A program made the position numbers and the translations under genes. 64,000 bases of DNA from Lentzea guizhouensis (GTDB lineage Bacteria > Actinomycetota > Actinomycetes > Mycobacteriales > Pseudonocardiaceae): the NCBI RefSeq assembly GCF_001701025.1, contig NZ_CP016793.1, positions 8,432,001 to 8,496,000 of the forward strand, read 5' to 3'. Shown here one piece after another: positions 1-64,000 of the stretch. The stretch's first letter is position 1, and each line of letters opens with the position of its first letter. Under the pieces are notes generated by a model that had not been told where the DNA came from, made no database searches, and saw only the letters and a program-made list of their open reading frames with translations.

Positions 1-867
1 CGACTTGCCCGCCGCCACCGCGTCCAAGGCCAGCGCGGCCAGCGTGTGCGTCTTGCCGGAGCCCGGCGGCCCGCCGACCGTGACCCGCGCCCGCCTGGCG
101 TGCTCGACGGCCTGCGCCTGGCTGTGGCTGAGCGGCAGCGCCGGACTGATCGGCTCGTACCGGTCGGCCGCCGTGCCGTCGGCCCCGTAGAGCGCCGCGA
201 ACGCCGTCTCCTCGACGCCCTTCTTCGCCGCCCACGCGTACAGCGCCGCACCCTGCTCGGTGCTGACCACCGGCTCACCCGCGTGCAACCCCGCCCCGAC
301 GGCCACGACGAGCTCGTCACCGGAGAACAGCTTCGCGGGGTCCTCGCGCACCACCGGCACGTCGTGGAACCCGGCTTCGCGCAGCGTCTCGGTGATCCAC
401 TGCTCGGTCGGCGCCAGCGCGGCCTCCCGCTCGGCCGCCTTCGCCCAGTCCTCGATCAACGGGAACACCCCAGTGTCACCGGCCACGTGGTAGGCGTAGG
501 TCGACCCGAGCCCGTGGTGCAACCGCACCGGCCGCGACACCAGCGGCAGGCACACCCGCCGCCGCTGCCCGCCGACCTGCGCGGGCCCGGTGAGAAACGC
601 CCAGCTCACCCGCAGCAGCCGGTCCTCCTGGTGCAACGCGTCGAACGCCGCCAGCCGCCGCACCTGCTCCAGCGCATGCCTCGGCACGGTCCAGGTGATC
701 GGCGTCCACTCGACCCCGTGCTGCACCGCCGTGATCGCCCGCCAGGCCGGCTGGTCGTCGCCGAGCCAGAGCAGACCGGCGGACTTGCGGAGGTCGAGCT
801 GGGACTTCTGCGGCTGCTCGGCGGCGCTGAGCCGGGCGAGGGTGCGCAGGACGGCGGGCACGTTCAC
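1..867 (-). CDS. AAA/SF1 helicase-like ATPase, N-terminal part (runs off window)
   Basis: The open frame reads from a GTG at 867 down to base 1 without a stop, so about 289 N-terminal residues are present. Near the window edge it carries a Walker A motif, GGPPGSGKTHTLAALALD, preceded by a Q-motif-like stretch (LPLSHSQAQAVEHA), an arrangement typical of SF1 DNA/RNA helicases of the AAA_11 type. The roughly 250 residues in front are a family-specific region I do not recognise. A second in-frame GTG lies two codons upstream (873); no strong ribosome site is visible for either. The ATPase call is firm, the helicase call is an inference because Walker B and the helicase motifs lie outside the window. 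Confidence 0.72.
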   Translation of the reverse strand, partial: MNVPAVLRTLARLSAAEQPQKSQLDLRKSAGLLWLGDDQPAWRAITAVQHGVEWTPITWTVPRHALEQVRRLAAFDALHQEDRLLRVSWAFLTGPAQVGGQRRRVCLPLVSRPVRLHHGLGSTYAYHVAGDTGVFPLIEDWAKAAEREAALAPTEQWITETLREAGFHDVPVVREDPAKLFSGDELVVAVGAGLHAGEPVVSTEQGAALYAWAAKKGVEETAFAALYGADGTAADRYEPISPALPLSHSQAQAVEHARRARVTVGGPPGSGKTHTLAALALDAVAAGKS

Positions 868-873
868 GCGCAC

Positions 874-900
874 ATCGTGCCATCGCGGTGATGGCACGAT
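874..900. terminator. Perfect 11-bp inverted repeat between subtilase and ATPase genes
   Basis: ATCGTGCCATC and its exact complement are separated by five bases, directly behind the subtilase stop codon (917, minus strand) and directly ahead of the ATPase start at 867. There is no T-run, as is common for high-GC terminators. It may end subtilase transcription, or be an operator for the ATPase gene. Confidence 0.5.
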
Positions 901-916
901 GTGCGCGTTGTCTTTC

Positions 917-2731
917 TTAGAGCGTCAGGCTCCACGTGTCGATGGTGCCCACATCCGCCGTTGCCGCGTCACGGACCTGAAGCTTCCAAGTCCCGTTCCG
1001 CGTCTCCGACGACAGGTTGACCGTGAACGTCTGGTCGATGTTGTCCGCGCTGCCACCCGCACGGTTGTGCAGCACGTACGCCGAGCCGTCCGGCGCGATC
1101 AGGCTCACCACCAGGTCACCCTTGTAGGTGTGCTTGATGTGCACCTCGACCTGGCTGCTGGCCGACGCGGTGCCGGTGCAGCCGGAGAACGTGATCGACG
1201 ACGTCACCGTGCTGTTGTCGGGAATGGCGACGTCCGTGCCGTTGGTCTGCTTGGCACAGGTGGCCGCGCCGACCGTCCAGGTGAACGAGGTGCTGCCCGA
1301 GCCTCCTGCGGCAGCCGTGGCCGTCACCGTCACGTTGTAGGTGCCCGCAACGGTCGCGGTGCCGGTCACCAGACCCGACGAAGCACCGATCGACAGGCCG
1401 GTGGGCAGGCCCGTGGCCGACCACGTGTACGGCGCGGTGCCGCCGGACGCGGACAGCTGCAGGTTCACCGCACCGTTCAGCGCCGTGGTCTGGGCGCCAG
1501 GGTTGGCCACCGAGACGCCGGCAACGCCGGAGTTGGTGCGCAGCAACAGGTTCGCCGAGTTGGCGCCGGGGTTGGTGACCTTGTTCCGGGTGGCGGAGGC
1601 CAGGATCGCGGCGTGCACCTCGGCCGGGGTCTTCGCCGGGTTGGCGGCGAGGTACAGCGCGGCGGCACCGGCCACGTGCGGGGAGGCCATCGAGGTGCCG
1701 CTCATCGTCGCCGAGCCGGTGTTGTTGCTGTGGGACGCAGAAACGATGTCCTGGCCGGGGGCGAAGAGGTCGCTGCACGTGCCGTAGGACGAGAACGACG
1801 CGCGGGCGTCCGTGCGCGCGGTGGCCATCACGTTGATGGTTTCCGTGACGCGCTGGGGGGAGTACTTGCACGAGTCGTCGTTGAAGTTGCCCGCCGCCAC
1901 GACGTACGAGACGCCGCCGCGGATCGACGCGCGCACGGCGTCGTCGAGCACGCGGCTCGGCTCGTTCGCGGTGCCCGTGTAGAGGCTCATGTTCGCCACG
2001 GCCGGGAGCACGGCGTTCGCGGTGACCCAGTCGACGCCGGCGGCCTCGGTGGACACGGAACCGCCGCCGGCGCAGTTGAGCACGCGGACGGCCTTGAGCT
2101 TCACGGCCTTCGCGACGCCGTAGGTGGCGCCGCCGACCGTGCCGGCGACGTGCGTGCCGTGGCCCTGGCAGTCCTTGCCGTTGCGGCCGTCGCTGAACGC
2201 GTCGAAGCCGAACGAGGCACGGCCGCCGAAGTCGGCGTGGTCGTAGTTGATGCCGGTGTCGATCACGTACGCCGTGACGTTCGAGGCGTCCGTGCCGTAG
2301 CTGTACTTGCTGTTGAGCGGCAGGTCGGCCTGGTCGACCCGGTCGAGGCCCCACGACGGCGGGTTGAGCTGGTCGGCCAGCACCTGCACGGTGCGGTCCT
2401 GCTCGACGTAGGCGACGGACGGGTCGGCCGCGAGGCGCTTGGCCTGCTTCGCCGGCATGGTCACCGAGAAGCCCTTGAACGCGGCCTTGTAGGTGAACCC
2501 GATCTTGCCGCCGTATCTGCCGACGAGACCGCTTGCGTTGCCGCTCACGGACTCCCGGGCCATGCCGTTGTCCTTCAGGACGACGATGTAGCTGTCCTGG
2601 ACGGCGTTCGGCGCGCTTTCGGCGACGATGGGCCCTTCCGGCTGCGCGGCGGCAGCCGTTGGGATCGACAAGGCGGCACTTGCGGCGGCAACAGCCGCCA
2701 CACCGAGCGTGCGCAGGGTGCGTTGACTCAT
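917..2731 (-). CDS. Secreted S8 family serine peptidase with Ig-like and P domains
   Basis: A secreted subtilisin-like endopeptidase. In order it shows a signal peptide (about residues 1-30, Ala-rich), an I9 propeptide (about 45-118), an S8 catalytic domain with Asp158 (YVIDTG), His191 (GHGTHVAG), the oxyanion Asn in AAGN and Ser347 (GTSMASPHVAG), an Ig-like He_PIG repeat (about 405-490, PYTWSATGLPTGLS) and a C-terminal P/Homo B domain (about 495-604). The ATG at 2731 is preferred over the adjacent GTG at 2734 because GAGGAG sits five bases before it. The propeptide should inhibit the enzyme until export. It lies downstream of the sigma factor gene on the same strand, but a 170-bp gap with a large hairpin separates them, so it probably has its own promoter. 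Confidence 0.95.
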   Translation of the reverse strand: MSQRTLRTLGVAAVAAASAALSIPTAAAAQPEGPIVAESAPNAVQDSYIVVLKDNGMARESVSGNASGLVGRYGGKIGFTYKAAFKGFSVTMPAKQAKRLAADPSVAYVEQDRTVQVLADQLNPPSWGLDRVDQADLPLNSKYSYGTDASNVTAYVIDTGINYDHADFGGRASFGFDAFSDGRNGKDCQGHGTHVAGTVGGATYGVAKAVKLKAVRVLNCAGGGSVSTEAAGVDWVTANAVLPAVANMSLYTGTANEPSRVLDDAVRASIRGGVSYVVAAGNFNDDSCKYSPQRVTETINVMATARTDARASFSSYGTCSDLFAPGQDIVSASHSNNTGSATMSGTSMASPHVAGAAALYLAANPAKTPAEVHAAILASATRNKVTNPGANSANLLLRTNSGVAGVSVANPGAQTTALNGAVNLQLSASGGTAPYTWSATGLPTGLSIGASSGLVTGTATVAGTYNVTVTATAAAGGSGSTSFTWTVGAATCAKQTNGTDVAIPDNSTVTSSITFSGCTGTASASSQVEVHIKHTYKGDLVVSLIAPDGSAYVLHNRAGGSADNIDQTFTVNLSSETRNGTWKLQVRDAATADVGTIDTWSLTL

Positions 2732-2752
2732 CACTGCTCCTCGTTCGCAGGG

Positions 2753-2812
2753 AACCGCGTGTGAACGCGGGCCGGCCCTCGACGGCCCATGCAGGTGCGT
2801 TCACACGCGGTT
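2753..2812. promoter_or_regulatory. Long hairpin, perfect 16-bp arms, upstream of subtilase
   Basis: AACCGCGTGTGAACGC (2753-2768) is repeated as its exact complement at 2797-2812, and a nested GGGCCG/CGGCCC pair (2769-2774, 2783-2788) extends the stem. It lies just upstream of the subtilase ribosome site and about 95 bp behind the sigma factor stop. It could terminate the sigma transcript, act as a leader hairpin for the subtilase mRNA, or bind a dimeric regulator. Confidence 0.6.
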
Positions 2813-2906
2813 GCGAGACAGCGTTAGTCCGCTGGCGGACGTGATGAGTGTTTAGTTGGGACAACGGTCTGAACAAGCGACTTTCGTCGGGACTGCGGAA
2901 CGGAGC

Positions 2907-3845
2907 TCAGCCCGCGAGCGCGAACAGCTCCTCCGGGCGGCCGGAGGACTTGAGCACCGCCAGCGACTGCTTCTCCAGCTGCCGGATCCGCTCACGGGTC
3001 AGCCCGAGCTCGTCGGCGACCTCCTGCAGCGTCCGCTCGCGACCGTCCTCCAGGCCGAAGCGCAGCCTCATGATCCGGCCCTGGCGTTCGGGCAGGACGT
3101 CCAACAGGGACCGCACGCCGTCCACGAACTCCTGCTGCTCCACCAGGTCCGGTGCCGACACGCCGTCGGAGTCCTGGATCAGGTCGCCCAGCACCGAGTC
3201 GCCCTCGTCGCCGACCGGCGTCTCCAGAGACACGCACGAGCGGGCCGCGTCGCGCAGGTCCTGCACGCGCTGCGGCGAGACCTTGGCGTGCACGGCGATC
3301 TCCTCCACGGTGGCCTGGCGGCCGAACTCCGCTGAGAGCTTCTGCCCGATCCGGTTGAGCTTGTTGACCTCTTCCACGACGTGCACCGGCAGGCGCACCG
3401 TGCGGGTCTGGTCGGCCAGACCCCGTTCGATGGCCTGGCGGATCCACCACATGGCGTAGGTGGAGAACTTGTAGCCCTTGGCGTAGTCGAACTTCTCGAC
3501 CGCGCGGATCAGGCCGAGGTTGCCCTCCTGGACCACGTCCAAGAACGGCAGGCCGCGGAACGAGTGCTTCTTCGCGACCGACACGACCAGGCGCAGGTTC
3601 GCGCGGATCATGTGGTCCTTGGCACGCTCCCCCTCGGCGACGAGCCGCCGCAGTGCGCGCTTGTCCCGCGTCGTGTCGCCGGACGCCAGCAGCTGCTCGG
3701 CGTACAGGCCGACCTCGATGGCCTTCGCGAGCACGACCTCCTCCGAGGCGGTGAGCAGCGGCGTGCCACCGACGTCGCGCAGGTACTGGCCGACCAGGTC
3801 CGCGTCCTGCTGTCCGGACGCGCGGTTCTTCAGTTCTGCAGGCAT
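2907..3845 (-). CDS. RNA polymerase sigma-70 family factor, group 2 (SigB/HrdB-like)
   Basis: A 312-residue sigma factor that directs RNA polymerase to promoters. Region 1.2 (DLVGQYLRDVGGTPLLT) starts near residue 17. It is followed by region 2 with the core-binding and -10 recognition helices (RANLRLVVSVAKKH, FSTYAMWWIRQAIERGL), region 3 (about 155-235) and region 4 with a helix-turn-helix (LQEVADELGLTRERIRQLE) that reads the -35 box. The long acidic region 1.1 of the primary factor is absent and the protein is short, so this is a non-essential group 2 factor rather than the housekeeping one. It follows the CNNM/CBS gene by 65 bp on the same strand and may be cotranscribed. GGGGGA precedes the ATG. 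Confidence 0.95.
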   Translation of the reverse strand: MPAELKNRASGQQDADLVGQYLRDVGGTPLLTASEEVVLAKAIEVGLYAEQLLASGDTTRDKRALRRLVAEGERAKDHMIRANLRLVVSVAKKHSFRGLPFLDVVQEGNLGLIRAVEKFDYAKGYKFSTYAMWWIRQAIERGLADQTRTVRLPVHVVEEVNKLNRIGQKLSAEFGRQATVEEIAVHAKVSPQRVQDLRDAARSCVSLETPVGDEGDSVLGDLIQDSDGVSAPDLVEQQEFVDGVRSLLDVLPERQGRIMRLRFGLEDGRERTLQEVADELGLTRERIRQLEKQSLAVLKSSGRPEELFALAG

Positions 3846-3910
3846 GACAGATCCCCCGTTTCCGATTGGCAGGTGTTTGCGGGCGAGCTGGCCGCCTCTT
3901 GTGTAACGGT

Positions 3911-5194
3911 TCAGACCTCTTGGTCATTCCGCGGTTCTGCTTGTGACTTGAGCCTCACCAGCGTGATCGCGTGGTGTTCCACGCGCCGCACCTCGATGCT
4001 CCACCCCGAGACGTGCACCACGTCACCCGGCATTTCCGGGATGCGGCCCAGCATCACCAGTACGAGGCCCGCGATCGTGGCGTAGTCACCGTCCGGTGCA
4101 TCCGGCAGCTCGACCCCGACGTCAACGAGATCGTGCATGGGAAAAGTTCCCGGCAGCACGATCGAGCCGTCCGGCTCGGTGCGGACCGCTGCTACATCGC
4201 GGTCCGTCTCGTCGTAGATCTCACCGACGACCTCCTCGAGCAAGTCCTCCAACGCCACGATGCCGTCCACCGCGCCGTGCTCGTCCACGACGAGCGCGAG
4301 CTGTTCGCGTTCGGCCTTCATGCGCCGTAACGCGACGGTGACGCGCAACGAGTCCGGCAGCATGACCGCCAGCCGGGCGACGTCCTTCAACGCCGCCGCG
4401 TCGTCCAGCAGGTCGCGCAGGTGCACGACACCGATCACGTCGTCCAGATGGCCGTCACGGGCCACCGGGGCCCGTGAGTGTCCGGACTGGGCCAGGGTTT
4501 CCCTCGCTACCGGGATGGTCAAACTCGCATCCAGCACGACGACCTGCCGGCGCGGCACCAGCACCTCGCGCAACCTGCGCTCATGGATCTCCAAAGCACC
4601 GGTCATGATCTCCCGCTGTTCCGGGTTCAGGTGCTTCTGCACGGCCACGAGCTCACGCAGCTCGTCGGGTGACATCTGCTCCTCGTCGGCGTTCGGGTCG
4701 CCGCCGAACACCCGCACGACGAGGTCGGTGGACTTGCTCAGCAGCCACACCGCCGGACGTGAGATCGCCGACAGCACGTCCAGCGGCCTGGCGATGATCT
4801 TCGACCAGCGCACCGCGTACTGCATCGCGAGCCGTTTGGGCGCGAGCTCGCCGAACACCAGCGTGAAGAACGTCAGCACCACCGTGACCAGCGCGATCGC
4901 CACGCCGTTCGCCCAGCTCCCGAGGAAGGAGAGCGCGGGCACCAGCGGCTGCGCCAGCGACACGGCCGCTGTCGCCGAGGCGAGGAAGCCGGACAGCGTG
5001 ATCCCGATCTGGATGGTCGCGAAGAACCTGTTCGGATCACGTGCGAGCCGCACGAGCGTGTTGTGCCCCTCCCGTTCCAACGACCGCAACTGCCCCTCGC
5101 GCAGGGACACCAACGCCATCTCGCTGCCCGCGAACGCAGCGTTCAACAACACCAGCACTCCGACCAGCGCAAGGTCGAACCCGAAGCCGTCCAT
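3911..5194 (-). CDS. CNNM/CBS-domain hemolysin-type membrane protein (HlyC/CorC family)
   Basis: A 427-residue member of the CorC/CNNM family, linked to magnesium or cobalt transport and resistance. The first ~190 residues are a CNNM transmembrane domain with hydrophobic helices and the typical opening LLNAAFAGSEMALVSLR. Two CBS repeats follow (about 205-330), containing LVPRRQVVVLD and LVVDEHGAVDGIVALEDLLEEVVGEI. A CorC_HlyC domain closes the protein (about 345-420). The older name hemolysin should not be taken as function. It lies upstream of the sigma factor gene and diverges from the anti-sigma-type ATPase gene at 5287. Confidence 0.93.
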   Translation of the reverse strand: MDGFGFDLALVGVLVLLNAAFAGSEMALVSLREGQLRSLEREGHNTLVRLARDPNRFFATIQIGITLSGFLASATAAVSLAQPLVPALSFLGSWANGVAIALVTVVLTFFTLVFGELAPKRLAMQYAVRWSKIIARPLDVLSAISRPAVWLLSKSTDLVVRVFGGDPNADEEQMSPDELRELVAVQKHLNPEQREIMTGALEIHERRLREVLVPRRQVVVLDASLTIPVARETLAQSGHSRAPVARDGHLDDVIGVVHLRDLLDDAAALKDVARLAVMLPDSLRVTVALRRMKAEREQLALVVDEHGAVDGIVALEDLLEEVVGEIYDETDRDVAAVRTEPDGSIVLPGTFPMHDLVDVGVELPDAPDGDYATIAGLVLVMLGRIPEMPGDVVHVSGWSIEVRRVEHHAITLVRLKSQAEPRNDQEV

Positions 5195-5286
5195 GCGTTT
5201 GGGTTAGCACCCGCGGTGGTATTTCGCGACCTGACGGCCGTCTTGAGCAGCCAGGACAGCCAGTGGCGCGAACGGGGTGGATCGAG

Positions 5287-5676
5287 ATGGACGCTCCCGA
5301 GGTGCTGGGCACCTCAGCGAGCTACGCCCTGCCCGAGACCGACCCGGATCTGGCAGAACTGCGCTCGTGGGCAGCGGTGTTGCTCAAGGACGTGTCGGAG
5401 GACATCACACTGGATGTTCTGCTCGTGTGCACGGAGCTGGCAAGCAACGCATATGAGCACGCAGAGGGACCAAGGGCCGTGCGGATCGCACGCGTCGGCG
5501 AGATCATTCGGATCGAGGTCGACGACAGCACTCCCGCGGAACTGCCGAGGCTGGGCGAGTCGCGGATTTCGGACTCGCGTGGGCGCGGTCTGGTGCTGAT
5601 CGCGAATCTCTCTCGTTGCTGGGGCACGCGAGAGGCCGCTGACGGCAAGACCGTGTGGGCGGAGATCAGCGCATAG
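5287..5676 (+). CDS. ATP-binding protein, anti-sigma regulatory factor type (HATPase_c_2)
   Basis: A 129-residue stand-alone GHKL ATPase domain like SpoIIAB/RsbW and the many Streptomyces regulatory ATPases. The N box is visible as VCTELASNAYEHA and the G box as SRGRGLVLIANLSRCWG. Such proteins bind and inhibit a sigma factor or phosphorylate an anti-anti-sigma partner. The group 2 sigma gene is only 1.4 kb away, so it is a possible partner, but this is inference and single-domain ATPases of this kind are abundant in actinomycetes. The ATG at 5287 is chosen because the conserved domain begins soon after it; the frame is open farther upstream. Confidence 0.85.
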   Translation: MDAPEVLGTSASYALPETDPDLAELRSWAAVLLKDVSEDITLDVLLVCTELASNAYEHAEGPRAVRIARVGEIIRIEVDDSTPAELPRLGESRISDSRGRGLVLIANLSRCWGTREAADGKTVWAEISA

Positions 5677-5763
5677 GCGCATGGTTCGGCTGTGCGTTTC
5701 GCACAGAGAAGTCATGACATCGCACGGATGGATGTTGCAGAGCGTCGGCTCGACGCTCAATGC

Positions 5764-6507
5764 ATGACAACCAAGACGACAACATCCGCGGTTTGGCCGT
5801 TGGTGCGCCACGGCGTCGAGATGCTCGTGGCGATGCTCCTGGGCATGGCCCTGCTGGGGCCGTTGTGGACGCCGGACTCGATCGAGCTCACCGCCCTGTG
5901 GATGGCGGTGACGATGTCGGTGCCGATGGTGCTGTGGATGCGCTACCGCGGCCATGGGCGCGTGTGGGAGATGTGCGCCGCGATGGCGGTGCCCTATCTC
6001 GTGCTACTGGTGCCCCACTGGCTGGGTGCGATCGATCACGACGCCGTGCTCATGGGCGGGCATGTGCTGATGGTCCCCGCGATGGCCGTGGTGATGATCC
6101 GCTACCGCCACGAGCACGGTGTCGCGTCCACCAACCCGGTCGTCCGGTTCCTGGGTGACCGGTGGCCCGCGGCGGTTGCCATCGCCCTTTCGCTGGACTT
6201 CTGGCACACGGCGTTCGTGCCCCCGGTGTGGACACTGCTGGCTTGCCAGGCGGCCTACCTGGTGTGGGGCTGGCGTGCACCACGTGTGCAGCTGTTCGTG
6301 TTCGGCCTCTACGCCGCACTCGCGGCCGTGGTCCTCACCGTGTCGGCCGATCTCGGCGTGTTGCTGATCGCGGCCGGGTGGGGCGCGCACGCCGTGTGGG
6401 ACCTCGTGCACCACATCCGCAACGCCGTCGTGCCGCGCTGGTTCTCGGAGTTCTGCGGGCTGTTCGACCTGGTCGTGGCGGTCACGATCCTGATCGTCTG
6501 GCTCTAG
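5764..6507 (+). CDS. Polytopic membrane protein of unknown function
   Basis: A 247-residue protein made almost entirely of hydrophobic segments (about seven), such as MLVAMLLGMALLGPLW and TILIVWL at the C terminus. No known catalytic motif is visible; scattered His residues (MGGHVLM, DFWHTAFV, WDLVHHIR) in or near helices might bind metal but this is speculative. It precedes the histidine kinase gene by only 4 bp and may be cotranscribed with the two-component pair, possibly as an accessory sensor. The ATG at 5764 is chosen because the upstream part of the open frame lacks protein-like character. Confidence 0.75.
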   Translation: MTTKTTTSAVWPLVRHGVEMLVAMLLGMALLGPLWTPDSIELTALWMAVTMSVPMVLWMRYRGHGRVWEMCAAMAVPYLVLLVPHWLGAIDHDAVLMGGHVLMVPAMAVVMIRYRHEHGVASTNPVVRFLGDRWPAAVAIALSLDFWHTAFVPPVWTLLACQAAYLVWGWRAPRVQLFVFGLYAALAAVVLTVSADLGVLLIAAGWGAHAVWDLVHHIRNAVVPRWFSEFCGLFDLVVAVTILIVWL

Positions 6508-6511
6508 GCTG

Positions 6512-7585
6512 ATGGCGATGACCGATCTTCCGCACACCGCGTTGCGCGGCACGCTGCACGCGCTGTGGCTGGGCTCGCTGGTGGTGCCGCTGATCGCGGT
6601 GCTGCGGGAGCCGTCGGCGTTGCGCTGGCTGGGCGTGCTGGGTCTGCTGGTGCTGGCCGCGGCGTACGTCGCAGGGCTGCGCAACGGCAAGTTCTGGATC
6701 TTCGGCGTGGCCACGCTGGTCTCGATCCCGCTGGTGGCGCCGGTCGGGCCGGCGCAGCTGCACTCGTGGGCGTGGGTCGGCGGCGCCGCCGCCGGGTTCG
6801 CACCGCTGCTGCTCACGGGCGTGTGGCGGTGGCTGACGGCGCTCGGCGCGGTGGTGCTGACGGGTGTGGTCGGCTTCTTCGTCAACGGCGACGAGCTGGT
6901 CCACCTGCTGATCGCCTCGGCGGTCGGCTCGACGATCGTCGCGATGGGCGGGCTGCCGCTGTGGTTCGCCGAGCTGCTGGAGCAGGCGCGGGCCGGGCGC
7001 GAGGCACGGGCGGCGCTGGCGGTGAGCGAGGAACGGCTGCGGTTCGCCCGTGACGTGCACGACCTGCTCGGCCACCGGCTGACCGTGATCGCGCTGAAGG
7101 CCGAGCTGGCCGGGCGGCTCGCCGCCGCGGACCCGGAGCGGTCGGCGGCGGAGGCGTTCGAGGCGCAACGGCTGGCGTCCTCGGCGCTCGGCGAGGTGCG
7201 GGACGCGGTGAACGGCTACCGCGCGGTCGACCTGCCGGAGCAGCTCGAGGCGGTGCGGACCGTGCTGCGCGAGGCCGGCATCCGGTGCACGGTCCCGGAG
7301 GTGGCGCCGACCGGCGCCGACGCCACCCAGCTCGCGCTCGCGTTGCGGGAGGCGTGCACGAACGTGCTGCGTCACAGCAGGGCGACGTGGTGCATGATCG
7401 ACCTCGCCGAGCAGGACGGGGAGGTGTGGATGACGGTGACGAACGACGGCGTCGACACCGGCACGCCCGTCCGCGAGGGCAACGGCCTGCGGGGCATGGC
7501 CGAACGGCTGGCCGCGGTCGGCGGCCGGGTGTCGTCGGAGCGCTCCGCCGGCACCTTCACGCTGCGGGTCGTGGTGCCCGCGTGA
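6512..7585 (+). CDS. Sensor histidine kinase, NarL/DesK type (HisKA_3)
   Basis: A 357-residue membrane sensor kinase. The first ~155 residues hold four to five transmembrane segments with almost no extracellular domain, so the signal is probably sensed within the membrane. A short coiled linker leads to a HisKA_3 dimerisation domain with phospho-acceptor His183 in FARDVHDLLGHRL. The HATPase domain follows, with an N box (LREACTNVLRHS) and a G box (GNGLRGMAERLAAVGG). It overlaps the response regulator start by four bases (GTGA), so the pair is translationally coupled. Architecture and size match DesK-like kinases. Either ATG 6512 or 6518 could be the start. Confidence 0.93.
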   Translation: MAMTDLPHTALRGTLHALWLGSLVVPLIAVLREPSALRWLGVLGLLVLAAAYVAGLRNGKFWIFGVATLVSIPLVAPVGPAQLHSWAWVGGAAAGFAPLLLTGVWRWLTALGAVVLTGVVGFFVNGDELVHLLIASAVGSTIVAMGGLPLWFAELLEQARAGREARAALAVSEERLRFARDVHDLLGHRLTVIALKAELAGRLAAADPERSAAEAFEAQRLASSALGEVRDAVNGYRAVDLPEQLEAVRTVLREAGIRCTVPEVAPTGADATQLALALREACTNVLRHSRATWCMIDLAEQDGEVWMTVTNDGVDTGTPVREGNGLRGMAERLAAVGGRVSSERSAGTFTLRVVVPA

Positions 7586-8181
7586 TCAGGGTGCTGCTGG
7601 CCGACGACGAGGAGCTCATCCGCGACGCCCTCGCGGCGCTGCTCGACCTCGAACCGGACCTCTCCGTGGTGGCCAGCGCCGGCGACGGCCGCCGCGTGGA
7701 CGCCGCCCTGGCCCACCGCCCCGACGTGGCCGTGGTCGACCTCCAGATGCCGGTCCTCGACGGCCTGGAGGTCACCGCCGAGCTCGCGCGCGTGCTCCGT
7801 CGTGCGCGGTGGTGTCCTGACCGGCCGCGGCCGACCACCCACCTGCAGCAGGCCCTGCACGCGGGCGCCCGTGGCTTCCTCCCCAAGGGCTCCCCCGGCG
7901 GCCAGCTCGCCGACGTGATCCGCCGCGTGCACTCCGGCTCCCGCTGGGTCGACCCCGCGCTGGCCGCCGACGCCCTCGCCGCTCCCCCGTGCCCGCTCAC
8001 CCAACGCGAGCTGGAGGTGTTGCGCCTCAGCGAGTTCGGCACGCCGGTAGCGGACATCGCGGCCCGCACGTCCCTCTCGCCGGGCACGGTCCGCAACCAC
8101 CTGTCGGCGGCGGTGGCGAAGCTGGGCGTGGCGAGCCGCGGTGAGGCGTTCCAGGTGGCACAGCAACACGGCTGGCTCTAG
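7582..8181 (+). CDS. Response regulator, NarL/DesR type, with disturbed beta-4 segment
   Basis: Partner of the kinase in front, starting at a GTG that overlaps the kinase stop. The receiver domain has the acidic pair (LLADDEE), phospho-acceptor Asp53 (AVVDLQMPVLDG) and the conserved Lys (FLPKG); a LuxR-type helix-turn-helix ends the protein (LTQRELEVLRL, IAARTSLSPGTVRNHL). Between about 7795 and 7850 the expected VVVLTGRGRPTHLQQAL segment is replaced by RRARWCPDRPRPTTHLQQAL. Restoring three single bases in G/C runs would give back the family sequence, including the conserved Thr. I read this as three base losses that together keep the frame, so the true protein is probably normal and one residue longer. 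Confidence 0.9.
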   Translation: MIRVLLADDEELIRDALAALLDLEPDLSVVASAGDGRRVDAALAHRPDVAVVDLQMPVLDGLEVTAELARVLRRARWCPDRPRPTTHLQQALHAGARGFLPKGSPGGQLADVIRRVHSGSRWVDPALAADALAAPPCPLTQRELEVLRLSEFGTPVADIAARTSLSPGTVRNHLSAAVAKLGVASRGEAFQVAQQHGWL

Positions 8182-8279
8182 TGGCGCGACTCAGCACGTT
8201 GGCGAGGTGATCCACGCTCAGCAGGCACCTCGCGGCGGACCGCGAACTCCCCCGGCAACGTGCTGAGCCACACCACTAG
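8178..8279. repeat. CTAG-bounded 102-bp inverted-repeat element between convergent genes
   Basis: The 24-bp ends 8178-8201 and 8256-8279 are inverted copies with three mismatches, both bounded by CTAG. A nested perfect 8-bp repeat (GCGAGGTG 8202-8209, CACCTCGC 8226-8233) makes a double hairpin. The terminal CTAG supplies the TAG stop codons of both convergent genes. In minus-strand RNA the three mismatches become G-U pairs. It probably works as a bidirectional terminator and may derive from a small mobile repeat. Confidence 0.7.
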
Positions 8280-9358
8280 GTCCGCAGGCAGGCGGGAACG
8301 TTCAGCGTCGTGGATTGGCCGTTGGTCAAGGTGCGCACACTCGCGCCGAGAAGCAGCACACCGGCCTTGTCCAGCACAGCGCGCGCGACCCGGTTGTTGT
8401 CCTCACCGCGTTCGAACGCCCGCATCAACCGCTCGCCGGTCCGCACGGCCGCCGTCCAGCCCTTGGAGTGCGGAACCTCCAGCCAGTCGGCGACCTCCGG
8501 GTCGACGACCTGCCGCACCATCGCCGCCACCACCCCGTCGAAGGCCTTGCCGGGGATGAACTTCTCGTACAGCGCGATGAGGTTCCTGGTCAGCTCGACG
8601 CCCTCGGGTGAGGGCGCGTAGGAGGCGCGCACCATCGTGGCGCTGAGCTCTTCGGCCTCGGCGAACGTCTCCGGCATCGCGTCCTCGCGGATGCCGAGCA
8701 CCGCGCCGGCCACCCGCCACACGTGGTAGTAGTCCTCTGCTTCGGTGTCCGTGACCGAGATCCCGATGCGGCGCATGCCTTCGACGACCTGCACGGAGAA
8801 GATCAGCAGCGCGCCCAGCAGGTCCTGCTGGCACACCGGCACGCCCTCGGTCTCGAGGTCCCACTCCGGTGACCTGCTGACGAAGTAGCGCACCGCGGCG
8901 TGGATCAGCCTGGTCTTCTGGATCGTCGGCACGAACCCGCCACCGCCGCCGAAAGCGTTGGGCTCCATCATGTCCAGCACGAACTGGGAGGTCTCGCTCA
9001 GCCTCCGGTGCGGCTGGTTGAGCCGGTGCGTGAGGGTCAGGACCTTCGACGGCCGCGGCTGCGCGTAGCAGTTGACCATGGCACCGAAGCTCAGCACCGA
9101 CGCCACGTGCACGCCGTCGTCGAGGAAGAACTCGTGCGCGCGGGCGACCCGCTCCGCGTCCATCCAGGCCGGCGGGCTGTCGGTCGCGACGAGGTAGTCC
9201 CGCACCGACGGCGGCAGGTTCTCCGGGATCGGGGTGTCGTTGCCGCGGAACTCCGCCAGCACCCGGTTCACCTCGCCGGTCCGGCCGCTGCCGACCAGGT
9301 CCGCGATCACCGCGTCGGCCGGCGGATCACCTTCGTACATCAACGCACTGAGGTCCAC
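8276..9358 (-). CDS. Oxygenase MpaB / latex-clearing-protein family (DUF2236)
   Basis: A 360-residue protein of the DUF2236 family, which includes the haem b rubber oxygenase Lcp and the fungal oxygenase MpaB. The helical core and the segment TRLIHAAVRYFVSR, where family members place conserved Arg and His residues around haem, are recognisable; DLLGALLIFSVQVVEGMRRIG is a further family helix. There is no signal peptide, so the enzyme is probably cytoplasmic. The substrate is unknown and rubber cleavage should not be assumed. The GntR regulator lies 107 bp upstream on the same strand and may control it. Its stop codon lies inside the inverted-repeat element at 8178-8279. Confidence 0.88.
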   Translation of the reverse strand: MDLSALMYEGDPPADAVIADLVGSGRTGEVNRVLAEFRGNDTPIPENLPPSVRDYLVATDSPPAWMDAERVARAHEFFLDDGVHVASVLSFGAMVNCYAQPRPSKVLTLTHRLNQPHRRLSETSQFVLDMMEPNAFGGGGGFVPTIQKTRLIHAAVRYFVSRSPEWDLETEGVPVCQQDLLGALLIFSVQVVEGMRRIGISVTDTEAEDYYHVWRVAGAVLGIREDAMPETFAEAEELSATMVRASYAPSPEGVELTRNLIALYEKFIPGKAFDGVVAAMVRQVVDPEVADWLEVPHSKGWTAAVRTGERLMRAFERGEDNNRVARAVLDKAGVLLLGASVRTLTNGQSTTLNVPACLRT

Positions 9359-9465
9359 GCGTCCGAGCGTATGGGCGTTGAGCCACCGGGCGGTTCGTCG
9401 ATCACCCGCTCAGCCCAGTGTTTCCACGCGTTCGTGCGAGTACCGGGCAGGGCCGCGCTATGCCT

Positions 9466-10107
9466 CTAGTTGGACGTCAGCACGTCGAACGCGTGCTTAC
9501 GGTGCGCGGCGAAGAGCGTCAACGCACCGTCGACGTCCCCCGCGCGCAACGCCTCCACGAGCGCGCGGTGCTCTGACCGCACGAGGTCCAGGTATCCGTC
9601 CGTGCTCACGCCAACGCGCGTCAACAGGAACAGGTGCACCTGCGACCGGATGGTCTCCCACGCGTGCACGAGCCGTGAGTGGTTCGCGGCGGCATAAACG
9701 GCGTCGTGGAACTCGATGTCCAGGCGCACCATCTCGTGGGGCGTGTCGGCGCGTTCCATCGTCTCGGCGGCCTTCTCGATCGCTGCCACGTCGCCGCCGC
9801 CGTCCACCACGCGACGCACCGCCAGCACCTCCAACGCGCCACGCAGGCTGTCGAGCTCGGCCACGTCCTGCTCGGACAGCTCGGTCACCGTGGCGCCGCG
9901 GTGCCAGCCGGTGCGCACGAGGCCCTCGCGTTCCAGCTGCTGCAGCGCCTCGCGGACCGGGCCGCGGCTGACCTCCAGCGCCTCCGCCAGCTCGACCTCG
10001 CGCAACGGGCTGCCCGGCGCGTACCGGCCGTCGAAGATCGCCGCCCTGATCGCGTCCGCGACCTCGTTGCTCAGCCCCCGCCGGCGGGCCGGCTCCAACC
10101 TTGCCAT
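9466..10107 (-). CDS. GntR family transcriptional regulator, FadR subfamily (FCD domain)
   Basis: A 213-residue regulator. The N-terminal winged helix-turn-helix (about 10-75) includes [30 protein letters not shown], the most typical GntR signature. The C-terminal FCD domain (about 85-205) has the metal and ligand-binding Asp/His pattern ([18 protein letters not shown] and a later [10 protein letters not shown]), as in regulators of small carboxylic acids. It diverges from the glyoxalase-fold gene at 10189, and a strong palindrome lies between the two starts, so it most likely represses both itself and that gene. It is also directly upstream of the MpaB-type oxygenase gene. Confidence 0.93.
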
Positions 10108-10146
10108 GACGCAATGTTAACAAGCGCACATTCCACCGCCCGCCGC

Positions 10147-10174
10147 GTTGTCCTAATGTCAACATTAAGACAAC
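10147..10174. promoter_or_regulatory. 28-bp palindrome, probable GntR operator
   Basis: GTTGTC and GACAAC form the ends, with TAATGT and ACATTA inside; 24 of 28 positions are symmetric. It lies in the 81-bp gap between the divergent GntR and glyoxalase-fold genes, about 15 bp before the GTG at 10189. A related AATGTTAACA sequence lies next to the GntR start. Position and symmetry suggest the binding site of this regulator. Confidence 0.75.
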
Positions 10175-10188
10175 GGGAAGGACCCCAC

Positions 10189-10602
10189 GTGAGCATCCCC
10201 CGCTTCCACCTCGCCATGCCCGTCGACGACCTCGCCGCCGCCCGCACGTTCTACGGCGAGGTCCTCGGCCTCGAACAGGGCCGCAGCTCCGACACGTGGA
10301 TCGACTGGAACCTGCACGGCCACCAGTTCGTCACGCACCTGGCCCCGCGGGTCGAGCGCGTGAGCAACCCGGTCGACGGCCACGACGTGCCGGTCCCCCA
10401 CTTCGGCCTGCTGCTGAGCACCGACGAGTTCCAGGCGCTCGCCGCGAAGCTCAAGGCGGCCGGCACGGAGTTCGTCATCGAGCCCTACCTGCGGTTCGCG
10501 GGACTGCCGGGTGAGCAGTGGACGATGTTCCTGCTGGACCCGGCCGGCAACGCGCTGGAGTTCAAGGCCTTCGCCGACGACGCGCAGGTGTTCGCCACGT
10601 GA
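10189..10602 (+). CDS. VOC family protein (glyoxalase/bleomycin-resistance fold)
   Basis: A 137-residue single vicinal-oxygen-chelate protein with two beta-alpha-beta-beta-beta units. Recognisable elements are the opening [20 protein letters not shown], a central PHFGLLL strand and the closing [15 protein letters not shown] with the metal-ligand Glu. The family covers glyoxalases, dioxygenases, isomerases and antibiotic-binding proteins, so the reaction cannot be named. GTG 10189 is preceded by GGAAGGA and starts right at the conserved fold. The palindrome in front suggests control by the divergent GntR regulator, so the substrate may be a small acid or a product of the MpaB-type oxygenase. 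Confidence 0.88.
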
Positions 10603-10705
10603 AGGCGAACCAAAAATCTTGCACACCACGCAAGTTTCGGTAGCGTGGAGGTGACACCGAGCGACGGCCCCGTCACAGGCGGGGCCGGGAGACGGGAGCA
10701 CTTCC

Positions 10706-11953
10706 ATGACCACCGCAGAGCGGCAACGCACCGCGCAGGAGCTGATCCGGCCCCAGCTGCCCGCTGAGCTGACCCAGCGCGACAGGTGCCCGTTCGACCC
10801 GGCGAAGGGGCTGCTGGAGCTGAGCGGGCACGGGCCGGTGCACCGGGTCGAGCACGCCGGTGAGTCGATCTGGCTCGTCACCGGGCACGACGAGGCACGC
10901 GCGGTGCTGGCCGACGCGCGGATGAGCGCCGACCGGTTCGGCAACCCGCGGGTGCGGGCGCGGATGTCACCGGAGCTGTTCGAGGAGATGTTCCCGCCCG
11001 AACGCCGCGCTGGATCGTTCATCTCGATGGACGCACCGGAGCACACGCGCTTCCGCCGGCTGCTGACCGGGCAGTTCACCGTGCGGCGGATGCGGCAGCT
11101 GGAACCGCGCGTGCACGAGATCGTGACGCAGCAGCTCGACGCGATGATCGCCGCCGGGCCGCCGTCGGATCTGGTGCACGACTTCGCGCTGCCGGTGCCG
11201 TCCCTGGTGATCTGCGAGCTGCTCGGCGTCGACTACGGCGACCGCGACGAGTTCCAGCGCACCACCTCGAAGCTGCTGAGCCTCACGACCACGGTCGACG
11301 AGCAGATCAAGGTCGGCACCGAGCTGCGCCGGTTCATGCAGGGACTGGTGCGCGCCAAGGAGAAGGCCCCGACCGACGACCTGCTCTCCGGCCTGGTGAC
11401 CGACACCGACCTCACCGAGGACGAGCTGGTCGGCATCGCGAACCTGCTGCTGATCGCGGGCCACGAGACGACCGCGAACATGCTGGCGCTGGGCACGTTC
11501 GCGCTGCTGGAGCACCCCGAGCAGCTCGAGCTCCTGCGCCGGCGCCCCGAGCTCACCGAGAACGCGGTCGAGGAGCTGCTGCGCTACCTGTCGATCATCG
11601 CGTTCGGTGTGCCGCGCTTCGCCAAGGAGGAGGTGGAGCTGGGTGGCGCCACCATCCCCGAGGGCGCGACCGTGCTGGTCGCGGTACCGGCGGTCAACCG
11701 CGACCCCGAGCGCTACCCGGACCCGCACGAGCTGCGCGTCGACCGCCCCCGCGGGCACCACCTCGCGTTCGGGCACGGCATCCACCAGTGCATCGGCCAG
11801 CAGCTGGCGCGGGTCGAGATGGTCGTCGGCTTCACCGAGCTGCTGCGCAGGCTGCCGGGCCTGGAGCTGGCCGTGCCCGCGAGCGAGGTGCCGCTGCGCA
11901 CCGACATGGCGATCTACGGCGTGCACGCCCTCCCGGTCAGCTGGGACGCTTAG
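10706..11953 (+). CDS. Cytochrome P450 (bacterial class, CYP107-like)
   Basis: A 415-residue soluble P450. The I-helix oxygen-activation motif is AGHETTANML, the K-helix ExxR is ELLRYLS-type (EELLR), and the haem-ligand loop FGHGIHQCIGQQLARVE places the thiolate at Cys362. Early elements such as ERRAGSFISMDAPEHTRFRRLL are typical of Streptomyces-type P450s that act on macrolides, terpenes or fatty acids. No ferredoxin or biosynthetic genes are adjacent, so the substrate is unknown. The 103-bp leader holds a CTTGC-7-GCAAG repeat (10618-10634) and a perfect GGCCCCG/CGGGGCC hairpin (10666-10686). Its 3' end overlaps the convergent TetR gene by 17 bp. Confidence 0.95.
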   Translation: MTTAERQRTAQELIRPQLPAELTQRDRCPFDPAKGLLELSGHGPVHRVEHAGESIWLVTGHDEARAVLADARMSADRFGNPRVRARMSPELFEEMFPPERRAGSFISMDAPEHTRFRRLLTGQFTVRRMRQLEPRVHEIVTQQLDAMIAAGPPSDLVHDFALPVPSLVICELLGVDYGDRDEFQRTTSKLLSLTTTVDEQIKVGTELRRFMQGLVRAKEKAPTDDLLSGLVTDTDLTEDELVGIANLLLIAGHETTANMLALGTFALLEHPEQLELLRRRPELTENAVEELLRYLSIIAFGVPRFAKEEVELGGATIPEGATVLVAVPAVNRDPERYPDPHELRVDRPRGHHLAFGHGIHQCIGQQLARVEMVVGFTELLRRLPGLELAVPASEVPLRTDMAIYGVHALPVSWDA

Positions 11954-12548
11954 GGCTCAGCCCGGTGCCGAGCTGCTCGATCCAGTGGTCGATCAGCTCG
12001 GCACCCGTCCACCTCCTGGTCGCGTCCGGCGAGTCGATCCACCACTGCACCACCGCGCGCAGCGACGACGTGATCATCGACGCCGCCATCACGGGGAACG
12101 GGTCGGCGCTCGGGTCGATCCCGGTCCGTTCCGCGATCGCCGCCGTCAGGTCCTGCTCGCGGGCCGCGTAGGCCGCCAGCACGTGCGGCAGCAGCGCGGG
12201 CGTCCGGCGCAGCTCCCTGAGCTGGCGCAACCGCGCGAGGTCCACGTGCTCGGGGAACGCCGACTGCAGCGCCTCCCGCAGCGCCGCCAGCAGCGGCTCG
12301 TCCGCCGGGCGGTCCGCGAACGCGCGCACGAACGCGTCCGCCGTGGTCGAGTCACCGGCGACCACGGCCTCCTCTTTGGACGAGAAGTAGTTGAAGAACG
12401 TCCGCAGCGACACCCCGGCCGCGTGCGCGATCTGCTCCACGGTCACGCCGTCCAGGCCGTGTTCGACGCACAGGCTCCTCGCGGCGTCCCCCAACGCCTC
12501 CCGTGTCGCCGCCTTCTTGCGCTCCCGCAGGCCAGTCATGCCGCACAC
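11937..12548 (-). CDS. TetR family transcriptional regulator
   Basis: A 203-residue regulator with a typical TetR DNA-binding domain at residues about 8-60 (REALGDAARSLCVEHG, then the helix-turn-helix VEQIAHAAGVSLRTFFNYFSSKEE). The variable C-terminal half should bind a small ligand. It converges on and overlaps the P450 gene, so the two could be linked functionally, but a target cannot be read from sequence. The ATG at 12548 sits only two bases from the end of the 168-bp inverted-repeat element, so its promoter must lie within or beyond that element, or the mRNA is nearly leaderless. Confidence 0.93.
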   Translation of the reverse strand: MCGMTGLRERKKAATREALGDAARSLCVEHGLDGVTVEQIAHAAGVSLRTFFNYFSSKEEAVVAGDSTTADAFVRAFADRPADEPLLAALREALQSAFPEHVDLARLRQLRELRRTPALLPHVLAAYAAREQDLTAAIAERTGIDPSADPFPVMAASMITSSLRAVVQWWIDSPDATRRWTGAELIDHWIEQLGTGLSPKRPS

Positions 12549-12549
12549 C

Positions 12550-12717
12550 CTAGTGCGGTGACCACGAACCTTCGCCGCGTTTCCCGGCGGTCAGACGGGT
12601 GCATCGCGGGGCCGGCCCCACGTCCTCATACTGGACGTATGGGGGCGTGGGGCCGGTCCCACGAGGTGCCCTGCTGAGCGTCGGGAAACACGGTGAAGAT
12701 CGTGGTCACCGCACTAG
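12550..12717. repeat. 168-bp near-palindrome with perfect 18-bp CTAG-bounded ends (MITE-like)
   Basis: CTAGTGCGGTGACCACGA occurs at 12550-12567 and as its exact complement at 12700-12717. The two ~80-bp arms stay complementary over most of their length, including GGCCGGCCCCACG against CGTGGGGCCGG, and meet at a CATAC-TGGAC-GTATG tip (12627-12641). It carries no gene. Structure and size suggest a palindromic mobile repeat inserted at CTAG, or a long regulatory hairpin between the TetR and subtilase genes. The remaining 184 bp up to 12901 show no further gene; a ribosome site (GGAGG) precedes 12902. Confidence 0.75.
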
Positions 12718-12901
12718 ATCCCGCGACCTCACGCCACCGTGAACAGGCAACCCGGAGGGGCCTGCCAAGACGGTTGACCCAGGGCGGTCGCCAGTTGTCA
12801 ACATTGGTCTGGACCGGAACACTTCCGGCCTCTTGTCACCCACACGAACTCCCCAATACGGTCCGTGAGATCGCTCTCACAGACCCCCAACGGAGGACCG
12901 G

Positions 12902-15900
12902 GTGCGCGTACTCGGAGTCGTCGTACTGGCCGGTGCCCTGCTCACCGCCGGCCAGGCCACCGCCTCACCCCAGCAGGCTCCCCCGGCAACCACCGCCGCG
13001 CCCGTCACGCTGATCACCGGCGACCAGGTGCTGCCGGGCCAGCGCGCCGTCAAGCCCGCACCCGGCCGCGAACACGTCCTGTTCACGTCGTACACCGCGC
13101 AGGGCCACGAGTTCGTCGTGCCGGGCGACGCCATGCCGTTCATCGCCGACGGCCGACTCGACGAGCGCCTGTTCGACGTCACCGAGCTCGCCTCGTACGA
13201 CGGCGCCCTGCCGGTGATCGTCACCTACCCGGCCGGCACGGTGGTCGCCCAGTCCGGCCTGAACCTGCCCAGCATCAACGGGGTGGCGTTCGACGCGGCC
13301 AAGACGCCGGTCGCCGGTCTGACCGCCTCGAGCACCTTCAGCCTGTCCGGTGTCCGCAAGATCTGGCTGGACGCCCGGCGACAGGCCACTCTGGACAGGA
13401 GCGTGCGGCAGATCGGCGCCCCGGCGGCGCACGCGGCCGGCTACACCGGCGCGGGCACGACGGTCGCGGTGCTGGACACCGGCGTCGACCAGTCCCACCC
13501 GGACCTCGCCGACCGCGAGATCGCCGAGCGGAACTTCACCGGCTCGCCGGACGCCGGTGACCACCACGGACACGGCACGCACGTGGCGAGCACCATCGCG
13601 GGCACCGGCGCGAAGTCCGGCGGCAGGTACCGCGGCGTCGCACCGGACGCGCGGATCCTCGACGTGAAGGTGCTGGGGGACAACGGTTCCGGCCAGGACA
13701 GCCAGATCATCGCCGGCATGGAGTGGGCCGTCGAACAGGGCGCCCAGGTCGTCAACATGAGCCTCGGCGGCTTCGACACCCCGGAGGTCGAGCCGCTGGA
13801 GGAGGCCATCAACCGCCTCACCGCCGAGAAAGGCACGCTGTTCGTCGTCGCGGCGGGCAACAGCGGCCCCGGCGCGAGCACGCTGGGCTCCCCCGGCACC
13901 GCGGACGCGGCCCTGACCGTCGGCGCCGTCGACGACCAGGACCGGATCGCCGAGTTCTCCAGCCGCGGCCCGTCGAAGGCGGGCACGCTGAAGCCGGACC
14001 TGACCGCGCCGGGCGTCGGCATCGTCGCCGCCCTGCACGGCGACGGCCGCATCGGCGCACCCGTCGAACCCGGCTACACCAGCCTCGACGGCACCTCGAT
14101 GGCCACCCCGCACGTCGCGGGCGCCGCGGCGCTGTTGCGCCAGCAGCTCCCCGGCGCGACCGGTCCCCAGCTCAAGGCCCGGCTCACCGGCAGCACCACC
14201 CGGACCGCGGGCGTGACGCCGTTCGACCAGGGCTCCGGTCGCGTGGACGTCGCCAAGGTCATCGAGCAGGACGTCACCAGCTCGGGCAGCCTCAGCTTCG
14301 GCTCGCACCGCTGGCCGCACACCGGCAAGCCCGCGCTGTCGCGCGAGATCACCTACACCAACACGGGCACGTCACCGGTCACGCTCGACCTCACCACCGA
14401 CACCACCGGCGCGGTGTTCTCGGTGTCGCCGAGCACGCTCACGATCCCGGCTCTCGGCTCGGCGACGGCCACCGTCACCGCTGACATCGCCGAGGAACCC
14501 GCCGGCGGCGTCTTCGGCGGCGCGGTCGTGGCCTCCGGCGTCCGCACGGCCGTCGTCGTCGACCTGGAGAAGGAGAGCTACGACCTGACCCTGCGCGGCT
14601 TCGACCGCACCGGCGCCAAGCCCGGCTACCTCAGCGCGTTCCTGATCAACGTCGACACCGGCGCCCGCTCGTGGCCGGACCCCGCCACCGGCACCGCCCG
14701 CGTCGAGAAAGGCCGCTACATCCTCAACGGCAGCGTGATGGGCTCGGCGGAGTGGACGCACGACGCGCTCAGCTACCCGAACCTGACCGTCGACGGCACC
14801 ACGACCATCGACCTCGACGCCCGCAAGGCCAAGCCGGTCGACGTCACGCCGCCGGTCGACGCCCGGCTCAGCCTGCTGCAGACCGGTTTCGAGCGGATCC
14901 ACAACGGCACCAGCTACACGATCGGCAACTTCTCCGTCGGCGGCTCGATCTCCCACCTCGGCCTCGCCCACCTCGGCCCCGACTCGGCGGAGGTCACCGG
15001 CCAGGTCGCGACGTTCTGGACCGCGGGCCCCGACTTCTACGGCCTGGCCTGGTACCGCGCCGGCAGCACGTTCACCGGCCTGTCGAAGGAGGTGGCCGCC
15101 CGAGACCTCGCCTCGGTGAAGGTCGACATGCCTCCGTTGCCCGCCGGCCAGACCGCCTCGATCGGCCACACCGTCGCCCCGCACGGCCGCGCCGCCTGGA
15201 CCTGGGGCTCGCTCGACAACTTCGTCCCCGGCCAGCGCACCGAGCACTACGGCGGCGAGGGAGCCGACTGGTCACGCCGCTTCAACCTGTTCGACTCCGG
15301 TGGCAACATCGGCGTCCTGGACGGACCGCTGAAGCACTACCGGCCCGGCAAGCAGTACGTGGAACCTTTCCACCGCGCCGTCTTCGGCCCGGCCCTGCCC
15401 CCGACCCGCGACGTGCCGCACTCGTTCCGCACCGGTGACCTGATGCGGGTGACGGTGCCCCTGTTCGGCGACTCGGCGGGCAACGCGGGCCACGGCCCGG
15501 TGACCTCCGCTCACACCACCGTGTACCGCAACGGCGTCGCCGAGTTCTCCACCGACGAGGCCGGGTGGGCGCTGTACGACACCGCGGGTGGCGCGGCGGA
15601 CTACCGGGTCGTCACCGAGGCGGTGCGGGACAACACCTTGAGCACCAAGGTGTCCGGCTCCTGGACGTTCCGGTCCGACACGACCGCGCAGCGGACCGCA
15701 CTGCCGTTGTCCGTCATCCGGTTCGCGCCACAACTGGACGACACCGGCGCCGCTCCGGCCGGCCGGGCGTGGGGTGTGCCGGTGTCGACGCAGTCGCAGA
15801 CCGGGGACGTGCGGGTGACGTCGGTGGAGGTGTCCTACGACGGCGGCACGACCTGGAAGCCGACCCCGGTGCGCGGCAACCGGTTGCTGCTGGCCCACCC

Positions 15901-15994
15901 GCAGGACGCGAAGTCGGTGTCGTTGCGGGCGAAGGCGACCGGGAGCGGTCAGACGGTCGAGCAGACCGTCATCAACGCCTACCTGCTGAAGTAG
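12902..15994 (+). CDS. Large secreted S8 family serine peptidase
   Basis: A 1,030-residue exported subtilase. A short signal peptide (about 1-22, VRVLGVVVLAGALLTAGQAT) and a propeptide region (about 35-165) precede the catalytic domain with Asp192 (VAVLDTG), His224 (GHGTHVAS), Asn320 (AAGNSGPG) and Ser399 (GTSMATPHVAG). The remaining ~600 residues are beta-rich domains of the kind found in large Streptomyces subtilases (a DUF1573/Fn3-like segment near 460-550 and several unassigned ones), probably for substrate or wall binding. GTG 12902 follows GGAGGACCG. The first gene of a rightward row of hydrolases; the next gene is 61 bp or more downstream. Confidence 0.95.
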   Translation: MRVLGVVVLAGALLTAGQATASPQQAPPATTAAPVTLITGDQVLPGQRAVKPAPGREHVLFTSYTAQGHEFVVPGDAMPFIADGRLDERLFDVTELASYDGALPVIVTYPAGTVVAQSGLNLPSINGVAFDAAKTPVAGLTASSTFSLSGVRKIWLDARRQATLDRSVRQIGAPAAHAAGYTGAGTTVAVLDTGVDQSHPDLADREIAERNFTGSPDAGDHHGHGTHVASTIAGTGAKSGGRYRGVAPDARILDVKVLGDNGSGQDSQIIAGMEWAVEQGAQVVNMSLGGFDTPEVEPLEEAINRLTAEKGTLFVVAAGNSGPGASTLGSPGTADAALTVGAVDDQDRIAEFSSRGPSKAGTLKPDLTAPGVGIVAALHGDGRIGAPVEPGYTSLDGTSMATPHVAGAAALLRQQLPGATGPQLKARLTGSTTRTAGVTPFDQGSGRVDVAKVIEQDVTSSGSLSFGSHRWPHTGKPALSREITYTNTGTSPVTLDLTTDTTGAVFSVSPSTLTIPALGSATATVTADIAEEPAGGVFGGAVVASGVRTAVVVDLEKESYDLTLRGFDRTGAKPGYLSAFLINVDTGARSWPDPATGTARVEKGRYILNGSVMGSAEWTHDALSYPNLTVDGTTTIDLDARKAKPVDVTPPVDARLSLLQTGFERIHNGTSYTIGNFSVGGSISHLGLAHLGPDSAEVTGQVATFWTAGPDFYGLAWYRAGSTFTGLSKEVAARDLASVKVDMPPLPAGQTASIGHTVAPHGRAAWTWGSLDNFVPGQRTEHYGGEGADWSRRFNLFDSGGNIGVLDGPLKHYRPGKQYVEPFHRAVFGPALPPTRDVPHSFRTGDLMRVTVPLFGDSAGNAGHGPVTSAHTTVYRNGVAEFSTDEAGWALYDTAGGAADYRVVTEAVRDNTLSTKVSGSWTFRSDTTAQRTALPLSVIRFAPQLDDTGAAPAGRAWGVPVSTQSQTGDVRVTSVEVSYDGGTTWKPTPVRGNRLLLAHPQDAKSVSLRAKATGSGQTVEQTVINAYLLK

Positions 15995-16055
15995 GCCGGT
16001 CCGCGTGCTCGCCTTCCCGGCGAGCACGCGGATCTCTTCCGCTACATTGCGTCAC

Positions 16056-16967
16056 GTGCCCAACGCCGGCGAGCCCGACAACTCGGTGACCGGCCACGTC
16101 GAAGGCGCGGTCGTCCAAGCCGGCGACGTCAACGGCGGCGTCCACATCACAACCGTCTCCGCCCCCGGCCCATGCCCCACCCCGCACGGCAGTCCCGCCC
16201 TCGGCGTCCGGTGGTGGGCCGTGGTCGTGGTCCCGCTGGTAGCCGGGCTGACAGCGATCGCGCTGGTCTGGTGGCCCATCGCCACCACGACGACCTCGGT
16301 GAACCTGCCCAGCCCAGCACCGCCGACGGCATTCACACCGCAGAGCAACTCGCCGACGACCACGGCCGGCGCCTCTTCCACAACGGCTGCCACCTGGTCG
16401 CGCGAGCCGCGACCGCTTCCCCAGGCACCGGCACCGGCACCGGCCGGTGATCTGACCGCGACGACCACGATCAACGCCAACTGTGCGTTCAGGTACGCCG
16501 GACCCGGCGACCGGAAGGCCGCCGACCAGTTGGCCGGGCCGGCGACGGTCCTGCTGACCACCCAGAACCCGCGCGACCAAGAGGTTCTGATCACCGGTAT
16601 CCACGCAGCGGTACGTCATCGCGCCGCAGCCCCCACCGAAGGCACGCTCGTCCCGTCGGGCTGCCGGTGGGGAGACGTGGAGGTCCGGCCCATGATCGTC
16701 GACCTGGAAGCAGCAAGCCCGGAGGCCGCTCCCGACAGCGACCCCAACCGCGGCAACACGTATTCCACGTCGAAACCGACCGCGTTCCCGTTCACCGTCA
16801 GCAAGAACAACCCGGAGGTCTTCGACCTGAGGTTCCGCACGCAGACCTGCGACTGCACCTTCGACCTCGTGGTGGACTGGATCGCGGGCGGCAGGTCGAG
16901 CACGACTGTGCTCGGGCCGTACCGGTTCGTGCCCGTGGTGGAGTCGCTGATCAGCCGCCCTCGATGA
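16056..16967 (+). CDS. Single-pass membrane protein with N-terminal VxGxVVQAGxVxGGVH motif
   Basis: About 303 residues, function unknown. Residues 1-30 hold SVTGHVEGAVVQAGDVNGGV, a glycine-patterned motif that recurs at the N terminus of many otherwise different actinobacterial proteins, several of them in signalling or conflict contexts. One transmembrane helix follows (about 55-78, WWAVVVVPLVAGLTAIALVW), then a Thr/Ser/Pro-rich linker (about 85-140) and an extracellular beta-rich domain with four Cys residues (NANCAFRY, PSGCRWGD, TCDCTF) likely in disulfides. The N terminus should therefore be cytoplasmic and the C terminus outside. GTG 16056 is chosen because the motif begins immediately after it. 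Stop is 25 bp before the S9 peptidase gene. Confidence 0.78.
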   Translation: MPNAGEPDNSVTGHVEGAVVQAGDVNGGVHITTVSAPGPCPTPHGSPALGVRWWAVVVVPLVAGLTAIALVWWPIATTTTSVNLPSPAPPTAFTPQSNSPTTTAGASSTTAATWSREPRPLPQAPAPAPAGDLTATTTINANCAFRYAGPGDRKAADQLAGPATVLLTTQNPRDQEVLITGIHAAVRHRAAAPTEGTLVPSGCRWGDVEVRPMIVDLEAASPEAAPDSDPNRGNTYSTSKPTAFPFTVSKNNPEVFDLRFRTQTCDCTFDLVVDWIAGGRSSTTVLGPYRFVPVVESLISRPR

Positions 16968-16991
16968 CGTGATCGCCGCAAGGGAGCCGGA

Positions 16992-18254
16992 GTGCGCGAA
17001 CTGACCGACGCCATGGTCGCCGACTGGACCAGCCCGCGCCCGACACCCCACCGGAAACCACCCCAGCTGATCCCGCACCGGCACGTCGCCCACACCACCG
17101 ACATCGCCCACCACCCCGACGGCCGGCGAGCCGTCATCACCTGGTCGTCGCCGAAGATCGACCCCGGCCTCATCCACCCCGCCCTGCACGTCGTCGCCCC
17201 GGACGGCAGCGTCACCGACCTCGGCCCGACCCCGCCGGACGCGCGGTCACCGGTCTGGTGGGGCGACCGGATCTTCTACCTGGCGCTGACCCCGCCGCAC
17301 CTGCAGGGCGGCCTGGCGGTGTTCGACCAGGACCACCGCAACCTCACCGAGGGCATGCCGGCCTGCCCCACCGACCTCGTGCAGACCGACGGCGCTCCGA
17401 TCATGGTCGTGGCGACCGGCCTGGACACGGAGTTCCACCGCCTGACCGAAGGCCCCTTCGCCAAGATCAAGGGCTCCCACCGCCCCGACCGCAGGGCACC
17501 ACTCGACATCCCGGCAGGCATCCAGGAACGCCTCCACTACCAAGCCCGGGACGGCCTCGACCTCGACGCACTCCTCGTCCTGCCGACCAACCGGACCCGC
17601 GCCGACGGCCCGTTCCCGCTCGTGACCATCGTCCACGGCGGCCCCTACGACCGCTGGGCCGACGACTTCCAGCTCACCTGGGTCCCGTCGGCGCAGTGGT
17701 TCGCGCAGCAGGGCATCGCGACCTTCCTGCCCAACCCCAGGGGCGGGCTCGGGCGCGGGCACGAGTTCGCGCACGCCGTGTACAAGCGTGTCGGGCAGGA
17801 GGAGTGGCACGACATCGAGACCGGCATCGACCTCCTCGTCCACCAAGGCGTCGCCGACCCCGGCCGGCTCGCCATCGCCGGGTGGAGCCACGGTGGGTTC
17901 ATGGCCGCCTGGGCCACCACCCGGACCGACCGGTTCAAGGCCGCCCTCGTCGGTGCGGGCATCGCGGACTGGCCGAAGCTGATCGCGCGCGGGGAGAACG
18001 GCGCGTTCGAGGCGGCGCTCGGCGACAGCGCGGAGCACAGTCCGATCACTTGCGCGGACCGGATCACGACACCGCTGCTGATCGTCCACGGCGCCGACGA
18101 CACCAACGTGCCACTCGAACAGGCCGAGCTCCTCCACGCGGCCGTCCCGGGCTCCGAGTTGGTCATCTACCCCGGTGAGGGGCACTCGTTCACCGGCCGC
18201 GCGAACAAGATCGATCTGCTGAACCGAACCAGAAGGTTCTTCGCCGACCTGTGA
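16992..18254 (+). CDS. S9 family peptidase (prolyl oligopeptidase type), short N-terminal domain
   Basis: A 420-residue serine peptidase or acyl-aminoacyl peptidase. The alpha/beta-hydrolase half (about 180-420) carries the nucleophile Ser299 in GWSHGG, Asp370 in VHGADDTNVP and His398 in GEGHSF, with the oxyanion HGGPYDRW loop. The N-terminal part is only ~175 residues, against 300-400 for a full seven-bladed propeller, so it is either an abridged propeller or a different lid, which would give wider access to the active site. No signal peptide is seen. GTG 16992 is preceded by GGGAGCCGGA. It follows the membrane protein gene closely and may share its transcript. Confidence 0.9.
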   Translation: MRELTDAMVADWTSPRPTPHRKPPQLIPHRHVAHTTDIAHHPDGRRAVITWSSPKIDPGLIHPALHVVAPDGSVTDLGPTPPDARSPVWWGDRIFYLALTPPHLQGGLAVFDQDHRNLTEGMPACPTDLVQTDGAPIMVVATGLDTEFHRLTEGPFAKIKGSHRPDRRAPLDIPAGIQERLHYQARDGLDLDALLVLPTNRTRADGPFPLVTIVHGGPYDRWADDFQLTWVPSAQWFAQQGIATFLPNPRGGLGRGHEFAHAVYKRVGQEEWHDIETGIDLLVHQGVADPGRLAIAGWSHGGFMAAWATTRTDRFKAALVGAGIADWPKLIARGENGAFEAALGDSAEHSPITCADRITTPLLIVHGADDTNVPLEQAELLHAAVPGSELVIYPGEGHSFTGRANKIDLLNRTRRFFADL

Positions 18255-18423
18255 GACTTGCGCAAGGTTTCCGCAACACCGAGCACCAGCACCGCAAACG
18301 CGTGCAAGCGGAAGCATCGCGCCAGAAGCAATTTCCGCAGACCGTTCGGACACGAACCGAAGTCACAGGACTGCACACCGTGGCTGGTGGTCGACCCTGC
18401 ACCCGCCAACAGGAGGTTCACGA

Positions 18424-18475
18424 GCCCGAAACATCGGGCGTCTTTCCTGTTCAGACCGGTCTGTCGCAAATTTGC
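18424..18475 (+). promoter_or_regulatory. Cluster of dyads ahead of the GH87-like genes
   Basis: The 318-bp gap 18255-18572 holds no gene. It contains a GCCCGA-AACA-TCGGGC hairpin (18424-18439) followed by a pyrimidine-rich GTCTTTCCTGTT, which may end the S9 peptidase transcript. Next come two perfect palindromes, CAGACCGGTCTG (18452-18463) and GCAAATTTGC (18466-18475), and an AT-rich stretch with a TAATCT -10-like box near 18500. They look like operators of a regulated promoter for the two large enzymes; the regulator is not identified. Confidence 0.5.
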
Positions 18476-18572
18476 GCAATCACGTCGACATATTGCGGTA
18501 ATCTGCTAGGCACTTCTACGGTGAGGCGCGCCACACCCCCTCGCGTCCCCACCGAGAAGGGCCAAGCACGCC

Positions 18573-21500
18573 ATGTCATCGTCGACACGCGCTCGCTCCC
18601 TGCTAGCCCCGTTAGCCGCAGCAACGCTCGCCGCCGCGACGCTCGTCGTGGTCCCCGCCGCGCAAGCCGCACCGGTCGGCCTGGACCTGGCCAGGCAGAC
18701 CAAGATCGACGAGGTCACGCTCACCAAAGCGGACAACCGCACGGAAACCTTCGCCCTGCAGACGAGCCTGGACGGCAGAGGCTGGTCCACGCTCGTCGCG
18801 GAACAACCGCACACCTTCAAGAACGGCAAGGCCACCTTCAAGGTCGACCCGACCCTGGTGAAGCACGTCCGCGCCACCAAGACCACGGCGAAGATCGGCG
18901 TCCAGGAGGTTCAGGCGAGCGCCAAGCTCGCCGCCACCCTCACCGCCAGCAGCGTCAGCCAGAGCTACGGACCCGGCAACGCGGGCGACGGCAACCAGTC
19001 GACGTACTGGGAGAGCGCCAACAACGCCTTCCCGCAGTGGATCCAGGCCGACCTGGGGTCCGCCGTCAAGGCCGACCGGGTCGTGCTCAAGCTGCCAGCC
19101 GCTGGCTGGGGCACGCGCACCCAGACCCTCGCCGTGCAGGGCAGCACCGACGGCACCGGCTTCACCGACCTGGTGACCTCACGCGGTTACGAGTTCAACC
19201 CGGCCAGCGGCAACACCGTCACCATCGACTTCACCGCCGCCACCGCGCGGTACCTGAGGCTCCGCATCACCGCGAACACCGGCTGGCCCGCGGGACAGCT
19301 CAGCGAGTTCGAGGTGCACGGGCCCACGGGCGGTGACACGCAGGCGCCGTCCGCACCGGCGAACCTCGCGTTCACCCAGCCGCAGTCCGGCCAGATCCGG
19401 CTGACCTGGAACGCCAGCACCGACAACACCGGTGTCACCGGCTACGACGTGTTCGCCAACGGCAGCCTGCGCACCACGGTCACCGGCACCACCCACACCG
19501 ACAGCCAGCCCGACGGCCTGCGCGTGACCTACCACGTCGTCGCGAAGGACGCGGCCGGCAACCAGTCCCCCGCCAGCAACTCCGTGACGCGAGAGGGCGC
19601 GACCGGCGAGAACCTGGCACAGGGCAAGCCGGTCACCGCGAACCACAACGTGCACAACTTCGTCGCCGCCAACGCGAACGACGGCAACGTGCAGACGTAC
19701 TGGGAGTCCAACGGCTTCCCCGGCACCCTCACCGTCCAGCTCGGGTCCAACGCCGACGTCAGCTCGGTGGCGGTCAAGCTCAACCCCGACACCGCCTGGG
19801 GTGCCCGCACGCAGAACGTCGAGGTCCTCGGCCGCGCGCAGAACGCCACCGGCTTCACCAGCCTCGCCGCCGGCCGCGACTACCGCTTCGACCCCGCGAG
19901 CGGCAACAGCGTCACCATCACCGCCGCCGGCCGGGTCGCCGACGTCCAGCTGCGGTTCACGTCCAACACCGGCGCGCCCGGCGCCCAGGTGGCGGAGATC
20001 CAGGTGTTCGGCACCCCTGCCCCGAACCCCGACCTCACCGTCACCGGCACGTCGTTCACCCCCGCGAGCCCCGTCGAGACCGACCAGATCACGCTGAACG
20101 CCACGGTCCGCAACGCCGGCACGGCCGCGAGCACCGCGACCGACGTGACGTTCTTCCTCGGCACCACCGCGGTCGGCACCGCCCAGGTCGGCGCGCTGCA
20201 GGCAGGCGCGCAGGCGAACGTCGGCACCACTATCGCCGCCCGCCCGGCAGGCTCCTACGAGTACACCGCCAAGGTCGACGAGACCAAGAAGGTGGCGGAG
20301 CAGAACGAGACCAACAACGCGCGCCTGCACCCCGACCGGCTCGTCGTCACGCCCGTGCCGAGCTCCGACCTGGTCGCCGTGCCGTCCTGGTCGCCGAGCA
20401 ACCCGGCGAACGGCCAGAACACCACGTTCTCCGTCGCCATCAAGAACCAGGGCACCATCAACAGCGCGGCCGGCGCCCACGGCATCACCGTCACGATCCT
20501 CACCAGCAGCGGCCAGACCGTCCGCACGCTCACCGGCAGCCACACCGGCACGATCAACGCCGGTGCCACGACCGCCGCGGTCAACCTCGGCTCCTGGCCC
20601 GCCGCCGACGGCCGCTACACGGTCCGCACGGTGATCGCCAACGACGGCAACGAGATCCCGGCCAAGCAGGGCAACAACACCAGCGAGCAGTCGCTGTTCA
20701 TCGGCCGCGGCGCCAGCGTCCCGTGGCAGCACGTCGAGGCCGAGGACGGCACCGTCGGCGGCGGCGCGCAGGTCTTGAGCCCGAACAGGACGATCGGCGA
20801 CCTCGCCGGTGAGGCGTCCGGCCGCCGTGCCGTCACGCTGAACGGCACCGGCCAGTCGGTCGAGTTCACCACCTCCGGTCCGGCCAACACCCTCGTCACC
20901 CGGTTCTCCATCCCGGACAGCGCGGGCGGCGGCGGCATCACGTCCACCCTCAACGTCTACGTCAACGGCCAGTTCCACAAGGCCATCGACCTGACGTCGA
21001 AGTACATCTGGCTCTACGGCAACGAGGCCACCCCGCAGAACTCGCCGGGAGCAGGCGGCCCCCGCCACATCTACGACGAGGCGAACGTGATGCTCAACCA
21101 GACGTTCCCGGCGGGCACGAAGATCAAGCTGCAGAAGGACGCGGCCAACACCACGAACTACGCGATCGACTTCGTGAACTTCGAACAGGTGGCGGCTGCC
21201 GGAAACCCCGATGCCGCACGCTATGCCGTGCCCGCCGGGTTCACCCACCAGGACGTGCAGAACGCGCTCGACCGCGTCCGGATGGACACGACCGGCACCC
21301 TCGTCGGCGTCTACCTGCCGGCCGGCACCTACCAGACGGCGCAGAAGTTCCAGGTCTACGGCAAGGCGGTCCGGGTGATCGGCGCCGGCCCCTGGTTCAC
21401 CAGGTTCCAGGCCCCGCTCACGCAGGAGAACACCGACATCGGCTTCGACGCGCAGTCGTCCGCGAGCGGCTCGACCTTCAGCGGGTTCGCCGTGTTCGGC

Positions 21501-22382
21501 AACTACACGCAACGCAACGACGGCCCGGGCAAGGTGTTCAACTTCGCCGGCGTCCAGAACATGACCATCGAGAACATCTGGGTCGAGCACATGATGTGCC
21601 TGTTCTGGGGCAACAACGTCGACAACAACGTCATCAGGGACAACCGCATCCGCGACATGTACGCGGACGGCCTGAACATGACGAACGGCTCGGCCGGCAA
21701 CCGGGTCTCCAACATCGAGGCCCGCTCGACCGGTGACGACGCGTTCGCGCTCTTCGCCGCCACCGACAACGGTGGCAGCGGCCAGCAGAACAACGTCTTC
21801 GAGAACCTCTCGGTGACGACCCCCTGGCGCGCGGCCGGCCTCGCGGTCTACGGCGGCAAGAACAACACCTTCCGCAACATCTACGTCGCCGACACCCTGA
21901 CCTACTCGGCGGTGACGATCAGCTCGCTCGACTTCGGCTACTCGATGGAGGACTTCGGGCCCGAGCCGACGACGTTCAGCGGGCTCACGCTCGTCCGTTC
22001 CGGCGGCCACTTCTGGGGCGCGCAGACGTTCGGCGCGATCTGGATGTTCTCCGCCTCCAAGAAGTACACCGGGATCCGGGTGAACGACGTCGAGATCATC
22101 GATCCGACGTACAGCGGAATCATGTTCCAGACCAAGTACAACGGCGCCGCCGAGAACATCTTCCAGGACACCGTGCTCTCGAACGTGAGCATCTCCGGTG
22201 CCCGCAAGAGCGGTGACGCGTTCGACGCGAAGTCCGGGTTCGGCGTATGGGCCAACGAGATGCCGGAAGCGGGCCAGGGCCCTGCCGTCGGCGAGGTCAC
22301 GTTCAACGGCCTGCGGTTCAGCAACAACTTCCAGGACATCAAGAACACCACGACCACCTTCAAGATCAACATCAACAACTGA
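18573..22382 (+). CDS. Secreted modular glycoside hydrolase, GH87-like (mycodextranase/alpha-1,3-glucanase type)
   Basis: A 1,269-residue exported enzyme. After a signal peptide (1-32, ending AAQAAP) it shows a first F5/8-type C (discoidin) domain (about 110-250), a fibronectin III domain (about 256-340), a second discoidin domain (about 345-485), two CARDB domains (about 488-710), a CBM35/CBM6-like domain (about 715-870, starting HVEAEDGTVGG) and a right-handed beta-helix (about 880-1269). The helix carries YADGLNMTNG and STGDDAFALF, whose Asp residues match the catalytic acids expected in GH87. Likely target is alpha-1,3-glucan or a related fungal or bacterial polymer; the discoidin and CBM modules would anchor it. 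Very similar in plan to the next gene, 24 bp downstream. Confidence 0.85.
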   Translation: MSSSTRARSLLAPLAAATLAAATLVVVPAAQAAPVGLDLARQTKIDEVTLTKADNRTETFALQTSLDGRGWSTLVAEQPHTFKNGKATFKVDPTLVKHVRATKTTAKIGVQEVQASAKLAATLTASSVSQSYGPGNAGDGNQSTYWESANNAFPQWIQADLGSAVKADRVVLKLPAAGWGTRTQTLAVQGSTDGTGFTDLVTSRGYEFNPASGNTVTIDFTAATARYLRLRITANTGWPAGQLSEFEVHGPTGGDTQAPSAPANLAFTQPQSGQIRLTWNASTDNTGVTGYDVFANGSLRTTVTGTTHTDSQPDGLRVTYHVVAKDAAGNQSPASNSVTREGATGENLAQGKPVTANHNVHNFVAANANDGNVQTYWESNGFPGTLTVQLGSNADVSSVAVKLNPDTAWGARTQNVEVLGRAQNATGFTSLAAGRDYRFDPASGNSVTITAAGRVADVQLRFTSNTGAPGAQVAEIQVFGTPAPNPDLTVTGTSFTPASPVETDQITLNATVRNAGTAASTATDVTFFLGTTAVGTAQVGALQAGAQANVGTTIAARPAGSYEYTAKVDETKKVAEQNETNNARLHPDRLVVTPVPSSDLVAVPSWSPSNPANGQNTTFSVAIKNQGTINSAAGAHGITVTILTSSGQTVRTLTGSHTGTINAGATTAAVNLGSWPAADGRYTVRTVIANDGNEIPAKQGNNTSEQSLFIGRGASVPWQHVEAEDGTVGGGAQVLSPNRTIGDLAGEASGRRAVTLNGTGQSVEFTTSGPANTLVTRFSIPDSAGGGGITSTLNVYVNGQFHKAIDLTSKYIWLYGNEATPQNSPGAGGPRHIYDEANVMLNQTFPAGTKIKLQKDAANTTNYAIDFVNFEQVAAAGNPDAARYAVPAGFTHQDVQNALDRVRMDTTGTLVGVYLPAGTYQTAQKFQVYGKAVRVIGAGPWFTRFQAPLTQENTDIGFDAQSSASGSTFSGFAVFGNYTQRNDGPGKVFNFAGVQNMTIENIWVEHMMCLFWGNNVDNNVIRDNRIRDMYADGLNMTNGSAGNRVSNIEARSTGDDAFALFAATDNGGSGQQNNVFENLSVTTPWRAAGLAVYGGKNNTFRNIYVADTLTYSAVTISSLDFGYSMEDFGPEPTTFSGLTLVRSGGHFWGAQTFGAIWMFSASKKYTGIRVNDVEIIDPTYSGIMFQTKYNGAAENIFQDTVLSNVSISGARKSGDAFDAKSGFGVWANEMPEAGQGPAVGEVTFNGLRFSNNFQDIKNTTTTFKININN

Positions 22383-22406
22383 TTCCCTGCCACGAAGGAC
22401 AATTCG

Positions 22407-25400
22407 ATGAGAAACACGCTGTTGAGGCGTGCGGTGAGCGCTGCCGTCGTGAGCGCCCTCGCACTGTTCGGACTGACACCCGCGGCAGGAGCAGCGGTTG
22501 TCAGGCTGTCCGCGAACCTGACCGCGTCGAGCGGCAACGGCCCGTACGGCGCCGGGAACGCCGGTGACGGCAACCAGGGCAGCTACTGGGAGAGCGCGAA
22601 CGGCGTGTTCCCGCAGTGGCTCCAGGCCGACCTGGGCGCCGCGAAGAGCGTCAGCAAGGTCGTCCTGCGGCTGCCCTCGAACTGGGAGCAGCGCACGCAG
22701 ACCCTGGCCGTGCAGGGCAGCACGAACGGGTCGCAGTTCAGCGACCTCGTGGGCTCCCGCGGGCACACCTTCTCCCCCGGCTCGAACAACACGGTGACGC
22801 TGGAGTTCGGCGCGGCCAGCACCCGGTACGTCCGGGTCACGGTCACCGCGAACACCGGCTGGCAGGCGGCCCAGCTCAGCGAGCTGGAGGTGCACGGCGA
22901 GTCCGGCGGACCAGTCGACCCGCCGCCCGGTGACAACCTCGCCGCCGGCAAGCCGGTCGAGGAGTCCGGGCACGTGCACAACTTCGTGCCGGGCAACGCC
23001 GTGGACGGCAACGTCGGCACGTACTGGGAGTCCAGCGGCTTCCCCGGTCACCTGACCGCGAAGCTGGGCTCCAACGCCGACATCACCTCGGTCGTCGTGA
23101 AGCTCAACCCCGACAGCGCCTGGGGCGCGCGCACGCAGAACTTCGAGGTGCTGGGCCGGGAAGCGGGCGCCACGGCGTTCGCGACGCTCAAGGCTCGGGC
23201 CGACCACCGGTTCGACCCGGCCACCGGCAACACCGTCACCATCCCGGTCACCGGCCGGGTGGCGGACGTGCGCCTGCACTTCTACTCGAACACCGGTGCG
23301 CCCGGCGGCCAGGTCGCCGAGTTCCAGGTGCTCGGTTCGGCGGCTCCGGCGCCTGACCTCACCGTCACGAACCTGACCTGGGCTCCGCAGAACCCGAGCG
23401 AGGCCGACGCGATCAGGCTCACGGCCACCGTCCGCAACGGCGGCACCGTGGCGTCCGGCGCGACCACCCTCAACGTGACGCTCGGCGGCACGAGCGCGGG
23501 TTCCGCGCAGGTCGGCGGGCTGGCCCCGGGAGCAACGGCCACCGTCACCGTCGACGCGGGCCGGCGGGGTGCCGGGTCCTACGCGGCCGCAGCCACCGTG
23601 GACCCGGCCAACCAGGTCGCCGAGACCAACGAGGGCAACAACACCTTCACCTCCGGCTCTCCCCTGGTCGTCGGCCAGGCACCCGGACCGGACCTGCAGA
23701 TCACCGGCGTCACGCCGAACCCGTCGTCCCCGGCGGCAGGCCAGCAGGTGACGTTCGCGGTGAGCGTCAACAACCGCGGCACGTCGGCGGCGGGCGCCTC
23801 GGTGACCCGCGTGTCGGTCGGCGGCAGCACGCTCAACGCCAACACCGGTGCCGTCAACGCCGGTCAGACCGTCACGGTCAACGTCGGCACCTGGACCGCC
23901 ACCAACGGCGGTGCCACGGCCACCGCGACCGCCGACGCGACCAACGTCGTGGCGGAGACCAACGAGAACAACAACACCGCGACCCAGTCCATTGTGGTCG
24001 GACGCGGTGCGTCCGTGCCGTTCACGAGCTACGAAGCCGAAGCGGGCCGCCACAACGGCACGCTGCTGCAGGCCGACGCGAAGCGCACGTTCGGGCACAC
24101 CAACTTCGGGTCCGAGTCCTCCGGCCGCAAGTCGGTGCGGCTCGACGCGCAGGGCCAGTTCGTGGAGATCACCTCCACGGTCAGCACGAACTCGATCGTC
24201 GTGCGCAACTCCATCCCGGACGCCGCCGCCGGTGGTGGCCGGGAGGCGACGATCAGCCTCTACGCGAACGACCAGTTCGTGCAGAAGCTGACCCTGTCGT
24301 CGCGGCACAGCTGGCTCTACGGCTCCTGCGACGAGCCCGAGTGCCTCACGAACCGTCCCGGCGGTGACGCCCGCAGGCTGTTCGACGAGTCCCAGGCCCT
24401 GCTGGCGAGCTCCTACCCTGCCGGTACCCGCTTCAAGCTGCAGCGCGACGCGGGTGACGGCGCCCAGTTCTACGTCATCGACCTGATCGACCTGGAGCAG
24501 GTCGCCCCGGCGGCGTCGGCTCCCGCGGGATGTGTGTCGATCACGCAGTACGGTGCCACGGCGAACGACCAGACGGACGACACGGACGCCATCCAGCGCG
24601 CCGTGACGGCCGACCAGAACGGGGAGGTCCCCTGCGTCTGGATCCCGGCGGGCAAGTTCCGCCAGGAGAAGAAGATCCTCACCGTGTTCAACAGCGGTGG
24701 CGACAACCAGGTCGGCATCCGCAACGTCACGATCCGCGGCGCCGGCATGTGGCACTCGCAGCTGTTCTCGCTGATCCAGCCGCAGGACGCGGACACGATC
24801 AACCACCCGCACGAGGGCAACTTCGGCTTCGACATCGACGACAACACGCAGATCTCCGACATCGCGATCTTCGGCTCCGGCCGGATCCGCGGTGGTGACG
24901 GGAACGCGGAGGGCGGCGTCGGCCTCAACGGCCGGTTCGGCAAGAACACCAAGGTCACCAACGTGTGGATCGAGCACGCCAACGTCGGTGTCTGGGTCGG
25001 CCGCGACTACACCAACCTGCCCGACCGCTGGAACCCCGGCGACGGCTTGCAGTTCAGCGGCATGCGGATCCGCGACACCTACGCCGACGGCATCAACTTC
25101 ACCAACGGCACCCGCAACTCCACGGTCTTCAACTCGTCGTTCCGCACCACGGGCGACGACGCGCTGGCCGTGTGGGCGTCGAAGTACGTGAAGGACCCCG
25201 TCGCCGACTCCGGCAACGGCAACGCGTTCCTCAACAACACGATCGCACTCCCGTGGCGTGCCAACGGGATCGCGATCTACGGCGGGTCGAACAACCGCGC
25301 GGAGAACAACATCATCTCCGACACGGCGAACTACCCGGGCATCATGCTGGCGACCGACCACGACCCGCTGCCGTTCGGCGGGACGACGTTGCTCGCCAAC

Positions 25401-25736
25401 AACGCCCTGCACCGCACGGGCGGCGCGTTCTGGAGCGAGGCGCAGGAGTTCGGCGCCATCACGCTGTTCTCGCAGAACCTGCCGATCCCCGGCGTGGTCA
25501 TCCGCGACACCGAGATCCTGGACTCCACGTTCGACGGGATCCAGTTCAAGGGCGGCGGCCAGGGCATGCCGGACGTGCAGATCACCAACGTCCGGATCGA
25601 CAGGTCGAACAACGGCTCCGGCATCCTCGCGATGGCGCAGGCCCGCGGTTCGGCGCGGTTGACGAACGTCACGATCACCAACTCGCGTGACGGTGACATC
25701 ACGATCGAGCCCGGTTCGCAGTTCGTCATCGGCTAG
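22407..25736 (+). CDS. Second secreted GH87-like modular hydrolase (tandem paralogue)
   Basis: A 1,109-residue paralogue of the gene before it. Signal peptide (1-29), two discoidin domains (about 32-166 and 172-310) with the same WESANGVFPQWLQADLG core, two CARDB domains (about 313-530), a CBM-like domain (about 535-705) and a beta-helix (about 710-1109) with YADGINFTNG and TTGDDALAVW. It lacks the fibronectin III domain and the extra N-terminal ~80 residues of its neighbour. Catalytic Asp residues are kept in both copies, so both should be active, perhaps with different linkage or chain-length preference. The 24-bp spacing with GAAGGA before the ATG indicates one transcript. A strong hairpin follows its stop. 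Confidence 0.86.
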   Translation: MRNTLLRRAVSAAVVSALALFGLTPAAGAAVVRLSANLTASSGNGPYGAGNAGDGNQGSYWESANGVFPQWLQADLGAAKSVSKVVLRLPSNWEQRTQTLAVQGSTNGSQFSDLVGSRGHTFSPGSNNTVTLEFGAASTRYVRVTVTANTGWQAAQLSELEVHGESGGPVDPPPGDNLAAGKPVEESGHVHNFVPGNAVDGNVGTYWESSGFPGHLTAKLGSNADITSVVVKLNPDSAWGARTQNFEVLGREAGATAFATLKARADHRFDPATGNTVTIPVTGRVADVRLHFYSNTGAPGGQVAEFQVLGSAAPAPDLTVTNLTWAPQNPSEADAIRLTATVRNGGTVASGATTLNVTLGGTSAGSAQVGGLAPGATATVTVDAGRRGAGSYAAAATVDPANQVAETNEGNNTFTSGSPLVVGQAPGPDLQITGVTPNPSSPAAGQQVTFAVSVNNRGTSAAGASVTRVSVGGSTLNANTGAVNAGQTVTVNVGTWTATNGGATATATADATNVVAETNENNNTATQSIVVGRGASVPFTSYEAEAGRHNGTLLQADAKRTFGHTNFGSESSGRKSVRLDAQGQFVEITSTVSTNSIVVRNSIPDAAAGGGREATISLYANDQFVQKLTLSSRHSWLYGSCDEPECLTNRPGGDARRLFDESQALLASSYPAGTRFKLQRDAGDGAQFYVIDLIDLEQVAPAASAPAGCVSITQYGATANDQTDDTDAIQRAVTADQNGEVPCVWIPAGKFRQEKKILTVFNSGGDNQVGIRNVTIRGAGMWHSQLFSLIQPQDADTINHPHEGNFGFDIDDNTQISDIAIFGSGRIRGGDGNAEGGVGLNGRFGKNTKVTNVWIEHANVGVWVGRDYTNLPDRWNPGDGLQFSGMRIRDTYADGINFTNGTRNSTVFNSSFRTTGDDALAVWASKYVKDPVADSGNGNAFLNNTIALPWRANGIAIYGGSNNRAENNIISDTANYPGIMLATDHDPLPFGGTTLLANNALHRTGGAFWSEAQEFGAITLFSQNLPIPGVVIRDTEILDSTFDGIQFKGGGQGMPDVQITNVRIDRSNNGSGILAMAQARGSARLTNVTITNSRDGDITIEPGSQFVIG

Positions 25737-25753
25737 TTCTGGGTCACCTTTGG

Positions 25754-25792
25754 AACCACCTCCGGCCGGGTACTCCCCGGTCGGAGGTGGTT
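25754..25792 (+). terminator. 17-bp hairpin that also contains the ribosome site of the next gene
   Basis: Two 17-base arms (25754-25770 and 25776-25792) pair fully, with one G-U pair, around the loop TACTC. It ends 18 bp after the GH87-like stop, as a terminator should. Its 3' arm contains GGAGGTGG (25783-25790), the ribosome site of the universal stress gene that starts at 25797, so in readthrough RNA that site would be masked. Confidence 0.75.
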
Positions 25793-25796
25793 TCAC

Positions 25797-26648
25797 ATGT
25801 CCACGGTCGTTGTCGGCTTCGACGGCTCGGAACAGGCTCGCCGAGCGGCGCTCTGGGGTGCGGAGGAGGCCGCGCGGACCGGCGCGTCGGTGCAGCTCGT
25901 GCAGGGCGTGCGCGCCCCGTTGCCGGAGCCGGTGTTCACGCCGATGTCCATGCCGGTCCCGGAGTTCGTGACCGAGGAGACGATGGCCCGCTCCGCCGAG
26001 GACCACCTGGCCGAGCTCGCCGAGGAGATCCGCCGGGGCTGGCCCTCACTGCAGGTCTCCACGAGCGTGCGCATCGGCCGTCCGGTCGACGTGCTGGCCG
26101 ACGAGCCGGGCGACCTGCTCGTGCTCGGCTCCTCCGGCCGCACCGGCATCGCCGAGATGTTCCTCGGTTCCACCGCCGCCGAGCTGGTCTCGATCGGCGG
26201 CCGCCCCGTCGTGGTGACGCGCTCGGGCCCGCTGGACGGCCGGGTGGTCGTGGGCATCGACGGTTCCGAGACCTCAGCCGAGGCCATCGAGTTCGCCTTC
26301 AGCTTCGCCGCGCGCCACGGCCGTGAGCTGCTCGCCGTCTACGCGTGGAACGACGCCGGCTGGGCCGAGCTGCCCGAGCAGGACTGGGACCACGTCCGCG
26401 CGGACCTCGCGAAGGTGCTCGACGAACAGCTCGCCCCGCACCGCGAGCGCTACCCGGCCGTGCACGTGGCCGCCGAGGCCGCCTTCGACGCCCCCGCACG
26501 CGCCTTGCTCCAAGCGGCCGACGGCGCGGCACTGCTCGCGGTCGGCAGCCATGGCCGTGGTGCCGTGGCGCGTGCGATTCTGGGTTCGGTCAGCCACGCG
26601 GTGCTGCACCACGCGCCGTGCCCCGTCGCGGTGATCCACCGGAGGTGA
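25797..26648 (+). CDS. Universal stress protein with two UspA domains
   Basis: A 283-residue tandem UspA protein. Domain 1 (about 1-140) opens VVVGFDGSEQARRAALWG and has the ATP-binding pattern LVLGSSGRTGIAEMFLGST; domain 2 (about 148-283) opens VVVGIDGSETSAEAIEF and has LLAVGSHGRGAVARAILGS. The G-2x-G-9x-G(S/T) motif in both halves indicates nucleotide binding. Such proteins act in dormancy, low oxygen or oxidative stress. Its ribosome site lies in the stem of the hairpin in front, so expression may depend on RNA structure. The lipoprotein gene follows after 6 bp. Confidence 0.94.
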   Translation: MSTVVVGFDGSEQARRAALWGAEEAARTGASVQLVQGVRAPLPEPVFTPMSMPVPEFVTEETMARSAEDHLAELAEEIRRGWPSLQVSTSVRIGRPVDVLADEPGDLLVLGSSGRTGIAEMFLGSTAAELVSIGGRPVVVTRSGPLDGRVVVGIDGSETSAEAIEFAFSFAARHGRELLAVYAWNDAGWAELPEQDWDHVRADLAKVLDEQLAPHRERYPAVHVAAEAAFDAPARALLQAADGAALLAVGSHGRGAVARAILGSVSHAVLHHAPCPVAVIHRR

Positions 26649-26654
26649 CGTGAG

Positions 26655-27068
26655 ATGCGCGGGTTGGCCGTGCTGGTGACGTGCTTGACCTTGGCCGGTT
26701 GTGCCAACCAGCCACCTGCTCAGGTGCCGCCGTCCGAGACGTCTGTGACGTCGTCGGTGACAGCGCCGACCGCCTCAGCGAGCCTGCCCGCGCCTCTGCC
26801 ACCCACGTCGACCCCGTTGCCCACCACGCCGTCGCGGGCGCTGGAGCCGGGGGTGACGGTGCGCGGCACGGTCTCGGCGGGCGTCGAGAACGGCTGCCTG
26901 CTGCTGGACACCGGCACCGCCCAGTACCTGCTGCTCGGCGCCGACCCCGCGATCGCGGTGGCCGGTGCCGTGGTGGAGGTGACCGGGCGGGCCGAGCCGG
27001 GTGCGATGACGACCTGTCAGCAGGGAACGCCGTTCCAGGTCACCAGGACCTCGCGGGTCGGCGGCTGA
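26655..27068 (+). CDS. Small lipoprotein
   Basis: A 137-residue predicted lipoprotein: the signal peptide ends in the lipobox LAGC at residue 16 (LVTCLTLAGCANQ), so the mature protein should be lipid-anchored outside the membrane. A Pro/Thr/Ser-rich linker (about 18-60) leads to a compact beta-rich domain (about 66-137, VTVRGTVSAGVENGCLLLDT) with two Cys residues, resembling small OB-like domains; function unknown. Its ribosome site GGAGGTGA overlaps the stop of the stress-protein gene, so the two are translationally linked. Confidence 0.85.
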   Translation: MRGLAVLVTCLTLAGCANQPPAQVPPSETSVTSSVTAPTASASLPAPLPPTSTPLPTTPSRALEPGVTVRGTVSAGVENGCLLLDTGTAQYLLLGADPAIAVAGAVVEVTGRAEPGAMTTCQQGTPFQVTRTSRVGG

Positions 27069-27108
27069 TCCTCATTCTTCGTCGGTGCTCGCTGCGATCA
27101 TGTGCGCC

Positions 27109-27933
27109 ATGCGCTTACATGATCAGTTCCACCGGGCCGCAACCTCGTCCGGCTTCGCGGACGACGAGATCCGCGCGTTCGCCGCGCACCTCCGGTTCGC
27201 GATCCACCTGAGCAGGAACCCCCAAGGCGACCCGGTCGGTCAACGCGGTGGCACACCTCGGCACGCCGTGGACACGAGGCTGCCGTTCGTCGCCTCCTTC
27301 GACTGCGCGGCCCTTCCCGAGGTCGACGACCTGCCCCTCCCGGCGGACGGCACCCTGCTGTTCTTCCTCGACCACGAGGAGGCGATCGAGGCCGACTCCG
27401 AGGAGGAGGCGCAGAGCTACGCGCGGGTGGTGCACGTGCCCGCAGGCGCCGCCGTCGACGAGTCTGCCGACCGGGGCGACGCACTGTTCGCCACCGTCCA
27501 GGCCGAGCTCCCCGAGTGGATCGCCCTCAACGAGCCGGAGCTGTCGGACTACCAGCGCCACCGGGCCGAGGCCGTGCCGAACCGGCTGCGGCTGTGCGCG
27601 CTGGTCGAGAAGCTGTGGCCGAAGACCGGGTACTCCGACCTCCGGCTCGGCGGCTACTCGGGGCACATCGGTGGCCTGCACGGCAAGAACGTCTACGGGA
27701 CGCCGGAGACCGAGATGGCGCTCGACGACCTCCAGTCCCGCTTTCCCGACCTGCGGCGCCACCAGCTGCTGGCGGACCTGGAGCAGGAGCTCCAGCAGGT
27801 GCGCCGCGAGTGGGTGCCGCTCTTCCAGTTCCGGGCGGACATGGTCCACTTCGGACGCTTCTTCGCGCGCCGCGACGACCTCGCCGCCGGCCGGTTCGAG
27901 AACGTCCGCTGCTTCACCGAGTTCACCGAGTAG
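27109..27933 (+). CDS. DUF1963 (YwqG-like) protein
   Basis: A cytoplasmic protein of about 274 residues of the YwqG/DUF1963 family, whose function is unknown. Family features are LPFVASFDCAALPEV, the acidic GTLLFFLDHEE and, near the C terminus, GYSGHIGGLHG and VPLFQFRADMVHFGRFFARRDDLA. The ATG at 27109 is preferred; in-frame GTG 27085 and ATG 27100 are possible but lack a better ribosome site. A second, more distant DUF1963-like gene lies at 42885-43541. It converges on the esterase gene at 27996 with a hairpin between. Confidence 0.85.
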   Translation: MRLHDQFHRAATSSGFADDEIRAFAAHLRFAIHLSRNPQGDPVGQRGGTPRHAVDTRLPFVASFDCAALPEVDDLPLPADGTLLFFLDHEEAIEADSEEEAQSYARVVHVPAGAAVDESADRGDALFATVQAELPEWIALNEPELSDYQRHRAEAVPNRLRLCALVEKLWPKTGYSDLRLGGYSGHIGGLHGKNVYGTPETEMALDDLQSRFPDLRRHQLLADLEQELQQVRREWVPLFQFRADMVHFGRFFARRDDLAAGRFENVRCFTEFTE

Positions 27934-27949
27934 CGGCCTGGAACGGCGA

Positions 27950-27980
27950 CCGGCCCTGCCACCAGCGGTGACAGGGCCGG
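27950..27980. terminator. Bidirectional terminator hairpin
   Basis: CCGGCCCTG-C-CACC (27950-27963) pairs with GGTG-A-CAGGGCCGG (27967-27980) around the three-base loop AGC, with one mismatch. It sits between the convergent DUF1963 and esterase genes and should stop transcription from both sides. Confidence 0.75.
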
Positions 27981-27995
27981 AGGTCGCGGTGCTGG

Positions 27996-28931
27996 TCAGC
28001 TCGTGAGCGCCTCGCGCAGGAACGCGATCGCCTGCTTGATCGCACCTTCGGCGGCGTGCGTGCCGCGCAACGCGTTCAGCATCACGAAGTCGTGGATCGC
28101 ACCCGCGTACCGGACGGCGGTGACGGGCACACCGGCCTCGCGCAGCTTGTCGGCGTAGGCCTCGCCCTCGTCGCGCAGCACGTCGGCCTCGGCGGTGATC
28201 ACCAGCGCCTGCGGCAGCCCGGCGAGTTGCTCGGTCGTGGCGCGCAGCGGCGAAGCGGTGATCTCGGCGCGCTCCACCGGGTTCGTCGTGTACTGGTCCC
28301 AGAACCACTGCATCGCGTCGCGGCGCAGGAAGTAGCCCTCGGCGAACTGCAGGTACGAGTCGGTGTCGAAGGACGCGTCGGTCACCGGGTAGAAGAGCAC
28401 CTGGGCCTTGAGCGGCACGTCGCCGCGTTCCTCGGCCTGCAACGTCAGCGCGGCCGCCATGTTGCCGCCGACCGAGTCACCGGCCACGGCGATGCGGGTC
28501 GCGTCGAGCCCGTGCGCGGCACCCTCGGCCACGATCCAGCGGGCGGCGGCGTAGTTCTGGTCGATCGCGACCGGGTAGCGGGCCTCGGGCGAGAGCGAGT
28601 AGTCGGGGAACACGACGGCCGCGCCGGTGCCGACGGCGAGCTCGCGGACCAGGCGGTCGTGGGTGTGGGCGTTGCCGAACACCCAGCCGGCGCCGTGGAT
28701 GTAGAGGATGACCGGCAGGTCGCCGGTGGCGCCCGCGGGCTTCACCACGCGGACCTTGAAGCCGTCGAGCTCGACCCACTCCTCGTCGATCTCGGGCTTG
28801 GCGATCTCACCCGACTGCACCTCGTCGACCGTCTTGCGACCCTGCTCAGGCCCCAGGTCGAACAGGAACGGCGGCGTGGCGGTGGCGGCGGCGAACTCGG
28901 CGGCGGCGGGCTCGAGCACTGGGCGCTTCAT
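27996..28931 (-). CDS. Alpha/beta hydrolase, hormone-sensitive lipase family
   Basis: A 311-residue esterase of family IV. The oxyanion motif is HGAGW (HGGG type) near residue 85, the nucleophile Ser is in GDSVGGNMAAAL, the acid is in the EADVLRDEGEAYA segment and the His in AIHDFVML. The cap is formed by the N-terminal ~50 residues. No signal peptide is present, so it acts inside the cell on short-chain esters, possibly lactones or acetylated secondary metabolites. The divergent broken TetR gene to its right suggests former regulation by that protein, but they are on the same strand with a 60-bp AT-richer gap (28932-28994) that probably holds the promoter. Confidence 0.93.
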   Translation of the reverse strand: MKRPVLEPAAAEFAAATATPPFLFDLGPEQGRKTVDEVQSGEIAKPEIDEEWVELDGFKVRVVKPAGATGDLPVILYIHGAGWVFGNAHTHDRLVRELAVGTGAAVVFPDYSLSPEARYPVAIDQNYAAARWIVAEGAAHGLDATRIAVAGDSVGGNMAAALTLQAEERGDVPLKAQVLFYPVTDASFDTDSYLQFAEGYFLRRDAMQWFWDQYTTNPVERAEITASPLRATTEQLAGLPQALVITAEADVLRDEGEAYADKLREAGVPVTAVRYAGAIHDFVMLNALRGTHAAEGAIKQAIAFLREALTS

Positions 28932-28994
28932 GGCTGCTCCCTCTCAGGTCGGATGCCATAAAGCTAGTACGCGATTAAATCGCACACAACGTAA

Positions 28995-29521
28995 TCACGG
29001 CCTCACCGGATCCGGGAATAGGGAGACCGTCGACCGCATCGACGCCACAGTCGAATCGAGGCAGGACCCGATGTCTTCGCCCGTGCGATCCACCGCTCGA
29101 TCGTGCCTTCGAAGCACACCGCGACCAGTCGTGCCACGAGCAACGCCTCCCCCGCCTCCACCCCACGCTCCCGCAGGGCCTCACCCAGGGCGGCCATGAG
29201 CGCGGCCCGCTTGGTGCGCTCGCGTTCCAGCAACTCAGGACTAAACGCGATCACCGCACGCCGCTGCGCCGCCCCGGCGGAGCGCTCCACCAGCAGCGCA
29301 CCCACCCGGCGGACGGCGTCGAGCGCGATGGCGGGTGCGGTCTCCTCGCGTGAGGTGCGGACCGCCTCCGCGATCGCGACCGGCAACTGCTCCGCGCCGG
29401 CGAACAGAACCTCGCGCTTGTCCGGGAAATACCGGAAGTACGTGCGCCGTGTGATCCCCGCGCGTTCGGCGATCTGCGTGACGGTCACGTCGTCGTACCC
29501 GCGCTCCGCGAGAGACATCAC
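28995..29521 (-). pseudogene. TetR family regulator lacking its first ~20 residues and with a shifted C terminus
   Basis: The helix-turn-helix is present (ERGYDDVTVTQIAERAGITRRTYFRYFPDKREVLF), but the protein begins at MSLAERGYDD; the first helix found in every TetR protein (about 15-25 residues) is missing. Near 29078 one G seems lost: the open frame ends in a non-family tail at 29003, while the other frame gives RGEDIGSCLDSTVASM and stops at 28995, as expected for the family. The missing 5' end coincides with the missing 5' end of the divergent gene at 29524, so a deletion (real or in assembly) removed the shared promoter region and both N termini. Confidence 0.75.
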
Positions 29522-29523
29522 TG

Positions 29524-30383
29524 GAGCGACCGGCCGTGGTCATCAACACCATCGGCGGTACGCCGAGACCTCGACCACCATCGCCCGCGCCTGCCTGCCC
29601 GGCGGGCACTACCTCGACCAGGCTGCGGACCTGACCTCCGTCCCGCGACTGCTCGGCCTGCACGACGAGGCCGCGGCGGCGGGCAGCACCTTCGTCACCG
29701 GCGCAGGTTTCGGTGTGCTGGCAACGGAAGCGGTCGTGGCGGCTCTGTGCGAGGGCCGTCCGGTGCCCGCCGAGGTGCGGGTCGACGCGCTGGCCTCGGT
29801 CGCTGTGGAGGCCGGTGCGCTGGGCACGGCACTGGCCGCCTCGCTCGTCGACGTCCTGGCCACCGGCGGACGCCGCTACGCGACGGGAGCTGGTCGCGGC
29901 ACGCCTCGCGCGGGTGGCGGCAGCTGCCCTGCCCGACGGCGAGCAGTGACGTCGGCCGAAGCTCCCTCGGCCGAACTGGTGGCGGCTCAGCGGGCCAGCG
30001 GCGCGCCGGACGTCACCGCCACCACCGCCATGATGCCCGCCTCGCCCGCGCTCCGCGCCGTGCTTACGGTCGTGGGCCGGCTGCTGGCGCTGGAACCGTT
30101 GCGCCGCATGGCCGTCAGGCGACTCGCCGGCATCACGGGCAAGCCGGCCCCGCGCCCGCGGACGCACTCCTGGGGCCACGCCGTCGTCACCTGGCCCGAC
30201 GGCACCACCCGTGAAGGGTGGCTGAAGACCGGCGAGGCCATGGACTTCACCGCGGGCGCGTCCGCCGAAGTGGCCGTGCGCCTGGCCAGGGGCGAAGGCA
30301 AGCCCGGCGCCTACACGCCCGCGGCCGCCTTCGGCCCCGGCCTCGCCGCCGCTGCCGGTGGCGAGCTCATCATCCGACCGTGA
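29524..30383 (+). pseudogene. Saccharopine dehydrogenase-like (trans-acting enoyl reductase type) protein, 5'-truncated and frameshifted
   Basis: The remaining coding sequence begins inside the Rossmann domain (AVVINTIG), so roughly 80-100 N-terminal residues with the nucleotide-binding GxGxxG are absent. A one-base shift follows near 29550, then a long well-conserved stretch (YLDQAADLTSVPRLLGLHDE, VTGAGFGVLATEAVVAALC). Between about 29885 and 29950 the frame slips again: ELVAARLARVAAAALPDGEQ is in another frame. The C terminus is intact (SWGHAVVTWPDGTTREGWL, FTAGASAEVAVRLARGEGKP). The family reduces or modifies lipid-type substrates; here the gene cannot work as written. It overlaps the convergent ceramidase gene by 14 bp. 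Confidence 0.72.
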
Positions 30384-32370
30384 ACCCGCCGGTCGCGCCC
30401 GTGAAGCCGGTGATCTTCCCGGTCCAGCCGCTCTTCTCGTCACCGTGGTGCACGATCCGGTACACACCCGGAGCGGTGTCCGCGGGGATCTGCCAGGTGA
30501 TCGTGGCGTTCGAGAACGCGATCCCGACGCGTTCCCACTTGTAGCGCGTCGACCAGTCGCCGTCGTCGGCCACCCGCACCCAGGTCCCGTTCACCTGCCG
30601 CTGCACCTCCAGGAACGTCCCGTTGCGGCGCAGGTTGTTCTTCGGGTGCCCGGTGACGAACACAGCCGTCACGGTCTCACCGCGCGCGTAGGCCGACTTC
30701 GGTGCGGCCAGCACCGAGCCGTAGCTCTTGCCGGCGGGCTTGTCGTCCAGCACCACCCCGGTCTGCAGGTTGATGTCGGTGAACGGCGGCTTGCCCGGCG
30801 CCGGGCCGGCGGGCAGCGTGGTGCCGTTCTTCATCGACGCCGCCAGCTTGCCGAACTCCTGCTGGTAGGCGGGTGCGGTGTTGCGGCCGAACAGGGTGGA
30901 GCCGCCCTCGTACTGCTGCGAGTCGTACTCCTCCGGCGTGGTGACGTACTGGCTGTAGTCGTTGGCGTAGCCCTGGATCAGGACGTTGCGCACCGGCACG
31001 CCGAGCTCGGCCGCCACCGACTGGCGGATGCGCAGGCCCGCGGTGATCGTGACCTCACCCGGCACCGCGACGAGGTGCAACGCTCCGATGCGGACGATCT
31101 GCAGCGGCAGCACGTTCGGCGTCGCGGCGACCAGGCCCGTCGGCACCAGGGAGGCCTTGGGGAACTGGCAGTCGCGCAGCCACTGCGGGACCTCCATGTT
31201 CAGCGGCTCGAACAGCTTCTTCAACGGTGACTGCATGCCCTCGGAGAAACCGGGGATCGCCGGGCCGTCCTCGATGCTGCCGGCGATCGTCGAGGCGCCG
31301 ACGACACCGGAGCAGGTCGTACCGGGCTGGCCGTTCGTGGTGTAGCGGCCCTCGACCTGGACGGTCGACATGTCCACGAACCGCATCCGCGCGTCGACCC
31401 CGCCGGACATGGCGGTCTGCGGTCCGTTGTAGACCTCCTGCGCCTTGCGGTTCTGGCGCTCGCCGATGATGCGGATGTTCTCCCACTCGTCCTCGGTGGG
31501 GCCGGAACCGGGCTTGAGGTTGAGGTTCGGCGACATGTCGCCGGCGTTGGTGTTCGGGAACGCCGCCACGAAGCCCGCGGAGTCGTCCAGGTAGCGCACG
31601 CCCTCGTCGTCGTGCTCCCACTGGTAGGCCGCGTACCCCTTGTTGTCCGGGGAGATCAGCGTGTTGGCGTTGGTGACCGACGTGTTGTGCGTGGCGAACC
31701 AGCTGATCGCGCCGACGTCGTCACCGGACTGCTTGAACCGCAGCACGGTCATCTGCGGGTCGATCCCGGCAGGGAAGAAGCCCTTGTCCGGGTTGCGGTC
31801 GAACGCCGCCCGTGACCGGTTGACCGAGGCGTTCGTCAGCTCGCCGAAGCCCAGCGAGATCGAGCCGGGCCTGAGGTCCTCGTGCGCCTCGACGATCGAC
31901 TCGGTGATGCCGTCGACCACGGCGGCGAGCGCCTGGGGCTGCATGCCGAGGATCGACAGGTTGTAGGCGAGGTTGTGCGAGTAGCCGCCGGGGCCGGAGT
32001 GCGTGTGGGTGGCCGACAGCAGCAGGTTCTCGCGGGTGTAGGTGGTGCCGTAGCGGGGCTGCAGCTTCGCTAGCACGCCCTCCTGGACCGCGCGGAAGAT
32101 CATCGCGAGGTCGGCGTTGACGTACGCGACGCGCTTGTTCGTGGCCCGGTCGACCACGACGTAGGCCCGCGACCGCAGCCGCTGGTGGATGCCCGTCGTC
32201 TTCTGGTCGAACTTCGAGTAGCCCATCATGCCGTTCTCGGCGGCCGGGCCGGTGACGTCGGAGATGCCGCGGCCCACGAGGTAGGGCTCGGGTTCCGCCC
32301 ACGCGAACGGGCCGCTGACCAGGGCAGCGCCCGCCAGCGCCGCGACGACCGTCATGACTGCAGTCCGCAT
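30370..32370 (-). CDS. Secreted neutral/alkaline ceramidase
   Basis: A 666-residue exported amidase that splits ceramide into sphingoid base and fatty acid. It has a signal peptide (about 1-25), the N-terminal catalytic domain (about 28-500) with zinc-ligand motif SATHTHSGPGGYSHN and the nucleophile Ser in NTNAGDMSPN, and the C-terminal beta-sandwich (about 515-666, from TDINLQTGVVLDDKPAG). Length and motifs match the Pseudomonas and human neutral ceramidases. Bacteria of this group make no sphingolipids, so it probably attacks host, fungal or environmental lipids. ATG 32370 is chosen at the signal peptide; the frame continues upstream into non-protein-like sequence. Confidence 0.93.
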   Translation of the reverse strand: MRTAVMTVVAALAGAALVSGPFAWAEPEPYLVGRGISDVTGPAAENGMMGYSKFDQKTTGIHQRLRSRAYVVVDRATNKRVAYVNADLAMIFRAVQEGVLAKLQPRYGTTYTRENLLLSATHTHSGPGGYSHNLAYNLSILGMQPQALAAVVDGITESIVEAHEDLRPGSISLGFGELTNASVNRSRAAFDRNPDKGFFPAGIDPQMTVLRFKQSGDDVGAISWFATHNTSVTNANTLISPDNKGYAAYQWEHDDEGVRYLDDSAGFVAAFPNTNAGDMSPNLNLKPGSGPTEDEWENIRIIGERQNRKAQEVYNGPQTAMSGGVDARMRFVDMSTVQVEGRYTTNGQPGTTCSGVVGASTIAGSIEDGPAIPGFSEGMQSPLKKLFEPLNMEVPQWLRDCQFPKASLVPTGLVAATPNVLPLQIVRIGALHLVAVPGEVTITAGLRIRQSVAAELGVPVRNVLIQGYANDYSQYVTTPEEYDSQQYEGGSTLFGRNTAPAYQQEFGKLAASMKNGTTLPAGPAPGKPPFTDINLQTGVVLDDKPAGKSYGSVLAAPKSAYARGETVTAVFVTGHPKNNLRRNGTFLEVQRQVNGTWVRVADDGDWSTRYKWERVGIAFSNATITWQIPADTAPGVYRIVHHGDEKSGWTGKITGFTGATGGFTVG

Positions 32371-32396
32371 GGCCAACCCACCGAAGTGAATTGGAT

Positions 32397-33257
32397 TCAC
32401 ATTTCGGGAGCCACGGTAGGTGATCCAGACCACTTCGAGCAAGTCACGGCCAGTGCGTTGGCGGTCACCACGAGCAAGATCCCGGCCCAGTGGTGCGGTG
32501 CCAGCTCCTCCCCCAGCACGACCAGACCGGCCAGCGCGGCGAGCACCGGGTGGACGCTCATCGCCAGCCCGAACAGGCGCGCCGGGACCCTCCGCAGAGC
32601 GATCACGTCGACCGCGTACGGAACGACGCTGCAGAACACGCCCGCGCCGATCGCGTACAGGACCGCCATCCCGGTCAGCTTTCCGTGCAGCACCAGCAGG
32701 ACCGCGACCGGGACGTAGAGCGTCGCCGACATAGCCGTCGCGACCGCCGGTGCCTGCAGACCCGGCAACCGGGCGCCGACCAGCCGGTTGAGCAGGATGT
32801 ACGCGGCCCAGCAGCCCGCCGCCAGCAGGCCGAGACCGACGCCGAGGTAGTCGCTGCTCGGGCCCGGCAGCACCAGCACGTACACGCCGACGGCCGCGAC
32901 CAGCACGAACAGCACGTCCCGGCGCGTGCGCGAGCCGGCCAGCGCGACCCCGAGCGGGCCGAGCACCTCCAGCGTCACGGCGAGACCGAGGCCGATCCGG
33001 TCGATCGCCATGTACAGGCTGAGGTTCATCGTCGCGAACACGAGCCCCAGCGCGATCGTCGGCCACCACTGCGCCCGGGTGAATCTTCGGAGGTTCGGCC
33101 TGGCCATCGGCAGCAGCACGGCGGCGGCCACGAACTGGCGCACCGCCACCACCCCGGCCGGGCCGATCGCGGCGAACGCGTGGGCACCCACCGCGGCGCC
33201 GAGCTGGTTGCTGGCCGCGCTGGCGGTCATCGTCGCGAACGCACCGGTGCTCTTCAT
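32397..33257 (-). CDS. EamA/DMT family exporter (RhtA-like)
   Basis: A 286-residue permease with ten transmembrane segments arranged as two EamA repeats (about 15-135 and 145-275). Motifs such as FATMNLSLYMAIDRIGLGLAVTLEVLGPL and RLFGLAMSVHPVLAALAGLVVLGE are those of the RhtA branch, which exports threonine, homoserine and other amino acids or metabolites. It diverges from the LysR gene at 33327, the common arrangement for an exporter controlled by its neighbour. The 69-bp gap holds ATGC-type dyads (GCATCAATGC, ATGCGGGAAATGCAT) that could be the LysR site. Confidence 0.92.
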   Translation of the reverse strand: MKSTGAFATMTASAASNQLGAAVGAHAFAAIGPAGVVAVRQFVAAAVLLPMARPNLRRFTRAQWWPTIALGLVFATMNLSLYMAIDRIGLGLAVTLEVLGPLGVALAGSRTRRDVLFVLVAAVGVYVLVLPGPSSDYLGVGLGLLAAGCWAAYILLNRLVGARLPGLQAPAVATAMSATLYVPVAVLLVLHGKLTGMAVLYAIGAGVFCSVVPYAVDVIALRRVPARLFGLAMSVHPVLAALAGLVVLGEELAPHHWAGILLVVTANALAVTCSKWSGSPTVAPEM

Positions 33258-33326
33258 GGTGCCCAGCCTGCGGTTCCGGCATCAATGCGGGAAATGCATG
33301 AGCCGCGTGACCTATACGCTGGACGC

Positions 33327-34173
33327 ATGGATCTCCGGCACCTGCGCGCGTTCGTGGCGGTGGTCGACGCGGGCACGTTCACCGACGCCGCCGCCACGCT
33401 CGGCCTGACCCAGGCGTCGGTCTCCCGGTCGGTCGCCGCGCTGGAGGCCGCGCTCGGTGCCCGGCTGCTGCAGCGCTCCACCGGCACGTGGCCCTGACCC
33501 GACCGGCACGCAGGTGCTGGCCGGCGCCCGGCGCGTGCTGGACGAGGTCGCCCACCTGCACCTGGTCGTCGAGCAGTCCCGCACCGAGCTGCGCGTCGGT
33601 TACGCGTGGGCCGCGCTCGGCCGGCACACCCGGCGCGTGCAGAAGGCCTGGGCCGCGGCACATCCCGGGCTCCCGCTCGTGTTCGTGCACTCGAACTCGG
33701 CGTCGGCGGGCCTCGCGGAGGGCGCGGCCGAGGTCGCGGTGGTCCGCCGGGCGCTCGACGACCCGAGGTTCGAGACGGCGCTGCTCGGCACCGAACGCCG
33801 CTACGGCGTGGTCGCCACGGACAACCCGTTGGCGCGCAAGCGTTCCCTGAAGCTCGGCGACCTGGCGAAGTACGCGATGGCGATCGACGACCGCACCGGC
33901 ACGACCACGCTGGACCTGTGGCAGCCCGGCAAGGCGCCCGCGGTCGTGCGCAACACGCACAGCGTCGACGAGTGGCTGACGCTGATCGCGGCGGGCCAGG
34001 CCGTCGGCATGACGTCGGAGGCCACCGCGAACCTCAACCCGCGTCCCGGCGTCGCCTACCGGGTCGTGCGGGACGCGCCGCCGATCGCCGTGTGGCTCGC
34101 GTGGTGGAAGGACCAGCCGCCGCAGCACCTCACCGACCTGATCACGCTGGCCTGCGACGCCTACCGGGTGTGA
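33327..34173 (+). pseudogene. LysR family regulator, split by a frameshift near 33,490
   Basis: The first part (33327-33497) is a clear LysR DNA-binding domain: LRHLRAFVAVVDAGTFTDAA, LTQASVSRSVAALEAALGA, LLQRST. It then hits a stop at GTWP. The rest continues in another frame (PTGTQVLAGARRVLDEVAHL to the end at 34173) and forms an intact LysR effector domain. Restoring one C after 33492 and one C near 33505 would give the family sequence RHVALTPTGTQVL, so two lost bases in C runs explain the break. The restored protein has about 282 residues. Likely regulator of the divergent EamA exporter. Confidence 0.85.
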
Positions 34174-34254
34174 GAAAACGCCGCCGCGGCAAGCGGACGA
34201 GTGGACGGTTCTGCCCTGCTGCCCGCACCGGACGCGCACTTACGGTGACTGGTC

Positions 34255-35868
34255 ATGGACGGGTTGATGCAGCCACGACCGCTCACCATCGCGCACATCC
34301 TGGAGCGGGCCGAGCGGCTCTACGCGCACAAACAGGTCGTCACGGCCGGCGTCGAGCGCGTCACGTACGCCGACGTGGCCGAGCAGACCCGGCGCCTGGC
34401 GACCGCGCTCGACTCCCTCGACGTCCCGGCGGGTGCCCGTGTCGCGACGTTCGCGGCCAACACCCGGCGGCACCTGGAGCTCTACCTCGCGGTGCCGGTG
34501 ACGAAGCGGGTGCTGCACTCGATCAACATCCGGCTCTCCGCCGAGCACCTGGAGTACATCGTCAACCACGCCGAGGACGACGTGGTGTTCGTCGACCGCG
34601 CGCTGCTGCCCCGGACCTGGCCGAGCGCCGACCGGATGCCGAAGGTGCGGTACTGGGTCGTGCTGCCCGACGACAGCGGCGCCGAGGTCCCCGCCGATCC
34701 CCGCGTCCTGCACTACGACGAGCTGGTCGGCGCGGCCGAACCGTTCGCGGGCTCGTTCGAGGACACGTTCACGCTCGCGGACGAGAACCTGGCCTCCGGG
34801 CTCTGCTACACCTCCGGCACGACCGGGCCGCCGAAGGGCGTGGTCTACAGCCACCGCTCGACCGTCCTGCACTGCCTGGGCACGCTCGCGGCCGGGTTCA
34901 TCGGCCTGTGCGAGAGCGATGTCGTGATGCCGATCGTGCCGATGTTCCACGCCAACGCCTGGGGTCTCCCGTACGGGGCGATGATGACCGGCGCCTCGCT
35001 CGTCCTGCCCGGCCCGTCATCAGATCCGGCGCACCTGCTGCGGTTGATGGAGGACCACCGGGTCACCGTCGCCGGTGCCGTGCCGACGGTGTGGACGAGC
35101 CTGGCCCCCGAACTGCAGTCGCACGACCTGGGCGCCACCCGGTTCCTGCTCGGCGGCGGTTCGGTGATCGCCCCGGCGCTGTCCGAGACCTACCGCGCCG
35201 CCATCGGGGTGCCGATCACGCACTCGTGGGGCATGACCGAGATCAGTCCGGTCGGGACGATCGGCGGCACCCGCACCCAGCACCAGGCGGTGAACGAGGA
35301 GAAGCGGGTGGCCGTGCGAGCCGCCCAGGGCCAGCCGCTGCCGCTGGTGAACCTGCGGGTCGCGGACGTCGAGACGGGCGTGGTGCTGCCCCGCGACGGC
35401 AAGGCGGTCGGTGAGCTGCAGGTGGCGGGCCCGTGGGTGGCGGGCGGCTACTTCCTGGTGGACGCGGCCGACCGGTTCACCGAGGACGGCTGGCTGCGCA
35501 CCGGCGACCTCGCCACCATCGACGCCGACGGCTACCTGCGGCTGGTGGACCGGGTGAAGGACCTGATCAAGTCCGGCGGCGAGTGGATCTCGTCGGTCGA
35601 GCTGGAGAGCGCCCTGTTCTCGCACCCGGACGTCGTCGAGGTCGCCGTGGTCGCCCGGCCTGATCCGCGCTGGGTGGAACGCCCGGTCGCCTACGTGGTC
35701 CTGAGCGAGGGCAGCACCGCCACCGCCGGCGACCTGCTGCGCCACATCACCCCGCTGGTCGCCAAGTGGTGGCTGCCGGACGAGGTCGTCTTCATGGACT
35801 CGCTGCCCAAGACGGGCACGGGCAAGTTGTCGAAAACGGCCCTGCGCGACGCGACGAGGATCGCCTAG
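34255..35868 (+). CDS. Acyl-CoA ligase (AMP-binding, long-chain/medium-chain fatty acid type)
   Basis: A 537-residue adenylate-forming enzyme that makes an acyl-CoA from acid, ATP and CoA. The P-loop-like A3 motif is [19 protein letters not shown]5 is [13 protein letters not shown]7/A8 are [25 protein letters not shown], and the catalytic A10 Lys is in [14 protein letters not shown]. Substrate class is not decided by sequence; the best-matching pattern is fatty acid ligases, though aromatic acids are possible since the region also has an esterase for hydroxycinnamoyl or galloyl esters. ATG 34255 or 34264. Its stop overlaps the convergent regulator gene by 4 bp. Confidence 0.9.
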
Positions 35869-37556
35869 GCGGTTCTGAGCCGGTGCAGCTGCAGGCCGAA
35901 CTGCAGCTCCAGGTCGTTCTCGGTGCGCCAGTCCACGCCGAGCACCTCGCTGACCCGGTCCAGCCGCTTGAGCAGCGTGTTCACGTGCACGTGCAACGCG
36001 CGCGCCGTCGCGGCAACGTTGGCGCGGTGGCCGTAGTAGACGCTCAAAGTTCCCACGAGGTCGGTACCACGCCGCCGGTCGTAGGCCACGAGCGGGCCGA
36101 TGGACGCGTCCAGGAACCGGTCGAGCTCGCGGACCCGGTCGGTGTCGAAGATCAACGCGTACAGGGCGTACCTGCCCGTGGTGGCGCCGACGTCGGTGTG
36201 CCCGAGCGCGCGCATGACCGAACCGCAGCGGCCGGCCAGCGAGAACGCGCGGGCCCAGTCGTGGTTGGCCGCCCGCTCCCCCACGACCGCGACCGGGCCG
36301 CCCAGCGCGCGCCGCAGCCGGCGGTGGACGTCCTGCACGGTCCGGTCGTCGTCGGTGCTGGGCACGATCATCGTGGCCCGGCCGAGGTGTTCGCCCGCCA
36401 GGCCGGAGCAAGTCCGCGCGATGTCGTGCAGGTGCCGCACGAGATCGGTCGACGAGGACGCCGGTGAGTCCGCGACGAGGACCAGGTTCAGCCGGTCGGC
36501 GTCGATGCCGCGGGTCCTGGTGCGGGTGCGCTGGGAGGGGCTGATGCCGGGGCTGCCGACCATGAGCTCGGTGAGCAGCTCGCCGCTCAGCCGCTCGCTG
36601 GCCTCGGCGACGGCCCGTTCCTTGAGGATCAGCAACCCGAGGATGTGCGTGGCGCGTTCGAGCGTGCGCAGGTCCATGTCGTCCGAGACCCGTTGCCCGG
36701 CACCGGCTTCCCTGGTCCACGCCAGCGCGCCGAGGTGGCTGTCGCCCGCCTGGATCGGGGCGACGCTGCACGCGACCCCGTTCTCGACCGTCGTCGTGAC
36801 CCGGCCGGAACGGTTCCCCACGACATCCAGCACCTCGACCTCGCCACCCAGCTGCTCGGCGAGGCGGCGCGCGACGTCGTCCGGTGTGCCGCCTTCCAGC
36901 ACAACTCCGGTCAGCGCCTCGTGGATCTCCTGGGCGCGTTCGACGACGGTGACGTGCTCCTCGATCTTGCGGTAGGCGACCTGCAGCTCCTGCAAGGCCT
37001 TCCGGCTCTTCTCGTACAGGCGGGCGTTGTCGAGCGCCACCGCCGCGTGGTCGGCGAACGCACTGAGCAACGCGATCTCACCCGCGTCGAACGAGCGCTC
37101 CGAGCGGTACGCGGCGAACAGCGCGCCCACCACCTCGTCCCTGATCACCAGCGGCACGCCGAGCAGCGCCACGAGGTCCTCGGTGCCGACCAGGCGGTCG
37201 AAGCCCGCGTCGTGGTCGATGAGCGTCGAGGCGGCGTAGTTGCGCACCCAGTGCGGGCGCCGGGTGGCCAGCACCTTGCCGCCCAGCCCCACCCCGGACG
37301 GGATGGTGGCGCTGAGGAACGCCGCCGAGATCGTGCCCTCCGCCGCCCGCGCCGACAGCCTGCCGTCGGCGACCAGCGAGAGGTAGGTGAAGTCCGTCCC
37401 CATCAGGTCGTGGGCGTGCCGGACGATCGACTGCAGCACGTCGTCGAGCCCGCCCAGCGCCGTGAGCGACTTCGCCGTCGCGTACAACGACGCCAGCTCG
37501 CGCTGTCGGCGGACGAGGGCGTGCGCCTCGGTGTCGTCACTCGGGTCGATGGCCAC
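35865..37556 (-). CDS. GAF-domain regulator with PucR-type C-terminal helix-turn-helix
   Basis: A 563-residue transcription regulator. A GAF domain (about 25-175, LDDVLQSIVRHAHDLMGTDFTYLSLVADG) is followed by a coiled linker, a CdaR-like GGDEF-related region (about 300-480) and the PucR helix-turn-helix (about 495-555, GTLSVYYGHRANVAATARALHVHVNTLLKRLDRV). Proteins of this plan usually activate the divergent catabolic gene, here the MHS transporter-tannase pair. GTG 37556 is chosen because GGAGG lies eight bases ahead; the frame is open to an ATG at 37637 but that stretch is poor in conserved sequence. The GAF domain probably binds an aromatic or other small ligand. Confidence 0.9.
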   Translation of the reverse strand: MAIDPSDDTEAHALVRRQRELASLYATAKSLTALGGLDDVLQSIVRHAHDLMGTDFTYLSLVADGRLSARAAEGTISAAFLSATIPSGVGLGGKVLATRRPHWVRNYAASTLIDHDAGFDRLVGTEDLVALLGVPLVIRDEVVGALFAAYRSERSFDAGEIALLSAFADHAAVALDNARLYEKSRKALQELQVAYRKIEEHVTVVERAQEIHEALTGVVLEGGTPDDVARRLAEQLGGEVEVLDVVGNRSGRVTTTVENGVACSVAPIQAGDSHLGALAWTREAGAGQRVSDDMDLRTLERATHILGLLILKERAVAEASERLSGELLTELMVGSPGISPSQRTRTRTRGIDADRLNLVLVADSPASSSTDLVRHLHDIARTCSGLAGEHLGRATMIVPSTDDDRTVQDVHRRLRRALGGPVAVVGERAANHDWARAFSLAGRCGSVMRALGHTDVGATTGRYALYALIFDTDRVRELDRFLDASIGPLVAYDRRRGTDLVGTLSVYYGHRANVAATARALHVHVNTLLKRLDRVSEVLGVDWRTENDLELQFGLQLHRLRTA

Positions 37557-37700
37557 GGAGTCATCCTCCCTCACCGGCGGGTGGGCGAAAGGTCCACCGA
37601 ACCAGCGCGAGGGGTGTGTGATCCAGACCTCAGCCACGTGGTGTCCCCGCCCTAGGCTTGGCCGTCATCACCTGCCGGTTCATCGACGAAGGCGGCATGT

Positions 37701-39080
37701 ATGGCAACCCCTCTGGCCCAGCCCGACGAGCAGTCCGACACCGCTTCGTCCCCCACCCGGCGCCGCGGTTTCCGCAAGCTGCTGACCGTGGGGCTGATCG
37801 GCAGCTCGATCGAGTGGTACGACTTCTTCCTCTACGGCACCGCGGCCGCGCTGGTGTTCCCCAAGGTCTTCTTCCCGCAGTCCTCGGCGCTGACCGGGAC
37901 GCTGCTCGCGTTCAGCACGTTCTGGGCCGGGTTCGTGGCGCGGCCGGTCGGCGGCGTGCTCGCCGGGCACTTCGGTGACAAGTACGGGCGCAAGCCGGTC
38001 GTGGTCACGTGCCTCGCGCTGATGGGAGCGGCGACGTTCCTGATCGGCTGCCTGCCGACCGCGTCGGCCGTCGGGCCGCTGGCGCCGATCCTGCTGGTGA
38101 CGCTGCGGTTCCTGCAGGGGCTCGCGGCAGGTGGCCAGTGGGGCGGGATCATGTTGCTGCTCACCGAGTCCGCGAGCCCGAAACGACGCGGGTTCGCCGG
38201 GACGTTCGGTCAGACCAGCGTCTTCGTCGCGGTGATCATCTCGAACCTGATCTTCGTGGCCGCCAGCGGCCTGATGCCGGACGACGCGTTCCTCAGCTGG
38301 GGCTGGCGAATTCCGTTCCTGGTCAGCATCGTGATGTTCGCGGTGGTGCTCTACATCCAGTCCAAGGTGGAGGACACCCCGGAGTTCCGCGAGCTGCAGA
38401 AGGAAGTCGCACGGCCGGAGCGCGCGGTCGTCAAGGCGCCGCTCGCGACCGTGATCCGCGAGAAGTGGGGCACGATCCTGCTCGCCTGCGGCATCCTGTC
38501 GGCCACCAACAGCCTCTTCTACGTCAGCATCGCCGGTCTGTTGAACTACGGCACGACCTCGCTCAAGCTCGACCGCGACGGTGTGCTCGCCGTGGTGCTG
38601 CTCGGCTCCGTGGCCATGCTCGCGGTCCTGCCGTGGGCCGGGCACGTGTCCGACCGGATCGGCCGCCGGCCGTTGATCCTCATCGGCGGCCTGGGCGTCG
38701 CGGTGTGGGGCTTCCCGTACTTCGGGCTCGTCAACACCGCGTCGCTGCCGCTGATCTTCGTCGCCGTGGTCGTCGGCTTCACGTTCCAGTGCCTCACCTA
38801 CGGCCCGATCGCGAGCTTCCTCGGCGAGCTGTTCGCTCCCAACGTCCGCTACTCCGGCGCGTCGCTGTCCTACCAGCTCTCCGCGATCATCATCAGCGGT
38901 GGCACGCCGTTCCTGATGACCGCGTTGATCGCGGAGACCGGCAGCACGATCCCGGTCGCCGCCTACATCACGCTCATGGGGCTGATCACGTTCGTCAGCG
39001 CGTGGTTCCTGCCGGAGACGAACCCGGCCGAGGTCCGCGCGGATCCGCAGGCCGTTCCCGGCACCCACCTCTACCGCTGA
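37701..39080 (+). CDS. MFS transporter, metabolite:H+ symporter (MHS) family
   Basis: A 459-residue twelve-helix permease. The MHS signature IGSSIEWYDFFLYGTAAALVFPKVFFP opens helix 1, and the loop 2-3 motif GHFGDKYGRKPVVV is complete, as is its second copy GHVSDRIGRRPLILIG. The family imports shikimate, proline betaine, citrate, alpha-ketoglutarate and aromatic acids. It stands 13 bp before the tannase/feruloyl esterase gene with GGAGG between, so both are one operon: the esterase would release aromatic acid outside and this permease would take it up. It diverges from the GAF-PucR regulator. Confidence 0.94.
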   Translation: MATPLAQPDEQSDTASSPTRRRGFRKLLTVGLIGSSIEWYDFFLYGTAAALVFPKVFFPQSSALTGTLLAFSTFWAGFVARPVGGVLAGHFGDKYGRKPVVVTCLALMGAATFLIGCLPTASAVGPLAPILLVTLRFLQGLAAGGQWGGIMLLLTESASPKRRGFAGTFGQTSVFVAVIISNLIFVAASGLMPDDAFLSWGWRIPFLVSIVMFAVVLYIQSKVEDTPEFRELQKEVARPERAVVKAPLATVIREKWGTILLACGILSATNSLFYVSIAGLLNYGTTSLKLDRDGVLAVVLLGSVAMLAVLPWAGHVSDRIGRRPLILIGGLGVAVWGFPYFGLVNTASLPLIFVAVVVGFTFQCLTYGPIASFLGELFAPNVRYSGASLSYQLSAIIISGGTPFLMTALIAETGSTIPVAAYITLMGLITFVSAWFLPETNPAEVRADPQAVPGTHLYR

Positions 39081-39093
39081 CAGGAGGCCGCAG

Positions 39094-40716
39094 ATGAAGT
39101 CACGCAGACTCGCCCTGGTCGCGATCCTGTTGCCGGGCCTGACCTTCCGCGCCGCCACACCCGCCGACGCGTCCGCTCCCGCCTGCGCTGAGCTGAACCA
39201 CCTGAAGATCCCCGCCTCGGTGATCAGCCTGCCGACGCGCGGTGGTGTCGTCACGGCGGCCGCGGTCACCTCGGCTGTCGTCAGTGGACAGACGGTCGAG
39301 TACTGCCAGGTCGACGCGGACCTGTATCCGGTCGACCGGTCGGCGCCCTCGATCAAGACGCGGGTGGCGTTGCCGGAGGGCTGGAACCGCAAGGCGTTGA
39401 TGTTCGGTGGTGGCGGGTACAACGGAACCATCCCGGCGCTGACGGGAAACGTGCCGTTCGCCGCCGCGGACGCGTTGGCGCCGTTGGCCCGCCGGTACGT
39501 GACGTTCGCCAGCGACTCGGGGCACCAGCAGGGCGCGGGTGCCGTGCCGTCGCTGGACGGGTCGTTCGGCGCCAACGACGAGGCGCTGCGGAACTTCGCC
39601 GCCGGTGACGCGCTGAAGAAGACGCACGACGCGAGCCTGTTCCTCGTCCGGCGCGTTTATGGGCGCAACCCGGCTGAGACCTACTTCGCCGGTGGCTCGA
39701 CCGGTGGCCGGGAAGCCCTCGTGGTGGCCCAGCGGTGGCCGCGCACGTTCGACGGCGTGATCTCGGCGTACCCGGCGTGGAACAACCTCGCCGAGGCGCT
39801 GTACCTCGGGCACCTGACGCAGGTCCTGGCCAAGCCGGGGGCGTTTCCTCCGCCGGTCAAGCAGTCCTTGTTGTACGACAGCGCTGTTGCTGCCTGTGAC
39901 GGTCTGGACGGCGTGGTGGACGGGGTCGTCTCCAACGAGCGGGGCTGCCGCTTCGACCCGCGCGTGCTGCGGTGTCCCGACGGTGCCGACACCGGTCCCG
40001 GTTGCCTGTCAGACGCCCAGATCGGTGCTGTGACGGCGATGTCGACGCCGTTCCGGTGGCCGTACCGGGTCGCCAGCGGGGAGACCGAGTACCCCGGCTT
40101 CCCGTTCCTGTCGGGCGGGGACATGCGGACGCCGTTCCTCGGGTTCGGCACGACCCCGCCGGCCAACCCGATGCCGGCCACCAGCGGCTACGGGATGCAG
40201 TACTGGGACCAGTGGGTGAAGCACTTCCTGACCCGCGACCCGTCGTACAACCCGCTCGCCCTCGACCCGCGGCGGCCGGGCAGGTGGCTCGACCGGATCA
40301 GCCACCTGTCGACGATTCAGGACCGCAACAACGTCGACCTGAGCCCGTTCGCACGCTCCGGCGGCAAGCTCCTGCTGTTGCACGGCGCGGCGGACGAGCT
40401 GGTGTCGCACCGCTCGACGAACGAGTACTACGACCGGGTGCGCTCCCTGCTGGGTCCGGGGCTGACCGAGGAGTTCCTCCGGTACTACCTCGTTCCCGGC
40501 GCCAACCACGCGAACTTCGGCGCGCCGGCGTTCGCCGCCGGGTGGGACTCGCTGACCGCGCTCGAACGCTGGGTCGAAAGTGGACGGTCGCCTCACAAAC
40601 CGGTCGTGACCGACCTGACCCACGACCGGACCCGTCCGCTGTGCGAGTACCCGACCTGGCCCCGGTACCGCGCCGGCGACCCGGACGACGCTTCGAGCTT
40701 CGCCTGCACGCGTTAG
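39094..40716 (+). CDS. Secreted tannase/feruloyl esterase family protein
   Basis: A 540-residue exported esterase. A signal peptide (about 1-27, ending PADASA) is followed by the tannase alpha/beta-hydrolase with nucleophile Ser in FAGGSTGGREALVVAQ, acid in LHGAADELVSHRSTNEYY and His in VPGANHANFG. The Cys-rich calcium-binding lid typical of the family is present (ACDGLDGVVDGVVSNERGC). Known members release ferulic or gallic acid from plant esters or degrade aromatic polyester intermediates. It is cotranscribed with the MHS permease. Its stop overlaps that of the convergent LysR gene by 4 bp. Confidence 0.92.
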   Translation: MKSRRLALVAILLPGLTFRAATPADASAPACAELNHLKIPASVISLPTRGGVVTAAAVTSAVVSGQTVEYCQVDADLYPVDRSAPSIKTRVALPEGWNRKALMFGGGGYNGTIPALTGNVPFAAADALAPLARRYVTFASDSGHQQGAGAVPSLDGSFGANDEALRNFAAGDALKKTHDASLFLVRRVYGRNPAETYFAGGSTGGREALVVAQRWPRTFDGVISAYPAWNNLAEALYLGHLTQVLAKPGAFPPPVKQSLLYDSAVAACDGLDGVVDGVVSNERGCRFDPRVLRCPDGADTGPGCLSDAQIGAVTAMSTPFRWPYRVASGETEYPGFPFLSGGDMRTPFLGFGTTPPANPMPATSGYGMQYWDQWVKHFLTRDPSYNPLALDPRRPGRWLDRISHLSTIQDRNNVDLSPFARSGGKLLLLHGAADELVSHRSTNEYYDRVRSLLGPGLTEEFLRYYLVPGANHANFGAPAFAAGWDSLTALERWVESGRSPHKPVVTDLTHDRTRPLCEYPTWPRYRAGDPDDASSFACTR

Positions 40717-41600
40717 TCCCGGAAGATCTCGTGCACGACGGCGATCAGCGCCCTGGCCGCGGCGGTCGGGGCGCGGTCGGCCGGCCGGGCCAGCCCGATC
40801 GGCCAGCACAGGTCGGCGCCGGTCACCTTGAGCGTGGACACGCCCTGTGCGTCGCCGAGGATGTAGCTGGGCAGCAACGCGATGCCGAGGCCGTGCCGCA
40901 CGTAGTCGACACCGGTGAAGATGTCCGACATCTCCAGGGTGACCCGGCGCGGCACGGCCGCGGCGGCGAACGCCCGGTCGGCCACGGCCCGGTTGCCGTA
41001 GCCCAGCGGTGAGTCGATGAAGTCCAGCCCGGCGAGGTCGGAGATCGGGACCTCGTCCTCCGCCGCGAGCGGGTGGTCGAGCGGGACCACCAGGTCCATC
41101 ACCGAGTGGGCGAGCTCGTCGAGGACGATCCCGTCCGGCACCGGGCCCGGCAGCGACACGAAGGAGAGGTCGAGCCTGCGGTCCAGAAGCTGCTCGACCA
41201 GCCCCTGCGAGCCGCCGGTCGCCGCTCTCGTGCGCACCAGCACGCCGGGGTGCCTGCGGTGGAACTCACCCAGCAGCGCCGGCAGGTCGATCAGGGTCAT
41301 CGCGGTCAGCGTGCCGATCCGGACCGAGCCGGTGACCACGCCCTCGACCTGCGCCACGGCGTTCCTGGCCTCGGTCGCGGCGTCCAGCACGGCCTGCGCC
41401 TTGGGCAGCAACGCCGCACCGGCGTCGGTCAGCAGCACCCGCTTGGAGTTGCGGTCGAGCAGCACCGCTCCGAGCTCGCGTTCGAGGGTCTTGATCGCCG
41501 CCGACACCGCCGACTGCACCACGTGCACGCGCGCCGCCGCGCGGGTGAAGTTCCCCTCCTCCGCAACCGCCACGAAGTACTCCAGCTGGCGCAGGTCCAC
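40713..41600 (-). CDS. LysR family transcriptional regulator
   Basis: A complete 295-residue LysR protein: helix-turn-helix at about 3-62 (LRQLEYFVAVAEEGNFTRAA, VVQSAVSAAIKTLERELGA), then two effector-binding subdomains (about 90-290). It diverges from the MFS gene at 41684; the 83-bp gap contains GTGATGATCAC and AGAAA/TTTCT half-sites (41616-41645) that could serve as its operator. Most likely it controls that exporter and itself. Its end overlaps the esterase gene, but regulation of the esterase is less likely. Confidence 0.94.
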   Translation of the reverse strand: MDLRQLEYFVAVAEEGNFTRAAARVHVVQSAVSAAIKTLERELGAVLLDRNSKRVLLTDAGAALLPKAQAVLDAATEARNAVAQVEGVVTGSVRIGTLTAMTLIDLPALLGEFHRRHPGVLVRTRAATGGSQGLVEQLLDRRLDLSFVSLPGPVPDGIVLDELAHSVMDLVVPLDHPLAAEDEVPISDLAGLDFIDSPLGYGNRAVADRAFAAAAVPRRVTLEMSDIFTGVDYVRHGLGIALLPSYILGDAQGVSTLKVTGADLCWPIGLARPADRAPTAAARALIAVVHEIFRD

Positions 41601-41683
41601 ACCAGCGAGTATCTCAGAAAGTGATGATCACGAGCATTTTCTTTCGTTGGACGTGATGGTTGCGTGGGCGCAAGCTCGAACGC

Positions 41684-42904
41684 ATGACGCTCACCCTCCC
41701 CCGACCGACCACCGGCCTGCGCCACGGCACCGGTTTCTGGGTCGTCGCGGGCACCTTCCTCACCGCGATGGCCTATTCCACCGTGCCGTCGCCGCTGTTC
41801 CCGCTCTACATGGCCCGCGAGGGTTTCTCGACGTTCGCCGTGACCGTCGTCTTCGCCGCGTTCGCGATCGGCGTGGTGATCAGCCTCGTGCTGGCCGGTC
41901 ACGTCTCGGACTGGGCCGGCCGCAAGACGATCCTCCTCCCCGCACTCGGCCTGGAGCTCGTCTCCGCCGTGCTGTTCCTGAGCAGCACCGCCCTCCCGGT
42001 CCTGGTCATCGCCCGCGTCGTCAACGGCCTGGGGGTCGGCATGATCGCCGCCACCGCCACGGCCTACCTCGCCGACCTGCACACCCGCCACCGCCCGGAC
42101 GCCTCCCCGCACCGCTTCGAGGTCGTCTCGACCGCCGCGAACATCGGCGGCCTCGGCGTCGGCGCCCTGGTCGCCGGAGTCCTCGCCCAGTACGTCGGCG
42201 CCCCCCTGCGCACGCCCTACGCGGTGCTCGCCGTGCTCCTCGTGATCAGCATCGTGCTCGTGGCCCTGACCCCGGAAACCGTCACCCGGCGCCCGGTCCC
42301 CTACCGCCCACAGCGGATCAGCACCGACCACGGTCCCGGCTACCTCGTCGCCTGCCTGGGCGCGTTCGCCTCGTTCGCGGTCTTCGGCGTCTTCACCTCG
42401 GTCTCCCCCGGCTTCGTGGCGGGCGAACTGCACCACCCGTCCCGCACCCTGGCCGGCGTGGTGGTGTTCACCGTGTTCGGTGGCGCCGCGCTGGCCCAGA
42501 CCGTGACGTCAGGCCTGTCGCTGGGCACGCGCCGGGCGCTCGGCCTCGGCGCGCAGGCGCTCGGCGTTCTTCTCGTGGTCGCCGGGATGTACCTGACGAG
42601 CTTCCCGGCGTTCCTGGTGGGCGGCGCGGTCGCCGGGGTGGGCGCGGGCGTGCAGTTCAAGGCGTCGGTCGGAGCGGTGGCGTCGATGGCCGCGCCTGCG
42701 CGTCGTGGTGAGGCGCTGGCCGGGCTGTTCCTGATCGCCTACCTCGGGATGATCGCGGCGTCGTTGTCGATCGGGCTGGCGACCCGGTACCTGGCGCCGA
42801 CGACGGTGATGGCGTGGTTCGCGGTGGTGCTGCTGGTGCTGTCGGGCGCGGTCGCGGCGATGGGATCAGCGAACACCAGGGTCGTCAGTCGACGTGCACG
42901 GTGA
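41684..42904 (+). CDS. MFS transporter, drug-efflux type
   Basis: A 406-residue permease with twelve hydrophobic segments. Helix 1 begins FWVVAGTFLTAMAYSTVPSP, and the loop 2-3 motif is GHVSDWAGRKTILLPALG, an intact motif A. The motif pattern and size fit the multidrug or sugar-efflux-like branch of the superfamily rather than the MHS branch at 37701. It diverges from the LysR regulator, suggesting induction by the transported compound. The 3' end overlaps the convergent DUF1963-like gene by 20 bp. Confidence 0.92.
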   Translation: MTLTLPRPTTGLRHGTGFWVVAGTFLTAMAYSTVPSPLFPLYMAREGFSTFAVTVVFAAFAIGVVISLVLAGHVSDWAGRKTILLPALGLELVSAVLFLSSTALPVLVIARVVNGLGVGMIAATATAYLADLHTRHRPDASPHRFEVVSTAANIGGLGVGALVAGVLAQYVGAPLRTPYAVLAVLLVISIVLVALTPETVTRRPVPYRPQRISTDHGPGYLVACLGAFASFAVFGVFTSVSPGFVAGELHHPSRTLAGVVVFTVFGGAALAQTVTSGLSLGTRRALGLGAQALGVLLVVAGMYLTSFPAFLVGGAVAGVGAGVQFKASVGAVASMAAPARRGEALAGLFLIAYLGMIAASLSIGLATRYLAPTTVMAWFAVVLLVLSGAVAAMGSANTRVVSRRAR

Positions 42905-43541
42905 CCGGGTGCCGGACGTCCTGCGGGCAGGTGAACACGTTGAGGTTCCCCTCCCGCCCGAACACCCACTCGACGTCGTCGCCCGACGGTTCGTGCGTCG
43001 CCAGCGACAACGTCTGCCGCTGGACCGCACCGCAGTCCGTACACCGGAACTCCACCGGCTCGCTCTGCCACCAGGCGGTCCAGCCGCCGATCTTGGTGCC
43101 ACCGGAGACCTTGTCCGGGTGCTCGGCGTACCTGATGGGCTCCAGCACGTTGACCGTCGGGACGTAGAGCTCCTCCTGCACCGCGGGCTCCGGCTCCTCC
43201 TCGATCAGCTCGACCACCGTCGTGGAGTCGCGCCACACGAGCCGCACGTCCGGCCCGTAGGCGTGCGGCAGCTCGTGGTACACGGTGCAGAGGAACACCT
43301 GGAGCACGTCGGTGCCGTCGGGGAACGGCAGCTCCGGGAAGTCGCGCCGGTACAGCTGCACCGCGCCGACGAACGGCAGCTCGCCGGGCGCGCCGTCGTG
43401 GGTGGTGCCGTCGCACACCGGCCAGGGCTCGTCGATCGGCCACAGCACCGGGCCGCCGATGTGGCTGTCGGCGTCCGTCGGGTCGCCTTCCAGCGGGTTC
43501 AGCAGCACAGCGGGACGCGCGTGCTCATCCTTGATCGACAC
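42885..43541 (-). CDS. DUF1963-like protein with C-terminal Cys pairs
   Basis: About 218 residues from GTG 43541. The middle resembles the YwqG/DUF1963 fold (VGAVQLYRRDFPELPFPDGT, VLQVFLCTVYHE). Near the C terminus RCTDCG and TCPQD hold three Cys residues that may bind zinc. The frame is open farther upstream to 43787, but that part runs against the lipoprotein gene and is not protein-like. Function unknown; such proteins occur widely in actinomycetes, often near contact-dependent or stress genes, though nothing here proves that. It diverges from the lipoprotein gene at 43612. Confidence 0.75.
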   Translation of the reverse strand: MSIKDEHARPAVLLNPLEGDPTDADSHIGGPVLWPIDEPWPVCDGTTHDGAPGELPFVGAVQLYRRDFPELPFPDGTDVLQVFLCTVYHELPHAYGPDVRLVWRDSTTVVELIEEEPEPAVQEELYVPTVNVLEPIRYAEHPDKVSGGTKIGGWTAWWQSEPVEFRCTDCGAVQRQTLSLATHEPSGDDVEWVFGREGNLNVFTCPQDVRHPVTVHVD

Positions 43542-43611
43542 AACCGGCAGGCTAGCGGCCGCGCGTGCCGGGCGGGGTAACAACAGCGCGGCCTGCACCG
43601 ACTCCGCAGGC

Positions 43612-44088
43612 ATGAGGTTCTTGATCACACCCGCGCTGCTCGCCGTCCTGCTGGCGGGCTGCTCGTCGGAGATCACCGGGTCCGGGTCCGGTTCGAGCAC
43701 CGTCACGCCCACCTCCGAGGCGACCGAGCAGACCAGTGAGCAGCCGACGCCGACCATCACCTCGACCGGTGGCGTCACCGCGCTCAACGGGGTGCCCGTC
43801 GAGCACTACGCGGCCATGCCCTCGCAGTACTGCGACCAGCCCTTCGTCGGCGCGCTCGGCAAGCCGATGCTGGCCGTCGTGGTCGAGACCCCCTCGGGGC
43901 GGCTGAACTGCGACCAGGCGGGAGCCGTGCTGTTCGACTACTACGCCGAACGCCGTGAGCCCAAGACCGGTCTGCCGCCCGTGCAGATCGGGACGATGTC
44001 GTGCAACCAGGTCGCCGAGGGCATGATGCCCCAGGTCATGTGCGCCGACGCGGAGAACGTCATCTACTCGATGTGGCCCCAAACCTGA
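43612..44088 (+). CDS. Lipoprotein of unknown function
   Basis: A 158-residue predicted lipoprotein. Signal peptide FLITPALLAVLLAGCSSE has a perfect lipobox with Cys18. A Ser/Thr/Gly/Glu-rich linker (about 20-55) leads to a globular domain (about 58-158) with four Cys residues in a regular spacing (QYCDQPF, RLNCDQAG, TMSCNQVA, QVMCADAE), likely two disulfides; this pattern recalls secreted domains of actinomycete unknown-function proteins. No catalytic motif is seen. It ends 20 bp before the convergent siderophore-interacting gene. Confidence 0.85.
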   Translation: MRFLITPALLAVLLAGCSSEITGSGSGSSTVTPTSEATEQTSEQPTPTITSTGGVTALNGVPVEHYAAMPSQYCDQPFVGALGKPMLAVVVETPSGRLNCDQAGAVLFDYYAERREPKTGLPPVQIGTMSCNQVAEGMMPQVMCADAENVIYSMWPQT

Positions 44089-44107
44089 CTCGCCGCACCT
44101 GACCGGG

Positions 44108-44932
44108 TCACTCCCGCGCCGCGCCCACCCGCCAGTAGCCGCTGAACATGATCGCCTTGCGGTCGACGCCCCGGTCCTTCGTCAGGTGCCGCCGCACGCC
44201 GGTCGCCAGTCCCGACTCACCGCACGCCCACGCGTAGTCCACAGAGGACGGCGCAGCCTCCTGGATCGCCGCCAGGACAGCGGTTCCCGGCGGCTGCTCG
44301 CCGCGGAACACCCACCGGACCTCACCGGGCAGCGGCACCTGGAACGACTCGTCGGGCACCTCGACGAACACGTGCACGGACCGTTGCCCGGCCTCCAGGA
44401 TCGCGGCCAGGGCGGGCAGCGCCGTCTCGTCGGCGGCGAGCAGGACCGTGTCACCGACCGGCCGGTACGCCGAGCCGCCCGCGCGGAAGCCCGCCGTGCT
44501 CCCGACCTCGGCCCGGCGGGCCCAGCGCGTGCCGGGCCCCGCGTCGCCGTGCACCACGAAGTCGACGTCGATCTCGCCGGCCTTGGGCCGGTGCGCGCGG
44601 ACCGTGTACCAGCGCAGGTCGGGGCGGACGTCCTCGGGCATGTTCCGCAGCGAGGTGCGGACGTTGATCCGGTCGTCCGGAGGCATGACGAGCTCGCGGT
44701 CTTCGGCCATGAGCAGGCCGAAGTACTCGTCGGGGCCCGTCACCGCGTACGACCCGAACTCGGGCGCGTGGAACGTGATCCGGCGCATGTGCGGGGTCAG
44801 CTCGGCCACGGCGCTGACGGTCATGACGAACTGCTCGAAGACATCGCGGCGGTTCGCCGGGGCCATCATCATCTCGGCGACCTTGGTGGCGGCCTTGAGC
44901 CCGATGCGTTCGAGTGCGGAGTAGCGCGGCAT
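44108..44932 (-). CDS. Siderophore-interacting protein (ViuB/YqjH family ferric reductase)
   Basis: A 274-residue flavoprotein that reduces ferric siderophores in the cytoplasm to free the iron. The FAD-binding barrel (about 28-140) has RRITFHAPEF and RWYTVRAHRPKAGEIDVDFVVHG, the SIP signature RxYTxR being clear as WYTVR; the NAD(P)H-binding C-terminal domain (about 150-270) has LLAADETALPALAAIL and AWACGESGLATGVRRHL. An iron box lies just upstream, so the gene should be repressed by DtxR/IdeR when iron is ample. ATG 44932 is chosen; GTG 44941 is a weaker alternative. Confidence 0.94.
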   Translation of the reverse strand: MPRYSALERIGLKAATKVAEMMMAPANRRDVFEQFVMTVSAVAELTPHMRRITFHAPEFGSYAVTGPDEYFGLLMAEDRELVMPPDDRINVRTSLRNMPEDVRPDLRWYTVRAHRPKAGEIDVDFVVHGDAGPGTRWARRAEVGSTAGFRAGGSAYRPVGDTVLLAADETALPALAAILEAGQRSVHVFVEVPDESFQVPLPGEVRWVFRGEQPPGTAVLAAIQEAAPSSVDYAWACGESGLATGVRRHLTKDRGVDRKAIMFSGYWRVGAARE

Positions 44933-44949
44933 GCCGAGCACCCTACATT

Positions 44950-44968
44950 TTTGGTTAGGCTTACCTAA
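44950..44968 (-). promoter_or_regulatory. Iron box (DtxR/IdeR operator)
   Basis: TTTGGTTAGGCTTACCTAA matches the DtxR/IdeR consensus TTAGGTTAGGCTAACCTAA at 17 of 19 positions. It stands 17 bp upstream of the siderophore-interacting gene start. Its right edge overlaps the stop codon of the MerR gene (44965-44967), so bound repressor would also sit on the end of that gene. Confidence 0.88.
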
Positions 44969-45330
44969 GCCCTTCGCTCGCGAGCGGCCTCGATCACCTC
45001 GTCCAGCACGCCGCGGGTGGTGCGCAGGTCGGCCATCATCCGGTCGATCCGCGCGCGTTCGTCCTCCAGCTCGGCGACCAGCCGCGGTGTCGCGATCTCG
45101 GACGGACCACCGTCGGCGTCGCGCAGGCAGGGCAGCATCCGCGCGATCTTCTTGCTGTGCAGCCCGGCCGCGAACAGCTCCTGGATCCGGATGACCCGCT
45201 CCACCGCGCTCTCCTGGTACTCGCGATGCCCACCGGACGTCCGCGTCGACACCAACAGCCCCTGCTGCTCGTAATAGCGCAACGACCGCTCGCTCACGCC
45301 GGTGCGTTGCGCCAGCTCACCGATGCGCAT
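44965..45330 (-). CDS. MerR family transcriptional regulator
   Basis: A 121-residue regulator. The winged helix-turn-helix (MRIGELAQRTGVSERSLRYY, EQQGLL) occupies residues 1-70, followed by a long dimerisation coil (about 80-118). No Cys cluster for metal sensing or ligand domain is present, so the signal is unknown; the size fits SoxR/CueR-like short members. It diverges from the polysaccharide deacetylase gene at 45385 with a 54-bp gap holding GACACTGATGTC, so it probably controls that gene. Same strand as, and just ahead of, the siderophore-interacting gene. Confidence 0.92.
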   Translation of the reverse strand: MRIGELAQRTGVSERSLRYYEQQGLLVSTRTSGGHREYQESAVERVIRIQELFAAGLHSKKIARMLPCLRDADGGPSEIATPRLVAELEDERARIDRMMADLRTTRGVLDEVIEAARERRA

Positions 45331-45384
45331 CTCAGGCCCCCAAGGCTTGAATCTGACACTGATGTCAACTTCTACCTTGTCGGC

Positions 45385-46239
45385 ATGACGCACAACAAGC
45401 TCTACGACTACTCGCCGATCATCGACCGCCCACCGCTGACCTGGCCCAACGGCGCGCGCGTCGCGGTCTACGCCGGTCTCAACGTCGAACACTTCCTGCT
45501 CGGCGCGCCCTCGACCAGCATCTGGCCGGGCACCGCCGACCTCACCCCCGACCCGCTCAACCACGGCTGGCGCGACTACGGCCCCCGCGTCGGCATCTGG
45601 CGCACGATCGACGCCCTCGACCGCCACGGCCTGCGCGCCAGCGCACTGCTCAACTCCACAGCGGCACAGCAGTACCCGCGGATCATCGAGGCCGGAGTGG
45701 AACGCGACTGGGCGTGGCTCGCGCACGGCGAGACGAACTCCAAGCTGCACACGGGTTTGGCGCGGGACGAGGAACGCGAGGCGCTCGCCGGCATCGTCGG
45801 CACCATCGAGCAGGCGACGGGCACCCGGCCACGCGGCTGGATGGGCCCCGGCCTCACCGAGACCCACCACACCCCGGAGCTGCTCGCCGAGCTCGGCCTG
45901 AGCTACGTGCTCGACTGGACCGCCGACGACCAGCCGTTCCGGCTGAACGTGCCGGGCATGATCAGCGTGCCGTACTCGGTGGAGCTCAACGACCTGATGC
46001 TGCTCGACCGCTCCGGCCCCGACTTCGTGCGGATGGTCGCGGACCAGTACGAGGTGCTGCACGCGGAGGGCGGCCGGGTGCTCGCACTGGCGCTGCACCC
46101 GTTCGTCACCGGCCAGGCGTTCCGGCACAAGTACCTCGACCAGGCCCTCGGCCACCTCGCCGCCGCACCCGACGTGTGGCTCACGACCAGCGACGACATC
46201 GCCGAGCACTACCTGAGGACGCAGGTGGGGCGTATTTAG
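45385..46239 (+). CDS. Polysaccharide deacetylase family protein (PuuE/allantoinase-like branch)
   Basis: A 284-residue NodB-type deacetylase. The pattern of WPNGARVAVYAGLNVEHF, RVGIWRTIDALDRHGLRASALLNS and WAWLAHGETNSKL, with HG in the metal-ligand position and the final ALALHPFVTGQAFR, is that of the cytoplasmic PuuE-like branch rather than of secreted chitin deacetylases; no signal peptide is present. The first motif lacks the usual TFDDG, having instead GLNVEHF, which is common in this branch. Substrate may be an amide such as allantoin or a small acylated compound. It diverges from the MerR regulator. Confidence 0.86.
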   Translation: MTHNKLYDYSPIIDRPPLTWPNGARVAVYAGLNVEHFLLGAPSTSIWPGTADLTPDPLNHGWRDYGPRVGIWRTIDALDRHGLRASALLNSTAAQQYPRIIEAGVERDWAWLAHGETNSKLHTGLARDEEREALAGIVGTIEQATGTRPRGWMGPGLTETHHTPELLAELGLSYVLDWTADDQPFRLNVPGMISVPYSVELNDLMLLDRSGPDFVRMVADQYEVLHAEGGRVLALALHPFVTGQAFRHKYLDQALGHLAAAPDVWLTTSDDIAEHYLRTQVGRI

Positions 46240-46323
46240 GGGACCGTCGCTGTTCGGGGTGTGGCACCACCGGGCGGGCCGGGTCATACGGGCGTGCGTA
46301 GACCGCGAGCACGTCCTCGCTTG

Positions 46324-46355
46324 GGCTGGGAGGCCATGACACCAGCCTCCCAGCC
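46324..46355. terminator. Perfect 11-bp hairpin between convergent genes
   Basis: GGCTGGGAGGC (46324-46334) and GCCTCCCAGCC (46345-46355) are exact inverted copies with a ten-base loop. It lies in the gap between the deacetylase gene and the convergent gene ending at 46384, where a bidirectional terminator is expected. Confidence 0.75.
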
Positions 46356-46383
46356 GGTACCACGACTAAGCAGCGACACGCTT

Positions 46384-47340
46384 TTAGTGCGCCCAGCCGA
46401 GGCCGTACGACAGGTGCGCCTCGAGGTCGGTGAACGTGGCCCGCACGTCACCGAAGCGGTCCACCGCCACCGGCTGCCGGCCGTGCGGGTCATCCAGTTG
46501 CAGCGGTGACAGGCCGGCCACGCGCCACAGCGCCGCGGGCCGCCCGCCCTCGGGAAACCTGACGTGCAGGTCGAACCACTCGCACCGGTGCCGCGGTGTG
46601 CACATGTAGAGCGGCTGCAGCGCGCGTTCGGCGGGCAGCGAGATCCGAATGGCGTACTCGTGCTTGTCGCCGCACTGCAGCGGACGCGGCAACCGCAGCA
46701 GGAAAGCGACCCTGTTCACGCCTTTCTGCGCGCTCCCGGAAAGCTTTCCGCCGTAGAACAGATCGACGCCCATGTGTTCCAGCGGAGAACTCGACTGCCA
46801 TCCCTCCAAGGGCGTGAGCGTCATTTCCAGGTCCAGTTCGGTCACGTCGTTGTGCAGCGCCTCGATCTGGCGGATTTCCAGTACTTCCGGCACGGTGAGG
46901 TCGAAGTTCAAGAACACCTGCAACCTGGTGATGCGCCACGAGGCACCGCCCGGCCGGCCCGGCTTCCACCGGGCGGCGAGTTCAGCGAGAGGTTTCATGG
47001 CGGCGTCGATGTGCCGCGTGACCGTCCGCTCCGTGATGCCTTCCGCTTGTGCGAACGCCGCGACGCGCGCCAGGAACCTGCCGGTTTGCCGCCCGGAATT
47101 CCGGTTCACGGAGAATGCCATCACCATCATCGGCCGAACGCGGTCCGGTAGTTGGTCGACGAGGTCGCGCAGCGTGGCGGTCAGCTTGGCCCGCAGCTGG
47201 TCGGATCCGTCGTCCGCGGTCGCCCCGCACAGGTCGCGCAGGGCCGGTCCGACCTGGTGGACGAGGTCGGTGGCACCCAGGGCGTAGCCCTTGCGCAACA
47301 CCTTCAGCTCCTCGAGGAACTGACTGGCCGGCGCATTCAT
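46384..47340 (-). CDS. Unrecognised 318-residue protein
   Basis: I do not recognise the family. The N-terminal half (about 1-145) is helical; RFLARVAAFAQAEGITERTVTRHIDAAMKPLA looks like a DNA-binding or death-fold-like helix pattern. The second half (about 150-318) alternates short strands (RLQVFLNFDLTVPEVLEI, LDLEMTLTPLEGW, RISLPAERALQPLYM) and seems a beta-sandwich. No membrane segment or signal. ATG 47340 follows GGGAGGACCG. It stands next to the small ORF and the NB-ARC regulator and diverges from them, so it may belong to the conflict-type locus that follows; this is inference. Confidence 0.75.
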   Translation of the reverse strand: MNAPASQFLEELKVLRKGYALGATDLVHQVGPALRDLCGATADDGSDQLRAKLTATLRDLVDQLPDRVRPMMVMAFSVNRNSGRQTGRFLARVAAFAQAEGITERTVTRHIDAAMKPLAELAARWKPGRPGGASWRITRLQVFLNFDLTVPEVLEIRQIEALHNDVTELDLEMTLTPLEGWQSSSPLEHMGVDLFYGGKLSGSAQKGVNRVAFLLRLPRPLQCGDKHEYAIRISLPAERALQPLYMCTPRHRCEWFDLHVRFPEGGRPAALWRVAGLSPLQLDDPHGRQPVAVDRFGDVRATFTDLEAHLSYGLGWAH

Positions 47341-47550
47341 CGGTCCTCCCTGTTCCAGCGTGCGCCGAGTGTAGCGACTGTTTCCTCGTTTCCAGTGCAT
47401 TCAGGAAACGGTCAACCCGTTCCCAGCACCACGACGTGCGGTGCATCGTGGAGACGTCCGGAAGAGCGATCCGGAATCCCGAATGACGACCGACCGCCGA
47501 CTCGGCGGCGCGCTGATCCGCGCGTTTTCCAGGATGAGGAGGTGAACGGC

Positions 47551-47598
47551 ATGCACACGCACGTCGTGATTCTGTTCCCCGGCACGCTGCTGGGCTGA
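47551..47598 (+). CDS. 15-residue small ORF with ideal ribosome site
   Basis: Sequence MHTHVVILFPGTLLG, stop TGA. AGGAGG lies eight bases ahead of the ATG, one of the best ribosome sites in the window. It lies 85 bp upstream of the XRE-NB-ARC-TPR regulator on the same strand. It could be a signalling peptide sensed by the TPR domain, a leader peptide controlling the regulator, or a chance ORF. An inverted repeat CCACGA/TCGTGG (47429-47451) lies in the 210-bp gap before it. Confidence 0.45.
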   Translation: MHTHVVILFPGTLLG

Positions 47599-47682
47599 TT
47601 CAAGCCGGCTCCGGTGCGCGCCTCGGTGAAAGCGCCACCCGGAGCCCTACCCACGGCCACCGCCGTGCCGGACGATAACAGC

Positions 47683-49857
47683 ATGGACGGAAAAGCCGCT
47701 GAATTCGGTCCGGAACTGCGCAGGCGCCGTGAGGCCGCAGGGCTGTCCCTCATCAGGATGGCAGCGCTGATGCACTACAGCAAATCGCAGGTCAGCAAGG
47801 TCGAAAGCGGCAAGGTGCCGCCGACACCGGAGTTCGCGCTGGCGTGCGACCAGGTGCTGGACGCGGACGGCGAGCTCGCGGGGCTGGCGGCGGCACGGCC
47901 GAAGCGCACCGCCGCGGCTTTTGTCGGGCTCCCGCCTGCGACCAGGCACTTCACCGGACGCCGCAACGAGGTCGCTCGGCTCGGACGGGTGCTGCTGGAG
48001 GACTCGGGGTGCACGACCGCGGTGATCACCGGAATGCCGGGCGCGGGCAAGACCGCGCTTGCGCTGCGGGTGGCCTGGGACACGCAACCGGCGTTCTCCG
48101 ACGGCAGCTTGTTCCTCGACCTGCGGGCACACCCCGCAGGCGGCTCCGACCGCGACCGAGGACGCGCTGGACGCCCTCCTGCGCATGCTGGGCGTCAGCG
48201 GCGCGGAGATACCGCACGACCTCGACGGCCGGGCCAACCTGTACCGCAGCCGGCTGCGCGGGCGGCGGATGCTGCTGGTCCTCGACAATGTGGCCACGGC
48301 GGCGCAGGTGCAACCGCTCCTCCCCGCCGAACCCCGCTGCCGGGTGCTGGTCACCAGCCGCAACCGCCTCGACGCGCTCGACGACGCCGACCACGTGCGC
48401 CTGCGGGAGCTGCCCGCCGCCGAGGCGGTGCGGCTGTTCCAGCGGCTGGCCGGTGCGGACGACGAGGAAGCCGTGGTCGGGCGCGTGGTCGACCTGTGCG
48501 GCCGGTTGCCGCTCGCGGTGCGGATCGCGCGGCCAGGCGGCGCGGTGGCGCGCTGCTCTCGATCGGCGAGCTCGAGCGGGCACTCGCCCGGCTCGTCGCG
48601 CTCGACGACGGGGAGCGGAGCGTGGTGTCGGCGTTCGCGCTGTCGGTGCAGGGTCTGCCCGCCGAGCACCGCCGAACGCTGGCGCTACTGGGCCTGCACC
48701 CCGGCACGGACGTCGGCGTGCCCGCGGTGGGCGCGCTGACGGGGCACGACCCGGCGGCGGTCGGCGAACTGGTGCGCCGGCTCGACCACACGAACCTCGT
48801 GACCTGTCTGCCCGAGAACCGGGTGCGGCTGCACGACCTGGTGCGGCAGTACCTCATCGAACACCTGCTACCGGAGGTTGCCTTGACCGACCAGGACACC
48901 GCGCTGCTGAACCTGCTCACGCACTACGTCGACCGGGTTCGCTCGAGCGACGAGCTCATCGCTCCGCACCGCTACCACCCCGACGAGCTCGGCGGGGGTT
49001 CCGGGCAGTTCGCGACCCGCGAGGAGGCGATGGGCTGGCTCGACACCGAGTGGCAGGCGCTGACGTCGTTGTGCGGCACCGCGGCCGCCCGTTTCCCCGA
49101 CCTGTGCTGGCGGCTCGCCTACTACCTGCGCGACTACTTCTTCCTGGTCAAGCTCTGGGACCCGTGGATCACCAGCCACGAGCAGGTGCTCGCCGCCGTG
49201 CGGACGAGCGGCGACCGGTACGCCGAGGCGATCACGCTCAACAACCTCGGCATCGCGCACGCCGACCGGGGCGACCTGCCGCTCGCCCGCCAGTGCTACG
49301 AAGCGGCGCTGGAGGCGTTCCGCGAGCTCGACGACCGGCACGGCGCGGTGAGCGCGCGCTCGAACCTCGCGTGGACCGACCTCTACCTGGGCGCGCCGGA
49401 GGCCGCGGTGCGCGGTCTCGGCGAGGCGCTGCAGGAGTACCGCTCGTCCGGCGAACACCGCAACGCCGCGATCACGTTGCGGGGCATCGCACTGGCCGAG
49501 GTCGAGCTGGGCCGCACCGACTCCGCGCTCGCGCACCTGGGCTCCGCACTCGACGTCTTCCTCGACCTGGGGCTGCCCCTGGACGTGGCCATGACGCTGA
49601 ACGGCAAGGGCTGGGTGTGCTTCCGCGCGGGCAGGCACGCGGAGGCCGAACGGCACTACCTCGCCGCGGTGGCGTCGAGCGAGGCGTGCGGCAGCGGCTA
49701 CGAGGCCGCACGGGCCCGGCTCGGCCTGGGCAACGTCGCCGCCGCGGCCGGTGACCGTGAGCGGGCGCGTGAGCTGTGGCGGCAGGCGGACGCCTTCGAG
49801 GGGACGCTGAAACCCTTGATGGTCGGAGAGGCGCGGGCGCGTGCGGCTGCCGACTAG
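47683..49857 (+). CDS. XRE/NB-ARC/TPR regulator (STAND type), with an internal off-frame segment
   Basis: A large signal-transduction ATPase of about 725 residues. N-terminal helix-turn-helix (about 8-65, LRRRREAAGLSLIRMAALMH), NB-ARC ATPase with Walker A GMPGAGKTALAL (about residue 120), winged helix region, and a C-terminal TPR array (about 510-700, AITLNNLGIAHADRGDLPLARQCYEAAL). The reading frame stays open, but from about 48135 to 48540 the family-like sequence (EDALDALLRMLGV, MLLVLDNVATAAQVQPLLP, CRVLVTSRNRLDALD) lies in another frame, so two compensating shifts mark the sequence; a short piece after LPLAVRIA also seems lost. It faces the orphan gene and lies just before the Hsp70/GTPase locus. 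Confidence 0.82.
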   Translation: MDGKAAEFGPELRRRREAAGLSLIRMAALMHYSKSQVSKVESGKVPPTPEFALACDQVLDADGELAGLAAARPKRTAAAFVGLPPATRHFTGRRNEVARLGRVLLEDSGCTTAVITGMPGAGKTALALRVAWDTQPAFSDGSLFLDLRAHPAGGSDRDRGRAGRPPAHAGRQRRGDTARPRRPGQPVPQPAARAADAAGPRQCGHGGAGATAPPRRTPLPGAGHQPQPPRRARRRRPRAPAGAARRRGGAAVPAAGRCGRRGSRGRARGRPVRPVAARGADRAARRRGGALLSIGELERALARLVALDDGERSVVSAFALSVQGLPAEHRRTLALLGLHPGTDVGVPAVGALTGHDPAAVGELVRRLDHTNLVTCLPENRVRLHDLVRQYLIEHLLPEVALTDQDTALLNLLTHYVDRVRSSDELIAPHRYHPDELGGGSGQFATREEAMGWLDTEWQALTSLCGTAAARFPDLCWRLAYYLRDYFFLVKLWDPWITSHEQVLAAVRTSGDRYAEAITLNNLGIAHADRGDLPLARQCYEAALEAFRELDDRHGAVSARSNLAWTDLYLGAPEAAVRGLGEALQEYRSSGEHRNAAITLRGIALAEVELGRTDSALAHLGSALDVFLDLGLPLDVAMTLNGKGWVCFRAGRHAEAERHYLAAVASSEACGSGYEAARARLGLGNVAAAAGDRERARELWRQADAFEGTLKPLMVGEARARAAAD

Positions 49858-49912
49858 TGGTGCGGCGTGCGACGTCACCGCGGCGGTCAGCCGGACGGGG
49901 CCCGGCCGCGGT

Positions 49913-50833
49913 TCAGATCCAGCCGCGCTTGGCCGCCGCCACCCCGGCCGCGAACCGGCTGTTCACACCCAGGACCTGGTAGATCGCCTTGACGTGGCGG
50001 CGCACCGTGGTGGTGCTCAGCGCGAGCTTGCGGGCGATCGCGGCGTCGTCACCCGCGAACATCAGCCGGAGCACCGTGCGCTGGGCCGGGGTCAGGGCGG
50101 GCTCGTCACCGCCGCCCGGTGCGATCGTGGCGGCGTCGGCCCACATCAGGTCGAACCACTCGGCGAGCACCGACACGATCGACGGCGTCTGCACCAGGTA
50201 GCCGGTCGAGCGGGCGCCGGAGATCAGTGCCACCTCGTCGTCGACGTGCAGCATCTTCATCGGGATGTCGCGGCGCAGCCTGACCTGTCTACCCGACGCG
50301 GCGGAGTCCTCGATGATCCGGGCGCCGGCCGGGGTGGCGACGCACGTCACGGGGTAGATGATCCGGAAACGCGCGGCACGCGCCTGTCCCCGCACCTCGT
50401 TGATGATGCCGGGGCCGTCGCCGGTCTCGGTGCCGCGCACGTGCTGCTTGGCGGACGGGTACAGCTCCGCGGTGCGGGCGGCCACCTCGTCGAAGCTCTC
50501 CAGCGGGACCACGCCCTCGCACACGCGGCCGCCGAGATCACGCGGTAACAGCGAGGTGAGGCGGGTCCAGCCGTCGAGGACGCGGCGCTGCTGCTCCAGC
50601 AGCTCGTGCTGCCTGCGCTCCAGCAGCAGGCGCAGCGCGGCGGCCTGGTCGACGGGTCGCAGGGTGGCGCCGGAGGACGAGTACACGGCGAGGCCGAGGT
50701 CGAGCAGCTCCGCAGCGGCCGGTGCCCTGGTGTCGGCCGGTGCGTGACCACTGGCGAGCATGCGCAGGAACAACGCCTCCGCGTCCTGGCTGACCAGACC
50801 GGCCAGCGGGCGGCTTCGATCCGGCACGTCCAT
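49913..50833 (-). CDS. LuxR-type regulator with TrmB-like N-terminal domain
   Basis: A 306-residue regulator. The C terminus is a GerE/LuxR helix-turn-helix (about 245-300, LTPAQRTVLRLMFAGDDAAIARKLALSTTTVRRHVKAIYQVLGV). The N-terminal part (about 10-75) is a degenerate winged helix of TrmB type, and the middle (about 110-225) resembles a PLD-like effector domain. No receiver or PAS domain is present. This architecture is frequent next to biosynthetic or conflict loci in actinomycetes. It diverges from the GrpE gene of the Hsp70/GTPase run with a 500-bp regulatory gap, so it is the best candidate for the local regulator. ATG 50833 is preferred over GTG 50836. Confidence 0.88.
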   Translation of the reverse strand: MDVPDRSRPLAGLVSQDAEALFLRMLASGHAPADTRAPAAAELLDLGLAVYSSSGATLRPVDQAAALRLLLERRQHELLEQQRRVLDGWTRLTSLLPRDLGGRVCEGVVPLESFDEVAARTAELYPSAKQHVRGTETGDGPGIINEVRGQARAARFRIIYPVTCVATPAGARIIEDSAASGRQVRLRRDIPMKMLHVDDEVALISGARSTGYLVQTPSIVSVLAEWFDLMWADAATIAPGGGDEPALTPAQRTVLRLMFAGDDAAIARKLALSTTTVRRHVKAIYQVLGVNSRFAAGVAAAKRGWI

Positions 50834-51183
50834 CACGGAACATCCCTCTCATCACGGTTCCGGCCAGCGCGGCGGCAACTCTACGTGACCGCCACGACGC
50901 GCGGGGCCGGAACGGCGGAACTCTCCGACACGAATCCCGTCCGTGCTTCGCCCATCGACGGGAATCCGTTACCAGCCTTCCGTCGTCTGATGCGGAAACT
51001 CCGCGAAGTGCCGTTGTTGTCAACTTTTTGTCGTCTTTTCCGGGACCTGCCACCTCAGTGGCGGATCAGCACCTCCTGAAGGATCCCGGCTGGTACGACC
51101 GGGCCAACTCACGTTGCTCCCAGTCGACCGCACAGCACGAGGAGATTGTGCTCACGCACGCGTAGCACAGCGGCACGAACGCA

Positions 51184-51210
51184 GTCGATGACAACTTGTC
51201 GTCGATGACA
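51184..51210. promoter_or_regulatory. Repeat/dyad in the long gap before the GrpE-Hsp70 run
   Basis: GTCGATGACA occurs twice, 17 bp apart (51184-51193 and 51201-51210), and the piece between them forms a near-perfect dyad GATGACAACTTGTCGTC (51187-51203). A related TTGTTGTCAACTTTTTGTCG lies upstream near 51013. The gap 50837-51340 is about 500 bp, the longest non-coding stretch in the window, and shows no other gene. These are probable binding sites of the divergent LuxR-type regulator or of a heat-shock repressor. Confidence 0.5.
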
Positions 51211-51340
51211 GCAAGTGGCCGGAGCACCCCGGAGCTGCATCGATCGGGCTAAGAATTGACGCCGAAATCCGGGTAACGCGCCGCGCGGCAGGCACGAACA
51301 AAGCAGTACCCGGAACGCGGTTAATCAAGGGGTTGGTGGC

Positions 51341-52051
51341 GTGCAGGACGCGTCCGAAGGACTCGTTTCCGTACGGGACGAAGAGTCCGAAGAGCAGACG
51401 GAGACGGAAAATGCCCAGGTGGGGGAATCAATAGCCGAAGACGGTGATGTGGCGTCAAACGATGACACTGAGCAATCAGGCCGACCGGACGACCGGCTGG
51501 CCGAACTGGTCGCGATCACCGGTGAGCTCGTCGAGCAGACCCGTGCCCACCACGTCCGCGCGGCCGCCCGCGAGAAGGTGATCGACAACCTCCACGAGGA
51601 GGTGCAGCGGCTGCGCGTCGGCGAGCAGGCCCTGTTGTTGAGACCGCTCGTCGTGGACCTCCAGACGCTGCGCAACGACCTGCTGCGGCAGGCGCGCACG
51701 GTGCCGGAGCAGCTGTCCGCACGGCAGGCGGCGGACCTGCTCGAGTCGTTCGCGCTGAGCGTCGAGCAGACGCTCGAGCGGTGCGGTTGCACGCCGGTGC
51801 GGCCGGAACCGGGAACGCCGTTCTCCGCCCGTGACCACCGCGCGGTGAAGGTCGTCGCGGCAGCGAGCGCCGAGGAGGACTCGACGATCGCCGAGGTCGT
51901 GGCGGACGGCTACCACGACGCGAACCTCGGCCGCGTCACCAGCCCGGCGCGCGTGCACGTGCGCAAGTGGCCGGGAGCGGCGGCGGAAGACCCACCGGAA
52001 CGTGCCGGGAACGGCGCGACGCAACAGGAGAAGGGCGAAGAAGGTGTCTGA
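51341..52051 (+). CDS. GrpE-like nucleotide exchange factor for Hsp70
   Basis: A 236-residue protein. The acidic, disordered start (about 1-48, rich in Glu/Asp) is followed by a long coiled coil (about 50-110, TRAHHVRAAAREKVIDNLHEEVQRLR) and a small beta domain (about 140-205, GYHDANLGRVTSPARVHVRKW), the layout of GrpE. The central four-helix part is less conserved than in housekeeping GrpE, so this is a dedicated partner for the Hsp70 next to it, where it should speed ADP release. GTG 51341 follows AAGGGG. It overlaps the Hsp70 start by eight bases. Confidence 0.85.
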   Translation: MQDASEGLVSVRDEESEEQTETENAQVGESIAEDGDVASNDDTEQSGRPDDRLAELVAITGELVEQTRAHHVRAAAREKVIDNLHEEVQRLRVGEQALLLRPLVVDLQTLRNDLLRQARTVPEQLSARQAADLLESFALSVEQTLERCGCTPVRPEPGTPFSARDHRAVKVVAAASAEEDSTIAEVVADGYHDANLGRVTSPARVHVRKWPGAAAEDPPERAGNGATQQEKGEEGV

Positions 52052-53678
52052 CGACGGCTTCCGCGTGTACGGGATCGACCTGGGCACGACGTACTCGGCG
52101 ATCGCCTACGTCGACGAGGTCGGCAAGCCGGCCGTGTGCCGCAACACCGACAGCGTGGAGACCACGCCGTCGGTGGTGTTCTTCGAGAACGCCGACAACG
52201 TCGTGGTCGGTTCGGTGGCCAAGAACTCCGTGGTGACGCACGGAGATCGGGTCGTGTCGCTGATCAAGCGGCAGATGGGCACGAAGGCGACCTACGAGTT
52301 CGACGGCAAGACCCACACCCCGGAGTCGATCTCCTCGCTGATCCTGCGCCAGCTCGCGCAGGACGCGGCCGACCTGCACGGCTCCCCCGCCAGCAAGGCG
52401 GTGATCACCGTGCCCGCGTACTTCGGCATGCTGGAGCGCGACGCCACCAGGACCGCGGGCGTGCTTGCCGGTCTCGACGTGATCGGCATCGTGCCGGAGC
52501 CGGTCGCCGCGGCACTGCACTACGAGGCGACGACCGGCGCGTCGGACAAGACGATCCTCGTCTACGACCTCGGCGGCGGCACGTTCGACACGACCGTCAT
52601 CTCGGTGTCGGCCGACGAGATCGAGGTGCTGTGCACCGACGGCCACGACCACCTCGGCGGTGCCGACTGGGACGCCCGGCTGCACCGGCACCTCATGGAC
52701 GCGTTCCGGGAGCACGTCCCGCCGGACGTCGACCCGGAGGACGACGAGGAGTTCCTGCAGACGCTCGCCAGGATCGCGGAGGACACCAAGAAGCAGCTGT
52801 CCAAAGTGGAGTCACGGCCGGTTCCGCTGCGCGGAGCCGGGGTGAGCGCACGCGTCGAGGTCACCCGCGCCGAGTTCGAACGGCTGACCGAGGACCTGCT
52901 CGCCAACACGGTCGAGATCGTGCGCCGCACGCTGGACACGTTGCAGCAGAAGGCACCGGGCCGCAAGATCGACGAGGTGCTGCTCGTCGGCGGCTCGACG
53001 AAGATGCCGGCCGTCGCGGCCCGGCTGCGCGAGGAGTTCGGCTGGGACCCCAAGCTGCACGACCCCGACCTCGCGGTCGCGAAGGGTGCCGCGCTCTACG
53101 CGCTCGGCCGGGTGGTGCACCGGGAGGCCGAGCACAAGGGCGTCGAGGCCGCCGTCGAGACGATCGCGACGCAGACCGGCATCTCGACGCAGAAGCTGCG
53201 CACCATCGCCAACAAGGAGACGCGCAACGTCCTGCCGAAGGCGTTCGGCGTGAAGTTCGTCGACACCGACGACCCGGACTGGCGCTCCAAACCGACCAAG
53301 CACTACGTCGCGCACCTGGTGCACGCCAACGACTCGCTGCCCGCGAGGGGTGAGGTCACCGCGGAGACGCTCTACGACGGCCAGACCGCGGTGGAGATCG
53401 AGCTCTACGAGCAGTCCGGTGTGGTCGCCGGTCGCGAGATGGAGGAGAACAAGCACCTCAACGACGGCGCGGGCGCCATCGAAGGGTTGCCGTCGCTGCC
53501 GGCCGGGTCGCCCGTCGAGATCAAGATGGACGTGGACAACGAAGGCCTGCTCCAGGTGCACGCCAAGGAGGTCTCCACCGGGAAGGACCTGCTGATCAAG
53601 GTCCGGGTGAGCGTGCTCAGCACGGAGGAGGTCGAGGAGGCGGCCAAGGTCGTCGCGGGCCTGACGGTGTCGAGCTGA
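52044..53678 (+). CDS. Hsp70 family chaperone (locus-specific DnaK-like)
   Basis: A 544-residue Hsp70. All nucleotide-binding signatures are visible: phosphate 1 GIDLGTTYSAIAYVDE, connect 1 IVPEPVAAALHYE, phosphate 2 VYDLGGGTFDTTVI, adenosine VLLVGGSTKMPAVAARL. The substrate-binding beta domain (about 380-520) has LPSLPAGSPVEIKMDVDNEG. The C-terminal helical lid of DnaK is missing, so it is shorter than housekeeping DnaK (about 610-640) and probably serves specific clients. The segment HLGGADWDARLHRHLMDAF is normal. It overlaps GrpE upstream and shares TGATG with the gene downstream, marking one operon. Confidence 0.95.
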   Translation: MSDDGFRVYGIDLGTTYSAIAYVDEVGKPAVCRNTDSVETTPSVVFFENADNVVVGSVAKNSVVTHGDRVVSLIKRQMGTKATYEFDGKTHTPESISSLILRQLAQDAADLHGSPASKAVITVPAYFGMLERDATRTAGVLAGLDVIGIVPEPVAAALHYEATTGASDKTILVYDLGGGTFDTTVISVSADEIEVLCTDGHDHLGGADWDARLHRHLMDAFREHVPPDVDPEDDEEFLQTLARIAEDTKKQLSKVESRPVPLRGAGVSARVEVTRAEFERLTEDLLANTVEIVRRTLDTLQQKAPGRKIDEVLLVGGSTKMPAVAARLREEFGWDPKLHDPDLAVAKGAALYALGRVVHREAEHKGVEAAVETIATQTGISTQKLRTIANKETRNVLPKAFGVKFVDTDDPDWRSKPTKHYVAHLVHANDSLPARGEVTAETLYDGQTAVEIELYEQSGVVAGREMEENKHLNDGAGAIEGLPSLPAGSPVEIKMDVDNEGLLQVHAKEVSTGKDLLIKVRVSVLSTEEVEEAAKVVAGLTVSS

Positions 53679-56324
53679 TGGCCGCACTGGACCCGAAGGC
53701 CTACGAGGAGGCCGTCGTCAAGCCGCTGAAGCGGCGGTCCGCCGGTGCGCTGCCCGACGACCTCGTCTCCCGCTACGCCGTCGACCTGTCGATGTCGGAC
53801 GCGGACGTCGTGCGGCGCCTCGCCGAGATCAGGTCGACCTGGAACAAGGGCGCGCTGGCGCAGAACAAGCCCACCTCGGTGAAGAGCGTCTACAAGGCGT
53901 TCCTGCGTGCGGACGAGGCACTGCAGCGCGAGCACGGCGCGGCCCTCGGCCGGATCGACTGGTGGCGGCAGCACGCCGCCTCGCGGAAGGGTTCGCGCAC
54001 CGCCCAGATCGACGAGCTCGCGCAGACGCTGCGGACCGGGTTCGGTGACCTCGGCCTGGTGTCGAAGGGACAGCTGAAGGCGTTGCTGGACGCGGAGTTC
54101 GCGTCGCTGGCGCCCGACGAGGTCGCCCAGGCGCTGGCCGCGGCAACGGTCAGCGAGGTCGACCCGATCGGTCTGCCGCAGAGCAGCGGCCTGCCCGACG
54201 TGCAGTACCGCGAGCTCGAACGGGGCCTGCTCGACGCGGACCTGAGCAGCGTGCCCGAGCTCGTGCACGGGCCGCTGAAGTCGTTCACCGTGCTGCGCGA
54301 CTTCACGAGCGACCCGCCAGCCCGGGGCGGCCTGACCGCCACGGCGGTCGCGGCCGCCGTGGACCGGGAGAACCGCAGGTCGGGCAACCAGGCGGCGCGC
54401 CAGGCGTTGAACATCCTGTCGACGGCCGCGCGCAACCAGGTCGACCTGCGCGAGCTCGCGTTGTTCCACCTGCTGGAGGACGTGCGGTCGCACCACCGCA
54501 ACGGTGTGCCGACCGTGGCGCTGCTCAAGCGCCTCACCGCCAAGGGACTCGCCCGCGACGACGCCCGGCAGGCCGTCTTCAGCGTGCTCAACGAGTCCGC
54601 GCGGGCTCCGGTCACCGGGCTGGCCGCGGTGAAGGCGCTGCTGGAGGAGGGCAGGCTGGTCGCCGCGCAGCAGATGCTCGGCACCATCACCGGCTCCGAG
54701 GACGCCACCGCCGCGCGCGCCCTCGTGGACCAGCAGGTCGCGCAGACGCGCAAGAACCGGACGGACGCGCTCGCGGCGCTGCGCCGCGGTGACGAAGACG
54801 AGGCACGACACCAGCTCCGGCAGGCGGTCGCGCTCGCGTCCGACGACGCGGAGCTGGCCGCCGAGCTCGGCCGCATCCCGCTGCGCCGCCGCTGCAGCTG
54901 ACCCGCACCCGGTCTCGGTGTGCGGTTGTCGTGGCGCGCGCGTGAGCCACGACGACCAGACCCGCTACCGGTGGTGCGGCAGGACGGTCGCACGCCCGGC
55001 GACCCGGCGACGGCGCTGTGGTGCACGAGGGACGGGCTCGGTCGCGCTCGACCGCAAGGCCGCGGCGGGCAGGCTGGTCGGCTACGCGGTGTTCGCCGCC
55101 GGCGACGGGGGTGGCTCGTGGTCGCGGCCCGTCACGGCGACCATCGAGGTGCTGCCGCCGGTGCACGACGTCACGCTGTCGGTCGAGGACGCGGTGGTGA
55201 GCGCGCGCTGGCAGGTGCACCCCGACGCGTCCTCCGTCGAGGTGACGCGCACCGGAGGCGCAGCCGTGCGCTCGAGCGGCAAGACGACGTTCACGGACCG
55301 GTTGGAGGGCAAGGGAGACCACTCCTACACCCTCGTCGCGTGCTACCGGCGCGCGGACGGCGGCGTCGCCAGGGCCGCGGCCGTGCAGGTCCGCGCGTCC
55401 AGCCGGACCGCGGTGGCACCCGTCACCGCGCTGCGGCTGGCTCCGGTCACCGACGGCACGCCGACGGTGGCAGCGACCTGGCGGCAGCCGGAGCCGGACA
55501 CGGAGGTCGTGCTGCGCCGCGCGGACACACCGTGCCCGTGGGAGTTCGGCGCGGTCGTGCCGGTCCCCGACGTGTTGTCCTACGGCACGGAGGTGACCGG
55601 GTCGCTCAGCGACGACGGCGAGTGGCGCACGCTCACCGCGGCCGTGCCGACCGGCCTGTTCTGGTACGTGCCGTTCACCATGAGCCCCAACGGCGCGTTG
55701 CGCGGGCAGGACGCCTCGCTCGGCATCGCGTTGCCCCTGACCGACGTGCGGCACCAGCGGTTCGGCCACGAGCACGTCGTGTCGTGGGTGTGGCCGGAGG
55801 CGGCCGGTGTCGCCGAGGTCCGGTGGACCTGCGGCGAGCAGAAGGGCAAGACCCGGCTCACCCGGCAGCAGTACCAGCTGGCCGGCGGTTTCCGGTTGCG
55901 CTGCGACAAGGGCGAGCTGCGGGTGCGGGTGCGCAGCGTGGTCATGGCCTCGGACGGCGAGTGCGTGTCCGCGGACAGCGAGCTGGTCGTGCCGCCGGCA
56001 CCGCCGCGGCTGCGCTACTCCGTCGAGCTGGCGCGCAGGCCGTTGCTGGGCGGCGGAACCGTGCGCGTGCGGCTGAGCGCCGAGGAGCCGGTGCACCGCT
56101 GCACCGTGCTCGTGGTGGTCGCCGCCGGGGCCGTGATGCCGCGCCGGCCCGACGACGGCGTCGTCGTCCTGCGCAGCCCGCAGGACGTGCGGCCGGAAGC
56201 CGAGATCGAGCTGAGCGCCGAGCTGCCGAAGCTGCGCAAGCCCTACTGGATCAGGTGCTTCCTCGAGGAGGAGGGCGTCGCCCTGCTCGTCGACCCACCG
56301 ACCAAGCAACTGAAGGTGTCCTGA
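53678..56324 (+). CDS. Helical plus fibronectin-III protein of the Hsp70/GTPase locus, frame broken near 54,900-55,060
   Basis: Translation starts at an ATG that overlaps the Hsp70 stop. The first ~400 residues (53678-54901) are helical, rich in RRS/RAL repeats, with a TPR-like C-terminal piece (ALAALRRGDEDEARHQLRQAVAL). The frame then stops, while a beta-rich C-terminal part in another frame (about 55030-56324) contains fibronectin-III-like repeats (LVGYAVFAAGDGG, PPVHDVTLSVEDAVVSARW, HEHVVSWVWPEAAGVAEVRW). In between, family-like pieces (TRYR, VVRQDGRTPGDP, GDGAVVHEG) alternate between three frames, so several bases appear lost and the natural gene is probably one of about 880 codons. Function unknown; a scaffold or substrate adaptor for the chaperone is plausible. 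It overlaps the GTPase gene by one base. Confidence 0.75.
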
Positions 56325-57523
56325 TGGCCAAGGCCTCCTGTCCCTACTGCTACCACCGGATCGACCTGGCAAAGCTGCGGTTCCAGTGCACCGGCCGCGC
56401 GACTCCCGGCCGTGACCGGTGCCGCCGCGAGGTGGACGCCGACCGGCAGCGGCTCACCGGCTTCTCCGGCGCGACCTACCCGACGTTCACGGCACCGGAG
56501 ACGCGCAACCCGCTGCCGCAGCGGCTCGCGCCCTGCCCCGCGTGCGGCGGGTCGTCCGGCATCCGTGCCTGCCAGGTGTGCCACACGCCGTTGCCGGCGA
56601 ACTTCGCCGACAGCCGCAGCCCGCTGATCGCCATGGTGGGCGGGAAGAACGCGGGCAAGACCGTGTTCACGACGGTGCTCGTGCACGAGCTGCGGCACAA
56701 CATCCGGCGCCGGTTCGCCGCCGACATCTCGTTCGCGGGCGACCGCCAGGGCGGTGACGTGTCGATCACGGGCTGGCTGGAGAGCTACGAGAACATGCTG
56801 TTCGGCGAGAACAGGCTCCTGGCCCAGACCACGGCGGCGGTGGACGGCGTCAAGGTGCCGCTCGTCCTGCAGTGGCGGCAGGCCCGGCGCGTCCTCGGCC
56901 GGGAGGTGCACCAGACCAGCACGCTGTCGTTCTACGACGCGGCCGGCGAGGACATGACCTCGCAGGAGTTCGTCAACGCGCAGGCGTACCTCGCCGCGGC
57001 GGACGGGCTGATCGTGCTGCTGGACCCGTTCCAGCTCAAGGGCGCCCGCGACCGCATCTCGATCCCGCGCATCGCGCAGCGCGACACCGAACCGCCGTAC
57101 AACGTGCTCAGCCGCATCACCGAGCTGCTGCGCACCAGCCACGGCATCAGCGTCCGACGCAAGATCAAGATCCCGGTCGCCGTGGTGTTCTCCAAGATCG
57201 ACGCGTTCTTCCAGGTGCTGGGCGAGGGGCATCCGCTGCTGACCCGGCCCGCCACCGGGCCGTTCTACGACGAGAGCAACGGCGACGACACCAACGAGCA
57301 CATGCGCGCGCTGCTCACCGAATACGACTCCGACGACGTCGACGCCCACCTGAGGGCGCACTACAAGACGTTCCGGTACTTCGCGGTGTCGTCGCTCGGT
57401 GCCGAGCCGGACTACGAGCAGTCCCGGGTCAGCGCGGGCGGGGTACGTCCGTTCCGGGTGGACGAGCCGCTCCTGTGGTTGCTCTCCCTCGACAAGATCA
57501 TCGAGAGCAGGAAGACGGCATGA
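56324..57523 (+). CDS. TRAFAC-clade GTPase with N-terminal zinc ribbons (DO-GTPase2-like)
   Basis: A 399-residue soluble GTPase. Two zinc-ribbon pairs open the protein (CPYC at 6-9, later CPAC at 71-74 and CQVC at 83-86). The P-loop is GGKNAGKT (106-113), switch II DAAGED starts at Asp205 and the base-specificity motif is SKID (290-293). The long insert between P-loop and DxxG and the terminal FRVDEPLLWLLSLDK helix are typical of the bacterial double-GTPase families tied to GAP1 proteins. It should act as a GTP-driven switch. ATG 56324 overlaps the stop of the gene in front; its own stop overlaps the GAP1 start. Confidence 0.88.
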   Translation: MAKASCPYCYHRIDLAKLRFQCTGRATPGRDRCRREVDADRQRLTGFSGATYPTFTAPETRNPLPQRLAPCPACGGSSGIRACQVCHTPLPANFADSRSPLIAMVGGKNAGKTVFTTVLVHELRHNIRRRFAADISFAGDRQGGDVSITGWLESYENMLFGENRLLAQTTAAVDGVKVPLVLQWRQARRVLGREVHQTSTLSFYDAAGEDMTSQEFVNAQAYLAAADGLIVLLDPFQLKGARDRISIPRIAQRDTEPPYNVLSRITELLRTSHGISVRRKIKIPVAVVFSKIDAFFQVLGEGHPLLTRPATGPFYDESNGDDTNEHMRALLTEYDSDDVDAHLRAHYKTFRYFAVSSLGAEPDYEQSRVSAGGVRPFRVDEPLLWLLSLDKIIESRKTA

Positions 57524-59640
57524 GCACCGGGTTCTCCTCGCTCTACTACACCGACTGCCTGCCGGGCCAGGGCCTGCGCGGCGGCGGGGGTTTCCAGTTC
57601 CAGGCCGTGTCGGCCGGTGTCGGGCACGACGAGATGGCGCTCGTGCAGCGGTCCTCCCTGTACGAGGCACCGTCGGCGTGGATGCGGGAACGCCGTCCCG
57701 TCGAGGAGTACCCGCCGTCGCTGACCCACGTCGCGGACGGGGTCTTCGCGACGGCACGCGGCATCTACCTCGGTGCCGAGGCGAGCGGAGCGCGCGAGGG
57801 CAACCAGTTCACCCACGCGGTGACGACCGCCGACCCGGACGCCTACGGCGAGGTCCGGCCGGCACAGCTGTGGGACGCGCCGTGGTGGGTGGAGACGCCG
57901 GCGCCGACCACACAGTGCGAACCGGTGCCCGCGGCGCCCGAACACGGTCCGTGGGGCCGCGACGCGGTGCGCGAGTGGGTGCTCGGCAAGCCGGACGGGC
58001 AGGAGTGGCTCACCGCGCTGCTCTCCGCGCTGGACCGGGTCGGCGGGCCCGGCGGGAAGCGGATCGTGTTCGTCGCCGAGGACGCGGCCGACGTCCTGGG
58101 CTGGCTCACCGCGGGCACGCTGCTGCTGCCTCAGAACCGCGCGCTGCGGATCAGCTTCCGGGTGTTCGCCACGAGCCCGCAGTACAGCAGGCACGACGTG
58201 ATCGCGTTGCACCCCGACTGGGCGGGGTCGTACGCGGAGGTGCGGCGTGACGACGAGTTCGTGGTGCTCAACCTGGTGAGCGGCGAGCGTTCGGAGGTCG
58301 CCCCGACCGAGGCTGCGGCGCACTGGGTGCCACGGTTCCTGCGGCACGACCCGTATGACGTCGTTGACGCCGTGGAGTGGGCGGACGGGAGCGCGCGGAC
58401 GCGGGGGGAACCCGAGGACGTGGGTGACCGCGTGGCCGGCTGCGTCGTGACGCTCGGAGAGGAGGCCGACGGCCCCGCCGCGGGTGCGGCCCTCGCGACA
58501 TGGCTCGCGGCCGCACCGGTCGAGTCCGTCGAGGACTACCGGACGGAGCTCGTCGCGGCCGCGCTGGCCGGCGAGCGACGTGGAGTCGCTGGGTGCTCGA
58601 CGGCGCGGTGCGGCGTCACGGCGTTCCGCTCGGCCTCGCGGCCACCGTGCGGCACAAGCTGCTCGTCGCCGAGGTGAACGCCGCTGGCCGGCGGACCGCC
58701 GCCGTCGCTCCGCAGTGGACCGTCGACCCGACGGCGGGCGATGGCCACCGTGGTGGAACGGGCGCGGACGAGGTGCGGCCCGAGCTTGGACGCGGCGCTG
58801 GCGGCCGCGGCCGTGGCGCACGGGGACACCCGCGTGCGCACGGCGGTCATCACCCGCGTGCTCGGGCTGACCCGCCGCGACGACGTCGCGTGGCGAGCGT
58901 TGTTCGGGACGGCCACGCCGACGACCGCCGAGGTGCTGAAGGTCCTCACGACCTACGAGCGGACCTCGAAGGACGTCGCCGAGGCGGTGTTCGGTGCGCT
59001 GAAGACCCTCGGGCGCGCCGAGCTCGACGTGCTGGCGATGCTCGCGGACCGGCGGCACCTGCCGACCACGGCCGGGTGGCGCCGGGTCGTCGAGGACGAC
59101 CTCAGGCTCCGCGGATGGCTGGACCGCCCGTCGGCGCGCACGGCGAGCGAGCTCGAGAAGGTCCACGACACCGCGGTGACCGCCCGCGCGCACCAGATCG
59201 TGCACGTCCTGCTGGAGAAGGCCGGGACGGAGACCGCCGCCGCTGCCGTCCGCCACGCCGGTTCCGCGGTGCTCGCCGTCCTGTGCCGGGAACTGCCGCG
59301 CCGCTGGGCGCAGTCGGATGCCACCGCCGCGCGCGCCGTCGGGCTCGCTTACCTGGCGGCGTCGTCGGATCACTGTGCGGAGGCCCTGACCGACGAGGTG
59401 GAGAACCGGCTGGGCCGGTTCGCGGTCACGGCGAAGGAGGAGCGGATCGCCGAGATCGCCCAGATGCCGGGCCTGCTGAGCCGCCGGGAGGCGGCGGACT
59501 GGCTCCGGTTCGTCGCCGGGATGCGGCAGCACCACGCGGAGTCCCGCAAGCGGAGCGCGAAGCCGGTACCGCGCAGCCCGGCCAAGAAGCCCCCGCCCAG
59601 GGCCGGACTGTGGCCGTTCAGCCGCAAGGGAGGTGACTGA
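57520..59640 (+). CDS. GTPase-associated protein 1 (GAP1)-like protein, interrupted by two frameshifts
   Basis: Starts at the ATG of ATGA shared with the GTPase stop. The N-terminal part (FSSLYYTDCLPGQGLRGGGG, FQFQAVSAGVG, ALVQRSSLYEAPSAWMRER) is the GAP1-N2 pattern; the middle (about residues 140-330, DAADVLGWLTAGTLLLPQNR, RISFRVFATSPQYSRHDV) is the GAP1-M type, and the helical C terminus (58741-59640, LSRREAADWLRF) the GAP1-C type. After residue ~350 the frame slips near 58575 (WVLDGAVRRHGVPLGLAA lies in a second frame) and again near 58740 into a third frame that continues to 59640. The restored protein has about 707 residues. GAP1 proteins always travel with TRAFAC GTPases, as here on both sides. 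Confidence 0.82.
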
Positions 59641-59644
59641 AACC

Positions 59645-61246
59645 GTGCACTACCTCGTTTTCATCGTCGCGGCCATGATCGGGCTCGCCCTCGCCCTGTG
59701 GGTCGCGCTCTGGCTGTTCATGTTCCTCTTGCTGCCGGTGCTGTACGTCTTGATGCCCGTGGCGCTGGTGGCCGGAGCCGTGGTCGGGTTCGTCCGCTAC
59801 GGCACGACACTGCTGGGCCTGGGCTCGGCCGCGCCGCGGCTCGTCACGCCGGACGACGTGGTGGCCGGCCGGTCCCTGCCCGCGGTGAAGGGCCCCTTCA
59901 GCAGGGACCGCGCCTGGCCCGTCTACCCCGCGGCGCAGGGGTGGGTTGACCTCGTCGCGGCGTCCCGGTCGGTCGGTCTGGTGGTGAAACGGGTCTGGGC
60001 CGAGGTCGTCCGGCGCACGAAGGCGTACGGCTACTGGTGGGCGTGGGTTCTCGTCATCGCGACGGTGTTCCCCGTGGTGGCGGCCTTCACCGCTGGTGCC
60101 GCCGCCGTGGTGGCGTCGCTGGCCGCGCTGAGCACCGTCGTGCTGGTCGCCACCGACCTGGTCTGGGGTCTGGTGTCCGCGCTCCTGCGCGGACTGGACT
60201 CCCTGGTGCGCAGACTGCGCAGGGCGACGGGGAGCTGCCCCGTCTGCTACCACGTGACCGCGTTGCCGGCGTTCCCGTGCGGCGGGTGCGGCGAGGTCCA
60301 CCGGGACCTGCGTCCTGGCCGGCTGGGCGGCGTGTGGAGGCGGTGCGGATGCGGCGCCTCCCTGCCCACCACGGTGCTGCGGGCCGCACACCGGATCGAG
60401 CCGCGCTGTCCGCGGTGCGCCGAGCCGTTGCGCACGGGCGGCGCGGTCATCACGGACATCCGGCTGCCCGTGTTCGGCCCGGTGTCGGCGGGCAAGACGC
60501 GGCTGGTCTACGCGGGCCTGGTCGCGTTGCGCGACGAACTGGCCTCGGCGGGCGGCGAGCTGTCGTTCGTCGACAACGACAGCAGCGCGGTGTTCGCCGA
60601 CGCCAACGCGGTGATCACCTCGGGTCAGGACACGGTGAAGACCCCGGCGGCCACGCTGCCGCACGCGCTGACCGCGCGGCTCACGAGAGGCCGCAAGCGC
60701 GCGTTGCTGCACCTGTTCGACGCGGCCGGAGAGTTCTACACCGACAGGGAGGACAACAGCGACCTGGAGTTCCTCGACCACGCCCCGGGGCTGGTGTTCG
60801 TGGTCGACCCGTTCTCGGTTCCGTGGGTGCGCGACCAGCTCGGGTCGCACGGCGCGGAGCAGGTGGCGCGAGCGCGACCGGCGAACGCCCACCCCGACGC
60901 GGTGTACCAGGTGACGGCGAGGCGGTTGCGCGACTACGGCGTCGAGACCCGTCGCCGCAACCTCGCGATGACCGTGGTGAAGGCCGACCTGCTCGCCGGT
61001 CTCGCGCCCGGTGACGGACTGCGGCGCGGGGCGGTCAGGGACTGGCTCTGCGAGGCGGGGCTGGACAACCTCGTGCTGTCGGCCGAACGCGACTTCGGCG
61101 AGGTGCGCTACTTCGTGGCCGCGTCGGTGCCGGGACACGCCTCGGGTGAGGACATGCGGCCGTCGGCTCCGTTCCGGTGGCTCATCGGCAAGAGCGGTGC
61201 GAGCGACCTGCTGCCCACCGGTCGCACTCAGGAGGAGAAGGTATGA
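59645..61246 (+). CDS. Membrane-anchored TRAFAC GTPase with zinc ribbons
   Basis: About 533 residues from GTG 59645, which has AAGGGAGG nine bases ahead; an in-frame GTG at 59633 also exists. Two hydrophobic hairpins (about 1-55 and 128-178) insert it in the membrane. Zinc ribbons follow (CPVCYH, CGGCG, RCGCG, CPRCAEP; about 196-262). The GTPase domain has P-loop GPVSAGKT (278-285), DAAGE at 359 and a VVKAD G4 motif (Lys446, Asp448). A membrane counterpart of the soluble GTPase at 56324, so the locus encodes a two-GTPase pair. It overlaps the next gene by 4 bases. Confidence 0.85.
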   Translation: MHYLVFIVAAMIGLALALWVALWLFMFLLLPVLYVLMPVALVAGAVVGFVRYGTTLLGLGSAAPRLVTPDDVVAGRSLPAVKGPFSRDRAWPVYPAAQGWVDLVAASRSVGLVVKRVWAEVVRRTKAYGYWWAWVLVIATVFPVVAAFTAGAAAVVASLAALSTVVLVATDLVWGLVSALLRGLDSLVRRLRRATGSCPVCYHVTALPAFPCGGCGEVHRDLRPGRLGGVWRRCGCGASLPTTVLRAAHRIEPRCPRCAEPLRTGGAVITDIRLPVFGPVSAGKTRLVYAGLVALRDELASAGGELSFVDNDSSAVFADANAVITSGQDTVKTPAATLPHALTARLTRGRKRALLHLFDAAGEFYTDREDNSDLEFLDHAPGLVFVVDPFSVPWVRDQLGSHGAEQVARARPANAHPDAVYQVTARRLRDYGVETRRRNLAMTVVKADLLAGLAPGDGLRRGAVRDWLCEAGLDNLVLSAERDFGEVRYFVAASVPGHASGEDMRPSAPFRWLIGKSGASDLLPTGRTQEEKV

Positions 61247-61413
61247 AGTACGACCCGCCACTCGCCTACCGCGTGCACCGGATCACGCTGGTGGGGCTCT
61301 TCGCCTTGGTGGCACTGGTCTTCTGCCTCGGCGTGGCGGTGGCCGCCGAGCCCTTCTGGCACTCGATCACCGACCTGGCCGTGTCCCTGCGCGACCGGTG
61401 GCGGTCGTGGTGA
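61243..61413 (+). CDS. 56-residue single-pass membrane protein
   Basis: Sequence begins MKYDPPLAYRVHRITLVGLF and contains one strong transmembrane helix (about 15-36), then an Arg/Trp-rich tail ending DRWRSW. GGAGGAG lies just before the ATG, which overlaps the stop of the GTPase gene (ATGA); its own TGA overlaps the GTG of the second Hsp70. So small and so tightly packed, it is probably a membrane subunit or anchor for the GTPase or the Hsp70. No known family. Confidence 0.8.
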   Translation: MKYDPPLAYRVHRITLVGLFALVALVFCLGVAVAAEPFWHSITDLAVSLRDRWRSW

Positions 61414-62792
61414 TCCTGGGAATCGACCTCGGCACGACCTACACCGTGACCGCGGACATCAGTGCCGGCGGGCGTCCGGTCGCGCTGCCCAACTCGCTCG
61501 GCGAGTCCACGACGCCGTCCGTCGTGCACTTCGAGTCGGCGAACCGGGTGCTGGTCGGCAGCGCGGCCCGCAACGCGGCCACCGTGGAACCGGACAACAC
61601 GGTGTCGTTGATCAAGCGCCGCATGGGCGACGAGCTCGACCTGTACTTCCACGGCGTGCGGCACACACCGGAGTCGATCTCGGCGCTGGTCCTGCGCGGA
61701 GCCGTCGGCGACACCGCCGGAGTGCGGGCCGTGATCACCGTGCCGGCCTACTTCGGCATCAGGGAACGCGAGGCCACGTTCCAGGCGGCCGCGCTGGCCG
61801 GCATCGAGGTGCTGGAGCTGCTGAGCGAACCCGTCGCCGCCGCCCTGCACTACAGCACGGCGGTGCCGGACGCCGCGAGCACGACACTGGTCTACGACCT
61901 CGGTGGCGGAACGTTCGACACCACGGTCCTGCGCGCGGGAGACCACGGCGTCGAGGTCGTGGCCACCGACGGTGACAGCCACCTGGGCGGGGCGGACTGG
62001 GACGAACGGGTCAGGGAGTTCTTGCTGGAGAGCTTCGCGCAGGCCGTGCCCGACGTGGACCCCTACGAGGACGAGGTGTTCCTCAGCGAGCTGACCGCTC
62101 TGGCGGAGAAGGCGAAACGCGATCTCAGCCGGGTCTCGTCGCGCTCCGTCGTGCTGCGCTGCGGCGGCGCGTCGACCTCGGTGGAGCTCGACCGGGCCGC
62201 GATCGCGGACATGGGCGCCGACCTGGTGGACATCGAGCGGCTGGTCGAGCGACTTCGCCGTCGCCTCGCGCGATCCGCCCACCAGCTGGCGGGTACCGGC
62301 GCGCTGCGCAAGGCGGGCGGCCGGCTGGCGGTGATCGCGGACCAGCCGACGCGGTCGGTCGTGCCGCGCAGCTTCGGCGTGCTGGTGGAGGACAGCCACG
62401 ACCCGTCGGGGCAGGGCCGGGTCGTCGTGCACACCGTGCACCAGAACGACCCGTTGCCCGCGACGGCCACCAGCCGGTTCTGCACGATCGTCAACCGCCA
62501 GGACCGGGTGCGCGTGCAGGTCTACGAGCAGGCCGGTGACGTGCCGTCGGCCGACGTCGCGCACAACCGGCGCGTCCTCGACGGTGAGCTGAGCGGCCTG
62601 CCGCCACTGCCCGCCGGCTCGCCCGTGGAGGTCACGCTCAGCGTCAGCACCGATGGCCTGCTCTCGGTGACGGCACGTGTGCCGCGCAGCCGCAGGAAAC
62701 TCGAGCTCCAGTCCTATGTTGACGGTGTGGTGGACGGCAGCGCGCACGCGGAGCTGGCCGCCACGCTCGCCGCGGTGGAGGTGAGCCAGTGA
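61410..62792 (+). CDS. Second Hsp70 family protein, shortened, lacking the adenosine motif
   Basis: A 460-residue Hsp70 paralogue. Phosphate 1 (GIDLGTTYTVTADI), connect 1 (SEPVAAALHYST) and phosphate 2 (VYDLGGGTFDTTVLRAG) are intact. Where Hsp70 number one has VGGSTKMPAVAARL and about 70 further residues, this protein goes directly from AIADMGADLVDIERLVERLR to LAGTGALRKAGGRLAV, so the adenosine-binding motif is missing. The beta domain (about 330-445) is present. Either it is a pseudo-chaperone with altered nucleotide handling, or a ~200-bp in-frame piece was lost from the sequence. Starts at the GTG of GTGA shared with the gene in front. Confidence 0.85.
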   Translation: MILGIDLGTTYTVTADISAGGRPVALPNSLGESTTPSVVHFESANRVLVGSAARNAATVEPDNTVSLIKRRMGDELDLYFHGVRHTPESISALVLRGAVGDTAGVRAVITVPAYFGIREREATFQAAALAGIEVLELLSEPVAAALHYSTAVPDAASTTLVYDLGGGTFDTTVLRAGDHGVEVVATDGDSHLGGADWDERVREFLLESFAQAVPDVDPYEDEVFLSELTALAEKAKRDLSRVSSRSVVLRCGGASTSVELDRAAIADMGADLVDIERLVERLRRRLARSAHQLAGTGALRKAGGRLAVIADQPTRSVVPRSFGVLVEDSHDPSGQGRVVVHTVHQNDPLPATATSRFCTIVNRQDRVRVQVYEQAGDVPSADVAHNRRVLDGELSGLPPLPAGSPVEVTLSVSTDGLLSVTARVPRSRRKLELQSYVDGVVDGSAHAELAATLAAVEVSQ

Positions 62793-63413
62793 GCACCTGG
62801 GTCCGCAAGAACTTCGACGGCATCGGTGTGACCCAGTCACCGCCCGGCCCGCACCTGGCGGCGTTGCAGTCCCGCTACGGCGGCACCGTGCTGCTGTGCA
62901 TCGACGTCAGCGGGTCGATGAGCGGGAAGCGGCTGCGCCAGGCCGTCGACGGCGGGGTGGCGTTCCTCGACGAGGCCGCGAACGCGCACTACCGCTGCGG
63001 TCTGGTCCTGTGGAGCGACCGGGTCGACCGGTACCTCGGCCCCGACCAGCCGCACGCCCGCGTGGTCCGCGGCCTGCGCGGCGCCTCGATCCACGGGGAC
63101 GAACCTGATCCCCGCACTGCGCAAGTGCAAGGACGTGTACGGCTCCATGACCGGTGACCGGGTGGTGTGCATCTTCAGCGACGGCGAGATCCCCCGCGTC
63201 GGCGAGGCCGAACGCATCGCCCGTGAGCTGTGCGCGATGGGCGTGCGCATCGTCGTGCGCGGCCTGGGCCGGGGAGCGGCGCACACCCTGGCGCGGCTGA
63301 CCTGCCCCGGCAGCGACGACGACCGGCAGGTGATCGTCGACGAGGCGAGCATCCGCGCCGGCATCGAGTCGATGGCGCGAGGCCTGACCTCCAGAGCGAA
63401 CGGAAGTGGCTGA
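62789..63413 (+). CDS. von Willebrand factor A domain protein, split by a frameshift near 63,095
   Basis: GTG 62789 overlaps the Hsp70 stop. The first part (122 residues) has a complete MIDAS opening, LLCIDVSGSMSGKRLRQAV, which binds a metal ion and a protein ligand. The frame slips at GGGG near 63095: GTNLIPALRKCKDVYGSM, VVCIFSDGEIPRVGEAERIA and the rest up to 63413 lie in another frame. Restoring two bases gives a normal vWA domain of about 208 residues. Such domains in these loci bind other locus proteins through the metal site, often as assembly or substrate-recognition partners. Confidence 0.85.
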
Positions 63414-63415
63414 TC

Positions 63416-63592
63416 GTGTTCCCTCCCCCACCACCTCCGCCCAGGCGCACGACGGTGTGGACCTGCCCCGTGGACGGCTGCGGTTACCAGGAGCTCGGGC
63501 CGGACGAGCGCCCGCTGGGCGACGGTGTGTGCGAGAAGACCTCGGCGCACCGCGACCAGCGGCTGGTGCGCAGACGCGGACCCGGCGGGTGA
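63416..63592 (+). CDS. 58-residue mini zinc-ribbon protein
   Basis: Starts at GTG 63416, two bases after the vWA stop. A run of prolines (FPPPPPPPRR) leads to TCPVDGCGYQELG and a later VCEKTSAHRDQRL, a Cys/Cys/Cys/His set that probably binds one zinc. It has no membrane segment. It may bind a partner in the complex; no family name can be given. The next gene starts 4 bp downstream. Confidence 0.7.
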   Translation: MFPPPPPPPRRTTVWTCPVDGCGYQELGPDERPLGDGVCEKTSAHRDQRLVRRRGPGG

Positions 63593-63595
63593 ACC

Positions 63596-64000
63596 GTGGA
63601 CAAGATCGTCGGTGAGCTCCTCGGCCCGTTCGCGCGGCGGCTGGCCGCCTCCGCGTCCATCGCGACGGTGACCTTCTGGGTGGTCGGCGTGGTGTTGTTC
63701 TTCTGGCTGCACCCGCAACCGCTGCCGGGCTGCCCGTCCGGTGGCAAGGACCTGTGCGGTGCCCTGACCGGTGGCTGGGCTCGCGCCGTGCCGCTGCTCG
63801 CCTGCCTGACCGGCGCGATGGTGCTGTCGTACTGCCTGCTGTTCAGCCAGGCCACGTCGGCCACGTCGGTGCTGACCGGCGCGGACTGGCCGCGCTGGCC
63901 GGGGCGGGCCGGCCGGTGGCTCGAGAGCAAGCGCCGCAAGCACACCAAGCGCCAGGCGGCGTTGACACCTCCGGTGCGCCGGGCGCAGGCGGGCCTGCGG
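63596..64000 (+). CDS. Membrane protein, N-terminal part (runs off window)
   Basis: GTG 63596, four bases after the stop of the mini zinc-ribbon gene, opens a frame that continues to the window edge (135 codons). Two transmembrane helices are visible, IATVTFWVVGVVLFFWLH and PLLACLTGAMVLSYCLLF, with a Cys-containing loop (PGCPSGGKDLCG) between them, then a basic stretch (RWLESKRRKHTKRQ) that should face the cytoplasm. Location and spacing make it a further member of the Hsp70/GTPase operon, possibly with a larger cytoplasmic domain beyond the window. Confidence 0.75.
   Translation, partial: MDKIVGELLGPFARRLAASASIATVTFWVVGVVLFFWLHPQPLPGCPSGGKDLCGALTGGWARAVPLLACLTGAMVLSYCLLFSQATSATSVLTGADWPRWPGRAGRWLESKRRKHTKRQAALTPPVRRAQAGLR

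What the first reader, a model, noticed from the sequence alone, without database searches (positions are those of the whole stretch)
51341..64000. Twelve-gene, overlapping Hsp70/two-GTPase/GAP1/vWA operon
GrpE, Hsp70, helical-FN3 protein, zinc-ribbon GTPase, GAP1-like protein, membrane zinc-ribbon GTPase, 56-aa membrane protein, second Hsp70, vWA, mini zinc ribbon and membrane protein follow each other with start/stop overlaps of 1-8 bases or gaps of a few bases. Established: GAP1 and double-GTPase families are known from comparative genomics as parts of predicted NTP-dependent conflict systems of multicellular bacteria, without a solved mechanism. Inference: a chaperone-gated GTPase switch, soluble GTPase to membrane GTPase, with vWA and Hsp70 as client handlers. 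Two Hsp70s, one with its own GrpE, plus two GTPases in one operon is unusual. The end lies outside the window.
Basis: partly seen in the sequence, partly recalled or inferred. Interest (0 to 1): 0.9.

Follow-up and report, generated by a model that had tools for sequence, protein, structure and literature searches.

The report
Damaged GTPase-chaperone defence operon with protease
A soil actinomycete carries what looks like a damaged copy of a predicted cell-defence operon built from GTPases and Hsp70 chaperones; copies in its relatives are often linked to a second gene cassette that encodes a predicted protease, a further Hsp70 and usually a predicted NAD-destroying toxin.

Summary
The operon is real and of a published class: GAP1-N2/DO-GTPase systems of the Hsp70-GrpE type (Kaur et al. 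2020). GrpE-Hsp70-FN3-GTPase1-GAP1-GTPase2 stand in order in 30 of 37 related loci. Two corrections. First, this copy looks broken: FN3, GAP1, vWA and a convergent third Hsp70 carry frameshifts, and the second Hsp70 is about 45 residues short; relatives are nearly always intact. It sits in an accessory block of about 25 kb. Decay and assembly error cannot be separated here. Second, the system continues past the window. A CHAT protease gene followed by its own Hsp70 lies beside the operon in 23 of 33 operon genomes of the family, and that Hsp70 (59% identity or more) was found in none of the other 357. In 21 of 23 a helical and a RES-type protein follow. A second clade has a TIR-CHAT protein at an extra Hsp70, 5 of 5. 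Predicted GAP1 resembles DENN GTPase regulators (suggestive). Proposed: GTPase/GAP1 switch, Hsp70-restrained CHAT protease, NAD depletion. No experiment.

The parts
46219..64000 (.). in-window part of an accessory block (to window-scale 71389, G000:C1:8503389)
   Evidence: in G007 (L086) and G002 (L089) sequence matching window up to 46218 runs straight into that matching 71388-71390; of 16 same-genus loci compared by blastn none aligned to the operon, one (L100, G001) to the CHAT gene
49913..50836 (-). LuxR-type regulator (GerE HTH), divergent from the operon; relatives at the same place in four other genera
   Evidence: PF00196 8e-9; 36-50% identical in genera g38, g44, g45, g51; not seen in the g12 and g60 stretches
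51341..52051 (+). GrpE-like nucleotide exchange factor
   Evidence: PF01025 1.1e-8
52044..53678 (+). Hsp70a, one open frame, about 544 aa
   Evidence: PF00012 2.4e-96; no frame change
53678..56324 (+). FN3 protein (helical N half, then FNIII repeats); broken here between about 54930 and 55050
   Evidence: relatives one ORF, mostly about 760-910 aa; fold of a relative
56324..57523 (+). DO-GTPase 1 with N-terminal cysteine pairs, one open frame
   Evidence: PF19993 3.4e-8; cysteines by eye
57520..59640 (+). GAP1 (N2-M, C part); broken here at about 58570-58770
   Evidence: PF20013 1.2e-35, PF20014 1.5e-18; homologues of 791-797 aa, 83-89% identical over the first 349 residues
59633..61246 (+). 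DO-GTPase 2 with N-terminal hydrophobic segments, one open frame
   Evidence: PF19993 1.5e-22
61243..61413 (+). 56-aa one-pass membrane protein
61410..62792 (+). Hsp70b; about 45 residues short, adenosine motif of relatives missing
62789..63413 (+). vWA protein; frameshifted near 63090
63416..63592 (+). short zinc-ribbon-like protein
   Evidence: cysteine pattern by eye
63596..64000 (+). membrane protein (continues to window-scale 64483); stands where relatives have HEL-RES
   Evidence: among the loci scanned a homologue only in G186 (L050/L117)

Best explanation
A damaged, island-borne copy of a two-part predicted defence system. Part 1 is the published GAP1-N2/DO-GTPase switch of the Hsp70-GrpE type: the FN3 protein senses, GAP1 regulates the paired GTPases (one soluble, one in the membrane), Hsp70a-GrpE sets a threshold. 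Part 2 is a linked cassette CHAT -> Hsp70c -> HEL -> RES: the CHAT protease is the relay, Hsp70c holds it or its client inactive, and the released RES enzyme depletes NAD, arresting the infected hyphal compartment. Shown: gene content, conservation, linkage, interruptions in the sequence as held. Predicted from families: protease and NAD-degrading activities. Inferred: the wiring, HEL as antitoxin or adaptor, and anti-phage use. In this genome the switch looks non-functional: GAP1 and FN3 are interrupted, and a membrane protein stands where HEL-RES would be.
For: Family hits. Core order in 23 of 23 nearer and 30 of 37 loci in all. Operon (GTPase 2, E 1e-60) in 33 of 390 family genomes; Hsp70c at 59% identity or more in 23 genomes, all among those 33; a CHAT match on the same strand 16-234 bases before the Hsp70c match in 23 of 23. 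Order CHAT-Hsp70c-HEL-RES in 21 of 23, RES by Pfam in 16 of 23. Cassette turned to the operon's strand in G266 and G271. No ORF shared between six genera in 11 flanks beyond the cassette. CHAT His and Cys in 13 of 13 aligned, 12 of them from cassettes, and in the 4 clade-B proteins viewed. Second clade: TIR-CHAT-AAA-TPR protein between two Hsp70 genes in 5 of 5 genomes examined. In class-level G552 and G608 a CHAT gene lies about 0.8 and 2 kb beyond GTPase 2. Interruptions.
Against: No expression, interaction or phage data. HEL matches no Pfam, NCBIfam or PDB family. 5 of 21 RES-like proteins are recognised only by my own HMM, seeded from these loci; several have lost positions conserved in the others. 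In G377, G374 and G389 HEL-RES stands 3-4 kb from Hsp70c with other genes between (coordinates). 10 of 33 operon genomes lack Hsp70c; three of these also lack GrpE-Hsp70a (L073, L076, L077). G552 and G608 have CHAT without an extra Hsp70, HEL or RES in the stretch read. The interruptions could be sequencing errors. No PADLOC model matched ten window proteins.
Confidence: 0.55

Rival explanations
1. The frameshifts are assembly or sequencing errors and the operon of this strain is intact.
For: Four frame changes in about 110 bases of FN3 look like a low-quality stretch; the pieces remain open and conserved; at least one flanking gene is also split; uninterrupted GAP1 proteins 83-89% identical exist in other strains.
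Against: 2 of 46 flanking genes split against 4 of 10 system genes frameshifted; the roughly 45 residues missing from Hsp70b and the residues missing from GAP1 are not single-base errors; Hsp70b, and in G182 also vWA, are split in G182 and G392 too.
Confidence: 0.4
2. A proteostasis or envelope-stress module, not a defence system.
For: Hsp70, GrpE, vWA and membrane GTPase fit stress signalling; no defence library hit.
Against: Patchy presence (33 of 390 family genomes), island-like insertion, variable neighbours with RES, TIR-CHAT, CHAT or membrane proteins.
Confidence: 0.25
3. The CHAT-Hsp70c-HEL-RES cassette is a passenger that sits beside the operon without functional coupling.
For: 10 of 33 operon genomes lack it; CHAT relatives also occur alone.
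Against: Hsp70c (59% or more) was not found without the operon in 390 genomes; linkage survives inversion and change of flanks; a separate clade pairs an extra Hsp70 with a CHAT protein and two class-level loci have CHAT beside the operon.
Confidence: 0.2

Closest known systems
[quoted passage not shown] abstract, outline and passages seen, not the whole text, figures or source data)
   Same: DO-GTPases, one with membrane segments; GAP1 N2-M-C; FNIII protein; Hsp70 and GrpE; a second Hsp70 in a subset; actinobacteria
   Different: Second Hsp70 keeps the beta part of its binding domain in this clade (paper: without it); no J-domain detected; linked CHAT-Hsp70-HEL-RES cassette, for which the paper's main text has no 'CHAT' and no 'RES domain'; this copy interrupted
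GAP1-N1-type systems (same paper, passages)
   Same: caspase-superfamily and TIR effectors next to a DO-GTPase/GAP1 pair
   Different: other GAP1-N subtype, GASH protein, mostly other phyla
RES-type NAD-depleting toxin-antitoxin modules (search listing only, e.g. PMC11535050)
   Same: RES domain by Pfam in 16 of 23 cassettes
   Different: partner HEL matches no antitoxin family in the libraries used; placed behind a CHAT protease and an Hsp70 gene
CoCoNuT systems (PMC11090510, passages)
   Same: Hsp70-like proteins, vWA and GTPase together in a predicted defence system
   Different: McrB GTPases, RNA targeting, different genes
Eukaryotic DENN modules (PMC3521125, abstract and passages)

Membership tests
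GAP1-N2 GTPase-centric system | DO-GTPase (PF19993) | tested here: met
   two hits over cut-off
GAP1-N2 GTPase-centric system | N-terminal zinc ribbons on the GTPase | tested here: inconclusive
   cysteine pairs by eye; only a sub-threshold ribbon hit in a relative
GAP1-N2 GTPase-centric system | GAP1 with N2, M and C domains | tested here: met
   N2 and M in own; N2, M and C in an intact relative; own gene interrupted
GAP1-N2 GTPase-centric system | FNIII-repeat protein | tested here: met
   fold of a relative's protein; many relatives carry PF25832, called a SaeA Fn3-like domain in source names there
GAP1-N2 system, Hsp70 theme | Hsp70 and GrpE in the operon | tested here: met
   30 of 37 loci
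GAP1-N2 system, Hsp70 theme | second Hsp70 without peptide-binding domain (a subset only) | tested here: not met
   Hsp70b of relative L052 matches the Pfam profile to position 504 of 599
GAP1-N2 system, Hsp70 theme | FNIII protein fused to DnaJ or TPR | tested here: inconclusive
   only sub-threshold TPR hits, no J-domain hit
[quoted passage not shown]
   hydropathy finds two long N-terminal stretches (1-57, 133-188), no C-terminal one
CHAT protease | CHAT domain with catalytic His and Cys | tested here: met
   PF12770 1.2e-33 for the gene beyond the window; His/Cys in 13 of 13 aligned; their catalytic role is recalled
RES toxin | RES domain over cut-off | tested here: met
   in relatives only: 16 of 23 cassettes; this genome's cassette has none
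Xre/MbcA/ParS antitoxin (HEL) | Xre_MbcA_ParS_C domain | tested here: not met
   no Pfam or NCBIfam hit at E 10; no PF09722 in 5 genomes searched
DENN module | longin plus DENN fold acting on a small GTPase | tested here: inconclusive
   top rows; Foldseek E 2.6e-2 for 8p0v; no profile match; activity not testable

The most novel reading that the evidence does not exclude
GAP1 is a bacterial DENN-like GTPase regulator (longin plus alpha/beta domain, as in Rab GEFs and the folliculin complex) that, with two GTPases, gates an Hsp70-restrained CHAT protease whose cleavage frees a RES or TIR NAD-destroying enzyme: a chaperone-thresholded protease-to-NAD-depletion immune cascade, and a prokaryotic relative of a regulator module known from eukaryotes.
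Probability: 0.22. Interest if true: 0.92.

Novelty: new variant of a known kind. Interest (0 to 1): 0.66.

Why it matters
GAP1/DO-GTPase systems have been predicted since 2020 to be immune switches, the GAP1-N2 type above all in multicellular bacteria; the passages I read name no effector like these for the Hsp70 theme. A CHAT protease with a dedicated Hsp70, followed by a RES protein in 21 of 23 cassettes, names concrete effectors and clients and makes the model testable with two biochemical assays (proteolysis, NAD loss). If GAP1 is DENN-like, the switch also gains a mechanism for its regulator. For this genome the practical message is that its copy is a poor choice for experiments until resequenced: uninterrupted orthologues exist, for example in Saccharopolyspora and Amycolatopsis.

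Tried and rejected
PADLOC scan of ten window proteins: no hit (CHAT and RES proteins were not scanned there). tRNA and Rfam scans of the window: none, so no sign of integration at a tRNA. Foldseek on GAP1: no hit at E 1e-3, mostly helical-repeat proteins; 8p0v (DENND10 entry) at rank 25. Profile of GAP1 against PDB sequences: three chance-level rows. HEL as a known antitoxin: not supported; its resemblance to MbcA-type antitoxins is recalled only, and the HEL profile matched nothing beside the other RES gene in four genomes. RES against PDB sequences: nothing. Programmed frameshifting: set aside, relatives have single frames. Literature: first search listed 20 papers, of which I opened only Kaur 2020; searches for DO-GTPase/GAP1/Hsp70/phage, CHAT/Hsp70/GrpE, CHAT/RES/NAD and Hsp70/CHAT/GTPase gave no paper on this cassette as far as the listings show (only CoCoNuTs opened); searches on bacterial DENN/longin listed none that describes one (only PMC3521125 opened); 'SaeA' searches gave nothing useful. 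Dropped rows: the GTP1 and vWAb queries were out of frame and are superseded; the own_a row was cut out of frame and is not used. G102, a further genome with one weaker Hsp70 hit, has the core but its flank was not read.
Full report
What is there. The window is bases 8432001-8496000 of a single contig of 10.0 Mb. With starts chosen from alignments the junctions are -8, -1, -1, -4, -8, -4, -4, -4 bases, then gaps of 1 to 3. The run goes on to 64483 on the window scale. Of the 120 GAP1 proteins listed, the five closest to this one are two unnamed ones (89% identical over the first 349 residues) and three named Lentzea (83-85%). I infer a Lentzea-like organism; this was not tested otherwise.

This copy is interrupted. 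FN3, GAP1, vWA and the convergent third Hsp70 each fall into two ORFs here. A frame-tolerant alignment places four frame changes in FN3 within about 54930-55050 (three references agree); in GAP1 three, two and none with three references, at about 58570-58770, with missing residues in all three; one in vWA near 63090; one in the third Hsp70 near window-scale 64930; Hsp70b is about 45 residues short, the longest gap being 25-31, and the part missing includes the motif LVGGS of relatives. In 23 relative loci (L049-L071) FN3 and GAP1 are single ORFs in 23 of 23, Hsp70c in 15 of 15 where present, vWA in 12 of 13 and Hsp70b in 12 of 14. Control: 46 genes of this genome within 123 kb have orthologues (70% identity, 80% cover) in a 119.5-kb stretch of same-genus genome G007; 2 are split, one probably an antisense ORF, and 1 of 47 is split the other way. 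Against 4 frameshifted of 10 testable system genes Fisher's p is 0.007; the system genes had to be compared with more distant relatives, so the two tests are not quite alike. This favours decay but does not exclude a poorly assembled stretch.

It lies in an accessory block. In G007 (L086) and G002 (L089) sequence matching window bases up to 46218 continues directly with that matching 71388-71390, a gene I take for argininosuccinate synthase from its sequence. None of 16 same-genus loci compared by blastn aligned to the operon; G001 has a CHAT gene (45-47% identical) alone at that place. Of 390 family genomes 33, this one included and the other same-genus genomes not, have a GTPase 2 match at E 1e-60 or better. 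At E 1e-3, 7 of 23 same-genus genomes have more distant relatives of it, 28-37% identical, some of them the second clade below.

The operon is conserved as a unit. GrpE-Hsp70-FN3-GTPase1-GAP1-GTPase2 stand in order on one strand in 30 of 37 fetched loci: all 23 of L049-L071, and L072, L074, L075, L078-L081. The other seven are L073, L076, L077 (no GrpE-Hsp70) and the distant L082-L085. In Actinomycetes at large 8 of 335 genomes gave an Hsp70 match at E 1e-130; of 7 such neighbourhoods read, 6 have the full core and L127 all but a recognised GrpE, while an eighth ended at a contig edge. These were chosen by their Hsp70, so they do not measure how common the operon is. Hsp70b and vWA are a less constant extension. 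A LuxR-type gene divergent from GrpE (49913-50836) has relatives at that place in four other genera, not in the g12 and g60 stretches read.

A second operon belongs to it. Beyond the window, convergent to the operon, lie a third Hsp70 and, upstream of it on its strand, a CHAT protein of about 1170 residues (PF12770 1.2e-33). An Hsp70c at 59% identity or more occurs in 23 of 390 family genomes, all among the 33 with the operon (the search scored three candidates a genome; eight further genomes with matches at 46-52% are the operon's own or other Hsp70s); on the same contig in 22 of 23, 1.5 to 10.5 kb from GTPase 2; and a CHAT match stands on the same strand 16-234 bases before the Hsp70c match in 23 of 23. 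By random placement, 23 of 23 within 33 of 390 has p 1e-29, though the genomes come from only seven genera and are not independent. In genus g51 (G266, G271) the cassette is turned round, and in 11 flanks of 3-8 kb from six genera no ORF beyond the cassette is shared between genera at E 1e-15, so the link is not general synteny. After Hsp70c follow a helical protein of about 215 residues (HEL) and a RES-type protein: in 21 of 23 by profiles built from these loci (19, G233 and G391; in G377, G374 and G389 about 3-4 kb further on, past other genes), and RES by Pfam in 16 of 23 (15, G233). In the 47 genomes searched for RES, 34 have one or two, one has three, 12 none. The two cassettes without HEL-RES are this genome's and that of G186; both have a related membrane protein there.

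A second, more distant clade repeats the theme. In G009, G003, G136, G407 and G015 an extra Hsp70 and the GrpE-Hsp70-FN3-GTPase operon enclose a protein of 1750-1900 residues with TIR, CHAT, AAA and TPR domains on the opposite strand (5 of 5 examined). The CHAT His and Cys are present in the 4 of 5 whose sequence I viewed. At class level, G552 and G608 have a CHAT gene about 0.8 and 2 kb beyond GTPase 2, with no extra Hsp70, HEL or RES in the stretch read; the CHAT list was capped, and the other class-level loci showed no CHAT in the stretches read. Both clades thus bring a CHAT domain together with an extra Hsp70 and a domain of a NAD-cleaving family (RES or TIR). That RES and TIR enzymes degrade NAD is literature knowledge (search listing; TIR also in PMC7159879, passages).

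Mechanism. Most likely the FN3 protein and GAP1 form the sensor and regulator of the GTPase pair, with Hsp70a-GrpE as an energy-driven threshold, much as proposed in print for such systems. The new piece is the output: a CHAT protease whose activity, or whose substrate, is held by its own Hsp70, acting on HEL-RES so that RES depletes NAD. The evidence is genomic only. Rivals are given above. In this strain, if the sequence is right, GAP1 and FN3 cannot be made whole, no HEL-RES is present and Hsp70c is interrupted, so the system should be inactive, although GTPases, Hsp70a, GrpE and CHAT remain open.

Known and new. The switch is a member of a published class, with one published subset feature not met (second Hsp70 without binding domain). 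The CHAT-Hsp70-HEL-RES cassette is not named in the main text of the defining paper (no 'CHAT', no 'RES domain'; figures and source data not seen), and the listings of my searches showed no other paper on it.

Noticed in passing
L057 335-1297, L067 538-1500, L065 1174-2217, L069 468-1610 (oriented loci): A weaker second RES-like ORF lies upstream of GrpE in genera g51 and g38.
   Followed up: no
L100 / G001:C11:71639-75067: Same-genus G001 has a solitary CHAT gene at the same site, without operon or Hsp70c: the site may be a hotspot.
   Followed up: partly
L110 4630-5700: Two further small TIR-domain ORFs (E 4e-28 and 1.5e-28) sit next to the extra Hsp70 in G009.
   Followed up: no
window-scale 90287-92808 (L107): A flanking gene of 846 aa in G007 is also split in this genome, a hint that the assembly may hold other frame errors.
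   Followed up: no
L054 (G182) and L066 (G392): Hsp70b, and in G182 also vWA, are split in relatives too, so this extension seems to decay repeatedly.
   Followed up: partly
P0062, P0169: Proteins of the uncultured clone 'esnapd2' match both GAP1 and Hsp70c, so the system seems to have been cloned in an environmental library.
   Followed up: no
L116 13155-13817, L114 15181-15960: RES-like proteins of G144, G155, G266 and G271 have changed positions conserved in the others; the two tested by Pfam were not recognised: possibly inactive.
   Followed up: partly
L145 6501-9656, L146 12305-17281: CHAT genes beside the operon in class-level G552 and G608, without an extra Hsp70 in the stretch read.
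   Followed up: partly
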